A stretch of DNA of 64,000 nucleotides, taken from the NCBI RefSeq assembly GCF_003946095.1, contig NZ_RHOD01000007.1, positions 1 through 64,000 on the forward strand. Reading direction: 5' to 3'. Below are positions 1 through 64,000 of this stretch, one piece after another. A model generated the notes under the pieces. The model was not told where the DNA came from. It did no database searches and saw only the letters and a list, made by a program, of their open reading frames with translations. How positions within the stretch are numbered: the stretch's first letter is position 1; every line of letters begins with the position of its first letter. The position numbers and the translations under genes are program-made. The stretch is from Levilactobacillus lindianensis (GTDB lineage Bacteria > Bacillota > Bacilli > Lactobacillales > Lactobacillaceae).

Positions 1-41
1 GTGCTAGTGCGCCACGTTGAAAACGTGATAAAGTAGATGTA

Positions 42-112
42 CCCAAAGTAATCACTCCCTATATTGGTTGGAATTAGCTACTACCATTGTAAGTGATTGC
101 TTTGGGCTTTTT
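42..112 (+). terminator. Long-stem terminator-like hairpin
   Basis: CCCAAAGTAATCACT (42-56) pairs with AGTGATTGCTTTGGG (92-106), one G-T wobble, across a 35-nt loop, and is followed by CTTTTT. The gene it ends would lie left of the window or was lost when the IS remnant arrived. Confidence 0.55.
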
Positions 113-116
113 AATT

Positions 117-422
117 TCTGTTCGGATTAATTATAGAATTTGCCAAATGGAATTATGGGCACATTTGATCATATTCAATGTTGTTAGCCATATTAATGCG
201 GAAGTAGCGATTCCACAGAATAATTGTAATTATTCTTATCTAGTTAATTTTAAGATGTCATGCGTTGTTGTTCATAAAAGGTATAGACTATCACCAAAAA
301 CAAATAATGACCGAATCTTAATCGAAATAGGTCATTATTTACTACCGATCCGTCCAGATAGAAAAGATCGCAGGAAGATTAGTTCAAAAACACCAGTGTA
401 CTTTACGTATCGAGTAGCTTAA
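117..422 (+). pseudogene. IS4-family transposase, C-terminal remnant
   Basis: The frame encodes about 100 residues with the layout of an IS4 transposase C-terminus: a CQMELWAHLIIFNVV segment, a YLVNFKM segment, then the terminal LLPIRPDRKDRRK...YFTYRVA block that closes many of these enzymes. The catalytic DDE part is missing and no ribosome binding site precedes it, so it cannot make a working transposase. The family call rests on recognition of the C-terminal pattern. Confidence 0.55.
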
Positions 423-503
423 ACCAGATTGGTAAAATATTGTACGGCTTAAGCTTATTTAGTGTGCAATAAAATTAAATTGTAAGCATTAGTTAAATCA
501 CAA

Positions 504-543
504 AAAGCACCTATTTAATGAAAAATCACTAAATAAGTGCTTT
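504..543. terminator. Hairpin inside IS remnant
   Basis: AAAGCAC-c-TATTTA pairs with TAAATA-a-GTGCTTT. It probably is the transcription terminator after the transposase remnant. Confidence 0.4.
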
Positions 544-643
544 GATATACAAAGCCTAGTTTGTCAATAGCTTAACTTAATGACATTGGACTTTTGCCTC
601 AAACCCTATTTTATTGCTCTTCACCAGCACGAAGGGCAATGAC

Positions 644-681
644 TTGACAAAATGAACGAATCGTTATAATATTCATTCATT
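644..681 (+). promoter_or_regulatory. tetR promoter with overlapping operator
   Basis: TTGACA (644-649) and TATAAT (665-670) are 15 bp apart. An inverted repeat, AATGAACGAAT (651-661) / ATTCATTCATT (671-681), covers the spacer and the -10. The same arms with the same 9-bp gap recur before the next gene (1297-1323), which points to autoregulation by the TetR protein. Confidence 0.6.
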
Positions 682-700
682 ATCAAAGGAGCGAATGACA

Positions 701-1267
701 ATGGACGATAAAGAACGACGGTTAGCCAACAGTGCCCACGATCTCTTTTTACGACAGGGCTTTAAACACACCAGCATCGCACAGATCGCCCGTCACGCCG
801 ACGTGGCCGTGGGGACCTTCTACAATTTCTACGCGTCCAAGGACGATATCTTCGTTCGAATCTACAACGCCGAGAATGAACGAATCAAGGCCGAAATCAT
901 GGCCCGCGTCGACCTCACTGGTGACCCCGCTGCCGTGGTCAAGACGGTGGTTCAAGAGATCTTCACCAGTTCGGCGGACAATCGTATTCTCCAAGAGTGG
1001 TTCACCAATCCCAAACTCAATAATATTATCGCGCAGACCAATCAATCTGCCGTCGAGGAAAGCCTGGTCTATGCGACACTGATGAAGCTCATTGACCAAT
1101 GGCGTCAAACCGGAAAACTGAAGGACGATCTGAGCCAGGACCGTATCATCAGCCTCTTCAATGCCCTCACGGTAGTCGACTTCCATCAGAGTGAGATTCA
1201 AACCGACAGTTACTACCAACTGCTCAATGACCTCATCGCTAGTATTCTCTTATTCATTCTAAAATAG
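701..1267 (+). CDS. TetR/AcrR family transcriptional regulator
   Basis: A 188-residue regulator. Residues about 8-55 form the TetR helix-turn-helix (FKHTSIAQIARHADVAVGTFY, then FYASKDDIF); the rest is the helical ligand-binding domain. The start at 701 is preferred over the in-frame ATG at 695 because AAGGAG (686-691) is nine bases upstream of 701 but only three from 695. The operator in its own promoter and its twin before the following DUF4097 gene suggest that it represses both. The inducer is unknown. Confidence 0.85.
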   Translation: MDDKERRLANSAHDLFLRQGFKHTSIAQIARHADVAVGTFYNFYASKDDIFVRIYNAENERIKAEIMARVDLTGDPAAVVKTVVQEIFTSSADNRILQEWFTNPKLNNIIAQTNQSAVEESLVYATLMKLIDQWRQTGKLKDDLSQDRIISLFNALTVVDFHQSEIQTDSYYQLLNDLIASILLFILK

Positions 1268-1287
1268 CCGATTCGGTTATTTTTTTA
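1261..1287 (+). terminator. Terminator overlapping the tetR stop
   Basis: AATAGCCG-att-CGGTTATT followed by a T run. The stem starts in the last codons of tetR. Confidence 0.6.
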
Positions 1288-1296
1288 AATCTAAAG

Positions 1297-1323
1297 TGAA
1301 TGAATGCTAAACATATTCATTCA
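1297..1323. promoter_or_regulatory. TetR operator upstream of the DUF4097 gene
   Basis: TGAATGAAT (1297-1305) and ATTCATTCA (1315-1323) are perfect 9-bp arms with a 9-bp gap, matching the site in the tetR promoter. A -10-like TAAACA lies in the gap. Confidence 0.55.
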
Positions 1324-1343
1324 GATCAAAGGAGCCTTCTCTC

Positions 1344-2033
1344 ATGAAAAAAATCTTACTCATCTTCATCGTGCTTGCCTTGGTGCTCATCGCAGGTACT
1401 CTGGGGATCACGGCTAGTCAGCGGCGGCTCACCGTCAATACCGGCCGGATCGACCAGTTAACCCACCAGACTATCCCCCTGACGACGTAGCCACATCAGT
1501 TACAACTGGCCGTTCGAACGGCTCGGGTGACGATTCGAACCGGAGCTTCACCGACCATCAGCCTCAACCAGGTCGCCAAGTCCCAGTACCAGATTAAAGC
1601 CACGGCCGATCATCTCAGCATCACCGAACCCTTGGCTCACCAACATCAATTGACCATCGGCCACACGCCAACCATCGTGATTACCCTCCCAACTAATCAG
1701 ATCGATCACCTAGAAGTTAACCAACTTAACGGCACACTGAACCTACACTCACTGGCCATCAACACCGCTCAGATCACCCATCAGAATGGCACTACCACTG
1801 CGAATCACCTGACGCTTAGACGAGGCGGATATCTCACCAAACGCAACGGGGCCACGACGCTCACCGACCTCACTACCCACGGCCTTCAGGTTTCCGTCAA
1901 GAACGGACAGGCCAAGCGCAATGGTCGACGAGTCGCCAGCACCCACCACACTTACCGCCAGGCCGGCCAACATCCGTTACGGATTCGTAGTGGTAACGGC
2001 CAGGTAAAGCTGACCACAACATCAGCGCAATAG
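1344..2033 (+). pseudogene. DUF4097-like envelope protein interrupted by a stop
   Basis: The frame starts at ATG 1344 after AAAGGAG and encodes a membrane anchor (MKKILLIFIVLALVLIAGT). It meets an in-frame TAG at 1488-1490 after 48 codons, then stays open in the same frame to TAG 2031-2033. The downstream part has the repetitive short-strand pattern of DUF4097 (putative adhesin, beta-helix) proteins, with phrases such as VNQLNGTLNLHSL and TKRNGATTLTDL. A CAG-to-TAG change would explain the break. No restart site with a good ribosome binding site follows the stop. Alternatives are stop readthrough or a sequencing error. Confidence 0.7.
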
Positions 2034-2046
2034 ATCTCACTCGTTT

Positions 2047-2080
2047 AAAAAAAGGCGATGTCCACGGACATCGCCTCTTC
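2047..2080 (-). terminator. Terminator for the HxlR unit
   Basis: GGCGATGTCC / GGACATCGCC is a perfect 10-bp stem (2054-2075). Read leftward it is followed by seven T, so it fits the minus-strand genes; it may also stop rightward transcription. Confidence 0.65.
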
Positions 2081-2095
2081 ATCATATCTAAGTGT

Positions 2096-2362
2096 TTATT
2101 CCGTAATACAAGCTTGAATAGCCCGGAACACTGGACGCAAGCTTTCTCCCTCGGCCGTCAGACCCCAGCGCCATTGTTTCACATGAAACATTATCAGGTG
2201 GCGGTGCCACAATCGCCACAGTTCACGCCACGATCCCAGTAAGCGTAGCTGGCCACTGGTAGCCGGACCAACCGCCAGCCGTAGCAACAGCCGCCACTGT
2301 GTCGGCGATGTCACCATCCGTTGGGTGCGTTGCATCCCCGAAATTCTGGTTTCCATGGGCAT
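2096..2362 (-). CDS. Small hypothetical protein, winged-helix-like
   Basis: An 88-residue basic, tryptophan-rich protein of no family I can name. The segment WRWGLTAEGESLRPVF resembles the wing-to-last-helix part of HxlR/MarR regulators (compare YSLTETGRSLGKI in the upstream gene), so it may be a short or decayed winged-helix relative. It starts 18 bases after the HxlR stop behind a GGGGG ribosome binding site, so it is probably co-transcribed. A parS-like palindrome (2175-2190) lies inside the coding frame as MFHVKQ. Confidence 0.5.
   Translation of the reverse strand: MPMETRISGMQRTQRMVTSPTQWRLLLRLAVGPATSGQLRLLGSWRELWRLWHRHLIMFHVKQWRWGLTAEGESLRPVFRAIQACITE
2175..2190. repeat. parS-like palindrome TGTTTCACATGAAACA
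   Basis: Perfect 16-bp palindrome matching the ParB/Spo0J site consensus of Firmicutes. One of seven copies in the window. Confidence 0.6.
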
Positions 2363-2380
2363 CCCCCACTTTCGTTGGCC

Positions 2381-2755
2381 TTAGGTCGTCTCTAAGAGAT
2401 GGTCGAAGCCCGCGTGATCATTTTCAATCTCCACGTCAGGCAGCTCATCCGCACGTCGTTCACCCCAGAGTGACATCTGGAGGAGAATCTTTCCTAACGA
2501 TCGGCCCGTCTCCGTCAGACTGTAAACCACCTTAAATGGGGCCCGGTCACCTTGAACCTGCCGATCAATGATGCCATCGTCCTCTAGTTCACGAAGCTGT
2601 TGCGTCAACACCTTCTGTGAAATGTCGGGTAACATCCGGCGCAAGTCACAGGTCCGCTGAGGCTGGACGCTCAAGTGGCAGAGTAACTGGGGCTTCCATT
2701 TACCGCTAATCACGGCTAGAGTGGCCTCGACTCCTAATTGATACGTTTTTTTCAT
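2381..2755 (-). CDS. HxlR family winged-helix regulator
   Basis: A 124-residue regulator with the HxlR fold: ISGKWKPQLLCHLS in helix 1, LPDISQKVLTQQLRELEDDGII as the recognition region and VYSLTETGRSL in the wing. It lacks the N-terminal cysteine used by redox-sensing members such as YodB. Two copies of TACC(C)AAAAGGT lie upstream near its promoter, typical of HxlR autoregulation. It leads a two-gene minus-strand unit. Confidence 0.85.
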   Translation of the reverse strand: MKKTYQLGVEATLAVISGKWKPQLLCHLSVQPQRTCDLRRMLPDISQKVLTQQLRELEDDGIIDRQVQGDRAPFKVVYSLTETGRSLGKILLQMSLWGERRADELPDVEIENDHAGFDHLLETT

Positions 2756-2797
2756 CCCGCGAACCCTCCTCGATGTTTTTAACCATTGTAACCGTTA

Positions 2798-2832
2798 GAT
2801 TACCTTTTGGGTAGTAGGCACCTTTTGGTAAC
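2798..2832. promoter_or_regulatory. Probable HxlR operator
   Basis: Read on the minus strand, two near-identical elements, TTACCAAAAGGTG and CTACCCAAAAGGTAA, lie side by side just upstream of a -10-like TACAAT (2784-2791) and the regulator's GAGGAGG ribosome binding site. Placement over the -35 region suggests repression. Confidence 0.5.
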
Positions 2833-2931
2833 CATCGCTCAGCTAGCAGCAACCCCTCATTTTAAAATTAATTATTAATAATTAGCACATTGATAATTAA
2901 TAATTATTAGTTCAATCGCCGTGCCGGCAAC

Positions 2932-2970
2932 AAAAAGAGTTGCCCAGTCCTTTCAGACCTAGCAACTCTG
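2932..2970 (-). terminator. Terminator of the cation exporter gene
   Basis: AGAGTTGC (2936-2943) pairs with GCAACTCT (2962-2969). On the minus strand it is followed by TTTTG. The flanking AT-rich bases 2867-2910 contain two small palindromes of the TAATAATTATTA type with no clear role. Confidence 0.6.
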
Positions 2971-2978
2971 CCCATTCA

Positions 2979-3956
2979 CTAATCCTTAGGCACCGCCATG
3001 ACATCCGTATCCACAATCCCGAATCGGCGACGCATCGTGGCTTCAATTTCTTCACCCAAGCGATAACTATCCTGAACCTCCATGTGAGGGTCCACCACAA
3101 TAATCAAATCTAACGTAACGACATTCCCGTTATAATGGGCGTTCAGTTCGCGAACCCCTTGGACCTCAGGAAAGGCCAACACGGCCTGACGGAACTGTTC
3201 CTCGGCCTGTGGATCAAAGTAATCCGCTAAGTTTAGGCTACTCTCCCGGAAAATTTTGACACCTGCCGTCAGGATAAAAATCCCCACAACGATACTGGCA
3301 GCACCATCCAACCATTCGAAACGAAAGAGTAACGCACCAGCAATGGCAATTAGGGTCCCGACACTCGTCACGGCATCGCTCAGACTATCCTGAGCGGCAG
3401 CCGTCAATGAGGCATTTTGCAATTTTCGCCCGGCGCGCCGGTTAGACCACCAAACGATTAGCATGATTAACGCGGCAATCCCCGCCCCAACCAAAGTGAT
3501 CGGCTGAGGAATCGTCTGTTTTCCCGTGTGTAGCAGGCTTTTAACGCCACTAAACATGACGCTCCCGGCGATGGCAACCATCACAATCCCAGTAATTAAT
3601 GTGAAGACGGTCTCGTAACGGAAACGGGTCAATTGCAGGCGCTGGTCGTCCTGTTGTAACTCCGCGGACAACGGTTGCCCGATCAGGTCATCGTCATCAA
3701 TATCACTGGCAATGTGGTTACCCATTAATAGTAATGCGGTCGAGATAATCCCAGATAGATTATTCAAGGCGTCCGCCCGTAAGGTTTGTGAACGCCCCAC
3801 AATCGCCAAATAGAACTCAATGACGGAGATGCCCACGTAGGCCACAACGTTCATCGCCAGATGCCAGCGAGCGCCCTTTAGTTTCTTCAATTCAGCCGCC
3901 TGACGTTCCTCCCACGCAATCTGTTCGGATTGACGGTGTGCCTTTAAGTCCTTCAT
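2979..3956 (-). CDS. Cation diffusion facilitator (metal exporter)
   Basis: A 325-residue CDF transporter that should export divalent metal against protons. A soluble N-terminus of about 30 residues is followed by six membrane segments and a C-terminal metal-regulatory domain (QFRQAVLAFPEVQGVREL...). TM5 keeps the D-x3-D site (AAAQDSLSDAV). The TM2 site reads ADALNN, that is D-x3-N instead of D-x3-D, so the metal may differ from zinc; manganese or iron export are options. Ribosome binding site GGGAGG; own terminator downstream. Monocistronic. Confidence 0.85.
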   Translation of the reverse strand: MKDLKAHRQSEQIAWEERQAAELKKLKGARWHLAMNVVAYVGISVIEFYLAIVGRSQTLRADALNNLSGIISTALLLMGNHIASDIDDDDLIGQPLSAELQQDDQRLQLTRFRYETVFTLITGIVMVAIAGSVMFSGVKSLLHTGKQTIPQPITLVGAGIAALIMLIVWWSNRRAGRKLQNASLTAAAQDSLSDAVTSVGTLIAIAGALLFRFEWLDGAASIVVGIFILTAGVKIFRESSLNLADYFDPQAEEQFRQAVLAFPEVQGVRELNAHYNGNVVTLDLIIVVDPHMEVQDSYRLGEEIEATMRRRFGIVDTDVMAVPKD

Positions 3957-4190
3957 ATTTCAACCTCCCTGCTCCTAATTCAATAAGTCTATTATAGTAT
4001 CTTTCGCCGGAAACGAGCAGACTATGGCACCAATCATCGGTAAAATTGTGAAACTTGTTCGATTTTTCATTAATTAAATTTATTTGTTGGAAACGACTCC
4101 TTTAATTTCCAATGACGGCCACAAAGCAAGCTATACCAACGTCTCACCCCCAATTGTTAAATGACCGAACTAATCTTTCTAGAAAAGCTA

Positions 4191-4219
4191 TTGCAAACTG
4201 TAAGTGCCTACGTTATAAT
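4191..4219 (+). promoter_or_regulatory. Promoter of the iron alcohol dehydrogenase
   Basis: TTGCAA (4191-4196) and TATAAT (4214-4219) with a 17-bp spacer. The rest of the gap 3957-4277 shows only the leftward exporter start region. Confidence 0.75.
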
Positions 4220-4277
4220 TACTTTGTGAAATAGGTGTTAAAGATTTTCAAAACTTCTGAAAGAAGGCATTTTTATT

Positions 4278-5450
4278 ATGGCTGAACGTAGTTATGATTT
4301 TCTGATGCCCAGTGTCAACTTTTTTGGCCCTGGCGTAATTAACAAGATTGGTGACCGTGCAAAGATGCTTGGCATGAAGAAACCCGTTATTGTGACGGAT
4401 AAATTCTTGGAAAGCATGGAAAACGGTGCTGTTCAACAAACTTTGGACTCACTCAAGGCTGCCGGTGTCGACTACGTCATCTACAACAACGTCGAACCGA
4501 ACCCTAAGATTCGGAACATTAAAGAAGTCAAGAAGCTCTACGAAGAATCTGGTGCAGATTCCATCATTACCGTCGGTGGGGGATCTGCCCATGATACTGG
4601 TAAGGGTGCCGGGATCATTTTGACCAACGGCGATGACATTACCAAGTTGGCCGGAATCGAAACTCTCGACAAGGCTTTACCACCATTAATTGCGGTCAAC
4701 ACGACTGCCGGGACTGGTTCAGAACTGACCCGTCACGCTGTGATTACCAACGAAGAAACCCACTTGAAGTTCGTCGTCGTTTCATGGCGGAACATTCCAC
4801 TGGTTTCCTTCAACGACCCAACCTTAATGCTGGATGTACCTAAGGGCTTAACCGCCGCTACGGGAATGGATGCCTTTGTTCAATCCATCGAACCCTACGT
4901 TTCAGTGGATCACAACCCTATCACCGACTCGCAATGTATCGAAGCCATTAAATTAATTGAAAATTCATTAAGAGAAGCCGTTGCCAACGGCCACAACCTG
5001 GAAGCCCGGACCAAGATGGTCGAAGCTGAAATGTTAGCCGGTATGGCCTTCAACAACGCCAACTTAGGTTACGTCCACGCCATGGCTCACCAACTTGGTG
5101 GCCAATACGACGCCCCACATGGTGTCTGCTGTGCATTGCTCTTGCCTTACGTTGAAGAATACAACATCATCGCTTGCCCAGAACGCTTTGCCGAATTAGC
5201 AAAGATCATGGGTGAAAACACAGAAGGCTTATCAACGCGTGACGCTGCCGAATTGGCCATCAAGGCCATGAAGCAGATGTCTCAAGACGTTGGTATTCCT
5301 AAGTCCATCAAGGAAATCGGTGCCAATCCGGAAGACTTCGAACTGATGGCTGAAAACGCCTTGAAAGACGGGAACGCCTTCTCTAACCCACGTAAGGGGA
5401 CGAAGGAAGATATCGTTAAGATTTTCCAAGCCGCTTACGACGCTGAATAA
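4278..5450 (+). CDS. Iron-containing alcohol dehydrogenase, 1,3-propanediol type
   Basis: A 390-residue group III alcohol dehydrogenase. The NAD(P) motif GGGSAHDTGKG is at about residue 100. The N-terminus (YDFLMPSVNFFGPGV) resembles lactobacillar 1,3-propanediol dehydrogenases, which reduce 3-hydroxypropionaldehyde to reoxidise NADH in heterofermentation. Compared with Klebsiella DhaT ligands D194/H198/H263/H277, this protein has D198, Q202, H267 and H281. The second metal ligand is therefore glutamine. Strong own promoter, ribosome binding site GAAGG and terminator. The substrate is inferred. Confidence 0.85.
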   Translation: MAERSYDFLMPSVNFFGPGVINKIGDRAKMLGMKKPVIVTDKFLESMENGAVQQTLDSLKAAGVDYVIYNNVEPNPKIRNIKEVKKLYEESGADSIITVGGGSAHDTGKGAGIILTNGDDITKLAGIETLDKALPPLIAVNTTAGTGSELTRHAVITNEETHLKFVVVSWRNIPLVSFNDPTLMLDVPKGLTAATGMDAFVQSIEPYVSVDHNPITDSQCIEAIKLIENSLREAVANGHNLEARTKMVEAEMLAGMAFNNANLGYVHAMAHQLGGQYDAPHGVCCALLLPYVEEYNIIACPERFAELAKIMGENTEGLSTRDAAELAIKAMKQMSQDVGIPKSIKEIGANPEDFELMAENALKDGNAFSNPRKGTKEDIVKIFQAAYDAE

Positions 5451-5545
5451 ACTTTATCATGACGCTTTTCACTAACAACTCATGCGAAGGCTATGCGCCT
5501 AACCACCACATAGCCGTTGGTTCCCTGGATTGAGGACCAACCTTA

Positions 5546-5574
5546 ACCGCCACCTTGCCGGGTGGCGGTTTTTG
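5546..5574 (+). terminator. Terminator of the iron alcohol dehydrogenase
   Basis: ACCGCCACC-n6-GGTGGCGGT followed by TTTTT. Confidence 0.8.
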
Positions 5575-5587
5575 TGTTGCCCGCAAA

Positions 5588-5628
5588 TAAAAAATGCACG
5601 GTCACCAATCGATGGCCGTGCATTTTCT
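5588..5628 (-). terminator. Hairpin ending the GyrI-like gene
   Basis: AAAATGCACGG (5591-5601) pairs with CCGTGCATTTT (5616-5626), with A/T tails on both sides, so it can work in both directions. Confidence 0.7.
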
Positions 5629-6256
5629 AGTCTTTAGCCGCCAAACGGTAACGGAGCACCGTTTTACCCTTCTCCGGTGCAGTTCGTCGGGGGTCCGTCA
5701 AGTAAATTTCACGGTGCCAGTAGTCCCCCATTGTTGGCACGATCTGCTCATGCTGCTCACTGACGATGGCCTGCATCTTTGCAAAGGTCGCGGGTTCATC
5801 ATCAAAGGGCCCGTGATGCATCGCCTGCAGGACCCGGCCCTCCGTGTATGAGGTCCACTTGAGAGCGGGTAACCAAGGATTAGTCTTCTTGTGCATTACC
5901 CGATCCAAGCTCGCCAGGAAGTCCGCCTCCGTCAGTCGATCCGGCTGACGCAACATAATTTGATAACGTAACGCCGACTTGTTTAACTCGGTGCCCTTAG
6001 ACCCGTCGTCGGTGGTCCAGACGCCCTCCAAGGGGTAGACGGTATATACGTAGGGATCGCCCAGTTCGCCGCGTTTCAAAGCCATTCGCAGGTCATACGC
6101 GACCGGATACAGGGCACCAATCTGTTCACTGAACTCAGGCCGGTTCGGATCACCCGTTCCGGCTAGTGTAATGAAGTTCATCCGAGGTAGCGTTAAGATT
6201 GTCGGCTGTTTAGGGAGATACCAGTCTTTTTCGGCCTTTCGCCATTCGTGTTTCAC
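5627..6256 (-). CDS. GyrI-like small-molecule binding protein
   Basis: A 209-residue stand-alone GyrI/SOUL-like ligand-binding protein. It carries the family phrases LPRMNFITLAGTGDPN near the N-terminus, YTVYPLEGVW around residue 75 and the C-terminal DYWHREIYLTDPRR. Such proteins bind or degrade cytotoxic small molecules. The start is GTG at 6254-6256 behind GGAGGG. This GTG is the centre of a parS-like palindrome. Downstream of a second GyrI-like gene on the same strand. Confidence 0.75.
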   Translation of the reverse strand: MKHEWRKAEKDWYLPKQPTILTLPRMNFITLAGTGDPNRPEFSEQIGALYPVAYDLRMALKRGELGDPYVYTVYPLEGVWTTDDGSKGTELNKSALRYQIMLRQPDRLTEADFLASLDRVMHKKTNPWLPALKWTSYTEGRVLQAMHHGPFDDEPATFAKMQAIVSEQHEQIVPTMGDYWHREIYLTDPRRTAPEKGKTVLRYRLAAKD

Positions 6257-6264
6257 GTGAAACC
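6249..6264. repeat. parS-like palindrome, 15 of 16
   Basis: TGTTTCACGTGAAACC. It overlaps the GTG start codon of the GyrI-like gene. Confidence 0.5.
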
Positions 6265-6314
6265 CTCCGTTTCGTTTGGTGCTTAAAAATCTTCAAAGTT
6301 ATTTTGCTGAAATG

Positions 6315-6378
6315 TGTGACAAAAGACAGCTGGCTCCGCTTCACCCCGATAGTCATTGACTAACTGTCTTTTGTCACA
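6315..6378. repeat. 15-bp inverted repeat with 34-bp loop
   Basis: TGTGACAAAAGACAG (6315-6329) and CTGTCTTTTGTCACA (6364-6378) are perfect arms just after the stop of the upstream minus-strand gene. No T run follows on the minus strand, so a simple terminator is doubtful. It may limit readthrough into the second GyrI-like gene. Confidence 0.5.
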
Positions 6379-6381
6379 CTC

Positions 6382-6852
6382 TTACTTTTCTACCAAAGGA
6401 ACCAACATCTCACCATGCACCCCGTCAGCGTCTTGCCCCGTCATACAGGAAGTGTTGGGCCCGCCCACGTAGGCGTAATCCTTGAGCTGCGGTAAGATTT
6501 CGCCGAAAGCCGGTCCCTCTAACGCATTATACAAACCCATCTGATCGCTAGTCGTTCCTTGAATGACCAAGTACTTTCCGGCTGGAAAGGCAATCAGCCG
6601 TTGGCCCGTCGCTACCGTCGTGCTGGGGTCGACCTGCTTACCAGCGTAGTAATGAAATTCGCCGTTAACGGCTTCGTTAACCGCATATGGATAGTTGGTG
6701 ATGCCAGCCAAGTCATCCAAAGCGTGGTCCGCATTGATTTTCTGCCAGAAGTCCGCCTTCTGTTGGCCCATTTCAGAGAAGCCGCCGGTCAGCACCATTC
6801 CAATACCTAAAACTGTAAATGCTGGTTTTTCTTCGATTGTATAAGTTGTCAT
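6382..6852 (-). CDS. GyrI-like effector-binding protein
   Basis: A 156-residue AraC-effector/GyrI-like domain protein (TIEEKPAFTVLGIGMVL at the start, YYAGKQVDPSTTV in the middle, AFPAGKYLVIQGT near residue 105). The ATG at 6852 is chosen because GGAGGTCACGAAC precedes it. It is divergent from a WYL regulator with a 77-bp gap, which suggests that the regulator controls it. Its ligand is unknown. Confidence 0.75.
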   Translation of the reverse strand: MTTYTIEEKPAFTVLGIGMVLTGGFSEMGQQKADFWQKINADHALDDLAGITNYPYAVNEAVNGEFHYYAGKQVDPSTTVATGQRLIAFPAGKYLVIQGTTSDQMGLYNALEGPAFGEILPQLKDYAYVGGPNTSCMTGQDADGVHGEMLVPLVEK

Positions 6853-6929
6853 GTTCGTGACCTCCATTTCTTGATACACTGAGTATAATCGTTAACCGTA
6901 CCAAAAACTGACACCATTTGGAGGCAACC

Positions 6930-7889
6930 ATGACTAAAACGTCGCGAATCAATACCATGATGCGTTATATCAACAATCGTCAGGTCTTCACCATTCGTGA
7001 ACTGATGGCGCAATTTCAAGTCTCGCGGAGCACGGTAATTCGCGATCTCAATAGTATTCAGGAACTGGGAATGCCGCTAACCGCTACGGTGGGACGCGAC
7101 GGCGGCTATGCCGTTCTGGCCAACCGCCTCCTACCGGCCGTGCAGTTCAACAATGAAGAATTGAAAGCCCTCTTCGTGAGCTTTCTTGCCACACTCAATA
7201 CCCAGTTGCCCTATCTGGAGAATCGAAATACTCTGACTGAGAAGCTCGTCGCCATTGCCTCACAGACCCAACAAGATGATCTGCTAACTCTCCAGGAACT
7301 CTTGGTCTTCGACCACACGAATCCCCGCAATCCGAAATTAACCGAGCTCACGGACTTCGCCCCCGCCCTTTTAAAGCCTCTGCTCAACACCTGTCTGCGC
7401 ACCCGTCAGCTGGTCATCACGACCAGTTCCGGCACCCACACGGTCTGGGTCCAACACGTTTTCACTCGTCAGGCGACCTGGTACGTCGCCGCCTGGGATC
7501 TGACAACGCAACGTTTCTGCCAATTGGCCGTCGCCGACATGCAGGCCGTTCAGCCGGTTGCCCAAGAACAGGCGATCGATCCTGCCGCGATTAACGCAGC
7601 CATTCGACAAGCCCAGCCCGCAGTGAACGTCCGCATCAGCCTGACCGCCCCTGCTATTCAGCAATTCCACAATCATCCCCATCCCACGGCCGTCCTCCAA
7701 TATCGCGATCCCTTTCAGCAGACCGCCTTGTTGGAATGTACCGTCGAGACCACGGATACCCAAGCCGTCCGGGACTTCTCGAACTGGTTTCGTTATTTAG
7801 GGCCAACCGCACGATTGGAAATGGCCCCAACCGCCGTGACCGCCGACCTCCGCCAGCTCGCCAATGACCTGTTAACCAACCTCCCCTAA
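6930..7889 (+). CDS. HTH-WYL transcriptional regulator (YafY type)
   Basis: A 319-residue regulator. The N-terminal DeoR-type helix-turn-helix (RQVFTIRELMAQFQVSRSTVIRDLNSIQ, residues about 14-45) is followed by the WYL domain (TWYVAAWDLTTQRFCQLAVADM) and a C-terminal WCX extension. ATG 6930 has GGAGG five bases before it; the upstream TTG is unsupported. It faces the GyrI-like pair and probably regulates it in response to a small ligand. Confidence 0.85.
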   Translation: MTKTSRINTMMRYINNRQVFTIRELMAQFQVSRSTVIRDLNSIQELGMPLTATVGRDGGYAVLANRLLPAVQFNNEELKALFVSFLATLNTQLPYLENRNTLTEKLVAIASQTQQDDLLTLQELLVFDHTNPRNPKLTELTDFAPALLKPLLNTCLRTRQLVITTSSGTHTVWVQHVFTRQATWYVAAWDLTTQRFCQLAVADMQAVQPVAQEQAIDPAAINAAIRQAQPAVNVRISLTAPAIQQFHNHPHPTAVLQYRDPFQQTALLECTVETTDTQAVRDFSNWFRYLGPTARLEMAPTAVTADLRQLANDLLTNLP

Positions 7890-7891
7890 GA

Positions 7892-7907
7892 TGTTTCATG
7901 TGAAACA
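7892..7907. repeat. parS-like palindrome TGTTTCATGTGAAACA
   Basis: Perfect 16-bp palindrome directly after the WYL gene stop. Confidence 0.6.
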
Positions 7908-7955
7908 AAAATGCTCAGTAACCGCGCTAATTCACGATTGCTGAGCATTTCTTAA
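7908..7955. terminator. Bidirectional terminator between convergent genes
   Basis: AATGCTCAG (7910-7918) pairs with CTGAGCATT (7941-7949), with A and T runs outside, between the WYL gene and hrtA. Confidence 0.7.
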
Positions 7956-8623
7956 TTCAAGGTCATCTGCCCATCCATAATGGCATAGGTGCGGTCGGCA
8001 AACTCCTGCAAGCGTAGGTCATGGGTCACGACCACAATGGCCTTGTTGTGTTCCTTAGCTAAATCATGCAGTAGCTGGCCAACAACCTTCACTCTGGCAC
8101 TGTCTAAGGCCGCCGTGGGTTCATCGGCCAATACAATGTCGGGGTTCTGGTATAGCGCCCTGGCAATGGCCACACGTTGCGTTTGCCCACCGGATAGTTC
8201 CGCAGGATATTGGTCAATCAACGCGGCAATTCCCAATTGTTCTAGGAGATGACGCAGGGCTGACGCATTCAAGTTGCCCTTCGGTTTCACGCGATCAACC
8301 AACGTGAATTGGTCGCGGACCGTCAGATATGGCACCAAATTATAGGCTTGGAGGATAAACCCAATCCGGTTCAATCGCAAGGCGTCTCGGGCCTTACCGG
8401 AAATGTCATCTAGTTCTTGCCCCTGGACGACAATCGAGCCCGAAGTCGGTGTTTGAATACCACCCGCGATGGTCAGAAAAGTACTCTTGCCAGAACCCGA
8501 GGGGCCAATAACCAAGCTGACCTCACCACTAACGGCTTCGAAATTAACGTCATTGAGCACCGTCACCTCATTGGTGGCGTGGCCGAAAACCTTGTTGACG
8601 TGTTGCAATGCTAAAGCTGGCAT
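7952..8623 (-). CDS. hrtA: Heme efflux ABC transporter, ATP-binding protein HrtA
   Basis: A 223-residue ABC ATPase with Walker A GPSGSGKS (residues 40-47), Q-loop FILQAYN, signature LSGGQ and Walker B DIVLADEP. It is the last gene of hrtR-hrtB-hrtA, three bases after hrtB. Alone it would be a generic MacB/LolD-type ATPase; the HrtB-like permease, the TetR regulator and the operators give the heme (hemin) export assignment known from Lactococcus lactis. Confidence 0.85.
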   Translation of the reverse strand: MPALALQHVNKVFGHATNEVTVLNDVNFEAVSGEVSLVIGPSGSGKSTFLTIAGGIQTPTSGSIVVQGQELDDISGKARDALRLNRIGFILQAYNLVPYLTVRDQFTLVDRVKPKGNLNASALRHLLEQLGIAALIDQYPAELSGGQTQRVAIARALYQNPDIVLADEPTAALDSARVKVVGQLLHDLAKEHNKAIVVVTHDLRLQEFADRTYAIMDGQMTLN

Positions 8624-8626
8624 AGT

Positions 8627-9682
8627 CTAACCTCCCATAACGCTGACTGGATCAACGTTTAAAATGACTTTGACGGGAATCAAGGCCCCGACGACCCCGG
8701 TCAATAGAATTCCGCCGGTCACGGCACCCAATAGAGGCACATTGAAACTCATAGGGACCCCCGCCGGTAACAAGAGCACCGTGCCCAACGTCAGGCCGGC
8801 CCCGATAGCCAACCCCGCCACCACGAGTAGGAGGGCCTGGGTAATGGTCGTTGTGACCAATATTTTAGCCGGAATTCCTTGTGCCCGTAGGACCGCGTAA
8901 TTTGGTAATTTTTGCATCGTGAGAATGTAAAGGAAGACGGCAATCACCACCATAGCAATTACCATCAGGAAGCCAATCATAAAGGAAAAAGTGGTGTTCT
9001 GCGCAGAATAACCTGGCAGTTTGTTAATAAATTTGCTCAGCGGTAACGTACTCAGGCCCTGCGCCTTGAACGTCGATCGCGTCGAGGCAATGCCACTGGC
9101 CTGAAAGTCTGCGGTCAAATGACTCAACGTGCGCCAAGTTCCCAGCGACCCATAAATCACAGGTGCCACGCTGAGTTTGGCATTGTGCGTGAAGCCCACG
9201 ATGCGATACTGCCCATCGGCGGCGTTTAGCGTCACCTTATCCCCTAGACGATAGCCGTTATCCTTAAAGCTGTCATCGACTAAGATCTGGTTCGCCTTGG
9301 TTGGCTTGTGCCCCGCAGTAACCTTGACACGCCGGTAGATCAGTTGGTCGCGGTCAATTCCCAAAAACTGGGCCGAGAGCTTGACTTGACCCTTGGCCTT
9401 AGCGACAACTCCCGTCTGTCCCAGATAAGCCTCGTGACTGGTCAATTTAACCTTATCCGCCGCCTGCTTCGTAATCACCGACTGCGATAGACTATCATTG
9501 GCATCCTTGTTGAGGGCAATCCGATCGACCCGCCAACTACTGATAGCCTGCGTGTTCTGTTGGGCTAGGCCATATGACAAACCACTCAAAATGAAGACGA
9601 GATACGTCACCAAGACAATCATCCCAATAATGAGCCCATAGCGTAATTTCTCATGTCGAATCTCTCTTAAGGCTAAAAACAT
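8627..9682 (-). CDS. hrtB: Heme efflux ABC transporter, FtsX-type permease HrtB
   Basis: A 351-residue MacB/FtsX permease: TM1 at about residues 15-37, a large extracytoplasmic domain to about 230, then three TM segments (FMIGFLMVIAMVVIAVFLYIL, ILVTTTITQALLLVVAGLAI, LLGAVTGGILLTGVVGALIPV). Size and topology match HrtB, which clears heme from the membrane. Eight bases separate it from hrtR and three from hrtA. Confidence 0.82.
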   Translation of the reverse strand: MFLALREIRHEKLRYGLIIGMIVLVTYLVFILSGLSYGLAQQNTQAISSWRVDRIALNKDANDSLSQSVITKQAADKVKLTSHEAYLGQTGVVAKAKGQVKLSAQFLGIDRDQLIYRRVKVTAGHKPTKANQILVDDSFKDNGYRLGDKVTLNAADGQYRIVGFTHNAKLSVAPVIYGSLGTWRTLSHLTADFQASGIASTRSTFKAQGLSTLPLSKFINKLPGYSAQNTTFSFMIGFLMVIAMVVIAVFLYILTMQKLPNYAVLRAQGIPAKILVTTTITQALLLVVAGLAIGAGLTLGTVLLLPAGVPMSFNVPLLGAVTGGILLTGVVGALIPVKVILNVDPVSVMGG

Positions 9683-9690
9683 AGGCCCTC

Positions 9691-10200
9691 CTAACCCGCC
9701 AGTAGCATTAACGCTTGGCGGAAACGTGCCAGGGCCGCAGTCTGCTGGTCCGGCTGTAACATGATCTCTTTAATTGTCGCGTGACTCAGCGTCATCGCCG
9801 CCCAATCCGCGACTGGTAAATCATCCGGTAAGGTCCGGGTCGGAATCAGACTCTCATTCTCCCGGTAATGGCGTTTAATCAGCTGGTCGTAAGGACTGGC
9901 TACCACGTGGTCAACGAAACTAGCCACCGCCGCATAGTAGCTGTTGGGATTGAATTCAGTCCCCGTTGGTCGGCCAAACTCCTGGTGGATATGAGTCAGC
10001 GCCACACCATAAAGATACTGATAAGCATCGGTCAGATCGGCAAAGTATTTGTAGAAGGCACCACGGGCAATGTCGGCTCCCGTCACGATTCGCGCAACCT
10101 GGGCCTCGGCCAGGCTATGTGTCGAAAATTCAGTCAGTAACGCCGCCGTAATGCGGTCTTTTTTAGGTTGTGGTAAATTTTTAAAGGTAGATAAAGGCAT
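9691..10200 (-). CDS. hrtR: Heme-sensing TetR regulator HrtR
   Basis: A 169-residue TetR protein with an N-terminal HTH (QVARIVTGADIARGAFYKYF). L. lactis HrtR binds heme through His72 and His149; here His72 and His140 are candidate ligands. Two palindromes upstream match the known HrtR operator (ATGACACAGTGTCAT). ATG 10200 lies eight bases after AAAGGAG; the adjacent ATG at 10203 is also possible. It represses its operon until heme binds. Confidence 0.82.
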   Translation of the reverse strand: MPLSTFKNLPQPKKDRITAALLTEFSTHSLAEAQVARIVTGADIARGAFYKYFADLTDAYQYLYGVALTHIHQEFGRPTGTEFNPNSYYAAVASFVDHVVASPYDQLIKRHYRENESLIPTRTLPDDLPVADWAAMTLSHATIKEIMLQPDQQTAALARFRQALMLLAG

Positions 10201-10224
10201 CATCAAAACTCCTTTCACCAATTG

Positions 10225-10239
10225 GTGACATCGTGTCAC
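10225..10239. promoter_or_regulatory. HrtR operator 1
   Basis: GTGACA-tcg-TGTCAC, a perfect palindrome next to the hrtR ribosome binding site. Confidence 0.65.
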
Positions 10240-10261
10240 TATCCAGGAGTCTATCACGGCG

Positions 10262-10276
10262 ATGACACCGTGTCAA
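10262..10276. promoter_or_regulatory. HrtR operator 2
   Basis: ATGACACCGTGTCAA differs at two positions from the L. lactis HrtR operator ATGACACAGTGTCAT. It is 37 bp (centre to centre) from operator 1. Confidence 0.75.
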
Positions 10277-10289
10277 CATTTGGTTACTA

Positions 10290-10319
10290 AAAACGGCCCT
10301 ACCGCGAGGGTAAGGCCGG
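10290..10319 (-). terminator. Terminator of the MFS gene
   Basis: On the minus strand, CGGCCTTACC-n-GGTAGGGCCG followed by TTTTTAG. It separates the MFS gene from the hrt operon. Confidence 0.65.
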
Positions 10320-10327
10320 AGAACGTC

Positions 10328-11512
10328 CTAATCTTGTGCTAATTTTTGTGGTTCGCCGATTAGCCAGTGACCCAGCAAGGCTAGGAACAAGAAGACCATG
10401 GCTACGCCACAGACACCCGTCCAACCCGCATGACCCCAAGCCCAAGTGGCCGACAGAGTTCCCATCGAGCCACCCAGAAAGTAGCTAAACATGAAGACGG
10501 AGTTGTTGCGGCTACTCTGTTGGCGATTCAGGGACTGCACGATGGCCTGGTTGGAGACCTGACTGAATTGCGTTCCCAGATCCAGGAGAATAATACCGAC
10601 GATAAGCCCCATCATCCAGTGGCCAATTAGCCAGAAGATAACGAACGCGACTCCGGAGAAGACCATCCCCAGACCCACTGTCAACCGCGGTGAGCGTTGA
10701 TCCACCAGATTCCCGATCATGGGTGCCGCCAGCACCCCGGCGATGCCTAGCAGCCCCAGAAGCCCTGCGACGCTACTTCCCAAATGGTAAGTGTCCGCCA
10801 GATAGAAGGCCAACGTCGACCACAGGACGTTAGACATCCCAAACAAGCAGAACCCATTGATGGCTGACCCTCGTAACTCCCGTTGACTGGTAAAGAGCTT
10901 CGGTAACATCCCAATTACCTTTAAATAGCTCAGCGCTTGGTGGCCTCGTTCGTCCTTTGGCAACTTGGCATGCACGATGAGAAGAAAAACGAGATCGATG
11001 CCCGCCGCCAACAGATAGATATCCTGCCAGGGCATGATACTCCCAAGGAGCCCACTGAATGACCGCGATAATAAAATCCCCGTCAACAGGCCACTGAGCA
11101 CGATGCCCAGGACCTTCCCGCGTTGAAGCGCTGGGGCCAAATAGCCAGCATAAGGAATGATGATCTGGGGTGCCACCGAGGTAACCCCCACCAAGGCCGT
11201 GGCGACGGCAAAGACCCCGGCGGTCGGTGCCCAGAATGCCAGCAGCAACGACCCAATTGAAAGAATCATCATGAATTGAATGAGATGATAGCGATCAAAG
11301 ATGTCTCCCAAGGGCACGATCAACAGTAGGCCAAACGCATAGCCTAACTGCGTGACCATGGCGAGTGTCCCAACTGCCGCCTTCGACAGGTTAAAGTCCG
11401 CGGCAATCAGGTTCTCAATCGGTTGAATAAAGTTTAAGTTGGCAACGATGACTCCGGTCACCACCGCCATGAGTAGGACTGTCTTCTTCGACAGTGTTGC
11501 TTGTGTATTCAC
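10328..11512 (-). CDS. MFS transporter, YnfM-like drug/sugar efflux type
   Basis: A 394-residue, 12-TM major facilitator. The A-motif region reads GYAFGLLLIVPLGDIFDRYHL after TM2, as in arabinose-efflux/YnfM-like permeases. Start is GTG behind GGAGGAGG. A -10 TAAACT with TTTCAT 16 bp upstream can be seen on the minus strand. It is separated from hrtR by a terminator, so co-regulation is not expected. Substrate unknown. Confidence 0.82.
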   Translation of the reverse strand: MNTQATLSKKTVLLMAVVTGVIVANLNFIQPIENLIAADFNLSKAAVGTLAMVTQLGYAFGLLLIVPLGDIFDRYHLIQFMMILSIGSLLLAFWAPTAGVFAVATALVGVTSVAPQIIIPYAGYLAPALQRGKVLGIVLSGLLTGILLSRSFSGLLGSIMPWQDIYLLAAGIDLVFLLIVHAKLPKDERGHQALSYLKVIGMLPKLFTSQRELRGSAINGFCLFGMSNVLWSTLAFYLADTYHLGSSVAGLLGLLGIAGVLAAPMIGNLVDQRSPRLTVGLGMVFSGVAFVIFWLIGHWMMGLIVGIILLDLGTQFSQVSNQAIVQSLNRQQSSRNNSVFMFSYFLGGSMGTLSATWAWGHAGWTGVCGVAMVFLFLALLGHWLIGEPQKLAQD

Positions 11513-11583
11513 TAGAAAAACCTCCTCCTAGCAGTTTAGCCTTTTTCGCGGCGAATGAAAACCGTTGACAGATTCATGAAAAC

Positions 11584-11613
11584 GAAAAAAGAGCTGAAAG
11601 TCACCCAGCTCTT
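11584..11613 (-). terminator. Terminator of the small exported protein gene
   Basis: AAGAGCTG (11589-11596) pairs with CAGCTCTT (11606-11613); on the minus strand six T follow. Confidence 0.7.
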
Positions 11614-11647
11614 ACATAATTTATTTGATAATTCGAGTCATTCAAGC

Positions 11648-12001
11648 CTATCGTGCTAGCCGCTCATCGGCCATGTCTTCAGCACCCAACTTCAGTTGTC
11701 CGGCTCGCTTGATTAGCTTGTCGGCCGTGCGGTTGCCTTCTGCGGGTAACGCCAACGGTTGTGGTATTTCTGCGGCAATCGGCGCCTTCACGACTAGTAA
11801 ATGCGGACCATCCATGCTAAATCCCAAATGCCGTTGTAAATCTGTCGCAGTAAGCGTCAGTAAAGCCACACTAGCTGGGCTCGACGTTGGTCGCGGCAGA
11901 CTGGCGGCAGTCGCCGCAATAAACGCCCGCGGGCCGCCTAATCCCGCCAATGTCAACGTGACCCACACCAATCCCAATGATCGTACGACTGAACGTTTCA
12001 T
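11648..12001 (-). CDS. Small exported hypothetical protein
   Basis: A 117-residue protein with a signal-peptide-like N-terminus (MKRSVVRSLGLVWVTLTLAGL, alanine-rich to about residue 45). The rest has a single HLGFSMDGPHLLVVKAP strand-rich segment and no known domain. ATG 12001 is preceded by AGGAGGGG. It has its own terminator. No function is proposed. Confidence 0.6.
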   Translation of the reverse strand: MKRSVVRSLGLVWVTLTLAGLGGPRAFIAATAASLPRPTSSPASVALLTLTATDLQRHLGFSMDGPHLLVVKAPIAAEIPQPLALPAEGNRTADKLIKRAGQLKLGAEDMADERLAR

Positions 12002-12204
12002 CAGACCCCTCCTAAGGTTTAGCCCCGACATCATTTTCAGCCTTAGTGTAGCAAGTCCAGATCACTTTTCAGCAAATTCTCTGTATTTTATTGGTAAAGG
12101 TCTCGTTTTCAGAATAGACTTTCAATTAAATCTACCAACTCAAGATTTTTTTGAAGCCCTGGCACCATCAGCCAGAGCAGCATACAAGATTAAGACAGAT
12201 TCTT

Positions 12205-12465
12205 TCATTTCTTCTCCCGCCCCAACTGAATCATCTGCCGCACCCAGCGTTGCGAATAATCATATTTTCTGGTTAACTCCGCAATGTTGTGGCCGTTGTA
12301 TTCCGTTAGGATTTGTTTGGCCACCTTGTCCCGATTATAGAGCCGCATGGGAAACGAGATCTGCTGACCACGATATAATTGATAGATTTTCTCAGTGAGA
12401 TCCTCCACAACCAAATCCACCAACTGGGCGTACGTATCCTGTAATAAATCCACTCGCATTTTCAC
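12205..12465 (-). CDS. Mor-family transcriptional regulator (1 of 3)
   Basis: An 86-residue protein resembling the C-terminal part of the Mor/C activators of Mu-like phages: GQQISFPMRLYNRDKV, then LTRKYDYSQRWVRQMIQ as the helix-turn-helix. The other two copies in the window share the pattern GSQ-x2-FP-x-RL-x-D/N-x-KEA...YSxRxIRR. Start is GTG behind GGAGGAG. The target is unknown; chromosomal Mor-like genes are frequent in lactobacilli. Confidence 0.7.
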   Translation of the reverse strand: MKMRVDLLQDTYAQLVDLVVEDLTEKIYQLYRGQQISFPMRLYNRDKVAKQILTEYNGHNIAELTRKYDYSQRWVRQMIQLGREKK

Positions 12466-12569
12466 TTAAAACTCCTCCTTCATTGACTTCTACCCTTCAC
12501 AGCGTAGCAAACGTGCACGTTTTGCTAAAATGGCCTTAGCCGTACACGATACCGGCAAGTTTCCCCGAA

Positions 12570-12830
12570 TTATGCCTCTGGTTTTGCTAAGATTCTGCGA
12601 ATGGTCCGGCTGGAATAATTGTGATCGTGGGCCAATGTCACCACGCTAACCCCTTGGTTACAGGCCTGCCGAATCGTCGCGGCTTCCTTTTTCCGGTCCA
12701 ACAATCGTCTCGGGAAAGTGGTCTGCGATCCGCCAAAGTAAGCACACATCTTTTTCGTAGCCTCGACCCCAACAACGCGTGCTAGCTTCTGATAGACCGC
12801 GTACCAATTTTCAATTTCGTCCACCATCAT
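12570..12830 (-). CDS. Mor-family transcriptional regulator (2 of 3)
   Basis: An 86-residue Mor-like protein (ENWYAVYQKLARVVG, GSQTTFPRRLLDRKKEA, HDHNYSSRTIRRIL). The MMVDEIENW start at 12830 is chosen because GGAG precedes it and it aligns with MMEKTENW of the third copy; an ATG nine bases upstream is also possible. It is divergent from a WYL regulator, 85 bp away, so the two may share a control region. Confidence 0.7.
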   Translation of the reverse strand: MMVDEIENWYAVYQKLARVVGVEATKKMCAYFGGSQTTFPRRLLDRKKEAATIRQACNQGVSVVTLAHDHNYSSRTIRRILAKPEA

Positions 12831-12914
12831 CAACTCCATTGCTTCCTAATTGACTTGAGTTTACAATGACAAATAGACAATATATGTCCACCCGCCAAAA
12901 AAGGAGGCCGCCAA

Positions 12915-13862
12915 ATGAATGCCGCCTACCGCCAATTAACCATTTTTCAATTATTAATGACTGATCACCTGATCAAAAAGGCCGCGCTGGCCGACCGGTT
13001 CAACGTCAGTCCCCGCATGATTCAACGAGATCTCAGTCAGATTCGTCAGTTTATTACTGACCAACACCTCTTCTATCAGTTGGCTTATGACCATCAATCT
13101 GGTGGCTACCAACTAAAGACTACTCAGGCCACCGTTTCCAAGCAGGCCCTACTCCTCTTGATAAAAATTGTTCTGGCTAGTCGGGCTCTCACCACGGACG
13201 AGATGAACAAAACCATCGACAGCCTCCTCCAACTCATCCCCGTCACCGATCAAAACGAAATCCGCCCCATCATCAAGAATGAACGCTTCTACTACCAGCC
13301 GGTCCATCACGGACAGCCACTACGCAATATCGTTTGGCAACTCAGCGGCTACATCAGCCAACGCCAAACCATCACCATTACCTACCAACGGCAACACCGT
13401 GAGATTGTGACGCGAACCATTCTGCCTGAAGCCATCATTTTTTCTGAATACTATTTCTACGTGGTGGCTTATAATGCCAAATACAAGAGCAACCTCTTCT
13501 ACCGGGTCGACCGAATTCGCCATATTCAAGTCAATAATCAACAGCCGATCACCCGGACCCGCGCGGAACGCGTCGAAGATGGCGAGCTACGTCAGCTGGT
13601 TCACTACATGCAGCCAGGGAAGAAGCTCACGGTACACTTTAAATTTTGGGGTATCGTGGAGGCAGCTCTCGATCGCTTTCCAACTGCCAAAGTGGTAGAC
13701 CGCTACCCCGATGAAGGGGCCGTCTTGATCGAAGCCATTGCGTTCGACCGTGGGGCCAAAATGTGGCTATTGAGCCAGGGTGATTTGGTTCAGGTCCAAA
13801 CACCCAGTGATTTTGTTGCGGACATCCGGGCGGAATTACAACGAACTTTAGATCGCTACTAG
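12915..13862 (+). CDS. HTH-WYL transcriptional regulator
   Basis: A 315-residue WYL regulator. HTH at residues about 18-45 (LIKKAALADRFNVSPRMIQRDLSQIR), WYL domain with YYFYVVAYNAKYKSNLFYRVDRI near residues 178-200, C-terminal WCX-like part. RBS AGGAGG. Only distantly similar to the WYL protein at 6930. Likely ligand-responsive; neighbours are the Mor-like gene and a DUF2798 membrane protein. Confidence 0.83.
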   Translation: MNAAYRQLTIFQLLMTDHLIKKAALADRFNVSPRMIQRDLSQIRQFITDQHLFYQLAYDHQSGGYQLKTTQATVSKQALLLLIKIVLASRALTTDEMNKTIDSLLQLIPVTDQNEIRPIIKNERFYYQPVHHGQPLRNIVWQLSGYISQRQTITITYQRQHREIVTRTILPEAIIFSEYYFYVVAYNAKYKSNLFYRVDRIRHIQVNNQQPITRTRAERVEDGELRQLVHYMQPGKKLTVHFKFWGIVEAALDRFPTAKVVDRYPDEGAVLIEAIAFDRGAKMWLLSQGDLVQVQTPSDFVADIRAELQRTLDRY

Positions 13863-13927
13863 TGCCCCCGATCGGGCGACTCATTTCAAATGAAATCGCT
13901 TAACTATTAATAAATAAAAAATAATCC

Positions 13928-13956
13928 TTACGATAGTTTTAGAAACGTGTTATGCT
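13928..13956 (+). promoter_or_regulatory. Promoter of the DUF2798 gene
   Basis: TTACGA (13928-13933), 17-bp spacer, TATGCT (13951-13956) with an extended TG. Confidence 0.65.
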
Positions 13957-13992
13957 GGCATCTCGTGGGAAATTTAAACGAGGAGCAACACA

Positions 13993-14499
13993 ATGCCTAA
14001 AAATTTTAAAGAAGAATTACTTTTCACTGCCGTTATGGCAGGACTGATGGTCCTGGTCATGGCTGGCTACAACATCGCTTTAGCCGATGGCTTTTCCAAC
14101 CACTTCATCCGTGAGGTTCTGACGGGTTACCCGCTGGCTTTACTAGTGGCCGCCATCTGCGACCTGGGGATTATTGGCCCCGGCGTTAAATACATCTTTT
14201 TCCACTTCATTATTAATGATTACATGAAAAAGAAGCAAATCCGAATTGCCTTGACGATCTCCGTCATGATGGTTGCTGGTATGGTCACGTTGATGTCTCT
14301 GTTTGGGATCATCGTCACTCAGAACTTTGGCGGGAACTTCTTCCTGACCTACCTGCACACCTGGATCTTTAACTTATTTATGGCCTTACCACTGCAACTT
14401 ATCGTGGTCGGCCCCATCGCTCGGGCAATCCTGGGCGCTGTTCAAAAGAAGACTGCGCTCAAGGCAGCCAAAATGGAAACCAACTCAGCAGAAGATTAA
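13993..14499 (+). CDS. DUF2798 membrane protein
   Basis: A 168-residue integral membrane protein with four predicted segments (LLFTAVMAGLMVLVMAGYNIAL, VLTGYPLALLVAAICDLGII, LTISVMMVAGMVTLMSLFG, WIFNLFMALPLQLIVVGPIAR), forming two DUF2798-like halves. The function of the family is not known. RBS GAGGAG, own promoter and terminator. Confidence 0.75.
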   Translation: MPKNFKEELLFTAVMAGLMVLVMAGYNIALADGFSNHFIREVLTGYPLALLVAAICDLGIIGPGVKYIFFHFIINDYMKKKQIRIALTISVMMVAGMVTLMSLFGIIVTQNFGGNFFLTYLHTWIFNLFMALPLQLIVVGPIARAILGAVQKKTALKAAKMETNSAED

Positions 14500-14507
14500 A
14501 CCTAACT

Positions 14508-14545
14508 AAACGTCGCCGCTACCAATCAGTAGTGGGGACGTTTTT
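14508..14545 (+). terminator. Terminator of the DUF2798 gene
   Basis: AACGTCgCCgCTAC pairs with GTAGtGGgGACGTT, followed by TTTT. Confidence 0.7.
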
Positions 14546-14579
14546 ATATTTTCAGTGGTCCCACGCCAACGAAAAATAG

Positions 14580-14618
14580 AAGCGCCACAACCGTACAATT
14601 CGGTTGTGACGCTTTTTA
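14580..14618 (-). terminator. Hairpin downstream of the third Mor-like gene
   Basis: AGCGcCACAACCG (14581-14593) pairs with CGGTTGTGaCGCT (14601-14613). T runs are present on both strands. Confidence 0.55.
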
Positions 14619-14716
14619 GGATCTGTTTTAATCAATGTCGATCGCTGGCCGGCCTTCGTCGTCCGGAGAACTTCACAGCTTACTGATCCGTATTATTACT
14701 TATAAGTATATGATTC

Positions 14717-14995
14717 CTAGTTTTGATCATTGTCTTTCTCCGATTCAACTTCTTTCAATAATCGGCGAATATGTCGGGCCGAATAGCCGTGGGACTGCGC
14801 CAACACATCGACCGGAACTCCGTGTTGACGTTCCTGCCAAATCATCTCGGCTTCTTTCTTGGGGTCGAGCAATCGGGTGGGAAAATAGAGTTGGGACCCC
14901 GTGAAGTGCTTAAAAAGCTCCTCCGTTGCCGCTGCTCCAATGATCCGGGCCATCTCCTGGTAAAGTGTTTGCCAATTTTCCGTCTTTTCCATCAT
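14717..14995 (-). CDS. Mor-family transcriptional regulator (3 of 3)
   Basis: A 92-residue Mor-like protein (ENWQTLYQEMARIIG, GSQLYFPTRLLDPKKEAEMIW, HGYSARHIRRLLKE), closest to the copy at 12570. The ribosome binding site is weak (GGGTGGCTAAGAA). It stands alone between a hairpin and a 490-bp gap, so its target is not obvious. Confidence 0.68.
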   Translation of the reverse strand: MMEKTENWQTLYQEMARIIGAAATEELFKHFTGSQLYFPTRLLDPKKEAEMIWQERQHGVPVDVLAQSHGYSARHIRRLLKEVESEKDNDQN

Positions 14996-15487
14996 TTCTT
15001 AGCCACCCTTACTTAACATTAAAATCTGAATTATGACGCCGAAAAGGGTATTCTCACGACCCCTTCCGTTTACCTTCTGACCACTCTTCATCTAACCCTC
15101 AACAGCCCGACCTAACCTGTGCTACGGCGCGGTTCTATTAATGATTAGCTTACCCGGTTAGGTTGGCCATTTCTGTTGACCTTTTCACGACAAATGTCTA
15201 TACCACCTCAAATAATCAATAGTTTGGCATTGTTGCCAATCTACACATTTAAACCTTGAGACCCTTCATTCAGCGGTCTATCGCCAATCAGACGACTTAC
15301 CGCCACAGCCCTAATCTGGAAATACCGAGGATTAGCTAACCGTTTTATCACCATAAGTTTTATGGATATTTCCCTATCAACTAGGTCATCAGCCAACTTG
15401 TTTTAATCCCGAATGAGCCTACCCGATAATCCTAAATTGATGTATGATTAGATTAGTTAAGACAATACATATCCAGAGGAGTTAAAT
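14996..15487. other. Intergenic gap
   Basis: No gene was found. It has one short inverted repeat (ACCTAACC 15110-15117 / GGTTAGGT 15156-15163) and, at its right end, the AGAGGAG ribosome binding site of the amidase. Confidence 0.5.
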
Positions 15488-16174
15488 ATGCGTTTGAAAT
15501 ACAAATTAGGCTTGCTTACTGCAGCCCTACTCTTACCAATCAGTCTGGCCATGACTTCTACAACCACGGTCAAGGCCGCCAGCACATCAACACCCAAGAC
15601 GACCAAGAAGGTCACGAAAAAGAAGAAGGCTAAGCACACATACCTCATCGTGATGGGTCATGGTGCCGGTGATCCCGGTGCGCGCGGTAACGGAACCAAC
15701 GAGGCCAAATTCTTACGGAAGTACTACTTACCGCAACTGAAGAAGTACGCCAAGAAGATCAAGAACAGCAAGGTTGTTTTCTACAACTCGAAGCACGACA
15801 TCGTCCGTGACACCCTGGTTCACCACAAGGGGTCCTACAAGATTAATAAGAAGACGACCATCATCATGTTCCATCTCGACGCGCCTTACGGTCGCGGTGG
15901 TCACGTCATCATCCACAAGAAACACCCAACAGCTCGTGACAAGCGGATGGCCAAGGTCATCAAGAAGTACGTTGGCTTGAACCACGCTTACAATGGCTAC
16001 AGCTACCGAACCAACCTCAAGAACTGTAACGTGCTGCGTCACCGGCACATCGACTACAGCTTGGTCGAAATGGGCTTCATCACCAACAAGTCCAACTTCA
16101 AGCACCTCAAGAAGAACCGCGCCAAGATTGCGAAAGCTTATATCGAAGCTATCACCAATGAGAATATCAAGTAG
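15488..16174 (+). CDS. Secreted N-acetylmuramoyl-L-alanine amidase (Amidase_3)
   Basis: A 228-residue exported zinc amidase that would cut the bond between muramic acid and L-Ala in peptidoglycan. Signal peptide to about residue 30 (LLTAALLLPISLAMTSTTTVKAAS), then a lysine-rich linker. The catalytic domain shows the Amidase_3 signs: MGHGAGDPGARG with the first zinc His, NEA with the Glu, FHLDA with the second His and LVEMGFITN with the catalytic Glu. No wall-binding repeats; the very basic domain may itself bind the wall. Confidence 0.8.
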   Translation: MRLKYKLGLLTAALLLPISLAMTSTTTVKAASTSTPKTTKKVTKKKKAKHTYLIVMGHGAGDPGARGNGTNEAKFLRKYYLPQLKKYAKKIKNSKVVFYNSKHDIVRDTLVHHKGSYKINKKTTIIMFHLDAPYGRGGHVIIHKKHPTARDKRMAKVIKKYVGLNHAYNGYSYRTNLKNCNVLRHRHIDYSLVEMGFITNKSNFKHLKKNRAKIAKAYIEAITNENIK

Positions 16175-16194
16175 ATCTGTCACAATGTGTCAGA

Positions 16195-16229
16195 AATCCC
16201 GTGATCGAATTCGATCGCGGGATTTTTTT
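16195..16229 (+). terminator. Terminator of the amidase gene
   Basis: AATCCCGtGATCG-aatt-CGATCgCGGGATT followed by T7. Confidence 0.85.
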
Positions 16230-16449
16230 GACATTTATTGGGAATTTATAAGCATCCATTTTCCCTGGCCAACCCGTCAAGTATTTCATGATTGTTGGTC
16301 ATCCTGGTTTTCACCATTAACCATTGGCACTGGTGACGCGACTTGTGTCGGTGAGTTTAGTAAGTTTCCTACCAAAACCCGTCGCGTCTAGACCTCCGGG
16401 CCTCGCTCGTGCTTACCAAATTATTGGGAAACAATTCCTTGTGATATAT

Positions 16450-16479
16450 TTGGCAATCTTGGCCTTTTCACGTTATAAC
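16450..16479 (+). promoter_or_regulatory. Possible promoter of aldA
   Basis: TTGGCA (16450-16455), 18 bp, TATAAC (16474-16479). The remaining gap 16230-16622 shows no gene; the leader from this promoter would be about 135 nt. Confidence 0.45.
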
Positions 16480-16622
16480 TGATCATGGGTAAGCAAATAG
16501 ACGGGTGATTTATTAACAACTCTAATTGCTCGGCTTTTCACCCGATCGTCCGAAACCTGGTCTCAGACGATCCTGTTGGCAGTCGTTTTCGTTCTCAATT
16601 TGGAAAGGAAGGCTTCTAGCTT

Positions 16623-18104
16623 ATGTCACAGTCACAAAATTCCGTATCGTTAAAACACTATCAAATGTACATCAACGGTGAATTCAGAGACTCCGCTTCT
16701 GGTAATCTCATCACCGTGATCAACCCCGCTACCGGGGAACCCATCTCCACGGTGCCGAGTGCAACGCTCGCCGAGACCCGTGAGGCCATCGATGCCGCCT
16801 ACGAGGCTCAGAAGACCTGGAAAAAGGTTCCAGCCGCGACTCGGGGACAATATCTCCACGACTGCGCCACTGAAATTCGGAAGGACCAAGACCACTTGAT
16901 CGCCATGCTCCAAGAAGAACAAGGCAAGATTAAGTCACTGGCCACCACCGAAATTCTCTTCTCCGCGGACTACTTCGATTACATGGCCAGTGCAGCCCGG
17001 ACTTACGAAGGTGAAATCGTTCAGTCCGACAACCCTAACGAAAACATCATGATTGCAAAACAGCCAATCGGGGTTGCTGCCGGGATTCTCCCCTGGAACT
17101 TCCCATTCTTCCTCATTGCTAGAAAGATGGGTCCGGCACTGGTAACGGGGAACACCATCGTGATGAAGCCAAGTACCGATACGCCAAACTTAGGGCTAGA
17201 ATTCGGAAAGATCTGTGACCGCGTCGGCATCCCTAAGGGGGTCGTCAACATCGTCACCGGACCTGGGGCCGTCATTGGAGACGAACTCTCCAAGAATAAG
17301 AAGATTGGTATCATCAGCCTGACCGGGTCCGTCAACTCCGGAAAGCGTGTCATGGCAGCGGCTGCCACCCATATGGCTAAGGTTTCCCTGGAACTCGGTG
17401 GGAAGGCACCAGCTATCGTCTGCAAGGACGCCGATATTGACCTGGCCGTCCAAGCCATCATTGACTCGCGAATCGACAACAACGGTCAGCTTTGCAACAA
17501 CTGTGAACGGATCTACGTTCAGGAAGATGTCGCCGAAGAATTCACCCAGAAATTAGCCACCAAAATGGCTGCCGTCACGGTGGGTGATCCGATGGATGAT
17601 GAGTCCGTTGGCATGGGGCCTCTGATCAACCAAGCTGCCCTAGATAAGGTAGCCGGAATGGTCGACCGGGCCGTTCAAGCCGGCGGAAAAGTGGTCGCCG
17701 GGGGCCATGTCTTAAACATCGCCAATGGCTTCTACTACGAACCAACCGTCATTACCAACGTGACCCAGGATTCCGAGATTGTTCAAGACGAAATCTTCGG
17801 CCCAGTTCTGCCCGTCTTAACCTTTAAGACCTTAGACGACGCCATTAATATGGCCAACGACAGTGACTTCGGGTTAACCTCATCCATCTTCACTCAGAAC
17901 CTCGACAACGCTATGCGTGCTGCCAATGAGTTGGAAGATGGGGAAACCTATATCAACCGGTTCAACTTCGAAGCCATGAATGGGTCTCACTCTGGCTGGA
18001 AGGAATCCGGGATCGGTGGTGACGATGGGAAGCACGGGATCGAAGAATTCCTGAACACCCACGTCATCTACCTGCAAGGTCACCCTGAGAAAGCGCAAGG
18101 CTAA
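16623..18104 (+). CDS. aldA: AldA-type aldehyde dehydrogenase (lactaldehyde/glycolaldehyde)
   Basis: A 493-residue NAD-dependent aldehyde dehydrogenase. It follows E. coli AldA through most of its length (ILPWNFPFFLIARKMGPAL, SLTGSVNSGKRVMAAAATHM, ETYINRFNFEAMNGSHSGW). Catalytic Cys291 is in GQLCNN and general base Glu257 in LELGGKAP. AldA oxidises lactaldehyde to lactate and glycolaldehyde to glycolate. It lies upstream of a zinc alcohol dehydrogenase with its own promoter, so the pair could partition an aldehyde between acid and alcohol. The substrate is inferred. Confidence 0.82.
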   Translation: MSQSQNSVSLKHYQMYINGEFRDSASGNLITVINPATGEPISTVPSATLAETREAIDAAYEAQKTWKKVPAATRGQYLHDCATEIRKDQDHLIAMLQEEQGKIKSLATTEILFSADYFDYMASAARTYEGEIVQSDNPNENIMIAKQPIGVAAGILPWNFPFFLIARKMGPALVTGNTIVMKPSTDTPNLGLEFGKICDRVGIPKGVVNIVTGPGAVIGDELSKNKKIGIISLTGSVNSGKRVMAAAATHMAKVSLELGGKAPAIVCKDADIDLAVQAIIDSRIDNNGQLCNNCERIYVQEDVAEEFTQKLATKMAAVTVGDPMDDESVGMGPLINQAALDKVAGMVDRAVQAGGKVVAGGHVLNIANGFYYEPTVITNVTQDSEIVQDEIFGPVLPVLTFKTLDDAINMANDSDFGLTSSIFTQNLDNAMRAANELEDGETYINRFNFEAMNGSHSGWKESGIGGDDGKHGIEEFLNTHVIYLQGHPEKAQG

Positions 18105-18115
18105 TCGACTTTACC

Positions 18116-18147
18116 AAAAAAGTTTGGGATGCGTGCCCAAACTTTTT
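18116..18147 (+). terminator. Terminator of aldA
   Basis: AAAAAGTTTGGG-n7-CCCAAACTTTTT. Confidence 0.85.
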
Positions 18148-18259
18148 CTGTGAAAACACGTACTCTACGGTGAATTCGTGAACTTTTCTCATTAAATTCC
18201 AATCGATACAAACGTTATTATGTCGGTAATTAACGCCGATTTAACCGGTGAAAGCTCTT

Positions 18260-18292
18260 TTGAAAGCGCTTGCTTTTTCACCCGTTTGTGTG
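18260..18292 (+). promoter_or_regulatory. cre site overlapping the adh promoter
   Basis: TTGAAAGCGCTTGCTT matches the CcpA cre consensus WTGNAANCGNWWNCAW with one mismatch. It overlaps a -35 TTGCTT (18270-18275), followed 16 bp later by GATAAT. CcpA binding here would repress transcription. Confidence 0.6.
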
Positions 18293-18345
18293 ATAATGAT
18301 CATTGTACAGGCAAACACTAAAATCTACTAAACGAGGTGCCAATT

Positions 18346-19470
18346 ATGAAGATTCAAGCTGCAGTTGTTGATAAGCAAAATGCTGATTTTGAAATTCGTG
18401 ATGACGTTGAACTGACGGACATGGGTCCTGATGATATTCAGGTCCACATGGTTGCTAGTGGGATTTGCCACTCCGATGAAGCCTTACGGACCGGGGTTGC
18501 CGTTATCGACTACCCAATCGTCTTAGGGCATGAAGGTTCCGGGATCGTTGAAAAGGTCGGCCCCGAAGTTACCCAGTTTAAACCTGGCGACCACGTCGTT
18601 CTGAGTTTCTATGGCTGTGGGAACTGTAAGAGTTGTCTCAAGGGGATTCCAACCCAATGTGAAAACTACGCGGCCAACAACCTCTCTGGGGTTCGTCCCG
18701 ACGGCAGTGCGCACTTTACGGAAAACGGCAAGAAAGTTGCCGACATGTTTGACCAAAGCTCCTTCACTTCCACGACCGTGGTTCGTGAACGGAACGCCGT
18801 TAAGGTTGATAAGAGCCTTGACTTACGGAAACTCGGGCCGCTGGGCTGTGGGTACGTTACCGGTTCCGGGACTGTGCTCAACACCTTGAAGCCAAAGCCT
18901 GGTGACACCATCGCCGTCTTCGGGACGGGTGCCGTTGGGTTAGCTGCCATGATGGCCGGCCGGATTTCCGGCTGTACCAAGGTCATTGCCATCGATATCG
19001 TTGATTCTCGTTTGGAATTAGCGAAGGAACTTGGTGCTACCGATGTCATCAACAGTAAGAACGTTGACGATGTCGTCAAGGCTGTTCAAGACTTGACCGG
19101 TGGTTACGGGGTTAACTACGCGGTTGATACGACCGGTGTTGCCAGTGTCATCTCCAACTCCATCGCTGCCTTGGCTCAAGGTGGGACCTCGGCTGCCATT
19201 GCCGTTACCAACCACCACATTGACCTCGACACTTGGAATGACCTCTGTGTCAACGACAAGAGTGTCATCGGGGTTAACATGGGTGACTCCATCCCTCAAA
19301 TCGACATCCCACGCTTGATCGAATTCTACAAGCTCGGCATGTTCGACTTTGATAAGACTGAAAAGTTCTACAAGTTCAGTCAGATCAACGAAGCCAACGC
19401 TGACTCCGTTTCCGGGAAGACCATCAAACCAGTTCTGGTCATTGATGACAGTTACGTTCCTGGCAAATAA
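18346..19470 (+). CDS. Zinc-dependent alcohol dehydrogenase (aryl-alcohol type)
   Basis: A 374-residue MDR dehydrogenase. Catalytic zinc ligands are in GICHSD and GHEGSG; the structural zinc lobe is GCGNCKSCLKGIPTQC; the NAD fold shows FGTGAVGLAA. It resembles benzyl/aryl-alcohol dehydrogenases (XylB-like). ATG 18346 follows GAGGTG; a GTG at 18337 is too early. The cre site over its promoter suggests carbon catabolite repression. Confidence 0.83.
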   Translation: MKIQAAVVDKQNADFEIRDDVELTDMGPDDIQVHMVASGICHSDEALRTGVAVIDYPIVLGHEGSGIVEKVGPEVTQFKPGDHVVLSFYGCGNCKSCLKGIPTQCENYAANNLSGVRPDGSAHFTENGKKVADMFDQSSFTSTTVVRERNAVKVDKSLDLRKLGPLGCGYVTGSGTVLNTLKPKPGDTIAVFGTGAVGLAAMMAGRISGCTKVIAIDIVDSRLELAKELGATDVINSKNVDDVVKAVQDLTGGYGVNYAVDTTGVASVISNSIAALAQGGTSAAIAVTNHHIDLDTWNDLCVNDKSVIGVNMGDSIPQIDIPRLIEFYKLGMFDFDKTEKFYKFSQINEANADSVSGKTIKPVLVIDDSYVPGK

Positions 19471-19496
19471 CCATTAAAAATTTAGTCACAAAGAAT

Positions 19497-19526
19497 CGGG
19501 ATATCCTGTGAGGTATCCCGTTTTTT
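19497..19526 (+). terminator. Terminator of the zinc alcohol dehydrogenase
   Basis: CGGGATA-n10-TATCCCG followed by T6. The following gap (19527-19825) shows no supportable gene. Confidence 0.85.
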
Positions 19527-19825
19527 GTGATCTTTTAAACTGACTTATTCACCAGTTAATTCAATTTTTCCAGGCTAGCTAAGGCCGTCAAAAATGCCTG
19601 GCGACTGCTGCTAACTGGTTGCCAGTTCAACAATTATCGTTCTCGCTGATTGCTGACCCGCTGACTGACCCGCATCATCAGTTGGGCCTCCTTTACCGCT
19701 GGGTTAAAGGGAGCCAGACAATTTACCAGCCAATTGATCGTAAGGCAAATGTAAGGAATTATTGGCTTCGTTACTTTTACAATGCCGCCAATCATGAAAA
19801 AAAGCCGAATTAAAATCTTGTTTGC

Positions 19826-19846
19826 ATGATATCACGGTGATATCAT
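19826..19846. promoter_or_regulatory. Perfect 21-bp palindrome, probable RHH operator
   Basis: ATGATATCAC (19826-19835), one G, then GTGATATCAT (19837-19846). It ends 26 bp before the start of a ribbon-helix-helix gene, the usual place for an autoregulatory site. Confidence 0.65.
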
Positions 19847-19872
19847 AAGGCTATCATCAGGAGGCACTTATC

Positions 19873-20202
19873 ATGGCAAAAGAATCACAGAAGCGTTTTC
19901 TCTTACGACTCGATGAAGGACTTTTCAAACGGATTTCGGATGCCGCGGACGCCGATGGTCGGAGCATCAACGCCTACATCGTTCAGGTGCTCTCTAAGGC
20001 CGCTCCGGCAGGAAACTGGGAACAGCGGCAGTTGATCGGCCGCGCCATCCCAGGCAAAGAATTAGACGTTAAATCTGGCCTGGTCTTAGTCGCCGGGATT
20101 TACTATCGCTACCTGTTGGAGTCACCGGAGAAACCAGACAAAGCCGCAAAGTATACAATCATCGAGAGCCACGGGAATATCTTGACGTTGAAAAAAATCT
20201 AG
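19873..20202 (+). CDS. Arc-type ribbon-helix-helix protein
   Basis: A 109-residue protein. Residues about 6-40 (KRFLLRLDEGLFKRISDAADADGRSINAYIVQVL) have the Arc/MetJ ribbon-helix-helix pattern; the rest (LVLVAGIYYRYLLES, YTIIESHGNILTLKKI) is a separate small fold. RBS AGGAGG. The palindrome just upstream and the SPFH gene 11 bases downstream suggest an autoregulated two-gene operon. No toxin gene is present, so it is not an ordinary toxin-antitoxin pair. Confidence 0.72.
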   Translation: MAKESQKRFLLRLDEGLFKRISDAADADGRSINAYIVQVLSKAAPAGNWEQRQLIGRAIPGKELDVKSGLVLVAGIYYRYLLESPEKPDKAAKYTIIESHGNILTLKKI

Positions 20203-20213
20203 GGGGAATGAAC

Positions 20214-21053
20214 ATGTTCGGTATTCGAATTGTTCGACAAAATAACGAAGGTTTAGTGGAAACATTGGGGAAGTACAAGCACACCGTTTTACCAGGGATT
20301 CATTTTTACATTCCTGGCATCCAAAAGATCCGGACCGTCAGCTTAGCCATGTCACCACTGGCCCTGCCAAATTACTCAGTCATCACCAAGGATAATGCGG
20401 ACGTTTCGGCGAGCCTGACGCTGAATTACCACGTCACTAATGCCGTTAAATACCAGTACGAAAATACCGACTCCGTCGAATCCATGGCCCAGCTGGTGCG
20501 CGGCCACTTGCGGGATATTATCGGTCGGATGGACCTGAACCAAGCCTTGGGGTCCACGGCCAAAATCAACCAGGAGTTGGCCACGGCCATTGGTGATTTG
20601 ACCGATACCTATGGTATTAACGTCGACCGAACCAATATCGATGAGTTGACCCCTTCCAAAGCCATCCAATCCGCCATGGATAAGCAACTGACGGCCGACC
20701 GGGAACGAATCGCCGCCATCGCTAAGGCCGAGGGGGAAGCCAAGTCCATCGAGTTGACCACCAAGGCCAAGAACGATGCCCTGATGGCCACCGCCACGGC
20801 CCAAGCCACCGCTACGCGGACCCGGGCCGACGCCGAAAAATATCGGATCGACACGGTGAACTCCAGTCTGAGTTCAGCGACTAAGGAATTCTTTGAAAAT
20901 CAATCGATCTCGGCCTTCAGTGATCTCGCCAATTCACCAGCTAACGTTGTGGTCGTTCCCAGTGACCACGTGGCCGACCTGGGTCAGATTCCTGCCATCG
21001 GCGCCGCACTGAAGAGCGGCCTCGCCGATGTCACCCCTAAACCCAAAAAGTAA
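20214..21053 (+). CDS. SPFH/Band 7 (stomatin-prohibitin) protein
   Basis: A 280-residue SPFH-domain protein. The Band 7 core runs from about residue 10 (EGLVETLGKYKHTVLPGIHFYIPGI) to 165, then a charged helix with a typical EGEAKSIELTTKAKNDAL segment and a C-terminal QIPAIGAALK tail. It lacks the usual N-terminal membrane anchor. SPFH proteins form membrane-associated scaffolds. ATG 20214 has GGGGG seven bases before it; ATG 20208 is too close. Co-transcribed with the RHH gene. Confidence 0.8.
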   Translation: MFGIRIVRQNNEGLVETLGKYKHTVLPGIHFYIPGIQKIRTVSLAMSPLALPNYSVITKDNADVSASLTLNYHVTNAVKYQYENTDSVESMAQLVRGHLRDIIGRMDLNQALGSTAKINQELATAIGDLTDTYGINVDRTNIDELTPSKAIQSAMDKQLTADRERIAAIAKAEGEAKSIELTTKAKNDALMATATAQATATRTRADAEKYRIDTVNSSLSSATKEFFENQSISAFSDLANSPANVVVVPSDHVADLGQIPAIGAALKSGLADVTPKPKK

Positions 21054-21167
21054 ACGGCAATAGCTGACGACCATCTGGCCGCCAGTTTTTGTTTGCCCGC
21101 ATTTCATTGCCCTCCCCTTACCTGGGCGGTAAACTGGAGTCAATTAAACTCATGAGGAGGTCTTAAC

Positions 21168-21527
21168 ATGGTGACTCGCGAAGAAATTTTCACCTATACG
21201 GAAGATAATTACGGTGTCACGCCAGAGTACACCTTCAAGTCTTTCCCAAAGTACGCGGCCCTCAAGAATCGTCAGGGCAAATGGTTCGGACTAGTCATGA
21301 ATGTGCCCCTAAACAAGCTGGGACTGGAAGGCACCAAGGAGGTCGACATCCTCGACGTCAAGGTAGATCCCGAACTCGGCAGTATCTTCCGTAGCAAATC
21401 CGGTTACCTCCCGGGTTACCACATGAACAAGGAGCACTGGATCTCAATCATTCTGGACCAGGACACGGATCACGACTCACTGTTCCAGCTACTGGACAGT
21501 AGTTATCAATCAATTATTAAATATTAA
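21168..21527 (+). CDS. MmcQ/YjbR family protein
   Basis: A 119-residue protein of the MmcQ/YjbR (DUF419) family: REEIFTYTEDNYGVTPEYTF at the start, WFGLVMNVPLNKLGL in the middle and the characteristic GYHMNKEHWISIILD near residue 88. The fold resembles DNA-binding CyaY-like domains; the function is not settled. RBS GAGGAGG. A TTGCCC-17-TAAACT promoter lies upstream. Confidence 0.8.
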   Translation: MVTREEIFTYTEDNYGVTPEYTFKSFPKYAALKNRQGKWFGLVMNVPLNKLGLEGTKEVDILDVKVDPELGSIFRSKSGYLPGYHMNKEHWISIILDQDTDHDSLFQLLDSSYQSIIKY

Positions 21528-21600
21528 TAATTAAACAGTAACAATTATTAGTTCGTATTCAGGCACATCTTTGCATTAATACAAAGTGTCAGTCCACACC

Positions 21601-21845
21601 ACACGCTGTGCCTTCCCAGAAAAATATGAGTTAATTTATCACGACAGTCTCAGCCGTGAGGTCGGTCAAAATAGGCTCAGCCAGGGGATTTACTGGTGTT
21701 TTCGGGAACCGAAAGCACCAGTAAACAGCGACTTTGAAACGCGGTTTGAGCGGTTCAAAGCGAGGTAAAAGACCGCTCCTCAGGCTTTTACCGCCCTCCC
21801 CCTAGCGTTCCAGCCTATTTTGACCGCCCGGAAGGCGCAGCGTTC
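21601..21845 (+). ncRNA. Nested inverted repeats, candidate structured RNA
   Basis: No coding signal is credible here, but nested pairings fill the segment. Outer: ACGCTGTGCCTTCC (21603-21616) with GGAAGGCGCAGCGT (21830-21843). Second: CGGTCAAAATAGGCT (21663-21677) with AGCCTATTTTGACCG (21812-21826), perfect. Inside: a 17-bp hairpin (21689-21725), CTTTGAA/TTCAAAG (21732-21760) and GGTAAAAG/CTTTTACC (21764-21792). The G-T wobble in the outer stem hints at RNA folding. It matches no RNA family I know; a MITE-like DNA element is the alternative. Strand is assumed. Confidence 0.5.
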
Positions 21846-21904
21846 CACTCAATTTAAAATTTCCAGTTGACACACTTTTTCCCCAGGGGTACACTAGCCT
21901 CAAT

Positions 21905-22195
21905 TCAATAAATCGTCCGAAACAAACCATTGAGGTGGAGATCAAGATTATCGTGCACGTCAAGAGAGCCGTCGTTGCTGAGAGTACGGCCGAACGCAGA
22001 TAGTTAAATGGACCACCGAGGGCTTCCCCGAACCATTAGAAGTACGGGAAGACGTGCGACATACGTCAGTTGTCAGGGAAATGTTAGTTTCCTGTGGAGA
22101 GGGGCGCGGTCTCTTTTTCGGGACACGTCTAATTAAGGTGGCACCGCGGTTAAAACCGTCCTTAACACATTGGCTGTTGAGGGCGGTTTTTTGTA
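21905..22195 (+). promoter_or_regulatory. T-box riboswitch leader of the peptide-binding gene
   Basis: The T-box core AATTAAGGTGGCACCGCGG is at 22131-22149, preceded by a stem I region whose base pairs GGTGG (21934-21938) with CCACC (22013-22017). An intrinsic terminator follows (AAAACCGTCC... with ...GGGCGGTTTT, 22152-22193). Uncharged tRNA should stabilise the antiterminator and switch on the downstream gene. The specifier lies within GTTAAATGG (22003-22011), but the codon cannot be fixed by eye, so the amino acid is left open. Confidence 0.9.
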
Positions 22196-22292
22196 TCCAA
22201 ATTTAACCGAGGGGGATTCACTATGTTGACACGATGGCAAAGCTCATTATTCTTTCTAAACCCAACTAAACTAACTTTTGGAGGAATTTATA

Positions 22293-23930
22293 ATGAGTTT
22301 ATTAACCAAGAAACAAGCCTTACTACTTTGCGGCGTTATCCTAGTCGGGGGCGGCATCTTCGCCGTCACGGCACACTCTAAGACTACTAAATCGGCAGCC
22401 CAACAGACCTTGAACCTGTCACAGACGGCTCCAATCACCAGTCTCGACGTCGCCAAGATTACCGACAGCGTCTCCAGTACCGCCCTGAGTCAGGTGGGTG
22501 AAGGCCTCTACCGTTTGAACGCCAAGAGCCAAGCGGAGAATGCCTTAGCAACTAAGACCACGGTTTCCGATCGCGGTCATCGCTACACAATTGACCTGCG
22601 CCACGATGGCAAATGGAGCAATGGCGATCCGGTAACGGCCCAGGACTTCGTCTATTCATGGGAACGAACCCTGAACCCGCAATCTAAGTCGGAGTTCACC
22701 TACCAATTCGCCAACATTAAGAATGCCACGGCCATCGCCGCCGGCAAGAAATCCCCAGCATCCCTCGGGGTTAAGGCTGTAGGCAAATATCGCCTCGCAA
22801 TTACCCTCAGTCAACCAGCCGCTTATTTCAAACAAATGCTGGCCAGCACCACCTACTACCCCTTGAATAAAAAGGCCGTCAACAAGTACGGCAAACAGTA
22901 CGGCTCATCCGCTAAGACTACCGTTTACAATGGGCCATTCGTCCTGACCAACTGGACTGGAACCAGCGATACTTGGACTTTAAAGAAAAATGCTCGCTAC
23001 GCCAATGCCAAGTCAGTTAAGCTACAACAACTCAACTACAAGGTGATTAAGTCCACGGCAACGGCCTACAGCCTCTACCAGTCCAAGCGACTGGACGCCG
23101 TCACCCTGGATGGTGAACAAACCACCCAGAACAAGAATAATCCTAATTTGAAGTCCCTCTCGCAAGGCCGGATTGGGTTCATGCAATACAATGAAAAAGA
23201 CAAGGTCGCCGCTAACCGTGACCTCCGGACCGCCATTTCACTAGTTATTAACCGGCAACAATTAGCGACCCAAGTCTTAAAGAATGGATCGCTCCCCGCC
23301 AAGACCTTTGGGATTAAGAGTATGCTCAAAAACCCGAAGACTGGCGCCGACTTCACCCAAGACGCCGCAACCAGTACCGTGAGCTACCAACCTACCAAGG
23401 CTAAAACCCTGTACCAACAAGCTTTAAAGCAATTGGGTAAGAAGAGTCTGACGGTCACCATCACCTGTGGCGACGATGACGCCAGCAAGAAACTTTCTGA
23501 ATTCATCCAGAGTGCCTTATCCACTAAGTTAGGCTTAAAGGTTACCGTGCAATCCATGCCCTTTACTTCGATGCTTAGCAACGTCTCCAAAGGAAACTTC
23601 CAGATCAACCTGACCAGCTGGAGCATGGACTACGCCGACCCGATTCAATCCTTACAGATTCTGGAATCAACCAACAATTCCAACATGGGTCACTACAGTA
23701 GCAAGGCCTACGACAGTGCTCTGGCTGCCGCAGAAGGCATCGACGCGCTCAAGCCAACGGCCCGCTATGCCGACCTGGTTAAGGCCGCACACATCGCGCT
23801 CAAGGACCAAGCCGTCACCCCACTCTACGAGGGCCGGACGGGTGTCCTGGTCAACCCGAAGCTAAAGGGTGTGGTCTACAATCAATTTAACGGGAGTGCG
23901 GACTATCGAACCGCTTCTGTTGCCAAATAA
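22293..23930 (+). CDS. Peptide ABC transporter substrate-binding protein (OppA-like)
   Basis: A 545-residue SBP_bac_5 protein that should bind oligopeptides outside the membrane. Family landmarks: DLRHDGKWSNGDPVTAQDFVYSWERTL near residue 95, VYNGPFVLTNW near 210, WSMDYADP near 445. The N-terminus (MSLLTKKQALLLCGVILVGGGIF) has no standard lipobox, so it is probably held by an uncleaved TM helix or is released. There are no permease or ATPase genes beside it; it must use a transporter encoded elsewhere. T-box controlled; ATG 22293 follows GGAGG. Confidence 0.85.
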   Translation: MSLLTKKQALLLCGVILVGGGIFAVTAHSKTTKSAAQQTLNLSQTAPITSLDVAKITDSVSSTALSQVGEGLYRLNAKSQAENALATKTTVSDRGHRYTIDLRHDGKWSNGDPVTAQDFVYSWERTLNPQSKSEFTYQFANIKNATAIAAGKKSPASLGVKAVGKYRLAITLSQPAAYFKQMLASTTYYPLNKKAVNKYGKQYGSSAKTTVYNGPFVLTNWTGTSDTWTLKKNARYANAKSVKLQQLNYKVIKSTATAYSLYQSKRLDAVTLDGEQTTQNKNNPNLKSLSQGRIGFMQYNEKDKVAANRDLRTAISLVINRQQLATQVLKNGSLPAKTFGIKSMLKNPKTGADFTQDAATSTVSYQPTKAKTLYQQALKQLGKKSLTVTITCGDDDASKKLSEFIQSALSTKLGLKVTVQSMPFTSMLSNVSKGNFQINLTSWSMDYADPIQSLQILESTNNSNMGHYSSKAYDSALAAAEGIDALKPTARYADLVKAAHIALKDQAVTPLYEGRTGVLVNPKLKGVVYNQFNGSADYRTASVAK

Positions 23931-23955
23931 CCGCCAAAAATAGAGGGACGTTGCA

Positions 23956-23983
23956 TTGCAGTGACCGCAAATTACGGTATAAT
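23956..23983 (+). promoter_or_regulatory. Promoter of the GtrA gene
   Basis: TTGCAG (23956-23961), 16 bp, TATAAT (23978-23983). The leader of about 100 nt can form a hairpin of ACGTTTT with AAAACGT. Confidence 0.6.
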
Positions 23984-24090
23984 TAGGTGTGATACGACAA
24001 TTACGCGTTTTCATAACTTCGGTGAGCCGCTGACGTTTTCCTATACGGTTTCACCCGGCGAAAAAACGTTACAGAAAGGTTCCTAAAGTT

Positions 24091-24603
24091 ATGAATGATC
24101 AAACCCCTCTACGCCACGATCATTACCCGACGACGAAAGCGGAGTATGAAGCTGAATTGACCGAAACGGAAAACGAACACGCTGCCGAGCTCCAAAAGGT
24201 TGAGCAAAAGGTCCAGGGGCAAGTCTCCCGCTACCTCTTGTTCGGTGCCGTCTCGGTAGTCGTCAACATCGTTCTGTTCTACCTGTTCTATCACACCCTG
24301 GGTATCGAATACCAAGTCGCCAACTTTATTGACTGGCTGATTAGTGTTCAAGTCTCCTTCTGGTTAGACCGACAGTTCGTCTTCATGCACAAGTCAGACA
24401 AACCAATTAAGGAAATGGGCACATTCTACATGACCCGAATTATTACCTTCTTAATTGAAACAGTTCTTCTGTGGTTCGGTGTTTCCGTCCTCAGTGGTAA
24501 CAAGACCATCGTGAAGGTTATCGGTCACATCATCGCGTTAGTTCTGAACTTCTTCGTTTCCAAGAAGTTGGTCTTCAAGAACCAACCCGCACCTGCCGAC
24601 TAA
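24091..24603 (+). CDS. GtrA-family membrane protein
   Basis: A 170-residue protein. A charged N-terminal coiled coil (residues about 15-45) is followed by four TM segments of the GtrA fold (YLLFGAVSVVVNIVLFYLFY, FIDWLISVQVSFWLDRQFVF, ITFLIETVLLWFGVSVL, VIGHIIALVLNFFVSKKLVF). GtrA proteins are thought to help flip lipid-linked sugars for surface polysaccharide glycosylation. No glycosyltransferase is adjacent. Confidence 0.83.
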   Translation: MNDQTPLRHDHYPTTKAEYEAELTETENEHAAELQKVEQKVQGQVSRYLLFGAVSVVVNIVLFYLFYHTLGIEYQVANFIDWLISVQVSFWLDRQFVFMHKSDKPIKEMGTFYMTRIITFLIETVLLWFGVSVLSGNKTIVKVIGHIIALVLNFFVSKKLVFKNQPAPAD

Positions 24604-24612
24604 ATTTAATCG

Positions 24613-24647
24613 TAAAAACCGAGACCATTTGGCCTCGGTTTTTTTAT
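24613..24647 (+). terminator. Terminator of the GtrA gene
   Basis: AAAAACCGAGaCC-attt-GGcCTCGGTTTTTTT. Confidence 0.85.
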
Positions 24648-24721
24648 TCAACTTTTGTATAAATTCAACCGAGTAACTGGTGTATGATAGAAGGTATTCC
24701 GAACAGAAGGACCGTGTAGCC

Positions 24722-25294
24722 ATGTCTCTAACGTTTCTCCTCACCAGCATTGGCGTCTTCTTCGTTACCGACACCGATGACCTCATCGTCTTACTCCTGC
24801 TTTGGTTAACGGCCAAAAGTGCCCGGCAGAAACGGGCCATTGTCATTGGTCAATATCTGGGAATCACGACCCTGATTGCGGTTGCCTGGATTATCAGCCG
24901 GGGAATCATTCATTTTAACGTGGTCCATTGGGCGCGGTGGTTTGGCCTCATCCCCTTATTTCTCGGGATCTGGGGTCTAAAGACCTGGTGGCAACATCGT
25001 GATACCACCGATCTCCCGCCACAGCTTACAAAATCCATTCGTTGGCCCTTGGTCTGGGCCATCACCATCAGTAATGGCGGCGACAATCTCAGCATCTATA
25101 TTCCCTACTTTACTCACCTCACCACGCCGCAATTTGCCAGCGTGGGTCTAATTTCCCTGATTATGGTGGGACTATGGCTCCTATTAAGTCATCAACTAGC
25201 CAAATCAGCCATTGCCAGCCGCTTCTTCGCGCGGTTTGGGGCCTGGCTGTCACCCCTCCTCTTCATTGGGATTGGTTTATTAATTCTACTATAG
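24722..25294 (+). CDS. CadD-family cadmium resistance transporter
   Basis: A 190-residue integral membrane protein with the two CadD marks: TDTDDLIVLLLLW in TM1 and SNGGDNLSIYIPYF near residue 120. About five TM segments. Plasmid-borne CadD of staphylococci gives cadmium resistance; chromosomal homologues are common in lactobacilli. ATG 24722 follows AGAAGGACC at a long distance. The real cation is unproven. Confidence 0.8.
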   Translation: MSLTFLLTSIGVFFVTDTDDLIVLLLLWLTAKSARQKRAIVIGQYLGITTLIAVAWIISRGIIHFNVVHWARWFGLIPLFLGIWGLKTWWQHRDTTDLPPQLTKSIRWPLVWAITISNGGDNLSIYIPYFTHLTTPQFASVGLISLIMVGLWLLLSHQLAKSAIASRFFARFGAWLSPLLFIGIGLLILL

Positions 25295-25301
25295 TCAGCC
25301 A

Positions 25302-25317
25302 TGTTTCATGTGAAACA
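25302..25317. repeat. parS-like palindrome TGTTTCATGTGAAACA
   Basis: Perfect copy, with an 18-bp extended palindrome, between the CadD-like gene and the next small gene. Confidence 0.6.
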
Positions 25318-25333
25318 TTCAAGGAGGCTCCCC

Positions 25334-25657
25334 ATGTCTATTTCCACCCTAACGTTAACCGGCATCAACGCCCGGTCGAGACGTCCCGATCGGGTCACAC
25401 TGACGCTGACGGATCTCCGGCTATTAACCGGTGACCAACAGCTTGCGCACCTGACCCTTCAAGATCACGTTCTCGGTATCATCTCGGGTCGCGCCTATCG
25501 AACCGCACAACAGACACTGGGCATTCGCGACTTTCGTTATTTCTTAGATGAAGCGAACCTCACCCTCGCTCTAAATGACACAGCCCACAATCGTCAAGCC
25601 ATGGCCGATCTCTTCGCCTTCGCGAACGACCACCACCTCTGGACGACTAAACACTAG
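25334..25657 (+). CDS. Hypothetical protein
   Basis: A 107-residue protein with no recognised domain: two short beta-rich repeats (STLTLTGINARSRRPDRVTLTLTDLRLLTGD, LAHLTLQDHVLGIISG) then a helical C-terminus. ATG 25334 has AAGGAGG directly before it; the ATG at 25301 is part of the parS-like palindrome and has no ribosome binding site. Probably read through from the CadD-like gene, since no terminator lies between them. Confidence 0.6.
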   Translation: MSISTLTLTGINARSRRPDRVTLTLTDLRLLTGDQQLAHLTLQDHVLGIISGRAYRTAQQTLGIRDFRYFLDEANLTLALNDTAHNRQAMADLFAFANDHHLWTTKH

Positions 25658-25665
25658 CTATAAAG

Positions 25666-25706
25666 AAACCGTTTGACCAACACCCCTGTTGATCGAACGG
25701 TTTTTA
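25666..25706. terminator. Bidirectional terminator
   Basis: AAACCGTTtGAcCAAC pairs with GTTGaTCgAACGGTTT, followed by TTTA; A-rich on the left side. It lies between convergent genes. Confidence 0.7.
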
Positions 25707-25749
25707 TTTCGTAAATTTTTAAACTTTGGGTCGTCACATTTAAATCGTA

Positions 25750-26634
25750 TTACTCTTCCAAGGTTTCGCGTAGGACCTGCAGCACCCGCTGTTGCGTCGC
25801 CGTTAAGACGTGGGAAGTCCGGGTAACAATACTGGTGATAAAAGCTGGCTGTTCATCATCTAACAGTTCCAGCCGTACGACATCGTCACGGTGCTGATCC
25901 ACGATATCCGTCAAGAAGGTCACCCCAACATTTTCTGCCAACAGGTTCATGATGACGTGGGTATCGGCAGCCCGAAAAACCACGTCGGGGCGAAAATGAT
26001 TCCGACGAGTCAGCTTGTTGAAGGCCGTGTTATGAACAAAGCTACTAGTAAAGAGAACAAACTTCTCTCGCTTGAGTTCACTAAAGTAGATCCGTTTACG
26101 CTTGGCCAACGGGTGCTGGGCCGAGACGAAGATGTTGAAGGGTTTGCGATCAAACTCCTCGGCCAGTAGTGTCTGGTAAGACAGTGGTTCGGCCGAGCCC
26201 AACAAGGCGATATCGGCCTGGCCATCACGCAAGGCGTTACGGAGCCACACGGAACCGCCCTCTAATGTCTGAATGTTTTCGAGTATTCCCAATTCCTGTA
26301 ACCGGGCCGCCACCCGGGGAAAGTAATGATTTTCAATAATTGGTGGCAGACCCAACACGATGTTCTGTTGGGTCAGGTGATCCAGCTCCTGGTGGGCAAT
26401 GTCCAACTGCCGCAGAATGGATTGTGCATGCACTGCCAACTGTTGCCCACTATCCGTCACGATCAGCTCATGATGCGCCCGGTCACGCAGAAAAAGCTTG
26501 GTGTTGAACTCCGTCTCCAGCCGCTTAACCGCCATGGTAATCGTGGGTTGCGTCACCCCAAACGACGTCGCCACCTTGGAAAAATTTTTTTGTTTAATTA
26601 ATTGGTCAAAATAAGCTAAGTCTTTTGTGTTCAC
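25750..26634 (-). CDS. mleR: LysR-type regulator of malolactic genes, MleR
   Basis: A 294-residue LysR protein. HTH in residues about 1-60 (YFDQLIKQKNFSKVATSFGVTQPTITMAVKRLE), effector domain from about 90. It is divergent from malolactic enzyme and malate permease, the arrangement known for mleR in lactic acid bacteria, where it activates the genes in response to malate. A dyad TTATAAA-n5-TTTATAA (26670-26688) in the shared control region is a likely binding site. Confidence 0.85.
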   Translation of the reverse strand: MNTKDLAYFDQLIKQKNFSKVATSFGVTQPTITMAVKRLETEFNTKLFLRDRAHHELIVTDSGQQLAVHAQSILRQLDIAHQELDHLTQQNIVLGLPPIIENHYFPRVAARLQELGILENIQTLEGGSVWLRNALRDGQADIALLGSAEPLSYQTLLAEEFDRKPFNIFVSAQHPLAKRKRIYFSELKREKFVLFTSSFVHNTAFNKLTRRNHFRPDVVFRAADTHVIMNLLAENVGVTFLTDIVDQHRDDVVRLELLDDEQPAFITSIVTRTSHVLTATQQRVLQVLRETLEE

Positions 26635-26669
26635 AATTTATCCCCTCTAAATCAGCGTTTATTCGTTCA

Positions 26670-26730
26670 TTATAAAATAAATTTATAACGGATGCCACAT
26701 TTGACTATACTTTTGTCAGCGATTTATAGT
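26670..26730 (+). promoter_or_regulatory. mleA promoter and LysR-type dyad
   Basis: TTGACT (26701-26706), 18 bp, TATAGT (26725-26730) drive mleA. The dyad TTATAAA/TTTATAA (26670-26688) just upstream of the -35 fits a LysR activator site. Confidence 0.6.
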
Positions 26731-26770
26731 ATGACTCGTAAACTTAATTCGCGATTGGAGGAAACAATTT

Positions 26771-28408
26771 ATGACAACCACTGCCTCAATTTTAAATAAC
26801 CCCTTCTTAAATAAGGGAACGGCCTTCACTCAGGCCGAACGCCAAGCCCTTGGGATCGTCGGCACGCTTCCTAGCCACGTCCAAACCTTGGACGAACAAG
26901 CTACCCAAGCCTACGCACAATTTCAAAGCAAAGCCAATGACTTAGAAAAGCGGCTCTTCTTGATGAACCTGTTCAATGAAAACCGGACGCTATTCTTCCG
27001 TTTAATGGATGACCACGTTGTTGAATTCATGCCCATCGTCTATGACCCAACGGTGGCCGACTCTATTGAACAATACAGCCACCTCTTCACCGATCCTCAA
27101 AACGCCGCGTTCATCTCCATTGATGACCCCGACAACATTGAAGCAACTCTAAAGAACGCCGCTGACGGCCGCGACATTCGTCTGGTCGTTGTAACCGACG
27201 CCGAAGGAATTCTCGGTATGGGTGATTGGGGTGTCAACGGTGTGGATATCGCCGTTGGTAAACTGATGGTTTACACCGCCGCAGCCGGTATTGACCCTGC
27301 CCAAGTGTTACCTGTAAGTATCGATGCTGGGACCAACAACCAAACCTTGTTGGATGACCCACTTTACTTAGGTAACCACCACAAGCGAGTTTACGGTGAC
27401 GTTTACTACGACGTGATTGACCGCTTCGTAACCGCAGAACAGAAACTGTTCCCTGAATCACTCTTGCACTGGGAAGATTTCGGACGCTCCAACGCGCAAG
27501 TTATCTTGGACAAGTACAAGGACCAATTTGCAACCTTTAACGATGATATTCAAGGAACTGGGATGGTCGTTCTGGCCGGAATCCTAGGTGCCTTAAACAT
27601 CTCTAAGGAAGACATCAAGGACCAAAAGTTCTTAACCTTCGGTGCTGGGACTGCCGGCATGGGGATTGCTAACCAAATCCTCGATGAATTGAAGCGTGCT
27701 GGTCTTTCTGACGAAGAAGCCCGGAAGCACTTCTATGCCGTCGACAAGCAAGGGTTACTCTTCGATGACACCCCTGATTTAACGGCCGCTCAAAAGGAAT
27801 TCACTCGTCAACGTAGCGAATTCGACAACGCTGACGAGCTGACGAACCTGGCTGCCATCGTGAAGACGGTGCACCCAACGGTTATGATCGGAACGTCCAC
27901 CCAACCTGGTACCTTTACGGAAGAAATCGTGAAGGACATGGCTGCTCACACGGAACGTCCTATCATTTTCCCACTGTCTAACCCGACCAAGTTGGCCGAA
28001 GCAACTGCTGCCGACCTGATCAAGTGGACCGACGGAAAAGCCCTCATCGCAACTGGGATTCCAGCCGGCGACGTTGACTACAAAGGTGTCACTTACCACA
28101 TTGGCCAAGGAAACAACGCGCTGATGTACCCTGGTTTAGGTTTCGGGTTGATCGCTTCAACTGCCAAGGTCTTAAATGGCGAAACGCTCTCCGCTGCTTG
28201 CCACGCCCTTGGTGGCATTGTGGACACCACGCAAGCCGGTGCCGCAGTCTTACCACCCGTTTCCCAATTAACCAGCTTCTCACAAAAGTTAGCTGAAATC
28301 GTGGCCCAAAGTGTCCTCGACCAAAAGCTGAACAAGGAACCTATCACTGATGCCAAGCAAGCCGTTGCTGACATGAAGTGGGTGCCAGAATACAAGAGTG
28401 TCGACTAA
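26771..28408 (+). CDS. mleA: Malolactic enzyme
   Basis: A 545-residue enzyme of the malic/malolactic family that decarboxylates L-malate to L-lactate using bound NAD and Mn. Visible marks: [35 protein letters not shown] and the nucleotide fold [14 protein letters not shown]. The overall length, the divergent mleR and the downstream permease support malolactic rather than malic enzyme. Also called mleS. It consumes a proton and supports acid tolerance. RBS GGAGG. Confidence 0.9.
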
Positions 28409-28457
28409 GACGCCCCATTTCTCGCACTAGGTTCACCCAAAACTGAATAGTAATCCC

Positions 28458-28506
28458 CTCACGTGCTAGTTCGTCGGTGACTTCTCGCTGACCACGAGCA
28501 CGTGAG
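28458..28506 (+). repeat. Intercistronic hairpin mleA-mleP
   Basis: CTCACGTGCT (28458-28467) pairs with AGCACGTGAG (28497-28506), no T run. It lies between mleA and the permease and may set the relative mRNA levels of the two genes. Confidence 0.5.
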
Positions 28507-28541
28507 TTACTCTAACATTACTTGAAAGAAGGACGTCTCTC

Positions 28542-29513
28542 GTGGCTGTTTTATGGAATTCAATTCAAAGTGTCCTCGTCGTAGTCTTAATCATGATTCT
28601 TGGTTACGTTCTCCGGCGGCAAGGTTGGTTCGACGACAAGTTCGGCGGTACCATCTCTAAATTTATCAAGAACATCGCACTGCCCGCATCGATCTTCGTT
28701 TCGGTGCTAAGTCGGTTAACCCGGGGCCAACTGGTCTCCTTCTCTGGCTACCTGGTCTACGCCTTTATTGCCGTTATCATCGGCTACATCATCGCGTTTG
28801 GCCTCGTTCGAATCATGCACGTGAAGCCCGGTCGTAAAGGGATCTTCATCAACGCCGTCGTCAACGCCAACACCATCTTCATTGGGTTGCCTTTGAACAT
28901 CGCGCTGTTTGGGGATAAGAGTATGACCTACTTCCTGGTTTACTATATCGTCAACACCGTTTCGACGTGGGCTTTTGGGGTCTTCCTAATCTCCAACGAT
29001 GACCCAACGAAGCCGAAGGAAAAGCATCATAACAAGATCGACTGGAAGAAAGTTATCCCAATGCCACTGGTTGGTTTCTTAGTCGCCTTAATCTTCCTGC
29101 TCCTCAACATCCCAATCTTAAAGATCAGCTTCGTTAACTCAACGCTGACTTACGTAGGGAACCTGGTTACCCCACTGTCTCTGGTCTACATCGGGATTGT
29201 CTTGGCGGACGCTGGGCTGAAGAGTATTCACTTTGACCGTGACACGATCGTGGCCCTCCTGGGTCGGTTCGTCATGTCACCCATCTTAATGGTGGCGGTT
29301 CTGTTGGCTGCTGGTCACTTCGGTGCTAGCTTCCCAACGTTGGCTTCTCAAACCTTGATTGTGCAATCCGCAACGCCAATGCTTGCGGTCTTACCAATCC
29401 TGGCTAATGAAGCCCACGGTGATGTGGAATACGCGACGAACATCGTGACGACCAGTACCGTGCTATTCATTATCGTCGTGCCGGTTCTGATGTCACTGAT
29501 TCAATTCATCTAG
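28542..29513 (+). CDS. mleP: Malate permease, AEC family
   Basis: A 323-residue auxin-efflux-carrier family transporter with about ten TM segments in two halves around a central loop (SNDDPTKPKEKHHNKIDWKK). In lactic acid bacteria such a gene after malolactic enzyme imports malate and exports lactate. Start is GTG behind AGAAGGA. Probably in one transcript with mleA. Confidence 0.85.
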   Translation: MAVLWNSIQSVLVVVLIMILGYVLRRQGWFDDKFGGTISKFIKNIALPASIFVSVLSRLTRGQLVSFSGYLVYAFIAVIIGYIIAFGLVRIMHVKPGRKGIFINAVVNANTIFIGLPLNIALFGDKSMTYFLVYYIVNTVSTWAFGVFLISNDDPTKPKEKHHNKIDWKKVIPMPLVGFLVALIFLLLNIPILKISFVNSTLTYVGNLVTPLSLVYIGIVLADAGLKSIHFDRDTIVALLGRFVMSPILMVAVLLAAGHFGASFPTLASQTLIVQSATPMLAVLPILANEAHGDVEYATNIVTTSTVLFIIVVPVLMSLIQFI

Positions 29514-29538
29514 TTTCCTAACTTCTAGGGGAGTATAC

Positions 29539-29572
29539 AAAGGGCGCTACCACTGCGGTAGCGCCCTTTTTG
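29539..29572 (+). terminator. Terminator of the mle operon
   Basis: AAGGGCGCTACC-actgc-GGTAGCGCCCTT followed by TTT. Confidence 0.85.
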
Positions 29573-29588
29573 TGTTTCACATGAAACA
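29573..29588. repeat. parS-like palindrome TGTTTCACATGAAACA
   Basis: Perfect copy directly after the mle terminator. Confidence 0.6.
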
Positions 29589-29599
29589 TTATCTTCAGT

Positions 29600-29962
29600 C
29601 TAGTAAGTTGTCACCACAGCTGCCATAATCTGCCACTGCCCAGCAATCTGGTGAACCGTCATTTCGGTATTCAAGGGCCACTCGTGCCGGCCACTACCAT
29701 GAATACTAGCTAGCACCCGGTTCTGACCAGTAACGCGCCACCCATCAGCCTCAGGTGTCACCGTCACGTGGTCTTCTATCGAGGAAAAGTAGCGCATCGT
29801 TCCGCGTTGCAGTTCGCCTAGCCATTCGCTTCGAGGTTGAATGTAACCGGTCATATGGGTCAACGTGAAGCCTGGTGCGAGTAGCTTGTCCAAGGCCGCA
29901 ACATCATCGGCGGCCATGGCCACGTTGTAAGCCTGATATAAATTTAAAATTTCTTCGTTCAT
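29600..29962 (-). CDS. NTF2-like (SnoaL/DUF4440) protein
   Basis: A 120-residue cone-shaped NTF2-like protein (NLYQAYNVAMAADDVAALDKLLAPGFTLTHMTG, then strands ending QWQIMAAVVTTY). Often a small enzyme or binding protein of stress or secondary metabolism. It starts 15 bases after the NAD(P)-binding protein gene and shares its MerR-type promoter. Confidence 0.75.
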   Translation of the reverse strand: MNEEILNLYQAYNVAMAADDVAALDKLLAPGFTLTHMTGYIQPRSEWLGELQRGTMRYFSSIEDHVTVTPEADGWRVTGQNRVLASIHGSGRHEWPLNTEMTVHQIAGQWQIMAAVVTTY

Positions 29963-29977
29963 CTGTCATCGACTTCC

Positions 29978-30583
29978 TTACTTCCGGTTAATTCCCAAGC
30001 TATCACGAGAACCCAACGTCTTATCGTGAGCCAACCGAACAACCAAGTCCGCAATGCTTTTACGAGAAACGTCGTGGCCGCCAAAGGGTTCCCCCTTCTT
30101 CGTCAGGTCATAATCGGTGTCATTGCCGTTGTCAAACCAGCCGGGACGGATGACCGTGTAGTTCAAATCAGAGGCTTCAATCACGTCCGCCGCAGCCCGG
30201 TACCCCCGCAGCATCGGATTACTTTGCAGGTTGCCACTCGCACCCAAGCTAGCTGGGATTTCGTTATAAATGCCCATTGACGCGATGAACAACAGGCGCT
30301 TCACACCAGCTTCATCCATAGCGGCAACGAGGCTCTGGGCCATACCGCTCAAGTTACCACTCAGCGTGGCGAAGACCACGTCCTGTCCTTGTAAAGCTGC
30401 CTTCAAAGTTGCGGCATCGGTCACACTCCCTGTGACAGCTTGTTCGCGGTTGGCATTCAAACGACCTAATCGACTGGTGCTCCGCGCCATCAAGGTGAGG
30501 TGATCGGCCGTGTTGTCTAAGAAGTACTGGCGGGTGACGCTACCCACAGAACCCGTTGCGCCAATAATTAAAACGTTTGTCAT
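29978..30583 (-). CDS. NAD(P)H-binding protein, NmrA-like
   Basis: A 201-residue atypical SDR with the Rossmann start VLIIGATGSVG, catalytic-site-like MGIYNEI and NYTVIRPGWF. These proteins reduce quinones or sense redox state. ATG 30583 is preferred because GGAGG lies nine bases before it. A second NAD(P)-binding gene of the same kind (38289) sits in the same MerR-type regulon. Heads an operon with the NTF2-like gene. Confidence 0.8.
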   Translation of the reverse strand: MTNVLIIGATGSVGSVTRQYFLDNTADHLTLMARSTSRLGRLNANREQAVTGSVTDAATLKAALQGQDVVFATLSGNLSGMAQSLVAAMDEAGVKRLLFIASMGIYNEIPASLGASGNLQSNPMLRGYRAAADVIEASDLNYTVIRPGWFDNGNDTDYDLTKKGEPFGGHDVSRKSIADLVVRLAHDKTLGSRDSLGINRK

Positions 30584-30619
30584 AATCAATTTCCTCCAAG
30601 TAATTTAGTTGATAAATTC

Positions 30620-30650
30620 AGTGTAGACCCTTGCAGTTACTTCAAGGCAA
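30620..30650 (-). promoter_or_regulatory. MerR-type promoter 1 (NmrA-like/NTF2 operon)
   Basis: On the minus strand TTGCCT (30645-30650), exactly 19 bp, TACACT (30620-30625). The long spacer with TTGAAGTAACTGCAAGG is typical of MerR-activated promoters. Confidence 0.75.
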
Positions 30651-30668
30651 GATCTAGATTCAAAATAA

Positions 30669-32009
30669 TTATGATTCTTGATGTTCTCCCGGAACAATCA
30701 AGAAGATGGCAGCGAATAAAGCCAGCAATAAGAGCCCAGCTCCCATCAGAATTGCGTGTTGGAATCCCGCCACCTGGCCACTAAAGAGGCCTTGAACCGT
30801 GACTAAAATTGAGAGGCCAACCGAACCACCAATCTGATGCATCACGTTGACAACCCCAGACGCAGCACCAGCATCGGCACCTTGGGTGTGGGCCACCCCG
30901 GCCGCCGTGAAGGGACTCAGTGAGAGACCCTGACCAATCCCAACGATCACCATTGGGGCGGCAATTCCCCACCAATAGCCCACGGCTGGCGTAAAGAAAC
31001 TCATCCAGAGCATCCCCGCCGCTGTCAGCGCGATGCCAATTACCAGTAGGCCACCATTGCCCCATTTTGCCGTTAAGCGAGCGACTTGCAAGGCCACGAT
31101 GAAGTTCACGATAGTTAAGGGAAAGAAGGCCACACCGGCCATTAGGGCGCTAAAACAGAGTTGATTCTGCATCAGCTGAGGCGTGATGAACCAAAAGCCC
31201 ATCATCGCACCCAGATAGAGGAACCGGCCCACATAGGCCCCGATACGTTCGCGATCCATGAAGATTCGTAAGGGCATAATGGGTTGACCTGTCCGGTGTT
31301 CCTGATAGATAAAACCCGCCAGGAAAACCACAGCCAGAATCAAGGCCGGTAACTTGGCCCAGTCCCCAATAATGCTGTAAACCAGGGCGCTCATGCCGAT
31401 TAAGGACGTCAGCGTTCCGATCCAATCTAATTTACCAGACTGCGCATCATCGGTCCGTAAATGTTTAACCGCTAAATAGAACATCCAGATACTAATTGGC
31501 ACGTTAATGAAGAATCCGACTCGCCAAGTCAGGAGACTGGCAAAGATACCGCCAATCACCAGGCTGACACTGGCCCCGATACCCGCCATCGCCCCATAGT
31601 AAGCAATAGCCTTGGTTCGTTCGGCTCCCTCATAGGTATCCATCAGGATGGCCAGTGTGGTTGGCGCCAGGATGGCAGACCCAATTCCTTGAAAGGCCCG
31701 AGAGACAATAATCATCGGGGCATTAACCGCAAGCCCCACCAGCAGTGATCCTAAACCAAAGATCACCAGGCCAATCTGGAAAACCCGCCGCCGGCCAAAT
31801 AAGTCCCCGGCACGGCCACCCAGTAACAGGAACCCACCAAATGTCAGTGAGTAAGCACTGCTGACCCAGGATAAGGTTGCCTGATTAAGGTTCAGGTCTT
31901 GGGCAATCTTTACCGTTCCTGTAAAGATAATCGAATTGTCTAGTAGAATCATAAAGTAACTCATGAGAATGACCAGTAAGATCCAGTCAAAGCGTTTATT
32001 CTTTGTCAT
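30669..32009 (-). CDS. MFS drug transporter, DHA2 (EmrB/QacA) type
   Basis: A 446-residue exporter. Motif A is GGRAGDLFGRRR after TM2; motif C-like stretches and VNVPISIW follow TM6 as in the 14-TM DHA2 family. Under a MerR-type promoter whose half-site matches those of the neighbouring alcohol dehydrogenase and reductases, so it probably exports an electrophile, aldehyde or drug that induces the set. Confidence 0.85.
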   Translation of the reverse strand: MTKNKRFDWILLVILMSYFMILLDNSIIFTGTVKIAQDLNLNQATLSWVSSAYSLTFGGFLLLGGRAGDLFGRRRVFQIGLVIFGLGSLLVGLAVNAPMIIVSRAFQGIGSAILAPTTLAILMDTYEGAERTKAIAYYGAMAGIGASVSLVIGGIFASLLTWRVGFFINVPISIWMFYLAVKHLRTDDAQSGKLDWIGTLTSLIGMSALVYSIIGDWAKLPALILAVVFLAGFIYQEHRTGQPIMPLRIFMDRERIGAYVGRFLYLGAMMGFWFITPQLMQNQLCFSALMAGVAFFPLTIVNFIVALQVARLTAKWGNGGLLVIGIALTAAGMLWMSFFTPAVGYWWGIAAPMVIVGIGQGLSLSPFTAAGVAHTQGADAGAASGVVNVMHQIGGSVGLSILVTVQGLFSGQVAGFQHAILMGAGLLLLALFAAIFLIVPGEHQES

Positions 32010-32047
32010 CTGTGTATTTGCTCCTCGTCTTTAAGTGAATGATTAGG

Positions 32048-32078
32048 AGTTTAGACCTTCATCTACACTTCAAGGCAA
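32048..32078 (-). promoter_or_regulatory. MerR-type promoter 2 (MFS exporter)
   Basis: On the minus strand TTGCCT (32073-32078), 19 bp, TAAACT (32048-32053), spacer starting TGAAGTGTAGATGAAGG. Confidence 0.75.
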
Positions 32079-32194
32079 GGAAATTTTTGAATTAATTTTG
32101 AGAAATTAAAAAGTCACGGTCTGTGGGGAACCCGCGACTTACTGTTATTAGTTCTGAGAGATATATTTGCTGGAAACCTAACAAAAAATGAGTT

Positions 32195-32338
32195 CTACTT
32201 TGTTTCCCCGCGATCTAAGTAAGCCATCATCTTATCAACATCAGTAAATAATGGCGAATCTTCTGGCATTAAACCCAGTTCCTTCACTTCCGCTAAAACC
32301 CTGACCCAACGGGAAGGGATTCTCCGTAACTTCAAGCT
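32195..32338 (-). pseudogene. Orphan 3' gene fragment
   Basis: An open stretch of 47 codons ending in TAG encodes a protein-like tail (RWVRVLAEVKELGLM, then PEDSPLFTDVDKMMAYLDRG). No start with a ribosome binding site opens it, and a stop codon precedes it. It looks like the C-terminus of a lost gene. An ATG-initiated 24-residue peptide is the alternative. I do not recognise the family. Confidence 0.4.
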
Positions 32339-32346
32339 TTAGACCC

Positions 32347-32388
32347 AAAAGGACACCCGTCAACCTTAAGTTAACGCGGTGCCCTTTT
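32347..32388 (+). terminator. Terminator-like hairpin
   Basis: AAAAGGaCACC pairs with GGTGcCCTTTT, followed by TT, in the gap between the fragment and the helicase gene. Confidence 0.4.
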
Positions 32389-32520
32389 TTCACTCTTACT
32401 CCGAAATCATCTGTGACACACTATCTCTTTCCCACATCTATTATAGCATGCCTAGCACCCTAAAAACAGACTGGTTATTGTCGCTAAAGCGCGTAGATTA
32501 GGGAATCCGGAGGTGATTGG

Positions 32521-34329
32521 ATGGGACAAAATGAGACACACCATCTACAGGTAATCTACCAACGTTTAACGCGCGACATCGACCGACTCACAAGGCAACT
32601 GGCCGATCTCGCCCAATCTGCTCGATCCATGAAACAACAGCTTAGCAGTGATGGTCATCTCGATCTCGGGACTTTCAGTGATCAGTTGGAAAGCTTTGCT
32701 AGTATTGAGGCCAACAATCGACAGATCGACACGCTGAATGCCCGCCACGATACCGCGGTGACCCGCTTGAACCACGCTAAGTTGCTATTACCACAGGCCT
32801 ACTTTGCCAAGCTCAACCTGGACTTTGGCGATGATGACCGTGAAGAACTCTATTTAGGTAAAGTGGGCTACACCGACGAAAACACCCAGGACCTGGTCTA
32901 CGACTGGCGATCGCCCGTCGCCGATGCTTACTACGCTAATCGAACGGGGGCCACGACTTACCGCGCTAACGGTCACGACATCCCCGTCACCATCCAGCAA
33001 CGTCAACAATTTGTCATCGACCACGACCATTTGCTTCAGGTGGTCGACACCGATGCCGCCATTGGCGATCCCTTGTTATTGGAAGTGCTCGCCAGCAACC
33101 GCAGCGGGGGCCTCCAGGAAATCACGGCTACCATCCAACAGGAACAAAACGCCATCATTCGGGAGAGCCGTCACCCCATCGTGATTGTCGACGGCGTTGC
33201 TGGGAGTGGTAAGACTTCCGTGCTCCTCCAGCGCGTGGCCTACCAACTCTATCGCCACCGTGACAGCTGGTCCCCCGCGGACATCTTGATTCTCACCCCC
33301 AACACCGCCTTTAGTCGCTACATTCGTGGCGTCCTGCCGGCATTGGGTGAGGCGGAACCGCTGAGTACCACCTATCTCAAACTCATCCAATCTTGGGGGC
33401 AGCGCTTTGGCCTGACCATTTCAAACACAACCGACAACCACTTGGTAGAACTTGCCGCTCGTCTCCGGCAACCCTACCCCCAGACACCGGCCGGTCTGTC
33501 CCAACGGGCCTACGACCAATCCAACAATCGGGACTCGCTCTTAATCCGCATGCAGACCGCTTGGCGTTGGCTAACTGCCGTCAATCTAGCTCCGGAAGAG
33601 CTCGGTGATTGGCTGAACTGGGATCAATTTGGTCGTGACTTGGGAAGCATACCCCTCACGGCCTACGATCGCCTGTACCTCCTGTTGAACTTTACCGCCT
33701 ACCAACAGACGGTCACGCAGGCCCTTTTCATTGACGAGGCCCAGGACTACAGTTCGGATACCTGGCTCTTTCTCGCCACTCTTTTTCGGAAGACGGCAAT
33801 CACCATCGTCGGGGATCATCGCCAACGGCTAAGTGGCCAAGCAACGACCATTTCAGACTTCTTTGACCCAGATAAGACCGCACACTTACGCCTCACCACC
33901 AGCTACCGCGCCACTGGCCAGATCACCCGGTTCTTCGGCCAATTTGCCGGCGATTGGCAAGATAAAATTTCGGCGGTCCAGAAGGAAGGCACCGCACCGC
34001 AAATCGGGAAGACTAACGCCCTCTCACACGTGCTGGCTAAGCAATCACTCTCTGCGACCCAGAGTCTCGGGATCATCACGCCAACGGCTGAAATTGCGGC
34101 CAGACTGGCTACTCAGTATCCCGAAGGCCAGCTGCTTGAAGCCCAGACCCGCCGCACCGTTCGCCCAGGCATAAATATTCTGCCGCTTGCCCTAGCCAAA
34201 GGCCTAGAGTTCGATTTTGCCGTCGTCACACATTGGCAATCAGCCTTCTACACCGACCCACAACATGGAAATAACCGCCGCTATGTCGCGGCTTCACGAG
34301 GCACTAAGGGCTTAACCCTCCTCAACTAG
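32521..34329 (+). CDS. HelD-like UvrD-family helicase (short form)
   Basis: A 602-residue superfamily 1 ATPase. N-terminal coiled coil (residues about 5-90), Walker A GVAGSGKTS near 225, motif II LFIDEAQDYS near 405, motif IV-like TTSYRATGQITRF near 460, C-terminal LALAKGLEFDFAVV near 560. HelD proteins pull RNA polymerase off DNA and recycle it. Typical class I HelD has about 770 residues, so this is a compact paralogue. RBS GGAGG. Its specific role is inferred. Confidence 0.78.
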   Translation: MGQNETHHLQVIYQRLTRDIDRLTRQLADLAQSARSMKQQLSSDGHLDLGTFSDQLESFASIEANNRQIDTLNARHDTAVTRLNHAKLLLPQAYFAKLNLDFGDDDREELYLGKVGYTDENTQDLVYDWRSPVADAYYANRTGATTYRANGHDIPVTIQQRQQFVIDHDHLLQVVDTDAAIGDPLLLEVLASNRSGGLQEITATIQQEQNAIIRESRHPIVIVDGVAGSGKTSVLLQRVAYQLYRHRDSWSPADILILTPNTAFSRYIRGVLPALGEAEPLSTTYLKLIQSWGQRFGLTISNTTDNHLVELAARLRQPYPQTPAGLSQRAYDQSNNRDSLLIRMQTAWRWLTAVNLAPEELGDWLNWDQFGRDLGSIPLTAYDRLYLLLNFTAYQQTVTQALFIDEAQDYSSDTWLFLATLFRKTAITIVGDHRQRLSGQATTISDFFDPDKTAHLRLTTSYRATGQITRFFGQFAGDWQDKISAVQKEGTAPQIGKTNALSHVLAKQSLSATQSLGIITPTAEIAARLATQYPEGQLLEAQTRRTVRPGINILPLALAKGLEFDFAVVTHWQSAFYTDPQHGNNRRYVAASRGTKGLTLLN

Positions 34330-34342
34330 GGCAGCGGATCTT

Positions 34343-34380
34343 AAAAAGGGATCGTGACAAATAACGTCACGATCCCTTCG
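34343..34380. terminator. Bidirectional terminator
   Basis: AAGGGATCGTGAC-aaataac-GTCACGATCCCTT, A-rich on the left and T on the right, between convergent genes. Confidence 0.8.
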
Positions 34381-34404
34381 TTTGCTTAATTTAAGTTCTC
34401 AGCC

Positions 34405-35448
34405 CTAGTCACTGATGACCAGCAACGACTTAATTGCTTCGCGCTTGTCCATGGCGTCATAAGCTTCCGCCACATGGTCGAGGTCAAACCGCTTGGTAAA
34501 GACCTTACCAGGATGAATGTCACCCTTCAGAACGGCATCCAACAGAATTTCACGGTCATGCGTCGTCACCGAGGCAATCCCACCGCGTAATCCGATATTC
34601 TTCCAGAATAAGTTGTTGGTGTTCATGTCAGCCTTCTGTGGGACCCCGACGCGACCCACAACGGCTCCGGGACGGCCAACTTTAACGGCGGTATCCACGG
34701 ACTGCGTGGTTCCGACACATTCCAGCACGGCATCCGCACCGGCGCCATCAGTCAATTCAAAGACCCGTTTAACGGCGTCATCCCCACGCTCGGCCACGAC
34801 ATCGGTCGCGCCAAATTCTTTAGCGAGAGCCTGCCGATCGGCGTGACGACTCATGGCAATGATTCGCTTAGCCCCGCGTAATTTAGCGGAAATCACGCCG
34901 CACAGCCCCACGGCACCGTCACCCATAACCACCACCGTGTCACCCGCCTTAACTTCGGCGGAAGCGGCAGCGTGATAGCCAGTGGCCATCACATCAGCCA
35001 GCGTTAGCAGGTCATTGAGCTGAGCATCGGTGTAATCACTCGGCTGGCCGGGAACCTTAACTAAGGCCCAGTCAGCGTTCTTAAACCGTAAGTATTCCCC
35101 TTGGTAGCCGACGATCTCGTCGTCGGTCCGGGCATTCTCACAGTTGCCATCAAAACCGGCTAAACAAGCCGCACAGTGGCCACAACCATGGGTAAAGGGC
35201 GCAATCACAAAGTCTCCGGGCTTCACGTTAGTCACGTCACTCCCGACGCTTTCAACAATCCCAATGGCTTCGTGCCCAACTGGGGTATTGGCTTGTCGTT
35301 GGTTAATCCCTCGATACCACCACAGATCAGAGCCGCAGACACAAGCCCGCACAATCTTTAGAACGGCATCGGTAGGGTTCTTGACCTCTGGTTTCGGCAA
35401 GTCTTGAACCTCAATCTTACCTGGTTCGACAAAGACGGCTGTTTTCAT
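34405..35448 (-). CDS. Zinc-dependent alcohol dehydrogenase (AdhR-regulon type)
   Basis: A 347-residue MDR enzyme. Catalytic zinc site ACVCGSD and GHEAIG; structural zinc lobe GCGHCAACLAGFDGNC; NAD(P) fold VMGDGAVGLCG. ATG 35448 follows TTGGAGG. Its promoter has a perfect MerR-type dyad, as for adhA of Bacillus subtilis under AdhR, which responds to aldehydes. A role in removing methylglyoxal, formaldehyde or similar aldehydes is inferred. Confidence 0.83.
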   Translation of the reverse strand: MKTAVFVEPGKIEVQDLPKPEVKNPTDAVLKIVRACVCGSDLWWYRGINQRQANTPVGHEAIGIVESVGSDVTNVKPGDFVIAPFTHGCGHCAACLAGFDGNCENARTDDEIVGYQGEYLRFKNADWALVKVPGQPSDYTDAQLNDLLTLADVMATGYHAAASAEVKAGDTVVVMGDGAVGLCGVISAKLRGAKRIIAMSRHADRQALAKEFGATDVVAERGDDAVKRVFELTDGAGADAVLECVGTTQSVDTAVKVGRPGAVVGRVGVPQKADMNTNNLFWKNIGLRGGIASVTTHDREILLDAVLKGDIHPGKVFTKRFDLDHVAEAYDAMDKREAIKSLLVISD

Positions 35449-35480
35449 AAATTCATCCTCCAATTTTTTAACTTGAGATG

Positions 35481-35511
35481 AGTGTACCCCTTGAAGTTCA
35501 CTTCAAGGCAA
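35481..35511 (-). promoter_or_regulatory. MerR-type promoter 3 (zinc alcohol dehydrogenase)
   Basis: On the minus strand TTGCCT (35506-35511), 19 bp, TACACT (35481-35486). The spacer carries a perfect dyad CCTTGAAGT-GA-ACTTCAAGG. It abuts the flavodoxin stop. Confidence 0.85.
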
Positions 35512-35515
35512 GGGG

Positions 35516-35992
35516 TTATTTAAAATTTTCCCACCAAGTGGTCAAACGGTCCTGGGCATTGGCCAAATCACCAGCCGTCATTCCCACACCACGGGCCACC
35601 TTGGCTGAGCTGACCAAGCTCGCGAAGTCCTGTTCGTAAGTGCCTGGCGTCCCAGCATCCGTGTAGAATGGCGCGACCGTGCCCGCGTAACCTTGGAGCT
35701 GCTTCAGAAATGTCCGCACCGGAGTTGCAACGTGCGCCGCCCAAACCGGGCCCCCAACTAAAATGACATCAAACGCCGTCAGGTCAGGAAGCGTGTTGGT
35801 CAGCTCCGGTAATTTGCCACTCGCCATCTGTTCACTAGCCACGTCATTCGTGGCATACATATCATTGGGAAAAGTGCCGGGGGCCACGGTCAAATCGACC
35901 TTGGTGCCTCCCGTTACCTGTTCCAGGGCCGTGGCCAGCTTAGCGGTAGTGCCAGACCATGAGTAGTCGACAATTAAAACGTTTGTTGCCAT
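35516..35992 (-). CDS. Flavodoxin
   Basis: A 158-residue flavodoxin-fold protein. The FMN phosphate loop is VDYSWSGTTAKLA (residues 8-20); the 50s/90s loops are VGGPVWAAHVATPV and YTDAGTPGTYEQDF. It would shuttle electrons or act as a quinone/nitro reductase partner. Own promoter with 19-bp spacing; it lies among the MerR-type regulon genes. Confidence 0.82.
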   Translation of the reverse strand: MATNVLIVDYSWSGTTAKLATALEQVTGGTKVDLTVAPGTFPNDMYATNDVASEQMASGKLPELTNTLPDLTAFDVILVGGPVWAAHVATPVRTFLKQLQGYAGTVAPFYTDAGTPGTYEQDFASLVSSAKVARGVGMTAGDLANAQDRLTTWWENFK

Positions 35993-36025
35993 ATGAAGAT
36001 CTCCTTTGTTTTAACTTCTGCCCTA

Positions 36026-36056
36026 ATCATACTGGGTTAGAGTCGGCTGAAGGCAA
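36026..36056 (-). promoter_or_regulatory. Promoter 4 with 19-bp spacer (flavodoxin)
   Basis: On the minus strand TTGCCT (36051-36056), 19 bp, TATGAT (36026-36031). The spacer keeps CCTTCA but not the TGAAG half-site, so the regulator may be the same MerR or another one. Confidence 0.5.
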
Positions 36057-36157
36057 GTAAAAAGGCGACTTTTTTCATAAAAGTCGCCCCATACGTCTTA
36101 AAAAAGTATTTTGTGTCCGCTGGATTAGCGTTACTAAATAGTCAAGACCATTTATTC

Positions 36158-37741
36158 TCAAACCATCCGACTATACGGATCCACCACCAACGCCTCCGAC
36201 ATCAATACCTCCGTATAAATATCATGTAGAAGCGCCACATCAACGACATGCTGGCGGGCCTGTTCAGCGAGAAAGGCGCGTTCGCTGGCAAAGGCCTGCA
36301 TCATGGCCCAACGCTGATCGCGGCTCTGTAGGACGTTAACATCTTTGTGCCGGCTGGCAAGTCCCCGCCATCGCCGTAGAAAGGAACGTAACGGATTAGA
36401 GTTATTTTGATCCTGCAAATCATAAATCACAACGTGTTTGACCGCAGCATCCAAATCCAATTCCCGCACGCGAGCAACCCCCACGGCTGTCATTTGATGA
36501 CGAATCTGGGCCAGAATAGCTGGTTTGCTTAACGCATCACCATCTCGCGGTAATAGCCACTTGAATAGGAAGGTCGGCAGTAACATGCTGACAATAATCA
36601 CGACTGTTTCAACTAGCAGGATCTGTTGAAATTGTGTCGTGCTGACGGCGCCCATAATGGAAAATGTCATGGCCAGCGTCACCGTCCCATGAACCCCACC
36701 CAAGGCAAAGAGCCAGCTGGATCGCCACGTCCGCTGCGTCACGAAAAAGTAAGCGTACACGACCCGGCAAAGTAAGAGTAAGCCATAGGCCGTCAATCCT
36801 AGCCACAGCCAATTCAACGACTGAAACATTTGGCGATACTGGTCCCGAACAATTCGTTCCAGGCTAATTCCCAAAATGACGAACACTGCCCCATTCAAAA
36901 GTTCCGAGATAAAGTTCATGAGTTCGATACCAAAAAACATCTGACGAGGAACCGCAAAGCGACTGCCATTGGCTTCACCATTGTGAACTAGGCCCGCAAC
37001 GACGACGGCAATGATCCCAGAGACCGCTAGCTTTTCCGCCAAGAGATAAATAACCACTGGCGTTAGAAGATAGATTAATGTTTGTGATGACACAACGTTG
37101 GCCGCTGACCGTGCGATCGACTGGCGTAGGAGCATGAACCCAAAAGCCAGTACGCCTCCGACTACAGCGCCACCGACAGCCGAGATGACCAAACGCCCCA
37201 CGTTCTGACCAAAGGAAAGATGGCCCGTTTGTAGCCACAGTAACCCCGCTTGTAAGAGAATCAGGCCAGTGGCGTCGTTAAAAAGGGATTCCATCTTCAA
37301 CTGATTCCCTAGGCGGCCGCTGAACTTGCGACCCGTCACCACGGATTCAAAGGCCGTGGCATCGGTGGGCGTGCTAATAGCAATCATGATGAGCGCCACC
37401 GGCAGGCCCAGAGCAAAGAACCCGTGTAAGCCAAGAGTTGCCACGACGGCAGAACCAACGGCTAAAGCAAAAGCCGTGCCCAAAATACTGGGAATTCCGC
37501 GGCCAACCTTCACCATCGTCGTCCGCTGTCCCTCGAAGAACAGGAGTGGCGCCAAGATTAAGAGCATGAAAACGTCATTTTCGAAATCCGCGACCAAGTG
37601 GTTGAGACTCGGAATTAATCCCACCACGATCCCGGCAAAAAGTGCCAAATAGGTCTTGGCCAACCAAGGAATCCACTCGGCAATCAAATTGGCGATCGCC
37701 ACCGTCACCAATAAAACAAAACTCGAGGTTACTATCGTCAC
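36158..37741 (-). CDS. CPA1-family Na+/H+ antiporter
   Basis: A 527-residue NhaP/NhaK-like antiporter with about 12 TM segments (LLILAPLLFFEGQR, the ion-site region ESLFNDATGLILLQ, LALGGVHGTVTLAM-like stretch) and a cytoplasmic tail of about 120 residues. Start is GTG behind GGAGGCGG. The control region (37757-37833) has a GGGTAGCTACCC palindrome and a repeat GGGTAGTTA, a possible operator. It lies between regulon genes but lacks a 19-bp promoter. Confidence 0.82.
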   Translation of the reverse strand: MTIVTSSFVLLVTVAIANLIAEWIPWLAKTYLALFAGIVVGLIPSLNHLVADFENDVFMLLILAPLLFFEGQRTTMVKVGRGIPSILGTAFALAVGSAVVATLGLHGFFALGLPVALIMIAISTPTDATAFESVVTGRKFSGRLGNQLKMESLFNDATGLILLQAGLLWLQTGHLSFGQNVGRLVISAVGGAVVGGVLAFGFMLLRQSIARSAANVVSSQTLIYLLTPVVIYLLAEKLAVSGIIAVVVAGLVHNGEANGSRFAVPRQMFFGIELMNFISELLNGAVFVILGISLERIVRDQYRQMFQSLNWLWLGLTAYGLLLLCRVVYAYFFVTQRTWRSSWLFALGGVHGTVTLAMTFSIMGAVSTTQFQQILLVETVVIIVSMLLPTFLFKWLLPRDGDALSKPAILAQIRHQMTAVGVARVRELDLDAAVKHVVIYDLQDQNNSNPLRSFLRRWRGLASRHKDVNVLQSRDQRWAMMQAFASERAFLAEQARQHVVDVALLHDIYTEVLMSEALVVDPYSRMV

Positions 37742-37833
37742 ACCGTCCGCCTCCAACAGTTAATTTGGATCTATCATAACGCCAAAGGGTAGCTACCCAT
37801 ACGATAACTACCCACAATCAATTAAGTTAACGG

Positions 37834-38268
37834 TTAAAAACCATCAGGTGTGTCGTCTTCTCGCGTGAGCTTATCGGCGTGTTCTCTTTCCAACTGACGA
37901 AGCTCCTCTTCCGTAGCCTCCATGTGGTCATAGAAGTGGTTCAACTTGTAATTCAGGTGGTCGATAGCGGCCTGCAGGTCATCGCGTTTTTCCTCCATCA
38001 CAGCAAGCTGTTCCTGAAGCAACGCCTTTTGTTCCTTGGTATTGTCTTCTTGCGCATCGAATAGTTCGATATAGCGGCGCAGGTTTTCAATGCTCATTCC
38101 TGCAGCCCGCATTTGCGTCACAAAGCGGATCCGCCGGATAATTCGGTCATCGATGTCCCGATTACCCACTGGCGTCCGGTCAATCGCGGGAATCAAGGAT
38201 TCTTTCTCGTAATATCGGATAGCCGCGGAAGAGACCCCAGTTTTTTCGCTGGCTTCTTTAATATTCAT
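37834..38268 (-). CDS. MerR family regulator, AdhR/NmlR-like
   Basis: A 144-residue MerR protein. HTH at residues 1-35 (IKEASEKTGVSSAAIRYYEKESLIP), then a long dimerisation coiled coil (residues about 75-125). It resembles B. subtilis AdhR, but position 52, the sensing cysteine there, is glutamine (FVTQMRAAG), and the protein has no cysteine at all. It lies 20 bases after a NAD(P)-binding protein gene whose promoter has the same dyad type, so it is probably autoregulated and controls the whole set. How it senses inducer is unclear. Confidence 0.82.
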   Translation of the reverse strand: MNIKEASEKTGVSSAAIRYYEKESLIPAIDRTPVGNRDIDDRIIRRIRFVTQMRAAGMSIENLRRYIELFDAQEDNTKEQKALLQEQLAVMEEKRDDLQAAIDHLNYKLNHFYDHMEATEEELRQLEREHADKLTREDDTPDGF

Positions 38269-38288
38269 CGTTGATTAACTCCTTTAGA

Positions 38289-38942
38289 CTAGTAAACTGG
38301 TCGATCTTGACCCTCGGTTGCAGGATCTGCCATCCCAATACTATCACGACTGTAACGCTTCGGGTCAGCAATGATGCTTAACACCACGTCAGCCACGCTA
38401 GCCCGCGAGCCAGAGACGCCATCGTAGGGTTGGTCTTTAGTCGTTACCGTATATTTAATCTCACGGTCATTCAACCAAGGCAACCGTAACGTGGTGTAGT
38501 CCAGCCCGGACGCTGCCAACAACTCGTCAGACTTGCGAGCGGGGGCCATGCCGGCGCCAATCATCTCAAGGTTCCAACGGCCGAACTCGCCGCCGACTTC
38601 ATTGTAAATGCCTAAGACGTTGGTAAAGACGACGCGGTCAACCTGGTTCGCTTGCATACCGGCCATCACAGCCGTCGTCAACCGGTTTTGTGAATCGTGG
38701 TCGACTACGGCCACGAAGACCAAGTCTTGCCCCGCCATAGCAGCCGTAACTGCTGCCTGGTCCGTGATATCTCCTTCAACTAACGTCACTCGGGGGTTAT
38801 CTTGCAACTGATCCAGACGACTTGCATCTCGCAAGAATAGGGTCAGATCAACGTCAGCAAAAGTATCCTCAGTTAAAATGCGGTGTTCAACGATCCGAGC
38901 GATCTGCCCGTTAGCAGCTAAAATCATAACTTTTTTTGTCAT
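38289..38942 (-). CDS. NAD(P)H-binding protein, NmrA-like
   Basis: A 217-residue atypical SDR (VMILAANGQIARIVEHRIL at the start, VLGIYNEVGGEFGRWN near residue 120, LDYTTLRLPWLNDRE). Similar in layout to the protein at 29978. ATG 38942 has AAAGGAG before it; a start 27 bases upstream is unsupported. First gene of the operon with merR. Confidence 0.8.
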   Translation of the reverse strand: MTKKVMILAANGQIARIVEHRILTEDTFADVDLTLFLRDASRLDQLQDNPRVTLVEGDITDQAAVTAAMAGQDLVFVAVVDHDSQNRLTTAVMAGMQANQVDRVVFTNVLGIYNEVGGEFGRWNLEMIGAGMAPARKSDELLAASGLDYTTLRLPWLNDREIKYTVTTKDQPYDGVSGSRASVADVVLSIIADPKRYSRDSIGMADPATEGQDRPVY

Positions 38943-39050
38943 CAGTCGTTCTCCTTTGTTTGTGCCCACCAGTGTTTAAATGCACTGGTGGGCGGTTCTA
39001 AATAGCCATCAGGCGTCGGTTTATGCGACGCGTAACACTTGAATGACCCT

Positions 39051-39081
39051 AGATTAAACCTTCATGTACGCTTCAAGGCAA
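39051..39081 (-). promoter_or_regulatory. MerR-type promoter 5 (NmrA-like/merR operon)
   Basis: On the minus strand TTGCCT (39076-39081), 19 bp, TAATCT (39051-39056); spacer TGAAGCGTACATGAAGG resembles promoter 2. The rest of the gap to 39416 holds an inverted repeat CCTGGTGA/TCACCAGG (39223-39257) and a -10-like TATACT (39363-39368). Confidence 0.75.
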
Positions 39082-39416
39082 GCCCAAAATGTCTCTTTTT
39101 TCAAATTATTTACTGCCAGCACTGTTAAACTCACAATTTTTACAAGATTATCGCAGGTGACACATAAGGCACTAAGATTTCCCCTCCCGCTTATCCGGTT
39201 TAGTGGAAGCCAGACGCCTTGGCCTGGTGAGCATCGATTGAAACTTGTTTCACCAGGGAACACACCGTTAACTGCCTTGAAAGTCTGTAAATAATGACAT
39301 GTTAGTCATCAAATCGTTGCCATTTGTCACCGCACTGCCAACACCATGTAATCCCTAACCCCTATACTGGGTCTTGTGTTCAGGAACTCACCGAACAAAT
39401 TACATAAGGAATGCGA

Positions 39417-40337
39417 GTGATCACTATTAAATCAGCAACAGCAAAAATCTTACTCGGGACGGCCGGCGCGGCAGCCCTACTTCTAGGTGGCCTGCAGACG
39501 GCATCCGCCAACACCATCAAGGTTCAGGCCGGCGATACGGTCTGGGGCTTCTCCCAAACTTATCACGTGTCCATCCAAGACATCGTGAAGGCCAACAGCT
39601 TAGCCGACGCCAACCTGATCTACATCGATCAGAAATTAGAAATCCCCGCCAACGGCCAAACGACGGCCAAGGCTGCCAACAACACCGGGGCTTCCACAAC
39701 GGCGAATAGGGCCGGTCAATCTAGCTCTGCTACCGCGACGACCAAGTCAACAACTAACCAAGCCAGTTCAGCGGCGGCTAGTTCCCAAATAACCCAAGAT
39801 CAGACCCGAACAAGCGCCTCTCAGGCTAGCTCATCTAGTGCTACGCAGACTTCACAGGCGCAATCAAACAGCACCTACACCCACAATTCGCCTAATGCTT
39901 CATCACAGACTAGACAATCCAACCAAACGACTAGCAAGTCTACAACCCCTTCATCAAGTACTAGCCAAGCTAATCGTAACACGTCGAGCACCGCTGGTGG
40001 TGGCGTAGCCGAAGCTCTGTCAATCGCCAAGAGTGGCGTTCCTTACGTTTACGGTGGAAGCTCAATGTCCGGCTTTGACTGTTCCGGTTTAGTTCAACAC
40101 GTCTTCGGCCTGAGTGCCCGGACGACTTACCAACAAACAAAATTAGGTGCCCACCACTATGACGTCGCCAACGCCCCCTATGGTGCCATTCTCTTCTGGG
40201 GGTCCGACAGCGCTCCATACCATGACGGCATTTCTCTGGGCAACGGGACCTACGTCGCCGCACAGAATGAAAATGATGGTATCGGCGTCTTCAGTCAATC
40301 CAATTGGAAGCCTAGCTACTACATCACGTTAAATTAG
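39417..40337 (+). CDS. Secreted LysM-NlpC/P60 peptidoglycan hydrolase
   Basis: A 306-residue exported endopeptidase. Signal peptide to about residue 32 (cleavage near ASA-NT), one LysM domain (residues about 33-77), a Ser/Thr/Gln-rich linker of about 120 residues and a C-terminal NlpC/P60 domain with Cys222 (GFDCSGLV) and His269 (YHDGISLGNG). It would cut stem peptides of the wall. GTG 39417 is chosen since AAGGA is six bases before it; ATG 39411 touches the ribosome binding site. Confidence 0.85.
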   Translation: MITIKSATAKILLGTAGAAALLLGGLQTASANTIKVQAGDTVWGFSQTYHVSIQDIVKANSLADANLIYIDQKLEIPANGQTTAKAANNTGASTTANRAGQSSSATATTKSTTNQASSAAASSQITQDQTRTSASQASSSSATQTSQAQSNSTYTHNSPNASSQTRQSNQTTSKSTTPSSSTSQANRNTSSTAGGGVAEALSIAKSGVPYVYGGSSMSGFDCSGLVQHVFGLSARTTYQQTKLGAHHYDVANAPYGAILFWGSDSAPYHDGISLGNGTYVAAQNENDGIGVFSQSNWKPSYYITLN

Positions 40338-40363
40338 CTGTGACCCCCTAACGCCTCCAAACG

Positions 40364-40401
40364 ATAAAGTCTCACTTCGGTTGGCCGAAGTGAGACTTTA
40401 T
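40364..40401. terminator. Bidirectional terminator
   Basis: ATAAAGTCTCACTTCGG-ttgg-CCGAAGTGAGACTTTAT between convergent genes. Confidence 0.8.
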
Positions 40402-40417
40402 TTGTCTTTACTGTATA

Positions 40418-40855
40418 TTAAACTTTTGGAGTTGCCGTCTGTCGCTGCCGCAAATCGTCAATCATCATCTGCAAGGTCAGTTGGCCCATCTCGGCCTCGG
40501 CTGCCCGCTGAACCCGATCGTAGGCCTGGTCCAGCGTCTGCTGGATATGTGCTCCCACCGGACAAGCCATATTTGTTTTGGGGTCGACATGCAAGAGCGC
40601 GTTGTTAACCTCTACCGCTTTAAAAATATCGAGAAGGTTAATCTCACTCGCGGGGCGGGCCAGATGGGGTTTAGCTGCCCCAGCCCGACTGACCAGCAGA
40701 CCCGCTTTCTTCAGACTAGCCATTAACCGTCGCACCACGCTAGGGTTGGCTTCCACACTGGCAGCGATGGTCACACTATCCAACGCCACTGTCGGAGCAA
40801 TCTCAATGTACGCAAGAATGTGAACAGCATCACTCAACTTATAGGAATACTTCAC
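40418..40855 (-). CDS. Rrf2 family transcriptional regulator
   Basis: A 145-residue Rrf2 protein with N-terminal winged helix (YSYKLSDAVHILAYIEI, ASVEANPSVVRRLMASLKKAGLL). Only one cysteine (in MACPVG near residue 104) is present, so it cannot hold the Fe-S cluster of IscR; it resembles YwnA-like members. Start GTG behind AGAGGAG, eight bases. Confidence 0.8.
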   Translation of the reverse strand: MKYSYKLSDAVHILAYIEIAPTVALDSVTIAASVEANPSVVRRLMASLKKAGLLVSRAGAAKPHLARPASEINLLDIFKAVEVNNALLHVDPKTNMACPVGAHIQQTLDQAYDRVQRAAEAEMGQLTLQMMIDDLRQRQTATPKV

Positions 40856-41090
40856 GGGAACCGCTCCTCTCAACTCGTTTTATCTAGTGTATCATCTGTG
40901 GCTTTAATTACAACAGCCCAGTGAGCGAATCATTTTAAGACCGAAATTTCCCAATTCGGAAAATATTTCGTCAAAATATAACCCGGGTTGTGAGTGGTGA
41001 GGACCCACAACCACTCCTTTCAATTTCCCCGATCATTTGGGTTCAAAATTCGGTATACTAGAGACTAAGGATTCTCAACTAAGGGAGGTT

Positions 41091-41999
41091 TTGACAACGA
41101 AACGACGATGGTTCAGCTTTGGCACCGGTCTTATTGTAGCCGTGATCGCTCTCATCGGGAGCTGGTCCGCCGCTCGGGCACAAACCGAGAAACCGAGTGC
41201 CATTGTCAAAGTCGGCCAATATGCCGCCAGCACCGATTTTCTTAATCTCAGTCAATACTTTCAATTGACCAGCTCGCTACAGGTCAAAGTTAACTACGTT
41301 CCAACTACGAAGGTTGGTCATCCGTTACGGCGAACCTTGACCTTGCCTCAAGGAACGGTCGTCGCTGGTTCACTCACTACCACCAAGTCTGGAGACTTCC
41401 TGGTACCAACTCTACAACTCTACTTAGCTCGACTCAGCTACCCGCTGGTGCATCGTGAGGCTCCCATGGGCTACACGATCGACCCGGGTGCCGGAGCCTA
41501 TGATGCTCAGGTAACCTTAAAGGCCACGGACAAGCTGACGGCCTTCAAACGCGTTCCGGCCCCCCGGTACATGCCAGCCTATAGCCATGGTGATCTCTAT
41601 CTGGGTGGCGCCAAATCGGCACTCAGTCCCCAGGAACCCGACAACCAGAGTATCCGGATTACCCCAGATGGCTACCTGGAATACATCACCTATGACAAGA
41701 CGGTCAATCCCGGTTTAGGTTTCATGCAACGGCCAACGGGCATGGCTAAGATCACCCGGACGGACTTTCATGACCCCTATCGCGATCTGTACTTCAAGGA
41801 GCCGATCAACGGCCTCCGCCTCAAGCGCGTCGCTCAAACTGGTAACCAGCAGTACAAGCTTGTTTTAAAAAACCTACATACCCCACAGCACACTTGGGGT
41901 AACGAAGATGCCGGCATTGCCGGAACTTTTAATAGCCTGTATTTAATCGATGGTAAACAATACTATACGTTTATCGGCTATGATGGAATCAGTGGTTAA
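41091..41999 (+). CDS. Exported surface protein of unknown family
   Basis: A roughly 302-residue protein with a signal peptide (KRRWFSFGTGLIVAVIALIGSWSAARA). The body is strand-rich. Its centre (FKRVPAPRYMPAYSHGDLYLGGAKSAL) and end (YYTFIGYDG) match the exported protein at 57256 (FKQIKRPAYLPKYDSFGLLYSGGINAI), so the two form a family. The start is uncertain: TTG 41091 is only two bases from GGGAGG, but a promoter-like TATACT at 41054 excludes starts further upstream. Confidence 0.65.
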   Translation: MTTKRRWFSFGTGLIVAVIALIGSWSAARAQTEKPSAIVKVGQYAASTDFLNLSQYFQLTSSLQVKVNYVPTTKVGHPLRRTLTLPQGTVVAGSLTTTKSGDFLVPTLQLYLARLSYPLVHREAPMGYTIDPGAGAYDAQVTLKATDKLTAFKRVPAPRYMPAYSHGDLYLGGAKSALSPQEPDNQSIRITPDGYLEYITYDKTVNPGLGFMQRPTGMAKITRTDFHDPYRDLYFKEPINGLRLKRVAQTGNQQYKLVLKNLHTPQHTWGNEDAGIAGTFNSLYLIDGKQYYTFIGYDGISG

Positions 42000-42128
42000 T
42001 CTCAAAACAAATAGGGTGACCGGAGAGCAAAATAGCTTCCTGGTCACCTTTTGTTTAGACTGCATTCCCAGCCTATATCCCACAGAGATGATATACTTGA
42101 AAATAAAAATCTCGAAGGAGGCCTGGCC

Positions 42129-42260
42129 GTGAACAAACGCGTAATTAAAATCATTTTAGCCATTCTCATTCTGGGAGCTACCGCCAGCATTTGCCTCCGT
42201 CACTGGGGGACGATTGCTAGTGCGTTCCCCCTTTGGCTAATACAATTTCAAACAAAATGA
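42129..42260 (+). CDS. Small membrane peptide
   Basis: A 43-residue peptide with one hydrophobic helix (IKIILAILILGATASICL) and a basic N-terminus. GTG start with GAAGGAGG eight bases upstream, followed by a terminator. The good ribosome binding site and independent position support a real gene. Function unknown. Confidence 0.55.
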   Translation: MNKRVIKIILAILILGATASICLRHWGTIASAFPLWLIQFQTK

Positions 42261-42293
42261 CAGACCACCTGGCCTGCCATTTTGTTATTTTTA
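42250..42293. terminator. Terminator between convergent genes
   Basis: AACAAAATGaCAG pairs with CTGcCATTTTGTT, followed by ATTTTT. Confidence 0.65.
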
Positions 42294-42297
42294 ACAG

Positions 42298-43179
42298 TTA
42301 ATGGTGCCAGAGTCGTGGGCCAACATTACTGAGCGTAACGGCGCCAATAATAATGAAGACACCCAACAATTGACTCATCGCTACCCGTTCACCGAGTAAC
42401 AGGAAGGCCACTACAATCGATGCCGGGAGTTCTAACGAGGACAAGACGGGTCCCACGCCTGGGAGCAACCGAGGCATAAAAATTGAATAACATGCCAGCG
42501 GTAAAATCATTGAGAACACTGCCACCAGCGCACCCCACCCCACGGCTGTCCCTGTCAGCGGCACTCGCAAGAGTTGCGGTCCCCAGACAATGGCAATCAG
42601 GATAAAGGCCCCCACCGCCATTAGCCAAGTCTTACTCAGGGGATCGAGGTTATTACCTAGGCTGGCCGTGGCCTGTAGCGTGGCGGCATAGGCCACCGCT
42701 GCTAGAAAGCTCAGCAACACGCCCACCAGTGACAAACTTCCCGTTATTGGCAAAAGTCCGGCCGCCAAAACCGTTCCCCCCAGGACTAAGACAATACTGA
42801 TCACTTGTAGTCGTGACGGCCAGCGATGATGAATGACTGCCCCCAACAAGACCGACAACCAGACGGACTGCATCAACATGACCGCCGCCACGGCTACGGG
42901 GATCGACCGCAACGCCGTGATATAGAAGGTATTGGTCAACCCAGAAGCGGTCCCGGCCGCTGCCACCAAGAGAATCTGGCGCCAACTCGTGGCCTGAACC
43001 GACAAACGGGGCCCCCGAACCAAGTGGATGGCGGTCAAGACTACCGCCGAAGTCAGAAAGGACCAAAAGAGGAGCGGCCCGTTAGCCACCCCATCTCGTC
43101 CGGCTAATTTGAATAAGGATGCTGGAATCCCGTAACTAATCGCCCCGATGGCGACAAAAAATGGGGCTAATTTCTTCAA
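42298..43179 (-). CDS. EamA/DMT-family transporter (copy 1)
   Basis: A 293-residue ten-TM drug/metabolite transporter with two EamA halves (VVLTAIHLVRGPRLS after TM2; ELPASIVVAFLLLGERVAMSQLLGVFIIIGAVTLSN at the end). TTG start behind GAGGAG. It is a close paralogue of the gene 19 bases upstream; many segments are near identical, so the two arose by tandem duplication. Substrate unknown. Confidence 0.82.
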   Translation of the reverse strand: MKKLAPFFVAIGAISYGIPASLFKLAGRDGVANGPLLFWSFLTSAVVLTAIHLVRGPRLSVQATSWRQILLVAAAGTASGLTNTFYITALRSIPVAVAAVMLMQSVWLSVLLGAVIHHRWPSRLQVISIVLVLGGTVLAAGLLPITGSLSLVGVLLSFLAAVAYAATLQATASLGNNLDPLSKTWLMAVGAFILIAIVWGPQLLRVPLTGTAVGWGALVAVFSMILPLACYSIFMPRLLPGVGPVLSSLELPASIVVAFLLLGERVAMSQLLGVFIIIGAVTLSNVGPRLWHH

Positions 43180-43198
43180 ACCATCGTCTCCTCAATCA

Positions 43199-44107
43199 CT
43201 ATTCATTCGACGCCTGTTGCATTTCACGTTCTGTGGCCGCCTTGTCCCCGACATTACTCAGGATAACCGCCCCGATAATCACAAGAACCCCAACGATCTG
43301 TAGCCAAGTGACACCCTCACCCAACAAGAGAAAGGCAAAGACTACCGACGCCGGCAGTTCCAACGACGACAGGATGGGTCCGACACCCAGCTTGAGCATC
43401 GGCATAAAGATCGAGTAGCACATCAGAGGTAACGTCATCGAGAAGATTGACGACAAAGCCCCCCAACCCACGGCAGACCAGATCACTGGCGTGCTTAGCA
43501 GTTGTGGTACCCAGGCCGCCGTCACCAGAATCAGCGCCCCGATACACATTAACCAAGTCTTCGTCAGTGGGTCCAAATTATTCCCGAGACTAGCGGTAAA
43601 CTGGATCGTTAAAGCATAGGAGACCGCCGACAGGAAACAGAGGAACAGTCCCCACAGCGAAACAGCCTGAGTCATTGGGAAGAGTTCCGCCGCCAAGACC
43701 GTTCCGGCCAGTACCAGGATAATACTAATGACCTGAAGCTTGGACGGCCACTTGCGCTGGACCACGGCCCCGATCAAAACGGATAACCAGACCGATTGCA
43801 TCAGCATCACTGCCGCAATTGCCACCGAAATATGATGAAGTGCCGCGATGTAGAGGGTTTCTGTGATCCCCGATGTCGTACCAGCCGCAATCACCGCGAC
43901 CACCTGTCGCCAACTCGTATGCTGGTGACTGAGCCAATTTCGCCGACCAACGTGGACGATTCCCAATAACACCACCGAACTCAGAAACGTCCAGAACAAC
44001 AGTGGCCCGTTGGTGATTCCGGCATTTCCGGCCATCTTCACAATCGATGCGGAGATCCCGAAACTTACCGCCCCAATCGCAACAAACAAGGGTGCTAATC
44101 TCTTCAT
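43199..44107 (-). CDS. EamA/DMT-family transporter (copy 2)
   Basis: A 302-residue ten-TM DMT exporter, first gene of the tandem pair (same LAPLFVAIGA start and LGNNLDPLTKTWLM, LGVGPILSSLELPASVVFAFLLLGEGV blocks as copy 1). ATG behind AGAGG. The two could work alone or as a heterodimer. Confidence 0.82.
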   Translation of the reverse strand: MKRLAPLFVAIGAVSFGISASIVKMAGNAGITNGPLLFWTFLSSVVLLGIVHVGRRNWLSHQHTSWRQVVAVIAAGTTSGITETLYIAALHHISVAIAAVMLMQSVWLSVLIGAVVQRKWPSKLQVISIILVLAGTVLAAELFPMTQAVSLWGLFLCFLSAVSYALTIQFTASLGNNLDPLTKTWLMCIGALILVTAAWVPQLLSTPVIWSAVGWGALSSIFSMTLPLMCYSIFMPMLKLGVGPILSSLELPASVVFAFLLLGEGVTWLQIVGVLVIIGAVILSNVGDKAATEREMQQASNE

Positions 44108-44470
44108 GAACCATTACCTCTTTTACAACATTTACCAAACAAGGGCCGGGGTCACCCTGACGCTCCGTTTCCCCGAAATGCTTTCATAGCTTATCTTACC
44201 ATGAGATCACAGACCCGCGCACAGCGACTTTCCCGATCACTGTCAGCTTAAATGTTGATATTACCCAGTTATGCGGTGTTTAGACGCCTCATCCAACGCA
44301 TTGCGGTTAAGTCTACAATTGATTTGTCCTATAAATCCATTATGTCACAGTGATAATAACCGCTGTTATTCAAGAACCCACCAGGCTCAACACCGCTGGC
44401 TATGCTATACTAAAAACTAATCAAACTACTTTATCGGCTTCACTAATCCAATTTAGGAGTAAACCTTGCT
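44108..44470. other. Intergenic region
   Basis: Divergent control region. An extended -10 element TGCTATACT (44403-44411) precedes the gene at 44471. No gene, riboswitch or strong hairpin was seen. Confidence 0.5.
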
Positions 44471-44932
44471 ATGAATAACTCACCCGAATCAGACTCGCAA
44501 AACCAATCTCAAGTCCCCGATCCCCGCAGTTTTGGCAAAGCCCCCAATCTTGAAAATATTAATCGTTACCGTGAGGCGCTGGGTTACACAAGTACTGACA
44601 ACCCTGTCGTTTACGGCTATATGCTCGACACGGGACTGACCCTACTCATCGGCGTCGCCGGGGTGCTAGCAACCAAATATTACATGATTAGTTTTGAAGA
44701 CGACGGGATTCTCTTCCTAGGTCTGGACATTACCTCACACTTTACCGGTGAAAATGCTTTTATTAAGTTTACCGACTTGGAAAAGGTTACCTTCAAGGGC
44801 TTGGGGCTCAGCTACACGCTCATGCTCAGCGATGGCGACAACACCATGAAGGTTAAGGTCAATCGCTTCATCATGGGCCGTCCTTGGCAGGGCGCCAGTG
44901 TTAAGATTCTGGCGCAACGCTATCACAAATAA
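44471..44932 (+). CDS. Hypothetical protein with PH-like domain
   Basis: A 153-residue protein. A polar N-terminal tail of about 45 residues is followed by short strands (YYMISFEDDGILFLGLDI, FIKFTDLEKVTFKGLGLSYTLMLSD, TMKVKVNRFI) and a C-terminal helix, the look of a bacterial PH-like domain. RBS TAGGAG. Function unknown. Confidence 0.65.
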   Translation: MNNSPESDSQNQSQVPDPRSFGKAPNLENINRYREALGYTSTDNPVVYGYMLDTGLTLLIGVAGVLATKYYMISFEDDGILFLGLDITSHFTGENAFIKFTDLEKVTFKGLGLSYTLMLSDGDNTMKVKVNRFIMGRPWQGASVKILAQRYHK

Positions 44933-44943
44933 ATCGCAATTAT

Positions 44944-44974
44944 AAAAGACTGATCGGCTGATCAGTCTTTTTTG
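44944..44974. terminator. Bidirectional terminator
   Basis: AAAAGACTGATC-ggct-GATCAGTCTTTT followed by TT. Confidence 0.8.
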
Positions 44975-44988
44975 ACGTCTTGAATTAC

Positions 44989-45708
44989 CTATTCTGCCCG
45001 TCGCTGAGCCAAAATTCCCGTTAACACGTGCTTCTGGTCTGGCGTCGTCCGACTGAGCGACTTAATCTTCTGCACCGTTCGTTGAACTAAAGGAACTGGC
45101 AACGCTTCTAAAATTTGATAGATGCGATCCGGATCATCCTTGAATGCCGTCGCCAAGAACCAGGCCTGTCCCAATTGCACGTAGTAGTCCTCACTGGTCA
45201 CACTCAAAACACGTGTAAAGGCCTGATCCCGAAAATCCGGCGTCAGATAGAACTTTAATAAAAATACTAGCCCACTTCGCTGAAACCACGGCTGACCACT
45301 CTGCAAGTAACGATCGATGGTCGTCAAGAATTCCGCCGGATACCGTTTGACCTGCTTGAAATGAATCGCCATATCACAGATGGCCCAGCAGTCTGCGGTC
45401 GCAAAGTAACGGTCACAAGCCGCGACAAAGTCTGGCAAATCCAGCCGTAATTGACTAATGACGTAAGCTCGAACCAAAATCACTTCATAAAAAGCCGTGT
45501 CGGCCACTGCGAGAAATCCTGCCGGATCACCCTGACTAATAGCGGTTCCCCAGGCCTTGAGATCGGCCATAGAGATTCCTAACAGTGGATAGTTGGTCCG
45601 AACAATCTTTGCGGCTCGCTCCCGCGCCGACTCATGACGCTTTGACTCTAAAAATGTAAGAAATTCGGTATAGCTTGCTGGTGTCCATTGGGTAGCCGTC
45701 AGATCCAT
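44989..45708 (-). CDS. DNA alkylation repair protein (AlkD-like)
   Basis: A 239-residue all-helical HEAT-repeat protein of the AlkC/AlkD glycosylase family, which removes alkylated purines. Landmarks: YPLLGISMADLKAWG, TADCWAICDMAIHFK near residue 105 and RSGLVFLLKFYLTPDF near 145. RBS AGGAAG. Monocistronic. Confidence 0.8.
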   Translation of the reverse strand: MDLTATQWTPASYTEFLTFLESKRHESARERAAKIVRTNYPLLGISMADLKAWGTAISQGDPAGFLAVADTAFYEVILVRAYVISQLRLDLPDFVAACDRYFATADCWAICDMAIHFKQVKRYPAEFLTTIDRYLQSGQPWFQRSGLVFLLKFYLTPDFRDQAFTRVLSVTSEDYYVQLGQAWFLATAFKDDPDRIYQILEALPVPLVQRTVQKIKSLSRTTPDQKHVLTGILAQRRAE

Positions 45709-45784
45709 GGTTGTGTCTTCCTTTCATACGTCTCATTTACTGTCATTATTCCATATCCTCCTCAGAAATACGAGAGCCCACCAA

Positions 45785-45814
45785 AGAAAAGGGACTCGCC
45801 CGAAGCGAATCCCC
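45785..45814 (-). terminator. Terminator of the YhgE/Pip-like gene
   Basis: On the minus strand GGGATTCGC-n4-GCGAGTCCC followed by TTTTCTTT. Confidence 0.65.
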
Positions 45815-45828
45815 CAGTCCAATTCTAT

Positions 45829-47124
45829 TTAGTCGTTAACCGGATCTTGCCGGTGCGCGTAAAAGTAACCCAACGTCCCCAAACTAAAGACAACGATAAT
45901 TCCTACTAGAATACCAACGATTGGGGCAATCGATCCACCCAATGAAATGGTGTGTCGGAACCCCGCCATCGCAATTGTCATCGGCAAATAGGGGTGAACG
46001 GTCTCGTATAGTTTGTTGGTCAATTCAATCGGATAAGTGCCACCCGAACACCCAATCTGAAAGAGCATGAAGAGTAACATCAACCAAGCCCCAGTGAGGC
46101 CGAACCACAGTCGGAAGCAGGTCACGATACTGAAGAAGGCCACGATAACTAGCAAACCGAATAGGTAGGTCTTAACCGGCTCCAGTGGCCGCAACCCGTT
46201 GATATACCAGACACCTAACCACATACCGGAGGCGGCCAAGATCACAAATCCCCAGAGAAAGACCATCTTATCTATCCAAGCTGTCAGGAAGTTTCGGGCT
46301 TGACCATGGCGTTTGCCCGCATCGTAGATAATATTTAACGTAATGCAGCCAACGAATAGTGAAATTGCCATGAAGTATGGCGCCATCCCCGTCCCGTTGT
46401 TGGCAATCGGAGCCACGTCATGTTGAACCAACTTGATTGGGGCGGATAAGGCCTTTAACTTTGCTGGCGCCTGGGCCTGTGCGGTAATCTGACGACTTCC
46501 CTGTTGCAGGCCTTGGCTAATTGCCAGGTCAGCGGCGGTTACTTGAGGACTGGTCATCCCCGCTGCCACGGCCTGGGTGGTTTGGGCCAATTGCTGAGAG
46601 GTTGCACCGAGTTGTCGTCCCAGCTTAGCTGACGACGCCTGTAATTGTGTCAGCTCACTCTGCACGATCTCCCGGTTGAGGGTCGCCTGAAGCTTTTGCA
46701 TCGCCGAGTTTCCCATCTTAGCGGCAACGGCACTTTGCCCGGCGTTCGTTTCATAGGTGACCTTCAGGACCCGTGCCCGGCTCCCCAAATGGCGCAACTG
46801 CCAGGAAGCGTCGTTCGGAATTCGCAGAACCAGATAAACCTTGCCAGAGTGGAGGTCTTGCAGGGCACGCTTTTCGGTAAAGCGATGAAATTGTAACGTA
46901 TGACTCTGGACCAATGACCGGGTGACAGATTGTCCCCAATCTACCCCCTCAACCGGGCGATCTTGGTTCACCACCGCCATGGGCAACCGATGAAGTTCCC
47001 CGTACGGATTCCAAACTGACGCCAAGAAAGTCGCGGCATAAACTAGTGGAATCACCATAATTCCCAATAAGATCCGCCAAACTGTTGGATGTTCCCGTAA
47101 ATACTGCCATTCCCTAAATTTCAT
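45829..47124 (-). CDS. YhgE/Pip-like ABC-2 membrane protein
   Basis: A 431-residue protein of the phage-infection-protein (Pip/YhgE) group. One N-terminal TM (VWRILLGIMVIPLVYAATF), the typical VWNPYGELHRLPMAVVNQD block, an extracytoplasmic helical domain of about 200 residues and five C-terminal TM segments. ATG 47124 follows GGGAG at nine bases. Under an operator for the TetR regulator encoded upstream. Confidence 0.8.
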   Translation of the reverse strand: MKFREWQYLREHPTVWRILLGIMVIPLVYAATFLASVWNPYGELHRLPMAVVNQDRPVEGVDWGQSVTRSLVQSHTLQFHRFTEKRALQDLHSGKVYLVLRIPNDASWQLRHLGSRARVLKVTYETNAGQSAVAAKMGNSAMQKLQATLNREIVQSELTQLQASSAKLGRQLGATSQQLAQTTQAVAAGMTSPQVTAADLAISQGLQQGSRQITAQAQAPAKLKALSAPIKLVQHDVAPIANNGTGMAPYFMAISLFVGCITLNIIYDAGKRHGQARNFLTAWIDKMVFLWGFVILAASGMWLGVWYINGLRPLEPVKTYLFGLLVIVAFFSIVTCFRLWFGLTGAWLMLLFMLFQIGCSGGTYPIELTNKLYETVHPYLPMTIAMAGFRHTISLGGSIAPIVGILVGIIVVFSLGTLGYFYAHRQDPVND

Positions 47125-47142
47125 ATCTCTCATCTCCCAAGC

Positions 47143-47165
47143 CGAATGAACGAATCATTCATTCG
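47143..47165. promoter_or_regulatory. TetR-type operator of the Pip-like gene
   Basis: CGAATGAA (47143-47150) and TTCATTCG (47158-47165) form a dyad with a 7-bp centre. It resembles the sites at 651 and 1297 in half-site but not in spacing. Confidence 0.6.
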
Positions 47166-47250
47166 AATTGCCACCAGTCTAATCACTACGAGCCAAAGCT
47201 CACGGGTTCAGACTTTATTCAGCACTGTTTGGTTGGTGAAATTACAATGA

Positions 47251-47889
47251 TTAGCGATAACTACTTAGCAGAAGATCCCGCACAACCGCCAGCATTTCGG
47301 CCTCTGTGCCACTTGCCATCTCCTTTTCAAAACTGTCAAACCGTTTGTGCGCACACCACCAGAAAATCAGATCGACCACGACAACTCCATTTCGTAAAGG
47401 ATCCTTCAGGTCTGGCTGGAGATGTTCTAGAAATTCACCGACCCGTTGATACAAGGCCTGCCGTTGCTGGCGATACAAGGCCGTCAGCGCAGGATTGACC
47501 GTCGGATTATGCTCTAAAATCAAGAAGTAACGCCCGTACCGTTGAAAGGCCGCGAATAGTGCCGTCAGGAGGTCATCCAATGATTGAATATGCCGATCCG
47601 CCAACTGATGATTCCAGACGGTATAGGCCTGTTCAGTCTGCTTAACCAGCTCACGCAAGTCCACCGAAGTTAGTGGAAAGTCTAGCGTCGTTGGCGTTTG
47701 CGTCGGGAGTGTCGATAAAAAGACATAGTCTAACAGCGCGGCCTTACTGGCAAACAACCGGTAGAGTGTCCCCACCGCCAGCTGGGATCGCTGGGCGATC
47801 ATCTGCATTTGTGTCTCGTGATAGCCCGGCTGAATGAACAGTTCACTCGCCGCGGCATACACACGTTGTAATTTTTCTTCATCGGTCAT
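47251..47889 (-). CDS. TetR/AcrR family transcriptional regulator
   Basis: A 212-residue TetR protein with HTH QMQMIAQRSQLAVGTLYRLFASK (residues about 28-50) and a helical ligand domain. It precedes the Pip-like gene on the same strand with the operator in between, a common repressor-exporter pairing. RBS GGAGG. Confidence 0.83.
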   Translation of the reverse strand: MTDEEKLQRVYAAASELFIQPGYHETQMQMIAQRSQLAVGTLYRLFASKAALLDYVFLSTLPTQTPTTLDFPLTSVDLRELVKQTEQAYTVWNHQLADRHIQSLDDLLTALFAAFQRYGRYFLILEHNPTVNPALTALYRQQRQALYQRVGEFLEHLQPDLKDPLRNGVVVVDLIFWWCAHKRFDSFEKEMASGTEAEMLAVVRDLLLSSYR

Positions 47890-48118
47890 CTCTGATCCGC
47901 CTCCTTGACTCCATTTAACGCCTACTCATCAGCTCCCTCCAGGCCCCGCCACCACTCAGGAGAGTGACCTTACGAACCTCCCTGATCCGAGACCTTTTTA
48001 TCAGAAATTCTCACGGCAACTAATGGTTACGACAAGAAAGGTGACCACTTCACTTGCCTTAGAGCGGCCTCAACCCCTTATACTAGAAGAGTAAACACTT
48101 AGAAAGGAGTCGATTAAT

Positions 48119-48850
48119 TTGGATCGACCTTATATTTTTTGTCACATGGAAACGTCACTAGACGGCAAAATCACTGGCCCCTTCATGCAAGCCGCCGACG
48201 ATAACTATCAAGGTGACGGTGATCTCTTCTACCACATCGCCTTTGACGATGACGGTTACTACCATCCCCAGGGTTGGCTGTCTGGACGCACGACGACCGA
48301 CGACAATTTTACCCACTACGCCCAGCCGCAACTGGATGAAAACGCCGCTCCAGTTCCCGCCGGTGACTTCATCCCGGACACTGACGCACCCATGTACTAC
48401 GTCTCCATTGATCCTCACGGCAAGTTAGCCTGGACCACTAATCAAATGACGTTCATGGCCACGACGGCTCGGGTCTTGGAAGTCTTAACTAATCAAGCCA
48501 GCAACGCCTACAAGGCCTTCCTGCGTCAGCTCGACATTCCCTACATTATCGCGGGTGACACCGAGCTAGACGCCCCGCTGGCCATGAAGAAACTCAAAGA
48601 CCTCTTCCACATGGAAACGGTCATGTTGGGTGGTGGAGGCGTACTCAATTGGTCCTTTATCCAACAGGGCCTGTGCGATGAACTCAGTCTCGTCTTGAGC
48701 AATGCCGCCGACGGTTCAACCGACACCCCAACGCTCTTCTCCGCGGTTCCGGGGCTCTCATCAACGACGCCACGGACCTTTACCTTGAAGAACGTCGAAG
48801 CTCACGACAACTTTGTCTGGCTTCGCTACCTGATCGACCCGAAAAAATAA
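48119..48850 (+). CDS. RibD C-terminal/dihydrofolate reductase-like oxidoreductase
   Basis: A 243-residue reductase of the RibD_C fold. It opens IFCHMETSLDGKITGPF and has the NADPH site VMLGGGGVLNWSFIQQGLCDEL near residue 175. Stand-alone members reduce unknown pteridine- or pyrimidine-like compounds. Start TTG, nine bases after GGAG. Confidence 0.78.
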   Translation: MDRPYIFCHMETSLDGKITGPFMQAADDNYQGDGDLFYHIAFDDDGYYHPQGWLSGRTTTDDNFTHYAQPQLDENAAPVPAGDFIPDTDAPMYYVSIDPHGKLAWTTNQMTFMATTARVLEVLTNQASNAYKAFLRQLDIPYIIAGDTELDAPLAMKKLKDLFHMETVMLGGGGVLNWSFIQQGLCDELSLVLSNAADGSTDTPTLFSAVPGLSSTTPRTFTLKNVEAHDNFVWLRYLIDPKK

Positions 48851-48852
48851 GG

Positions 48853-48881
48853 TTGACGTGTCGCGGCCAACGTGCGATACT
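48853..48881 (+). promoter_or_regulatory. Promoter of the candidate small RNA
   Basis: TTGACG (48853-48858), 17 bp, GATACT (48876-48881), directly after the reductase stop codon. Confidence 0.6.
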
Positions 48882-48887
48882 ACTCCT

Positions 48888-48992
48888 GGTGCCAAACCAA
48901 GGTGGGGGTACGCGATCGGTGCGCAAGCATTCCGAAGGTCGCCGCACCTCACCACTAAAACAGCTCTGCGCTTTGCGTAGGGCTGTTTTTCT
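48888..48992 (+). ncRNA. Candidate small RNA or leader RNA, about 105 nt
   Basis: A promoter ends seven bases before it and an intrinsic terminator closes it (AACAGCtCTGCG-cttt-GCGTAGgGCTGTT followed by TTT, 48959-48990). Inside, GGTGCG pairs with CGCACC and flanking GGTG with CACC. There is no ribosome binding site or ORF of note. The yaaA start lies 150 bp further on behind its own promoter, so a free small RNA is favoured over a riboswitch. It matches no family I recognise. Confidence 0.5.
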
Positions 48993-49045
48993 ATGCCTAA
49001 TTATTAAATTTATTATTAATAATTAGTGATTGACTTGTCTTCGGC

Positions 49046-49061
49046 TGTTTCACATGAAACA
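49046..49061. repeat. parS-like palindrome TGTTTCACATGAAACA
   Basis: Perfect copy upstream of yaaA. An AT-rich stretch with TTATTAATAATTAG precedes it. Confidence 0.6.
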
Positions 49062-49145
49062 TTCTCCCGTCATCAAATTCACCGTTGCTTTCCCTTTCTG
49101 GCATGCTACGCTAAGGGTAAGTTTTCTGTGAAAGAAGGTTCTCTC

Positions 49146-49892
49146 GTGAAAATTATCATCGCCCCGGCAAAGAAGATGGTCGTCGATACCGACACCTTTG
49201 CTGTTGAGCAACTTCCTCAATATCTACCACAAACAACCGCAATTTTAAACGCCCTCCGTCAGCTGGACTATCCCGAGGCCAAGGCCCTTTGGCACTGTAG
49301 CGACAAGCTCGCGCAACCAAATTACGCTTGGCTTCAAAAACTCGACCTAACCCACGCCCTCACACCAGCCTTGTTGGCCTTCAGCGGTATTCAGTATCAG
49401 TACATGGTCCCAGACCTGTTCACGGCCCCCGCCCTCGACTATGTCCGTTCCAATTTGCGGATTCTCTCTGGCTTCTACGGAATTCTGCGGCCCTTCGATG
49501 GCGTCGTCCCCTACCGTTTAGAGATGCAGTCCAAACTCACCGTGACGGGTCATAAGAATCTGTACACTTTCTGGGGTGACCGCCTCTACCACGGCCTGAC
49601 GTGTGACTCGGAACCCATTATTAACCTGGCTTCTCAAGAATATGCCAAGACCATTATGCCCTACCTTCAGCCCAGCCAGCCCTTTGTAACCGTCACTTTT
49701 GCCAGCCTCGTCGACGGTCGGCTGAAGACCAAGGCCACCCTAGCCAAAATGGCGCGGGGCGCTATGGTTCGTTATCTAGCGGAGCACGCCGTCTCAACGG
49801 TCGCTGGCATCACCCACTTCGATCATCCAGACTGGCAATATGCTGCAGATCGGTCAACAGCGGAGCAGATCGTTTTCATTTATCAAGGATAG
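49146..49892 (+). CDS. yaaA: Peroxide stress protein YaaA (DUF328)
   Basis: A 248-residue YaaA protein. It starts KIIIAPAKKM and carries the family blocks LLAFSGIQYQYM, LRILSGFYGILRPFDGVVPYRLEM and INLASQEYAKTI. E. coli YaaA lowers free iron under peroxide stress and binds DNA. GTG 49146 follows AGAAGG. TTGCTT-16-TACGCT lies upstream as its promoter. Confidence 0.88.
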   Translation: MKIIIAPAKKMVVDTDTFAVEQLPQYLPQTTAILNALRQLDYPEAKALWHCSDKLAQPNYAWLQKLDLTHALTPALLAFSGIQYQYMVPDLFTAPALDYVRSNLRILSGFYGILRPFDGVVPYRLEMQSKLTVTGHKNLYTFWGDRLYHGLTCDSEPIINLASQEYAKTIMPYLQPSQPFVTVTFASLVDGRLKTKATLAKMARGAMVRYLAEHAVSTVAGITHFDHPDWQYAADRSTAEQIVFIYQG

Positions 49893-49994
49893 ACACCTAA
49901 CCATTTTTTTCTAACTGACCCCAATCTTTATCTCTTGGAAGCTCTATACTACAAACGAGCATCTAATTTCAAAAGAGGGAAGGCTCCACTAAAA

Positions 49995-51305
49995 ATGAGA
50001 CTCAGAAGTTCTTTGGTAACACTCTTGCTTATTCCCGTAACGCTGCTTACGCTAGACCTTATCGCGCCTATTCCTGCCGACGCTGCCACAGGCAGTACCT
50101 TAGCGACAAGTGCTGACGCGACGACTGTGCCAACAGACAATAGCTTTGCCGCCACTCTCAAGAGAATCCAAGCTGGTGATCCGACAGTTCTGACGCTTAA
50201 TACGCTCCCAGACGCCACCTTTGTTATAGTCAATGGTGCTTCACCAACTCTGTATGACCCTCAAACCGGTGCTGCTCTGACGGACCAGCTGGCTTCCTCT
50301 CAGTTATATCAAACCGAGTCCTATGCCCTTGATTTGAATTCCGGAAAATTTTACCTCTATAAAGCCAAGACTCTCCTCAATAACATTACGTATCCAGAGA
50401 GTTATTTTGAATTTAATCCTAAAACGATGGTAATTAGTGCACTCGATCAGAATTACAGAGATCAGACACCTGTTACCGATCCCATCACCTTCACACTCAA
50501 GTTTATTGATGCTAAGACCAACTCATCAATTCGTTCAGACGAATCCGTTAACTCTGGATTAGATGACAACATTGCTGGGCCAGTGAAGGACAATCCCCCA
50601 TTTGGCACGACACTTAGAACGAAGCTTCAACAAGCTAGGGGCATTGCCATCCCCGGATACACTTTCAAAGCCACACTCCCGGCAGATCCTGATCAGCCAA
50701 ATACCTTTGTTTATACCTATGATAAGAACCCAGATACTTCTTCCAGTAGCAGTTCTAGCAACACCACATCTACTATGCCAAGCACGAGCACTTCATCGTC
50801 AGAAAGTACGTCTAGCACCAAACCCACCCCGGCAGTTCCCATAACTAGAATCGCTGTCTATGCCACCAAGAAGATTGGCCTCTACAACAGTCCCAACTTC
50901 TCTAAGGCTACGCGTAAGTTCTGGTATGCCAAGCAGGTTCGGACTAAACGACCGCAATTTGTGGTAATCGGTTACGCTCGGAACAAGGCGGGAATCCTTC
51001 GCTATAAGGTTCGAGACGCCAATCGAAAATCCAAGACCTTTAAGCAACGGGGCTATATCACCACCAATACCGCCGATGTCTCTAACACCTACTACCTTAA
51101 AAATCCTAAGACTGTCCGTATCATCGGCGCCAAGGGAGTCAATGCTTACACCCACATCAATTTAAATGGCAAGGTCCGCCGGCATTTCAAGCACGGGTCA
51201 GTCCTCAAAGTTAAGGCGCTCAAGACTTACCACTTAACGACGCGCCTCCTGTTGACCAATGGCCAGTATGTGACGGCTAACAAGACCCTCGTCCAGAAAA
51301 AATGA
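49995..51305 (+). CDS. Cell-surface protein with MucBP-like and DUF5776 domains
   Basis: A 436-residue exported protein. Signal peptide to about residue 32 (ending PADAAT), an N-terminal domain, a MucBP-like stretch near residues 155-235 (FTLKFIDAKT... ending NTFVYTYDKN), a Ser/Thr linker, then a C-terminal DUF5776 wall domain (IGLYNSPNFSKATRKFWYAK, FVVIGYARNKAGILRYKVRD). No LPXTG motif; DUF5776 probably binds the wall. ATG 49995 is used because the promoter-like TATACT (49945-49950) lies between it and earlier starts. Confidence 0.78.
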   Translation: MRLRSSLVTLLLIPVTLLTLDLIAPIPADAATGSTLATSADATTVPTDNSFAATLKRIQAGDPTVLTLNTLPDATFVIVNGASPTLYDPQTGAALTDQLASSQLYQTESYALDLNSGKFYLYKAKTLLNNITYPESYFEFNPKTMVISALDQNYRDQTPVTDPITFTLKFIDAKTNSSIRSDESVNSGLDDNIAGPVKDNPPFGTTLRTKLQQARGIAIPGYTFKATLPADPDQPNTFVYTYDKNPDTSSSSSSSNTTSTMPSTSTSSSESTSSTKPTPAVPITRIAVYATKKIGLYNSPNFSKATRKFWYAKQVRTKRPQFVVIGYARNKAGILRYKVRDANRKSKTFKQRGYITTNTADVSNTYYLKNPKTVRIIGAKGVNAYTHINLNGKVRRHFKHGSVLKVKALKTYHLTTRLLLTNGQYVTANKTLVQKK

Positions 51306-51313
51306 ATCAAACA

Positions 51314-51358
51314 AAAGCCAGTGGAATCGCTCAAATAGCGGTTTCGCTGGCTTTCATT
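51314..51358 (+). terminator. Terminator of the surface-protein gene
   Basis: AAAGCCAGtGgAAtCGCT pairs with AGCGgTTtCgCTGGCTTT. Confidence 0.7.
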
Positions 51359-51425
51359 TGTCGTAAATTAACGAAGATATAAAGGTATCCCGCCTATTTC
51401 TCGGCATACTACTTAACCTTCACTT

Positions 51426-52310
51426 TCAATCCTGTGCCGCTAGCCACCGCGTCAACCGGTCCATATACGCCGCCGTCTCTTCGACGAAGGCCATGTGCCG
51501 GCTGTGGGCAAAGAGCGTCCATTCGGCATTGGGCAACTCATCCACCATGGTTTTGGCGATCAGCGGGGTACAGAGGTCGTTGACCCCACTGGTTACCAGC
51601 GTGGGTGTCGTGACCTGCGCTAATTTGGCGGTATAGTCATATTGCCCCAAGGTTCCCGTCGGACAGTACTCATTAGGGCCCCAGGCGGTCGTATAAGCCA
51701 CGGTTCCGCTTCGTTTGGGTCGACGGAGGTATTCGGGCGAATCGGCCGTGACGGGCCCCGCAGCGTGGTTCAGCATGAAGCGCTGATTGGCTGCCAGGTA
51801 GGCCGGTGTGGTGAAATCCCCACTGGCCTCCGCCTGGGCAATCGCCGCTTGGTCCGCCGCCGACATGAACCCAATCAGTCGGTGCTGTTCCTGTTGCCAC
51901 AGCTTGGCTGAAGACAGCGTGCTGGCCAGAATCAGGCTCTGAATCCCTCGGGGCTGGTGATCACAGAGGTAAATGATCGCCAACATGCCGCCCCAGGATT
52001 GACCCAACAAATGGACCCATTCGAGTCCTAGATACTCGCGCAGGGCCTTGAGTTCAGCGACCCAGGTTTCCGCCCGCCAGAGACTGGGATCGTCCGGCAT
52101 GGATGACCGCCCACAACCCAGCTGATCGTACATGACGATCGGCCGACCGGCGGTCTGAGCTAGTTGGTCGAAGGCCTCGAAGTAGTTGTGAGTCGACCCA
52201 GGACCGCCGTGTAGTAGAAGTAACGGCGTCTGTCCCTCGTCTAGATCCCCGACGATCCGGTAATAAGTTCGATAGTTGTGAAATGGCATAAAGCCTTCTT
52301 GAATAGTCAT
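51426..52310 (-). CDS. pepI: Proline iminopeptidase
   Basis: A 294-residue alpha/beta hydrolase of the prolyl iminopeptidase (S33) family, which removes N-terminal proline from peptides. HGGPG near residue 35 forms the oxyanion region; the nucleophile Ser105 lies in GQSWGG. The aspartate in SGVNDLCTP and the histidine in SRHMAF complete the triad. RBS GTGAGG. It formerly lay just downstream of the DUF1097-like gene; a 3-kb insertion now separates them. A TATAAT (minus strand, 52333-52338) may be a new -10. Confidence 0.85.
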   Translation of the reverse strand: MTIQEGFMPFHNYRTYYRIVGDLDEGQTPLLLLHGGPGSTHNYFEAFDQLAQTAGRPIVMYDQLGCGRSSMPDDPSLWRAETWVAELKALREYLGLEWVHLLGQSWGGMLAIIYLCDHQPRGIQSLILASTLSSAKLWQQEQHRLIGFMSAADQAAIAQAEASGDFTTPAYLAANQRFMLNHAAGPVTADSPEYLRRPKRSGTVAYTTAWGPNEYCPTGTLGQYDYTAKLAQVTTPTLVTSGVNDLCTPLIAKTMVDELPNAEWTLFAHSRHMAFVEETAAYMDRLTRWLAAQD

Positions 52311-52339
52311 TGACGGTACCTCACTTTGCGCCTATTATA

Positions 52340-52397
52340 CCGCTAATCTTCGTCGCTATCTGCCGACTTTCGATCGGGAAAGAGCTTAAACACCGCG
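52340..52397. repeat. 58-bp direct repeat, left copy
   Basis: Identical at 56 of 58 positions to 55321-55378, the 3' end of the DUF1097-like gene. A further ACTTTGCGC is shared just outside both copies (52323, 55305). It still encodes FKLFPDRKSADSDED and a stop on the minus strand. Confidence 0.85.
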
Positions 52398-52415
52398 ACC
52401 ACAATAAAGTTCCAC

Positions 52416-52446
52416 TTGACTGTGACGTTGCGGTACAGTTTATAAT
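52416..52446 (+). promoter_or_regulatory. Esterase promoter with 19-bp spacer
   Basis: TTGACT (52416-52421), 19 bp, TATAAT (52441-52446). The spacer has ACTGTGAC / GGTACAGT arms, so a MerR-type activator is possible, though none is encoded in the segment. Confidence 0.5.
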
Positions 52447-52494
52447 GCAAACATACCGACGGGCGATATTCAAACATGGAAGAAGGAATTTAAG

Positions 52495-53922
52495 ATGTCC
52501 CATTCAAATAAAAAATTTAGCAATGTTCAAGAATGGCTTGGCGTTCCTTATGGGACTGCTAGCCGGTTCCAAAAGGCACAAATTGTTCCGTTTGAACCCA
52601 ACCAAGACTACAGCCAAAGTGGGCCAGCATCCGTTCAATTTACGGATCCAGCTTTTTTAACTGCCGACAAAGGTGAAAGTGAAGATTGCCTGAATCTGAA
52701 TATCTGGGCACCAGATAACGTCCAAGAAAAGCTCCCCGTTGTGGTTTATATCCACGGTGGTGGTTGGACTTATGGGGCTAATTCCCAAGACACGTCAGAC
52801 TTATCCGGTTTGGTCGCCAGTGGCAAAGTCATCGGGGTTTCCATCAACTATCGTCTAGGCGCACTGGGTTGGCTAGAACTCTCCCAATACGGCGGAAAAT
52901 TCAAAGATGCCAGCAACTTAGGCTTGCAAGATATGATCCTAGCCTTGAAGTGGATTCAACAATACATTGGCGTATTCGGTGGTGACGCCAACCAAGTGAC
53001 ACTTACCGGTCACAGTGCCGGTTCATTTTCACTGTTAACGCTCTTAGCCGTACCCGAAGCTGAGGGCTTATATCACAAGTTGGCCGCATTTTCTGGTTAC
53101 GCCGCCCGTTATATTCCAGCTTGGTGGGCCGAAGAATTAGCAGATAAAGTTTTAAAGACATTGGACTTAACCTCACCAGACCAGCTATTGACGATTGACG
53201 CAAAATCATTAACGACTGCCGTTAATCAAGTTCTACCAACTGACGTTTTGAAACGTGGGAATTTAAACACCCTTTCAATTGGGATTGTCGATGATGAATT
53301 TTTACCAAATGGCATTCTAAAGGCTAACCCTGCCGATGTTATTAAGAGTGGCTCGCATAAGGATGTGGACCTAATCATCACGTCAACCACGGCCGAAGCA
53401 AGCTGGTATGCCGCTCATATTCCAGACAATGTTGATCCTAAAAACATCGAAGCCGTCATTGATGAAATGGTTTACGATTGCCACATTCCACGCAAACAAG
53501 CCGAAGCCATCGCATTACATTGTGGTGCCGGCAAGGACTCACCCCTTACCGTCAGAACGCGTTTCTTTACCGATTACAACTTCACCTTACCAGCTATCCG
53601 GGAAGCCCGCGATCATGCCCAAGCCGGTGGTCGAGTTTATCAGTTAAGTGTTGGCCCCGCCGAAGGTTCTCCTGCTTATCATGGCACCGATATGTATGGA
53701 ATTGTCGGCCAAACTGCCCCTGAGGCGAGTCAAGAACAACGCGATCGTGATCACTTTATTAGCCAGACCTTGCTGAACTTCGCAACCGATCAGTATGAAA
53801 AACTATGGTCACCAGTGAAGGCCGACCAATTAGTTATCAAAGATATTGGTCAACGACCTTATAACGGTGTTGAACATGCCAAGACTGTACTACAACTATT
53901 TAACGGCATCCCTCGTCCATAA
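52495..53922 (+). CDS. Type B carboxylesterase
   Basis: A 475-residue carboxylesterase. Oxyanion loop HGGG (residues 87-90) and nucleophile Ser174 in GHSAGS; conserved EDCLNLNIW near 63-71; a glutamate in TTAEASWYA and the histidine in SPAYHGTDM likely finish the triad. It would hydrolyse small esters. First gene of the inserted segment. RBS AAGAAGG. Confidence 0.85.
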   Translation: MSHSNKKFSNVQEWLGVPYGTASRFQKAQIVPFEPNQDYSQSGPASVQFTDPAFLTADKGESEDCLNLNIWAPDNVQEKLPVVVYIHGGGWTYGANSQDTSDLSGLVASGKVIGVSINYRLGALGWLELSQYGGKFKDASNLGLQDMILALKWIQQYIGVFGGDANQVTLTGHSAGSFSLLTLLAVPEAEGLYHKLAAFSGYAARYIPAWWAEELADKVLKTLDLTSPDQLLTIDAKSLTTAVNQVLPTDVLKRGNLNTLSIGIVDDEFLPNGILKANPADVIKSGSHKDVDLIITSTTAEASWYAAHIPDNVDPKNIEAVIDEMVYDCHIPRKQAEAIALHCGAGKDSPLTVRTRFFTDYNFTLPAIREARDHAQAGGRVYQLSVGPAEGSPAYHGTDMYGIVGQTAPEASQEQRDRDHFISQTLLNFATDQYEKLWSPVKADQLVIKDIGQRPYNGVEHAKTVLQLFNGIPRP

Positions 53923-53929
53923 TTACTAT

Positions 53930-53957
53930 TTAAAAGGCGGTGATAATCGCCTTTTTA
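53930..53957 (+). terminator. Terminator between esterase and MFS gene
   Basis: AAAGGCG-gtgataat-CGCCTTT followed by TTATTT. Some readthrough must feed the MFS gene, which lacks a clear promoter. Confidence 0.6.
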
Positions 53958-53994
53958 TTTGGCAAAAAAAGCCGACACAAGAGAGGATTTAATT

Positions 53995-55161
53995 TTGACA
54001 AAGAAATTTTCATTTTTTTCAAAAGATATTGTTTGCGTCATGTTGGCAACCTTCTTTTACCAATTCAGTATTCAGGCAATTAACCCGCTAATGAACGGCT
54101 ACGCTCGTCATTTAGGAATTACTAGTGCTTTTGCCGGCGTCATTGTCGGTACTATGAGTATTACGTCAATGTTATTAAGACCTTTTGCGGGCAACTTAAC
54201 CGATCGGATTTCTAAATATCGTTTAGCTCTAATCGGTGGTAGTTTGTGTGCGATTAGTGATTTTGGCTACTTGTTCGCTGTCAATGCCACTTGGCTATTA
54301 ATTTTTAGAATCGTCAATGGCATAGGCCTCGTCCTATGTACCGTTTGTCTAGCAACTTGGATGGCCTTCTTAGTCCCCCGACAACATCTTGGTGCCGCGA
54401 TGGGATATTACGGTTTATTGAATGCTCTGGCAATGGCGATTGCACCGGCTCTAGCAATCAGTATCTACCAACTGTTAGGCTATAAATTCATTATCATTCT
54501 GGCAGCCCTGAGCGCTGTAACTATGGTCGTTGTCATCCAATTAATCGAAAACCGTGCAGAATCTTCAATTGACTTAAAAGACCAACACTTTAAGATTATT
54601 CAACGCGATGCCTTACCCGTCGCCATCATTTTTTCACTTCTGTCGATCCCCTACTTCGTTACCCAGGCCGACATTGTCATGTACGTTCAAGAACGACATT
54701 TAAAGATTACCGTCAGTCTGTTCTTTCTCTGTTACTCACTTGTGTTGATCATAATTCGAATACTATTAAAGAATTACTTTGATACGATTTCATTTGGTAT
54801 CTGGTTTTCTATCTGCATTATTGCCACAATGGGCTACATCATCCTACTCACCATCATGCAAAACAACTTGGAAATGATCTTAGCAGCTGGTCTAATGGCC
54901 GTTGGCTTTGGCGTGATGGTTTCCGTTTCCCAATCAACTGCCCTCTTGCTAGCGCCCATGAAAGAACAGGGGCTTGCGAACGCGACTTACTATTTGGGAA
55001 GTGATATTGGTATGTCACTGGGACCTATCATTGGCGGTATCTTGCCAACAGTTTTCCCACTCAGATTCTTTTACCCAATGATGTTGGTGATCGTGCCTTT
55101 AACGGCCATCCTGTATTTAAGTAATCGGCATCAACTCAACTCCGCAGTTCAGTATAATTAA
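53995..55161 (+). CDS. MFS transporter
   Basis: A 388-residue 12-TM major facilitator with motif A GNLTDRISKYR after TM2. TTG 53995 has GAGAGGA seven bases before it; an upstream TTG at 53959 lies in the terminator tail. With the esterase it makes a small uptake/hydrolysis or export unit inside the inserted segment. Substrate unknown. Confidence 0.82.
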   Translation: MTKKFSFFSKDIVCVMLATFFYQFSIQAINPLMNGYARHLGITSAFAGVIVGTMSITSMLLRPFAGNLTDRISKYRLALIGGSLCAISDFGYLFAVNATWLLIFRIVNGIGLVLCTVCLATWMAFLVPRQHLGAAMGYYGLLNALAMAIAPALAISIYQLLGYKFIIILAALSAVTMVVVIQLIENRAESSIDLKDQHFKIIQRDALPVAIIFSLLSIPYFVTQADIVMYVQERHLKITVSLFFLCYSLVLIIIRILLKNYFDTISFGIWFSICIIATMGYIILLTIMQNNLEMILAAGLMAVGFGVMVSVSQSTALLLAPMKEQGLANATYYLGSDIGMSLGPIIGGILPTVFPLRFFYPMMLVIVPLTAILYLSNRHQLNSAVQYN

Positions 55162-55229
55162 GACCAGCAAGCGTGCGGCAGAAGGCGAAGCGCTGGCTAT
55201 ATAAGGTTAGAAATGCAGCCTCACTAAAC

Positions 55230-55285
55230 ACAAGAACCCTGTCCACAAACCGGATTATGTCGCCGGCTGTGGGCAGGGTTCTTGA
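55230..55285. terminator. Long hairpin after the MFS gene
   Basis: AAGAACCCTGtCCACA (55232-55247) pairs with TGTGGgCAGGGTTCTT (55268-55283). The T run is weak. Confidence 0.6.
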
Positions 55286-55320
55286 TTATTCAAAATGACC
55301 AACTACTTTGCGCTCAAACG

Positions 55321-55378
55321 CCGTTAATCTTCGTCGCTATCTGCCGACTTTCGATCGGGAAAGAGCTTGAACACCGCG
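55321..55378. repeat. 58-bp direct repeat, right copy
   Basis: The 3' end of the intact DUF1097-like gene; pairs with 52340-52397. Confidence 0.85.
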
Positions 55379-55851
55379 CGATAGAAGTAATCAGAGGCGT
55401 AACCAATGACGAAGATGCCAAGGATCATCGACCCATACAGTTGTCCTACGAAGAGACCCCAGTGATGAACCGGAACGTTGGTGATGATAAGCATCGTGGT
55501 TCCCCAAGCGATCAGCCAGGCCGGCACCAGGGTGAATTTCATGATAGTTCCCTGCAGTAACAAGACGATCGTGGTCAAGATGCCAAACATGATGGCACTG
55601 GGCCACATCTGCCCGAGAAAGGGAATCTGCATGAGCCGATAGGTCATCAACCCAAAGCCAATTCCCAAGGCAAAACTCAACAGAATATTCCAGACCTTAT
55701 CCTTCGGGAACCCGGCCCCAAAGAAATACGAGACCGCGATGAAGGCTGCCGATCCCATCCACAGTGAGAAACCACTCATGATCAGGCTATAAACCAGAGT
55801 GAAGAGGCCGACCCCGATGGCATCGACCCAGAGCATTTTACTAATTTTCAA
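55324..55851 (-). CDS. DUF1097-like membrane protein
   Basis: A 175-residue protein with about five TM segments (AIGVGLFTLVYSLIMSGF, AAFIAVSYFFGAGF, ILLSFALGIGFGLMTY, SAIMFGILTTIVLLLQG, LYGSMILGIFVIGYASDY) and an acidic tail, resembling YcdZ/DUF1097. No known function. Its last 18 codons are repeated beside pepI, so its end was probably replaced during the insertion. Confidence 0.7.
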   Translation of the reverse strand: MKISKMLWVDAIGVGLFTLVYSLIMSGFSLWMGSAAFIAVSYFFGAGFPKDKVWNILLSFALGIGFGLMTYRLMQIPFLGQMWPSAIMFGILTTIVLLLQGTIMKFTLVPAWLIAWGTTMLIITNVPVHHWGLFVGQLYGSMILGIFVIGYASDYFYRAVFKLFPDRKSADSDED

Positions 55852-56060
55852 GATGATTCTCCTTTACTTTAATCACTTGTCCGCAGAAATAGTGTCTAAT
55901 TAGGATAGTTTACGGGATGGGGCCGTTACGTGCAAGAGAAACCTCACTAACCGGGACAAATCAACCGCATCACTACTACAGAAAGCCCTTTCACCATCAA
56001 ATCATTTGTGCTAACATTCACATGTAGGCACTAACCCTCGTCAGTTAAGGAGGTTCCAGC

Positions 56061-57077
56061 ATGAAATCTGTTTATGTTACGGGTCCTGGTAAAGTCGCTT
56101 GGAAAACCATCGACGCCCCGCAAGTGGGCCCAAATGATGTGTTGTTGCAGATGAAAGCTTGTGGTATCTGTGGGTCGGATGCGATGTACACCCGTATTGG
56201 CGGGATTCCACCCCGTCAGGGCGCCACACCGCTAGGCCACGAACCCGCCGCAGAAGTTAGCCAGATTGGGGCCAACGTCAAAGGCATCGCGGTCGGCGAT
56301 CACGTGGTTATCGATACTCTGAAATTCACAGATGGGCTGTTAGGCAGTGGTGGTGCTCAGGGAGGGCTCTCCGACTTCGTCCTAGTCAAGGACTTCCAGC
56401 CGGGACACCAACTTCGGGTCATCCCCAAGGACATTCCGTGGCAAGTAGCCGCATTAAATGAACCCATGGCCGTCGCGGCTCACGCCGTTAATCAAACGCA
56501 GCCTAAACCAGGTGACAAAGTTGTCGTCTTCGGTGCTGGTCCAATTGGCTTAGGGGCCCTCCTCAGCTACAAGCGAAAGGGCGTTGCTAGTGTCGTTGTG
56601 GTGGACATCATCCAGTCTCGTTTAGATAAAGCCCTAGAAATTGGCGCTGATGCCGTCATTAATTCTGCCAAGGAAAGCGTCGGCGAACGGTTAGTGGCCC
56701 TGCAAGGTAACGGTGCCAGTGGTTTCATGCGGGGTGTCCATCCCGCAACTGACATCTATCTGGATGCCGCCGGCGCTGCGCCAGTCTTCCAAACCGTACT
56801 CGACATCGCCAAGCACGGGGCCACGCTGGGTGTGGTAGCCGTCTACACTAAACCGGTGGAATTGAATTTCGCCAACGTTCTGACCTCGGAACTCCATGTG
56901 GTCTGGTCCATGGGCTACCCGACGGAAATCTTCGAAGTCACCGATGACATCATCGATCACCCCGACAAATACGCCAAAATTATCAGTAATACCTTCCCGT
57001 TCGACCAGGCCCTCGATGCCTTAAAGATGGCGCGAACCCCTGGTGCCGCGGACAAGGTAGTCGTCACCTTTGATTAA
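56061..57077 (+). CDS. Zinc-type alcohol/polyol dehydrogenase (MDR)
   Basis: A 338-residue MDR dehydrogenase. Catalytic zinc residues lie in GICGSD (about residue 37), GHEPAAEV (about 62) and NEPMAVAAHAV (about 140); nucleotide fold VFGAGPIGLGALL. It lacks the four-cysteine structural zinc lobe, as in some sorbitol/threonine-dehydrogenase relatives. RBS AAGGAGG. Monocistronic. Substrate unknown. Confidence 0.83.
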   Translation: MKSVYVTGPGKVAWKTIDAPQVGPNDVLLQMKACGICGSDAMYTRIGGIPPRQGATPLGHEPAAEVSQIGANVKGIAVGDHVVIDTLKFTDGLLGSGGAQGGLSDFVLVKDFQPGHQLRVIPKDIPWQVAALNEPMAVAAHAVNQTQPKPGDKVVVFGAGPIGLGALLSYKRKGVASVVVVDIIQSRLDKALEIGADAVINSAKESVGERLVALQGNGASGFMRGVHPATDIYLDAAGAAPVFQTVLDIAKHGATLGVVAVYTKPVELNFANVLTSELHVVWSMGYPTEIFEVTDDIIDHPDKYAKIISNTFPFDQALDALKMARTPGAADKVVVTFD

Positions 57078-57090
57078 TTAACATCATTTA

Positions 57091-57137
57091 ACGCCTTCTC
57101 AATTTGCTCGTTGCCGATCGGGAAGGCGTTTTTATAT
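57091..57137 (+). terminator. Terminator of the MDR dehydrogenase
   Basis: AACGCCTTCtC pairs with GgGAAGGCGTT, followed by TTTAT. Confidence 0.7.
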
Positions 57138-57255
57138 TTTTTTGATTGTCGCCCTCCCTACTAATGCCGTCACGGCGCCCCTTGTCCCAACTTGCGAAAG
57201 GGCTTACTATTGAGACAGGAGTATTTATCTTCAAAAGTCAGGGGAGGCTTTTCTA

Positions 57256-58437
57256 ATGTTTAAAACTGGAATCAAAGTGACCGCCATTGCGGCGTTGCTA
57301 CTGGGAATCGGATTGTTCAGTCCAGTCACCGCTCACGCTCAATCGGATTACAAGATTACATCGACTCAGGACGTGACGCCGGAACCATACTATGTCGCAC
57401 GCAACATCAGCTCACACTATTCATGGGACAAGACCCACACCAAGCGATTAACCTTTCTAAATGAGTTTCAAAAAAACTACAGTGTCTATGTGACCCAGAA
57501 GGTTACCATGACCTACAAAGGTAAAGCGACAGCCTACCTACATATTGCGAATAACTACGGCATGGATTACGGCTACGTCACCGCAAAAAGTATGCGCAAG
57601 GGATTCAATCCTACCGACACCGACCTCCAACCTTACCAACCTGCCAAGGGTCCCCAATCTCCAGAAATCATGACCGTTAACCGCGTGTCTAAACAAGCCT
57701 TCAGCAAGGTTAGTTCACGACTAAACAAGATTACCTATTACCGTACGACGAAAAAAGTGAAACTTAACGCCGATTTTACGAGCTACATGAATGTCGGTTC
57801 TACAACCCTTTCAACGACAATTCCCGCTGGAACTATCGTCGGTGGCTATCGAACGTCTAACGACCTAGCAATTGACACAGACGCTTTAAGCCAAAACTTT
57901 TTACGTTCAGGTTATCGGCAAGGGCTGTGGGTCGCTGGTGGGGAACTGATCACCAGCCCCGCTAAAATTAAGGCATTCAAACAAATCAAACGCCCTGCTT
58001 ATCTTCCCAAATATGACAGCTTTGGTCTCTTGTACTCCGGCGGAATCAACGCTATTCGAAATCAGAAGGCCATTTTATCAAAACAGAGTGTTCAAATTAC
58101 TTCCAACGGTTATGTAGAAATTCGACAGAACAATCCTCACGGACAGGCTACCGAATACAACTCGCAGCCACTAGCCTCGGTTAAAATCAAACGAACCAAA
58201 ATCAAAGGCCACACACGTTATTTGTATTTGGCCAAATCCTTAAAGGGCTACAAAACCACCAAGGTTCGCTATCACGGCAAACGACAGTACCGCTTGGCTT
58301 TGGTTAACCAGCAAAAGACTTACGCCATCAAGGACCCCGGAACCGACGAATTCACCAGAACGACGTATTACGGCGGCCTAACATTCGGTGGTAAGACGTT
58401 CTACACTTCTTATGGAACGGTTTCGAACGCGAAATAA
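57256..58437 (+). CDS. Exported surface protein, paralogue of 41091
   Basis: A 393-residue protein with signal peptide MFKTGIKVTAIAALLLGIGLF...HAQ (about residue 30). An N-terminal SLAP-like part (SSHYSWDKTHTKRLTFLNEFQKNYSVYVTQKVTM) is followed by the domain shared with the protein at 41091 (SQNFL, TIPAGTIVGG, RPAYLPKYDSFGLLYSGG) and a basic end. RBS GGGAGG. No sorting signal; probably wall-associated through its positive charge. Family unnamed. Confidence 0.68.
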   Translation: MFKTGIKVTAIAALLLGIGLFSPVTAHAQSDYKITSTQDVTPEPYYVARNISSHYSWDKTHTKRLTFLNEFQKNYSVYVTQKVTMTYKGKATAYLHIANNYGMDYGYVTAKSMRKGFNPTDTDLQPYQPAKGPQSPEIMTVNRVSKQAFSKVSSRLNKITYYRTTKKVKLNADFTSYMNVGSTTLSTTIPAGTIVGGYRTSNDLAIDTDALSQNFLRSGYRQGLWVAGGELITSPAKIKAFKQIKRPAYLPKYDSFGLLYSGGINAIRNQKAILSKQSVQITSNGYVEIRQNNPHGQATEYNSQPLASVKIKRTKIKGHTRYLYLAKSLKGYKTTKVRYHGKRQYRLALVNQQKTYAIKDPGTDEFTRTTYYGGLTFGGKTFYTSYGTVSNAK

Positions 58438-58466
58438 ACTGCAAGTTTGATTATTCAGTTACATAA

Positions 58467-58507
58467 AAGAGGAGTGGATAAATAACATTATCCACTCCTC
58501 TTTTATC
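58467..58507. terminator. Bidirectional terminator
   Basis: AAAAGAGGAGTGGATAA-n7-TTATCCACTCCTCTTTT between the surface protein and the helveticin gene. Confidence 0.85.
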
Positions 58508-58530
58508 TTACACTCACCAAATTAAAACCA

Positions 58531-59583
58531 TTAAACTAACGTTTTGTCAAAATGATATAATCGGTTTCTCACTTCATCAGGAGTATTCGTAACCTTGTTC
58601 CAAGGATGATACGTAGCACCCATATAGATATCGCCACCTACGATGTGAATACCTTCCAGTTCAACACCATATCCTGGCTTACCTTGTTCCGCCGTATAAT
58701 TTCCCCAGTTCTCATTAATAAAAATCTTTGGAGAACCAACTGTCTTCGAACCAACTGCAAACTTCCAGATATTCTTAGCTGCTGAACCCACTTCAGGATC
58801 ACCAGTACCTGCTTCACATACCACGTAGGCATTCCCATTGTTGGTCAACGCAATCCCTTGTAGTGAGCAAACATCCACGGGCTGATTGCTATTTGTAATC
58901 TTTGGAGGAACCACATTGAACAGATCTTCCTTCTTCTTGCCATTAAAATCACTAGCATTTCGATAATTGGTTCTCCCAATTGACACCTCATTCGTATTCG
59001 ACTTTCCAGCTGCCTTGAATAAGGACTTAATGTCGGACATTGCATAAAGTGCCATGTGACTCGTATTACCTGGAACAAAGACCCACAAAACAATGTTAGC
59101 CTTTGCGCTGTCTACAGAAAATTCTACTCGCTTAGGTACGCCAGCACTTTTACTAACACCAGCATTATTCATAGACCCAATACGCAGCAGATCATGGTAA
59201 GAAACTGTTGCATTCTGATCAACCAAAGAAACAGGCACCTGCGTCAACTGAGTACCATAACTACCATCACTACTCCCCTTAGTCGTAATCAAAAGATACG
59301 TTTCACCATTGTCATTGTACACATCCATCGATTCACAATGACCTGCGAAATAAGTCTTATCACCATCCGTATAGCCCTTAATTGTCAACATGGAGAGCGG
59401 TGTACTGATACCACCTTCGACGAAGTTATACTTAACAATTTCTTGCTGAGACTTCCCTTTAGAAACGAAAATCCCATAACCAATATTGCTCTGTGCTGGA
59501 TCCAGTACGAAGTTTTGCATCGCGTTATTCGGCACCAAATCCGTCTTCTCAAAATCAGATAATAAATGTGTTGTAATAGTCAT
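58531..59583 (-). CDS. Helveticin J-type class III bacteriocin
   Basis: A 350-residue protein of the helveticin J family. Supporting blocks: DLVPNNAMQNFVLD at the start, KTYFAGHCESMDVY, VCSLQGIALTNNGNAYV near residue 235 and the closing VELEGIHIVGGDIYMGATYHPW...VRNRLYHFD. No signal peptide, so release would need lysis or pores; two holin-like genes lie just upstream. ATG 59583 has AAAGGTG about ten bases before it. Its promoter carries the same activator box as the holin promoter. Confidence 0.78.
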   Translation of the reverse strand: MTITTHLLSDFEKTDLVPNNAMQNFVLDPAQSNIGYGIFVSKGKSQQEIVKYNFVEGGISTPLSMLTIKGYTDGDKTYFAGHCESMDVYNDNGETYLLITTKGSSDGSYGTQLTQVPVSLVDQNATVSYHDLLRIGSMNNAGVSKSAGVPKRVEFSVDSAKANIVLWVFVPGNTSHMALYAMSDIKSLFKAAGKSNTNEVSIGRTNYRNASDFNGKKKEDLFNVVPPKITNSNQPVDVCSLQGIALTNNGNAYVVCEAGTGDPEVGSAAKNIWKFAVGSKTVGSPKIFINENWGNYTAEQGKPGYGVELEGIHIVGGDIYMGATYHPWNKVTNTPDEVRNRLYHFDKTLV

Positions 59584-59635
59584 ACTTATCATTCACCTTT
59601 ACAGTTTTTTGTCATCAGCGCCGATAACAATGATA

Positions 59636-59685
59636 AGTATATCTAGTTTTAAACCGTAGCACGTGCGTATTTCGTGCCTTTTTAA
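59636..59685 (-). promoter_or_regulatory. Activator box A and promoter of the helveticin gene
   Basis: On the minus strand GCACGAAATACGCACG (59662-59677), then 20 bp, then TATACT (59636-59641). There is no -35 hexamer at the right place. The box is a GCACG direct repeat with an 11-bp period and is preceded by TTAAAAAG. Confidence 0.7.
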
Positions 59686-59693
59686 GCGAAAAG

Positions 59694-59721
59694 AACGGAC
59701 CAGAAAAACTCTTCTGGTCCA
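59694..59721 (-). terminator. Terminator of the holin operon
   Basis: GGACCAGAA / TTCTGGTCC; on the minus strand followed by GTTCTTTT. It separates holin and helveticin transcripts. Confidence 0.6.
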
Positions 59722-59727
59722 CATTTC

Positions 59728-60018
59728 TTATTCCTCCTCACCTTTGAACAACGTTTTTAACTCCTCATCGTGCCGAGCTAAGGTCACCTCATGCTCGTGG
59801 AGCTTGCCATCAATCGCCCTATGTTCCCAATCCTCGTGCTCCCGATTCACATGAACCTCATGGGCTAGCGACTTGACGGCCTCGCTAAGATCTCGGTTCT
59901 GTTCATTCAGCGGCCTTAAAATAATCATCCGAAAGAGATAAAATATCCCACCGCATATCGTTGCCATAAGTCCTAATAGACTTGCCCAGTCCTCAATAGT
60001 TAGTCCGAAAACCTGCAT
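59728..60018 (-). CDS. XhlA-like phage membrane protein (holin accessory)
   Basis: A 96-residue protein. One N-terminal TM (LLGLMATICGGIFYLFRMIIL) is followed by a charged coiled coil (residues about 35-90), the reverse-like layout of XhlA-type proteins that work with holins. ATG 60018 has GGGAGGTG before it. It follows the LLH holin gene by 32 bases. Confidence 0.68.
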   Translation of the reverse strand: MQVFGLTIEDWASLLGLMATICGGIFYLFRMIILRPLNEQNRDLSEAVKSLAHEVHVNREHEDWEHRAIDGKLHEHEVTLARHDEELKTLFKGEEE

Positions 60019-60050
60019 TCCCAATCACCTCCCTCCAGAATAATCAGCGA

Positions 60051-60392
60051 TCACCGATTATTATTGATCTGCCGCTTATAGTTTTGGTAGGCGGCTTCAA
60101 CCTTTGCCGTAGCATTTTCTTTCGAAATAGCCTTGCCGAGATTTGCCATCTCATTAATTAAAAATTGCACTGCTGCTTCCCGACGATCGGCGTTGGTCAT
60201 TCCTGACATCGCTGACAACTCGGCTACAATTGTTTGGGCAAAGTTGTCAGCAATTTCCAGATCACGCTTCAGCCGTTCGTCCTTCTGAGCCGCAATTCTG
60301 GCTTTAATCAATGGCCGTAGCAAGGCATAAACAGCGGGGATAACCGTTAAACTAAACGTTAACCAGACTGTCGCATCTATCGTCTGCGCCAT
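60051..60392 (-). CDS. Phage holin, LLH family
   Basis: A 113-residue LLH-type holin: N-terminal TM (TVWLTFSLTVIPAVYALLRPLI), then a charged helical domain with FAQTIVAELSAMSGMTNADRREAAVQFL and AYQNYKRQIN, as in phage LL-H holins. ATG 60392 follows GGGAGGTG. It should form membrane holes; without an endolysin nearby it may serve bacteriocin release. Under activator box B. Confidence 0.8.
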   Translation of the reverse strand: MAQTIDATVWLTFSLTVIPAVYALLRPLIKARIAAQKDERLKRDLEIADNFAQTIVAELSAMSGMTNADRREAAVQFLINEMANLGKAISKENATAKVEAAYQNYKRQINNNR

Positions 60393-60423
60393 TATCACAT
60401 TCACCTCCCTCTTCTCGGACCCT

Positions 60424-60454
60424 AGCAAAAAGGACAGACCCATCAGTCTGCCCC
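60424..60454 (-). terminator. Terminator in the holin leader
   Basis: On the minus strand GGCAGAC-tgatg-GGTCTGTCC followed by TTTTTGC. It starts about eight bases after the predicted transcription start of promoter B, so it could attenuate that transcript or stop readthrough from the early operon. Confidence 0.55.
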
Positions 60455-60467
60455 TGGCCCTAGCACC

Positions 60468-60516
60468 ATTCTAGGGAAACTTTTACTGTCATCCGTGCGG
60501 GTTTTGTGCTTTTTAA
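60468..60516 (-). promoter_or_regulatory. Activator box B and promoter of the holin operon
   Basis: On the minus strand GCACAAAACCCGCACG (60494-60509), 20 bp, TAGAAT (60468-60473). Box and distance equal those of the helveticin promoter; TTAAAAA precedes both. Confidence 0.7.
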
Positions 60517-60517
60517 C

Positions 60518-60931
60518 CTAGCATCGAAATCCCAGTCGCTTCGCTACCGTATTGAAGAAACGGGTCCGCTTACGACTCGCGGCGCTACGACCGATGTGTA
60601 GCTGATACGCGACACCTGTAATTGTTAGTATCGAATCCCGCTTAAAATACAACGCCGTAATAATTGCCTGTGTATCCTCATCACTCTCCGCCAACGTCTC
60701 TGCGATCACTGCTTGATTCTCACGTAATAATCGCAGATAGCGATCTGTGGCAATCGTTATGGCTACCCGCGTCTGCCGATGCTTGCTCCCATCTTGCGAT
60801 CGTTCAATCGTTACCTCGTCACCCGGCCAATAAGGCACTGCGATCTGCTGTTCACGTTCCCGAATGTACTGATCCGTACTCGGATAATCATGTAGGATGT
60901 CTTCAATGTAACGAAATGTCCCAATTCTCAA
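60518..60931 (-). CDS. ArpU-like phage late transcription regulator
   Basis: A 137-residue protein. N-terminal charged part (YIEDILHDYPSTDQYIRERE), central helices, and a C-terminal sigma-region-4-like HTH (ILTITGVAYQLHIGRSAASRKRTRFFNTVAKRLGF), the layout of ArpU-type late activators in phages of low-GC Gram-positives. TTG 60931 lies four bases after GGGGG; ATG 60958 overlaps the previous stop and is also possible. It is the likely activator of boxes A and B. Confidence 0.7.
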   Translation of the reverse strand: MRIGTFRYIEDILHDYPSTDQYIREREQQIAVPYWPGDEVTIERSQDGSKHRQTRVAITIATDRYLRLLRENQAVIAETLAESDEDTQAIITALYFKRDSILTITGVAYQLHIGRSAASRKRTRFFNTVAKRLGFRC

Positions 60932-60957
60932 ATTACCCCCACCTCTCCAAGTGATCA

Positions 60958-61182
60958 TTAATCTTTAACCTGCCGACTCTCACTCAAAGCGTAGTCATAG
61001 ATAGATTTTAAGTTAGCTATTGTCAGCACCGTTGACTCACATTTCCAAAATAATAATTGTTGATCGTCAAACGTAATCGTTCGCTGACCATTCAGATACA
61101 GCGTCGATTCAATCACCCGCGGATGGGCGTGTCGCAGGCTCTCTGTCGCCTCTAAATTACGAACAAGTTCACTTGTTGTCAT
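60958..61182 (-). CDS. Small hypothetical phage-type protein
   Basis: A 74-residue protein without a recognised domain (strands STLYLNGQRTITFDD, QLLFWKCESTVLTIANL, then a helix). It lies eight bases after its upstream neighbour, whose stop is close to its AAAGGA site, and its stop touches the region of the ArpU-like start, so it belongs to the early operon. Confidence 0.6.
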   Translation of the reverse strand: MTTSELVRNLEATESLRHAHPRVIESTLYLNGQRTITFDDQQLLFWKCESTVLTIANLKSIYDYALSESRQVKD

Positions 61183-61190
61183 TCATGACA

Positions 61191-61628
61191 TCATCCTTTC
61201 TCGTTAAGTTGGTACCCCTTACCTTTAGACTCAGTGGCCCTGTTTTCCTTTGATCCAAGCTGGAGCTGATCAACTAACTGAAACGTTGGCTGCAACCACT
61301 GGGCATCAATTTCCAAAATAGCCATAACCTCTCGATGACTATACCCCGCCAATCGTAATTGAAAAACATTTTCGCTGATCCGATTGGCCTCATCTACCGG
61401 AAGTTCTTGCAACGACCGATGCCGATAGGGGACTGGGACACCACGACAAGCTAGACTTTGTAACGTCTTGAGTTCCTTATCTCCATCTGGAATTGCCACC
61501 AACGAACACCCGTGACGACGTTCAACATTGTCAATCTGCTTGATGATTGCCCGCCGATAAGCCAATGCCAGCTGAAGATATCGTTTTTTACGTTGGACAT
61601 AACGTGCTAAAAGTTGATTTAGTTTCAT
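61191..61628 (-). CDS. Hypothetical protein with HTH-like helices
   Basis: A 145-residue basic helical protein and first gene of the leftward early operon. Residues about 95-125 (ENVFQLRLAGYSHREVMAILEIDAQWLQPTFQ) look like a helix-turn-helix. It opens with a coiled coil (LNQLLARYVQRKKRYLQLALAYRRAIIKQID). ATG 61628 follows AGAGGTG. It may be an early regulator; the function is not known. Confidence 0.6.
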   Translation of the reverse strand: MKLNQLLARYVQRKKRYLQLALAYRRAIIKQIDNVERRHGCSLVAIPDGDKELKTLQSLACRGVPVPYRHRSLQELPVDEANRISENVFQLRLAGYSHREVMAILEIDAQWLQPTFQLVDQLQLGSKENRATESKGKGYQLNEKG

Positions 61629-61679
61629 TCTTTTCACCTCTTTATTATTGCTTAATAAGCTAAAATAACACGCTTTAAA

Positions 61680-61692
61680 ACGGTTTTACCGT
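61680..61692. promoter_or_regulatory. Repressor-type palindrome ACGGTTTTACCGT
   Basis: Second copy of the ACGGTTTWACCGT dyad, about 50 bp before the first early gene. A further dyad CCGTTAT-cttc-ATAACGG is at 61715-61732. Confidence 0.6.
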
Positions 61693-61875
61693 AAACGAGT
61701 GTATGTAAAGTCCCCCGTTATCTTCATAACGGTTATTCTCGGTTTCCGATTTAGGTCACTAATTTCTTCCTATCAATCCTCACTTCTTACCACACCTCTG
61801 CCAGCATTAACACTACGCGCATTTAATCCCACCAAGTTAGTCATCCCATTTACAGAAACGCCGTTTAACAAATTG

Positions 61876-61904
61876 ATTATATAACGGTTTAACCGTAATT
61901 ACAA
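61876..61904 (-). promoter_or_regulatory. Early leftward promoter with operator in its spacer
   Basis: On the minus strand TTGTAA (61899-61904), 17 bp, TATAAT (61876-61881). The dyad ACGGTTTAACCGT (61884-61896) lies wholly inside the spacer. Bound repressor would block RNA polymerase. Confidence 0.75.
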
Positions 61905-61944
61905 TGTTTTTTACCGGAAAAATTATCTTTTCATCAGTGAAATA

Positions 61945-61972
61945 TTGCTTTTATCCGTTAAAGTTCTATAAT
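61945..61972 (+). promoter_or_regulatory. Promoter of the repressor gene
   Basis: TTGCTT (61945-61950), 16 bp, TATAAT (61967-61972), divergent from the early promoter 41 bp away. A half-site (ATCCGTTAAAG) lies in the spacer. Confidence 0.7.
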
Positions 61973-62056
61973 ATAAGGTGTAGTGAACCAGCACATTAAC
62001 TGATAATCAAAACTAGAGACCCACCGCTCACACCAAAGGATCAGGAGGAACTACCA

Positions 62057-62668
62057 ATGAATAACAAAGAAGTCGTGGCACAGAACTTGGATAATCTCAT
62101 GCACCGCCATAGTGTCACGCGAAGTAAGCTCGCTGACGACTTGGGAATTAAGTATTCCACCCTATCCGATTGGCTGAACGGGCGAACCTACCCGCGCGTC
62201 GGGGCTATCACCCAACTGGCAACCTATTTCAACGTCTCCCCCTCTGCCATTGTAGATAGCACGGAGCCCAGTGAAGTCTTACAAGGCGTTGTTTCTATCC
62301 CCATTATCGGAACGATTGCGGGTGGCTCACCCATCTTAGCCGACGAACACATCGAGGGTTACGTCAAAGAACTCAAGGCCGGTCTCCCTGTGGGTGAACT
62401 CTTCTACCTGCGGGTTAAAGGCCACTCGATGGAGCCCACCATTAAAGATGGATCACTGGTCCTCATCAATCGCCAACCAGAGGTCTCAGACGGCGACATT
62501 GCGGCCGTCCTCATTAACAATGAGGCCACACTGAAACGCGTCACCATTCAGGATGGCAAATACATTCTGATCCCCGACAATAAAGATTATCCCCCGATTC
62601 TACTCGACCAAAGCAATGAAAACCGCATTCTCGGTAAGGCCATTCGGGTCACCATTAATTTAGAATAA
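62057..62668 (+). CDS. CI/LexA-like repressor with S24 autoprotease domain
   Basis: A 203-residue phage-type repressor. HTH_3 at residues about 5-60 (SKLADDLGIKYSTLSDWLNGRTYPR), then a peptidase S24 domain with cleavage site Ala88-Gly89 (GTIAGG), nucleophile Ser124 (GHSMEP) and Lys160 (ATLKRV). Such proteins cut themselves when RecA is active. It faces the early operon and should keep it silent until DNA damage. RBS AGGAGG. Confidence 0.9.
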   Translation: MNNKEVVAQNLDNLMHRHSVTRSKLADDLGIKYSTLSDWLNGRTYPRVGAITQLATYFNVSPSAIVDSTEPSEVLQGVVSIPIIGTIAGGSPILADEHIEGYVKELKAGLPVGELFYLRVKGHSMEPTIKDGSLVLINRQPEVSDGDIAAVLINNEATLKRVTIQDGKYILIPDNKDYPPILLDQSNENRILGKAIRVTINLE

Positions 62669-62681
62669 GCCTTCACAAAAT

Positions 62682-62723
62682 AGGGCCACCACAGTTAGTC
62701 AAAACTAACCGTGGTGGCCCTTT
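62682..62723. terminator. Terminator of the repressor gene
   Basis: AGGGCCACCACaGTTAGT-caaa-ACTAACcGTGGTGGCCCT followed by TT. Confidence 0.8.
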
Positions 62724-62743
62724 CTACTTAATAATTATCGTCG

Positions 62744-62759
62744 TGTTTCACATGAAACA
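62744..62759. repeat. parS-like palindrome TGTTTCACATGAAACA
   Basis: Perfect copy between convergent genes, three bases from the stop of the GTPase gene. Confidence 0.6.
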
Positions 62760-62761
62760 TC

Positions 62762-64000
62762 CTAGCTGAGTTTGGCCAATTCGGCTGGCGTATAGGCATA
62801 ATCCACGTGCGCCATCCCCGGAACCTCGTCCCAGGGGACGGGATAACCGGCACCGTGCGCACAGAACACGGAACCCGGGGTATTCGGCAAATCCCCGACC
62901 GGGTCGTACGCCTGTGCCGCCACCACCTCATCGGCATTGTGACATGGGCGATAGCCATCGATCAGGCACTCCAATTGGCCCTTGCCATGTGTATAGGCAT
63001 TGACCTCCTGCGCATAGTCCTGCATGGCGGTCACCGGGGCGGTTCCCGTCAGCACAGCCATCTCACCCGCATCCACCGGTGTGTCAAAGTCACCACTCAT
63101 CCGTTGAATATCCGTCATGGCGCGACCAATTTGATCCTGACCTACTTCCAACCGGAAACGATACCAGGGTTCCAACAGTTGAAGGCCGTCATTTTCACGA
63201 AGCATCATCAGGCCCTGACGCACCGCGCGCCACGTGGCCTCCCGGAAGTCACCGCCGACCGAATGGACAATGCTGGCGCGACCAGTCACGAGAGTAACCT
63301 TGGCATCTGTAAGGGGTGATCCTGTCAGAACGCCCAGTTGTTCCTTGGCGCGAAGATTCGATAACACTTGATGTTGCCAGTTTTTTCCGAGGATCTCCAA
63401 CGAACAGTCCGCTGCAAAGGTCAGACCACTGCCCCGGGGCGCCGGTTCAATCAACAGGTGAACCTCCGCGTAATGCCGGAGGGGTTCGAAGTGACCGACC
63501 CCCTCAACGGCCTTTGTGACGGTCTCCTTGTACAGAATGCTTCCGGCATCAAAACCAACATCCAATTGAAAACGGTCGTGCAGAATCTGTTGGAGAATTT
63601 CCAATTGAACGGTCCCCATGATTTGAACACGAATCTCCTGCAGGTGGCTGGACCATGTGACGTGGAGCTGTGGATCCTCATCTTCCAATTGCCGAAAGAT
63701 CGTGAGGCAGTCATGCAGATCGTGGCCTTGCGGATCCACCGCATAGGTTAGTACCGGCTGAATCTCTGGCGTGCGCTCATCCGCCACATTACCCAGTCCC
63801 TGACCGGGATAGGTGTCTGTTAGATTGGGGATTGCACAGACCTCACCGGCCGCGAAACTCTGCCGAATTTCAAATTTAGTGCCGTTATAGACCCGGAGCT
63901 GGTTGACCTTCTGTTCCCCGAGTAGCACGGTCTTGGTGGCCAGCTGGCCCCCAGTGATCCGTAACCAGGTCAGCCGCACCCCCTTGTCGTCATGCGAAAT
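62762..64000 (-). CDS. Tet-like ribosomal protection/translation GTPase, C-terminal part
   Basis: The frame is open to the window edge, so the 5' half, including the GTPase domain, is outside. The 413 visible residues cover EF-G domains II to V: FAAGEVCAIPNL, TYPGQGLG, MGTVQLEILQQILHDRFQLDV (domain III) and a C-terminal YTHGKGQLECLIDGYRPCHNADEVV...SVFCAHGAGYPVPWDEV, typical of TetM/TetP-like proteins. Whether it protects against tetracycline cannot be judged; chromosomal relatives often do other work. Confidence 0.8.
   Translation of the reverse strand: MSHDDKGVRLTWLRITGGQLATKTVLLGEQKVNQLRVYNGTKFEIRQSFAAGEVCAIPNLTDTYPGQGLGNVADERTPEIQPVLTYAVDPQGHDLHDCLTIFRQLEDEDPQLHVTWSSHLQEIRVQIMGTVQLEILQQILHDRFQLDVGFDAGSILYKETVTKAVEGVGHFEPLRHYAEVHLLIEPAPRGSGLTFAADCSLEILGKNWQHQVLSNLRAKEQLGVLTGSPLTDAKVTLVTGRASIVHSVGGDFREATWRAVRQGLMMLRENDGLQLLEPWYRFRLEVGQDQIGRAMTDIQRMSGDFDTPVDAGEMAVLTGTAPVTAMQDYAQEVNAYTHGKGQLECLIDGYRPCHNADEVVAAQAYDPVGDLPNTPGSVFCAHGAGYPVPWDEVPGMAHVDYAYTPAELAKLS

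Follow-up and report, generated by a model that had tools for sequence, protein, structure and literature searches.

Positions 58531-62668 of the window, by which we mean the whole 64,000-nucleotide stretch of Levilactobacillus lindianensis DNA analysed here, carry a compact locus that is probably a late-gene module of a tailed prophage, domesticated and retained as a means of producing a helveticin-type bacteriocin and releasing it. An S24 repressor (CI) lies opposite a g148-g74-RinA operon, which is followed by genes for an LLH holin, a one-TM membrane protein of 98 aa and a helveticin homologue that lacks a signal peptide (Table 1). The gene set, its recurrence, a phage relative, a shared promoter, allele pairing and an orphan array of partner genes are all present in the sequences, and we consider it very likely that the cassette is a selected unit. 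What is new here is the shared late promoter as support for a regulated unit, and the convergent partner as a component of it.

A first-pass annotation of this DNA had described six cassette genes and a divergent repressor, all of which we find at the same positions; it missed the secreted partner encoded convergently. As it stated, 58531-62668 contains no capsid, endolysin or integrase gene; primase and packaging genes are also missing. Tail and head genes are likewise absent within 58531-62668 (ORFs, Pfam and PHROGs) and, by eye, among the surrounding ORFs. A full prophage running past the window edge, which would have spoken against that annotation, is not found in the adjoining 13 kb, where ORFs named by eye (two of them additionally scanned, one without a match) are EF-G-like, MFS, SDR, MerR, GNAT-type and LPXTG-type and stand beside a CRISPR-like region. 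Rfam gives 0 matches in 56000-64000, and of two PDB sequence searches one gave 0 matches and the other 3, at chance level. A defence system was considered and rejected, as PADLOC returned generic HTH-type matches only, all on the repressor. The cassette ORFs are intact both in the window and in L. paucivorans, with dN/dS of 0.004-0.28.

Table 1. Features of the helveticin locus and its flank (window coordinates).
Feature	Position	Strand	Evidence or remark
Partner of helveticin, convergently encoded and secreted, 393 aa with signal peptide; probably immunity	57256..58437	+	
Helveticin-J-related protein, 353 aa	58531..59592	-	likely start 59583
Dyad TTATCGGCGCTGATGA, downstream of helveticin late promoter, at presumed transcript start	59612-59627		
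Helveticin late promoter, GCACGAAATACGCACG-N20-TATACT	59636..59677	-	
Intrinsic terminator, holin operon/helveticin boundary	59695..59722	-	12-pair stem; fold
Small membrane protein, 98 aa, one TM	59728..60024	-	PHROG 1009, E 8e-18
LLH-family holin, one TM	60051..60443	-	PF09682, 30.1 bits (cut-off 24.9)
Terminator-like hairpin + T5 in holin leader	60427..60454	-	RNA fold of 60415-60460; also in L. paucivorans
Holin-operon late promoter, GCACAAAACCCGCACG-N20-TAGAAT	60468..60509	-	
RinA-family late transcriptional activator	60518..60958	-	TIGR01636, 99.3 bits (cut-off 31.9); PHROG 36
g74, small protein	60958..61182	-	also in L. paucivorans
g148, small protein, first gene of operon	61191..61637	-	weak PHROG 11108; start GTG 61637 or ATG 61631
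Second operator ACGGTTTTACCGT	61680..61692	.	
Predicted g148-g74-rinA promoter, TTGTAA-N17-TATAAT	61876..61904	-	
Palindromic operator ACGGTTTAACCGT, within spacer of g148 promoter	61884..61896	.	conserved in L. paucivorans
Predicted repressor promoter, TTGCTT-N16-TATAAT	61945..61972	+	pattern scan; identical in L. paucivorans
CI-like repressor, HTH + S24 peptidase domain	62057..62668	+	PF00717, 103 bits; LexA alignment

The holin and helveticin genes have late promoters of one design. In the whole 2.33-Mb genome the pattern GCACRAAANNYGCACG-N20-TANANT has three matches, one upstream of the holin and one upstream of each full-length helveticin gene, and across 35 Levilactobacillus genomes it has seven (helveticin 5, holin 2; reversed control 0); these patterns were derived from the very sites they describe, the sole out-of-sample case being a virus contig found afterwards. 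In that contig the pattern is exact upstream of helveticin, and the core followed by N20-TAATAT, which fits the spacing and not TANANT, lies directly 3' of rinA. Both late promoters are conserved in L. paucivorans, and the core lies directly 3' of rinA there and in the window as well. In genome G249 a GATGCGAC-type repeat is found 3' of rinA and upstream of two helveticin genes. Cassettes L070 and L078 have an equivalent promoter upstream of helveticin alone and none upstream of the holin, which weighs against the model.

Published Ltr/Alt activators are described, in the accessible text, as using direct repeats beside their own gene (PMC13123087), and the predicted arrangement here has direct repeats both upstream of the regulated promoter and beside rinA. 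Over 26 rinA loci, a repeat period of 11 reaches the cut in 10 and any other period from 6 to 17 in at most 3; the window repeat after rinA, at the holin promoter, is imperfect (5/8 matches as an 11-bp repeat) and falls below the cut. For helveticin promoters the period-11 excess is modest, 12/80 against 26/530 controls (4.9%) at 8/9 matches, with one of the 12 in genus g37 and another, L027, an AT-rich stretch beside the element; the window helveticin promoter, at 7/9, is below the 8/9 cut of this family-wide test. In the other genus, 11-bp repeats of TGGCRGT upstream of several helveticin genes were set aside because the reversed control equals the matches in 4/8 genomes; no rinA was seen to use them and we claim no regulator for them. 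Since the holin and helveticin genes share this late-promoter design, RinA probably fires both together, and on this sequence evidence we hold with good confidence that it drives both. The suggestion that the genes act as one regulated unit thereby becomes a specific prediction.

The activator had been labelled ArpU-like; a late regulator it is, and RinA-family is the more precise name (TIGR01636, PHROG 36). Ahead of it, g148 has homologues at the same place in L007, L029, L070 and L078, and g74 has no Pfam, PHROG or credible NCBIfam match. Scanning the region for promoters in general gave 8 matches against 9.5 expected; the g148 promoter stands because it is conserved and carries an operator, not from that scan. 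Downstream, the LLH holin keeps its family (PF09682) and TM assignment, but its start is likelier the ATG at 60392, as read from sequence. The leader hairpin, which the terminator scanner did not list, separates the holin gene from its late promoter and so counts against the scheme. The XhlA-like label of the 98-aa protein must be dropped, as there is no Pfam XhlA match and PHROG 1009 is a family of unknown function. From homology and gene order it is somewhat more probable than not that helveticin release depends on the holin.

The bacteriocin had been described as helveticin J-type without a signal peptide. A hydropathy check agrees that the peptide is lacking, and profiles identify a clear remote homologue, but the Pfam Helveticin_J model is not matched: with E allowed up to 0.1, the window protein hits no Pfam family, and it scores below the PF17312 gathering threshold, which is reached by relatives from L. 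hilgardii (97 bits) and genus g37 (one protein, 228 bits) and not by the siblings L070 and L078. NCBIfam has no match for any of 8 helveticin relatives. With hhalign, six Levilactobacillus proteins align to six of the helveticin family, two shown to match PF17312 and four not Pfam-scanned, at probability 99.5 and E 1e-22 over 240 columns; the homology spans the conserved C-terminal two thirds. A tblastn search of named phages gave 0 helveticin records, and AlphaFold models are of low confidence (helveticin pLDDT 31, two sequences; partner pLDDT 34, three sequences). In the available excerpts, helveticin homologues are common among lactobacilli (PMC5471241), and producers are said to have an immunity-protein gene, left unnamed, with the immunity mechanism undescribed according to a 2021 review (PMC8538875). 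In the literature text available, no account was found of an exit route for signal-less helveticin.

The convergent secreted partner is, on sequence grounds, fairly likely to be the immunity protein. Across 41 pairs, helveticin and partner divergence correlate (r 0.617, 0/2000 permutations), some correlation being expected for linked genes even without interaction. In the sister species G279 the site retains CI together with six partner genes but has neither toxin nor holin, and copies in this array match the partners of two relatives' helveticins at 93% and 91%. A helveticin and convergent gene also form a pair on a 6.9-kb L. hilgardii plasmid and on the virus contig.

The repressor had been presented as RecA-cleavable, and this remains uncertain: the S24 domain and Ser-Lys dyad are present, but alignment places IAGG at the cleavage position, with Gly before the cut. 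In autocleaving repressors of the LexA/CI type, Ala or Cys precedes the scissile Gly at the site known for LexA. IAGG is found in 5/5 cassette-family repressors (four cassettes and G279), against IACG in 4/5 and ISAG in 1/5 phage repressors, these five being drawn from 522 matching records. The repressor has a dN/dS of 0.004 against L. paucivorans, where both operators are also kept, and three or more operator matches appeared in 0/100 shuffles of the window. SOS induction of the locus, as formerly proposed, is not yet supported: besides this Gly, 61638-62056 has no LexA box even with 2 mismatches allowed. The sibling cassette L078, however, has a perfect LexA box, GAACGTATGTTC, on the -35 of its operon promoter, which makes damage induction plausible for the cassette family. 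DNA damage as the natural trigger is the weakest link of the model, a proposition that we consider evenly balanced.

A search for the gene order outside prophages, which the first-pass annotation had suggested, finds recurrence in two genera. The order CI, g148-(g74)-RinA-LLH holin-(small membrane protein)-helveticin is present at the same site in L. paucivorans and, in another genus, in G346 and G291. In G234 the site is empty. Outside the cassette, the G346 and G291 loci have no protein of at least 120 aa in common with the window, and 10 flanking proteins scanned from them gave no head or tail PHROG match; the minimal set is found at three unrelated sites. The 43-kb virus contig, with the layout tail-holin-GH25-PHROG1009-helveticin-convergent partner, likely carries the ancestral lysis end. 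It also encodes RinA, found after a scan of viral contigs with a method that detects close relatives alone had returned 0. Prophage-derived origin is upheld by this matching lysis end and by the recurrence of the capsid-less cassette as a unit.

Decay without selected function, the genes simply not yet being lost, is an improbable account. In its favour, the endolysin is gone and G279 has none of the toxin-holin part at this site; next to a homoserine-kinase-type gene, related loci show clear decay, having endolysin fragments and, in L. paucivorans, a helveticin gene interrupted by an in-frame TGA. Against it, no cassette ORF is broken in either of two species and dN/dS stays well below 1, the two late promoters and the two operators are conserved, and three unrelated sites carry the same minimal set. 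That the locus is, or descends from, a PICI-like phage satellite and not a prophage is the least probable reading. It draws on genome G234, which has an element of L029 layout with an integrase piece, ImmA, repressor, primase, RinA and lysis genes and no structural genes seen; yet the lysis end most similar in kind belongs to a virus contig that also encodes tail proteins and RinA, and integrase, primase and packaging genes are all missing from the window locus.

The 16-bp direct-repeat element might serve another regulator, the RinA role having been lost. A lone helveticin gene in L. paucivorans (C154) carries a variant element with no rinA in cis, and in the genome to which the window belongs the exact element also occurs at the C18 helveticin, with no adjacent rinA, although RinA could act in trans; the core adjoining rinA in the window, L. 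paucivorans and the virus contig, the G249 repeats and the habit of Ltr/Alt activators make this reading quite unlikely. A larger, still minor, chance attaches to the partner being an adhesin, a helveticin anchor or an unrelated traveller, with helveticin perhaps a surface or receptor-binding protein and no killer. Pfam finds no family above cut-off in 8/8 partners scanned, PF21311, a phage receptor-binding beta-propeller, is matched by one sibling helveticin, though weakly and below threshold (E 0.0018), in g37 a convergent secreted neighbour is rare (2/30), and neighbouring transport and multidrug-resistance proteins are proposed, in the text seen, as export and immunity for an L. johnsonii helveticin (PMC10703779). 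Against this stand the G279 array, the plasmid and virus pairs, and the antimicrobial activity reported, in the available excerpts, for several helveticin homologues (PMC5471241).

For the domesticated late module, the steps that we infer, namely RinA binding, release, killing, immunity and the inducing signal, would run as follows. The CI-like repressor would occupy the palindromic operators at the g148-g74-rinA promoter until repression is lifted and RinA is made; RinA would then activate two late promoters of like design, one for the holin and small membrane protein and one for helveticin. Helveticin, lacking an export signal, would exit when holin action opens the cell or kills it, with no need for an endolysin, and the surface protein of 57256-58437 would shield the producing strain and its kin against the helveticin allele that it matches. 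There is about an even chance that helveticin and its partner are a phage-borne toxin-immunity pair under phage late transcription, domesticated at several Lactobacillaceae sites. On prophage induction, kin would be exposed to helveticin from the lysing cell and lysogens saved by the surface partner, and bystander strains may retain arrays of partner alleles for protection.

The locus offers a concrete, testable scheme in which RinA-type late promoters provide control, the holin exit and convergent surface proteins immunity; if true, it would name all three for a class III bacteriocin family, and the G279 orphan array makes allele-specific immunity directly testable. On this reading it is also a clear example of parallel reduction of prophages to one small gene set.

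Relative to Helveticin J and the PF17312 bacteriolysins, the window toxin is homologous but below the Pfam cut-off, and the locus adds a phage late promoter, a holin and a convergent partner, a combination of which no description was found in the literature text available. Colicin operons have a repressed toxin, a lysis-type release protein and a convergent or adjacent immunity gene. The window locus would likewise have a repressed toxin, a predicted release protein and a neighbouring putative immunity gene, but is Gram-positive and without a LexA box, a late activator and holin replacing LexA-only control and the lysis lipoprotein. PBSX, a defective domesticated prophage with a small membrane protein and holin, is similar in these respects and differs in that no structural particle genes were found at the locus. 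The RinA/ArpU/Ltr activators of siphophages serve packaging and morphogenesis genes, whereas the predicted targets here are holin and bacteriocin genes. Finally, the Bcn5/UviA-UviB system of Clostridium perfringens pIP404, in which, as far as the accessible text goes, a signal-less bacteriocin is linked to a holin and to a transcription factor dedicated to it (PMC9527704), shows the same Gram-positive genetic coupling, with a bacteriocin that is, going by its description there, apparently unrelated to helveticin. It differs in using the sigma factor UviA, the BhlA holin and, always, an endolysin, where the present locus has RinA, an LLH holin, no endolysin and a CI-like switch.

All of the genes assigned to the cassette in the first-pass annotation were found at the positions proposed there. 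Leftward of the gene for the CI-like repressor, and on the opposite strand, lie in order g148, g74, and the genes for a RinA-family late activator, an LLH holin, a PHROG 1009 protein with one transmembrane segment and a helveticin relative. The contig continues for 50 kb beyond the window, and no prophage, whose presence past the window edge had been named as evidence against the first-pass reading, is seen in the first 13 kb. This stretch has chromosomal ORFs of ordinary types together with a CRISPR-like region (names assigned by eye, except for two scanned ORFs). In translation, the CRISPR-like repeats appear as ORFs containing recurring peptide motifs, and a gene for Cas2 fused to a DnaQ-type exonuclease adjoins them.

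Table. Coordinates of the cassette, its predicted control sites and features of related loci.
Feature	Locus	Position	Strand	Remark
Whole cassette	window	58531-62668		
CI-like repressor	window	62057-62668	+	rightmost cassette gene
g148 promoter	window	61904-61876		palindrome ACGGTTTAACCGT within its spacer
Second ACGGTTTAACCGT copy	window	61680		
Late promoter, holin	window	60468-60509	-	
Terminator-like hairpin	window	60427-60454		with T5
Late promoter, helveticin	window	59636-59677	-	
Dyad, AATC..GATT type	window	59612-59627		
Convergent partner	window	57256-58437	+	
CRISPR-like repeats	G000 C65 (L004 16400-19414)	about 73.4-76.4 kb		past window edge
Second helveticin locus	L005 (G000 C18)	8697-10783		
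Element with D5-type primase	L029 (G234 C12)	398-10527		
Sibling helveticin	L078 (G291)	6053-7051		
Retained CI	L217 (G279 C23)	7518-8129		
Abortive-infection resistance gene	L231 (virus contig)	12873-13832		PHROG 2158

The locus shares its neighbourhood, at about 97% identity, with Levilactobacillus paucivorans DSM 22467, on which basis the genus was assumed to be Levilactobacillus. The dN/dS values against this species are 0.004 for CI, 0.13 for RinA, 0.16 for the holin, 0.17 for the PHROG 1009 protein, 0.18 for helveticin, 0.23 for g148 and 0.28 for g74. Synonymous divergence ranges from 0.05 to 0.78 between genes, and this wide spread is a sign of recombination. Among the cassette proteins, helveticin shows the lowest conservation, being identical at 116 of the first 120 columns and at 84 of 145 from column 211 onward.

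The earlier naming of the toxin as a helveticin held as remote homology, but not as a match to the Helveticin_J model, which the window protein scanned alone against Pfam does not give. The protein matches, at 27% identity (E 7e-9), a plasmid-encoded protein of Lentilactobacillus hilgardii that carries a helveticin J family annotation and itself matches PF17312 with 97 bits, and profile-versus-profile comparison relates window-type proteins to helveticins (prob 99.5, E 1e-22). Thus, judged by sequence, the toxin can securely be classed as helveticin-related and not as a Pfam member, given the lack of a Pfam match of its own and the profile-to-profile relation. PF21311, a receptor-binding domain of phages with a five-bladed beta-propeller fold, is matched weakly and below threshold (E 0.0018) by a sibling helveticin in G291; helveticins may have a propeller fold that came from phages.

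Relatives of the window helveticin occur in 14 of 397 Lactobacillaceae genomes by protein search and in 51 by profile search, and at least one stretch was retrieved for 48 of these 51. The gene-order survey proposed earlier recovers RinA, LLH holin and helveticin together in 9 of the 48 genomes, including one (G282) where helveticin is encoded on one strand and RinA, GH25 and holin on the other. Four of the nine have the minimal set facing a divergent CI, namely: the window, L. paucivorans (same site), G346 and G291, the last two from a genus other than the window's. The remaining five loci retain extra phage parts, including a GH25 endolysin. As the four minimal sets show, a holin without an endolysin is a recurrent arrangement. 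Outside the cassette and the family of its convergent partner, pairwise comparison of the G346, G291 and window stretches reveals no common protein of at least 120 aa. The chromosomal flanks of the G346 and G291 cassettes encode GdpP, DnaB, a PLP enzyme and transporters, and none of the 10 flanking proteins scanned has a head or tail PHROG match.

Other loci carry different assortments of these genes. One element (L029) contains an integrase piece, ImmA, a repressor, a D5-type primase, RinA, a holin, a frameshifted GH25, a PHROG 1009-type protein and helveticin; no structural genes are seen within it, and its sequence suggests a satellite-like element or a deleted prophage. The second helveticin of the window's genome has its own late promoter, a PHROG 1009-type protein and an endolysin fragment, together with two partner genes separated by a helveticin C-terminal scrap, and adjoins a homoserine-kinase-type gene. 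Four helveticin genes or pieces lie in a similar neighbourhood in G249, of another genus, which suggests a shared hot spot (names by eye in both).

A 43-kb IMG/VR contig, of which about 18 kb was read, encodes in order a tape measure protein, Dit, another tail protein, LLH holin, GH25 endolysin, PHROG 1009 protein, helveticin and a convergent partner. Identities are 63% for the holin, 57% for the PHROG 1009 protein and 44% for helveticin, and 52% between the viral partner and one of the L. paucivorans partners. The gene for a short RinA of 110 aa (51% identity where aligned) lies about 13 kb further upstream. From its gene content, the window locus looks like the RinA end of such a phage joined to its lysis end once the morphogenesis and endolysin genes had been lost. 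An abortive-infection resistance family gene lies close to the viral helveticin-partner pair, and is a second moron.

Comparison of the holin and helveticin leaders yielded the pattern GCACRAAANNYGCACG-N20-TANANT, which has three sites in the window's whole genome (G000): before the holin, the window helveticin and the second helveticin. The 16-bp elements in the window lie at 60494-60509 for the holin and at 59662-59677 for helveticin. Across 35 Levilactobacillus genomes there are seven sites, of which five precede helveticin and two holin, and the reversed control has none in all 35. It should be noted that all seven sites fall in the four genomes known to have helveticin, and that at least 24 of the 35 genomes had been searched for helveticin. 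The exact pattern is missing at two of seven full-length helveticin genes, i.e. at one that stands alone and has a shorter spacing, and at one that is broken. In the IMG/VR contig, found after the pattern was set, helveticin is preceded by an exact match, and the core plus N20-TAATAT lies a few bases 3′ of rinA. In G249, a different repeat of the GATGCGAC type, with an 11-bp period, follows rinA and precedes two helveticins. G346 and G291 each have a single copy of a third version, which precedes the cassette helveticin (the pattern being drawn from these sites), and no equivalent is seen in their holin leaders. A period of 11 after rinA reaches the cut-off in 10 of 26 loci, some being related prophages. 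According to the available part of PMC13123087, late activators use direct repeats in this placement. This usage, and the patterns shared at rinA, helveticin and holin, make RinA the likely common activator of the holin and helveticin promoters.

A terminator-like hairpin, present also in L. paucivorans, separates the holin gene from its predicted late promoter. Just past the -10 box of helveticin promoters there is a dyad, which may be an operator or a 5′ hairpin of the mRNA. With a pattern drawn up after the cases had been inspected, it matches 20 of 52 leaders of helveticin genes outside the genus g37 vs. 3 of 297 control genes.

L. paucivorans keeps both copies of the palindrome near g148. 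The window repressor has the S24 dyad, and its alignment shows IAGG in all five members of the cassette family and IACG or ISAG in five phage repressors out of 522 matching records. No LexA box is found at the window locus. In G000, the LexA consensus has 12 matches with both strands counted vs. 5 for the reversed control, and precedes ORFs read by eye as Y-family polymerase and DnaE. In G291, GAACGTATGTTC, a perfect LexA box, overlaps with the -35 of its g148 promoter, and is one of six perfect sites in that genome (reversed control, two). G346 carries a box with one mismatch at the corresponding position. Because of these boxes on the g148 promoters, damage induction of the two sibling cassettes is plausible.

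The convergent partner (393 aa) is secreted and is encoded directly 3′ of helveticin, facing it. Counting proteins of 200-430 aa that pass a simple signal-peptide rule and are encoded by the next gene downstream, a convergent secreted gene adjoins helveticin in 35 of 58 cases outside g37 vs. 11 of 364 control genes. Within g37 the corresponding counts are 2 of 30 vs. 10 of 279, and 11 of 30 vs. 27 of 279 for either direction. A 6.9-kb L. hilgardii plasmid and the virus contig both have a convergent gene after helveticin. Between Levilactobacillus partners and those of other genera, among them L. hilgardii, similarity covers the signal peptide and an N-terminal domain (prob 97.9, 109 columns); past this domain the proteins differ. 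Among 41 convergent pairs (helveticin of at least 250 aa, gap of at most 600 bp, partner of 200-430 aa, with all other layouts excluded), similarity between helveticins correlates with similarity between partners at r 0.617 (0 of 2000 permutations; 0 of 1000 within-genome partner swaps). For dissimilar helveticins r drops to 0.35, and linkage alone could explain part of the correlation.

The strongest argument for the partner as a putative immunity gene is an orphan array in G279, a close sister whose EF-G-like protein is 98% identical. The site is empty in G234, where ADH lies directly beside the EF-G-like gene. In G279, the same interval lacks helveticin, holin, RinA, g74 and g148, and retains six intact partner genes along with CI (99%). 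One of these partners is 93% identical to the window partner and another 91% to the partner of the divergent L. paucivorans helveticin; other comparisons range from 52 to 78%, except for those with two additional L. paucivorans copies, at 46-52%. L. paucivorans itself carries both partner types, and G279 has a helveticin elsewhere, on contig C40. Retention of alleles that match the toxins of relatives, after loss of the own copy, is typical of immunity genes, and thus points to this role for the partner. The G279 CI, its facing operon gone, lies 90 bp from the last partner gene; its retention may reflect recent operon loss or another role.

In the open-access literature searched, in the parts available, no account was found that combines a helveticin with late control of phage type, a holin and a convergent partner, and the available portions of PMC12561633, PMC10703779, PMC5471241, PMC8538875, PMC9527704 and PMC13123087 do not describe this set. 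As far as the accessible text of a 2021 review goes, helveticin producers are said to own an immunity gene, unnamed and with its mechanism undescribed at that date (PMC8538875), and a L. johnsonii helveticin study, in its accessible sections, proposes neighbouring transporters instead (PMC10703779). In clostridia, signal-less bacteriocins are linked to a holin, according to the available part of PMC9527704.
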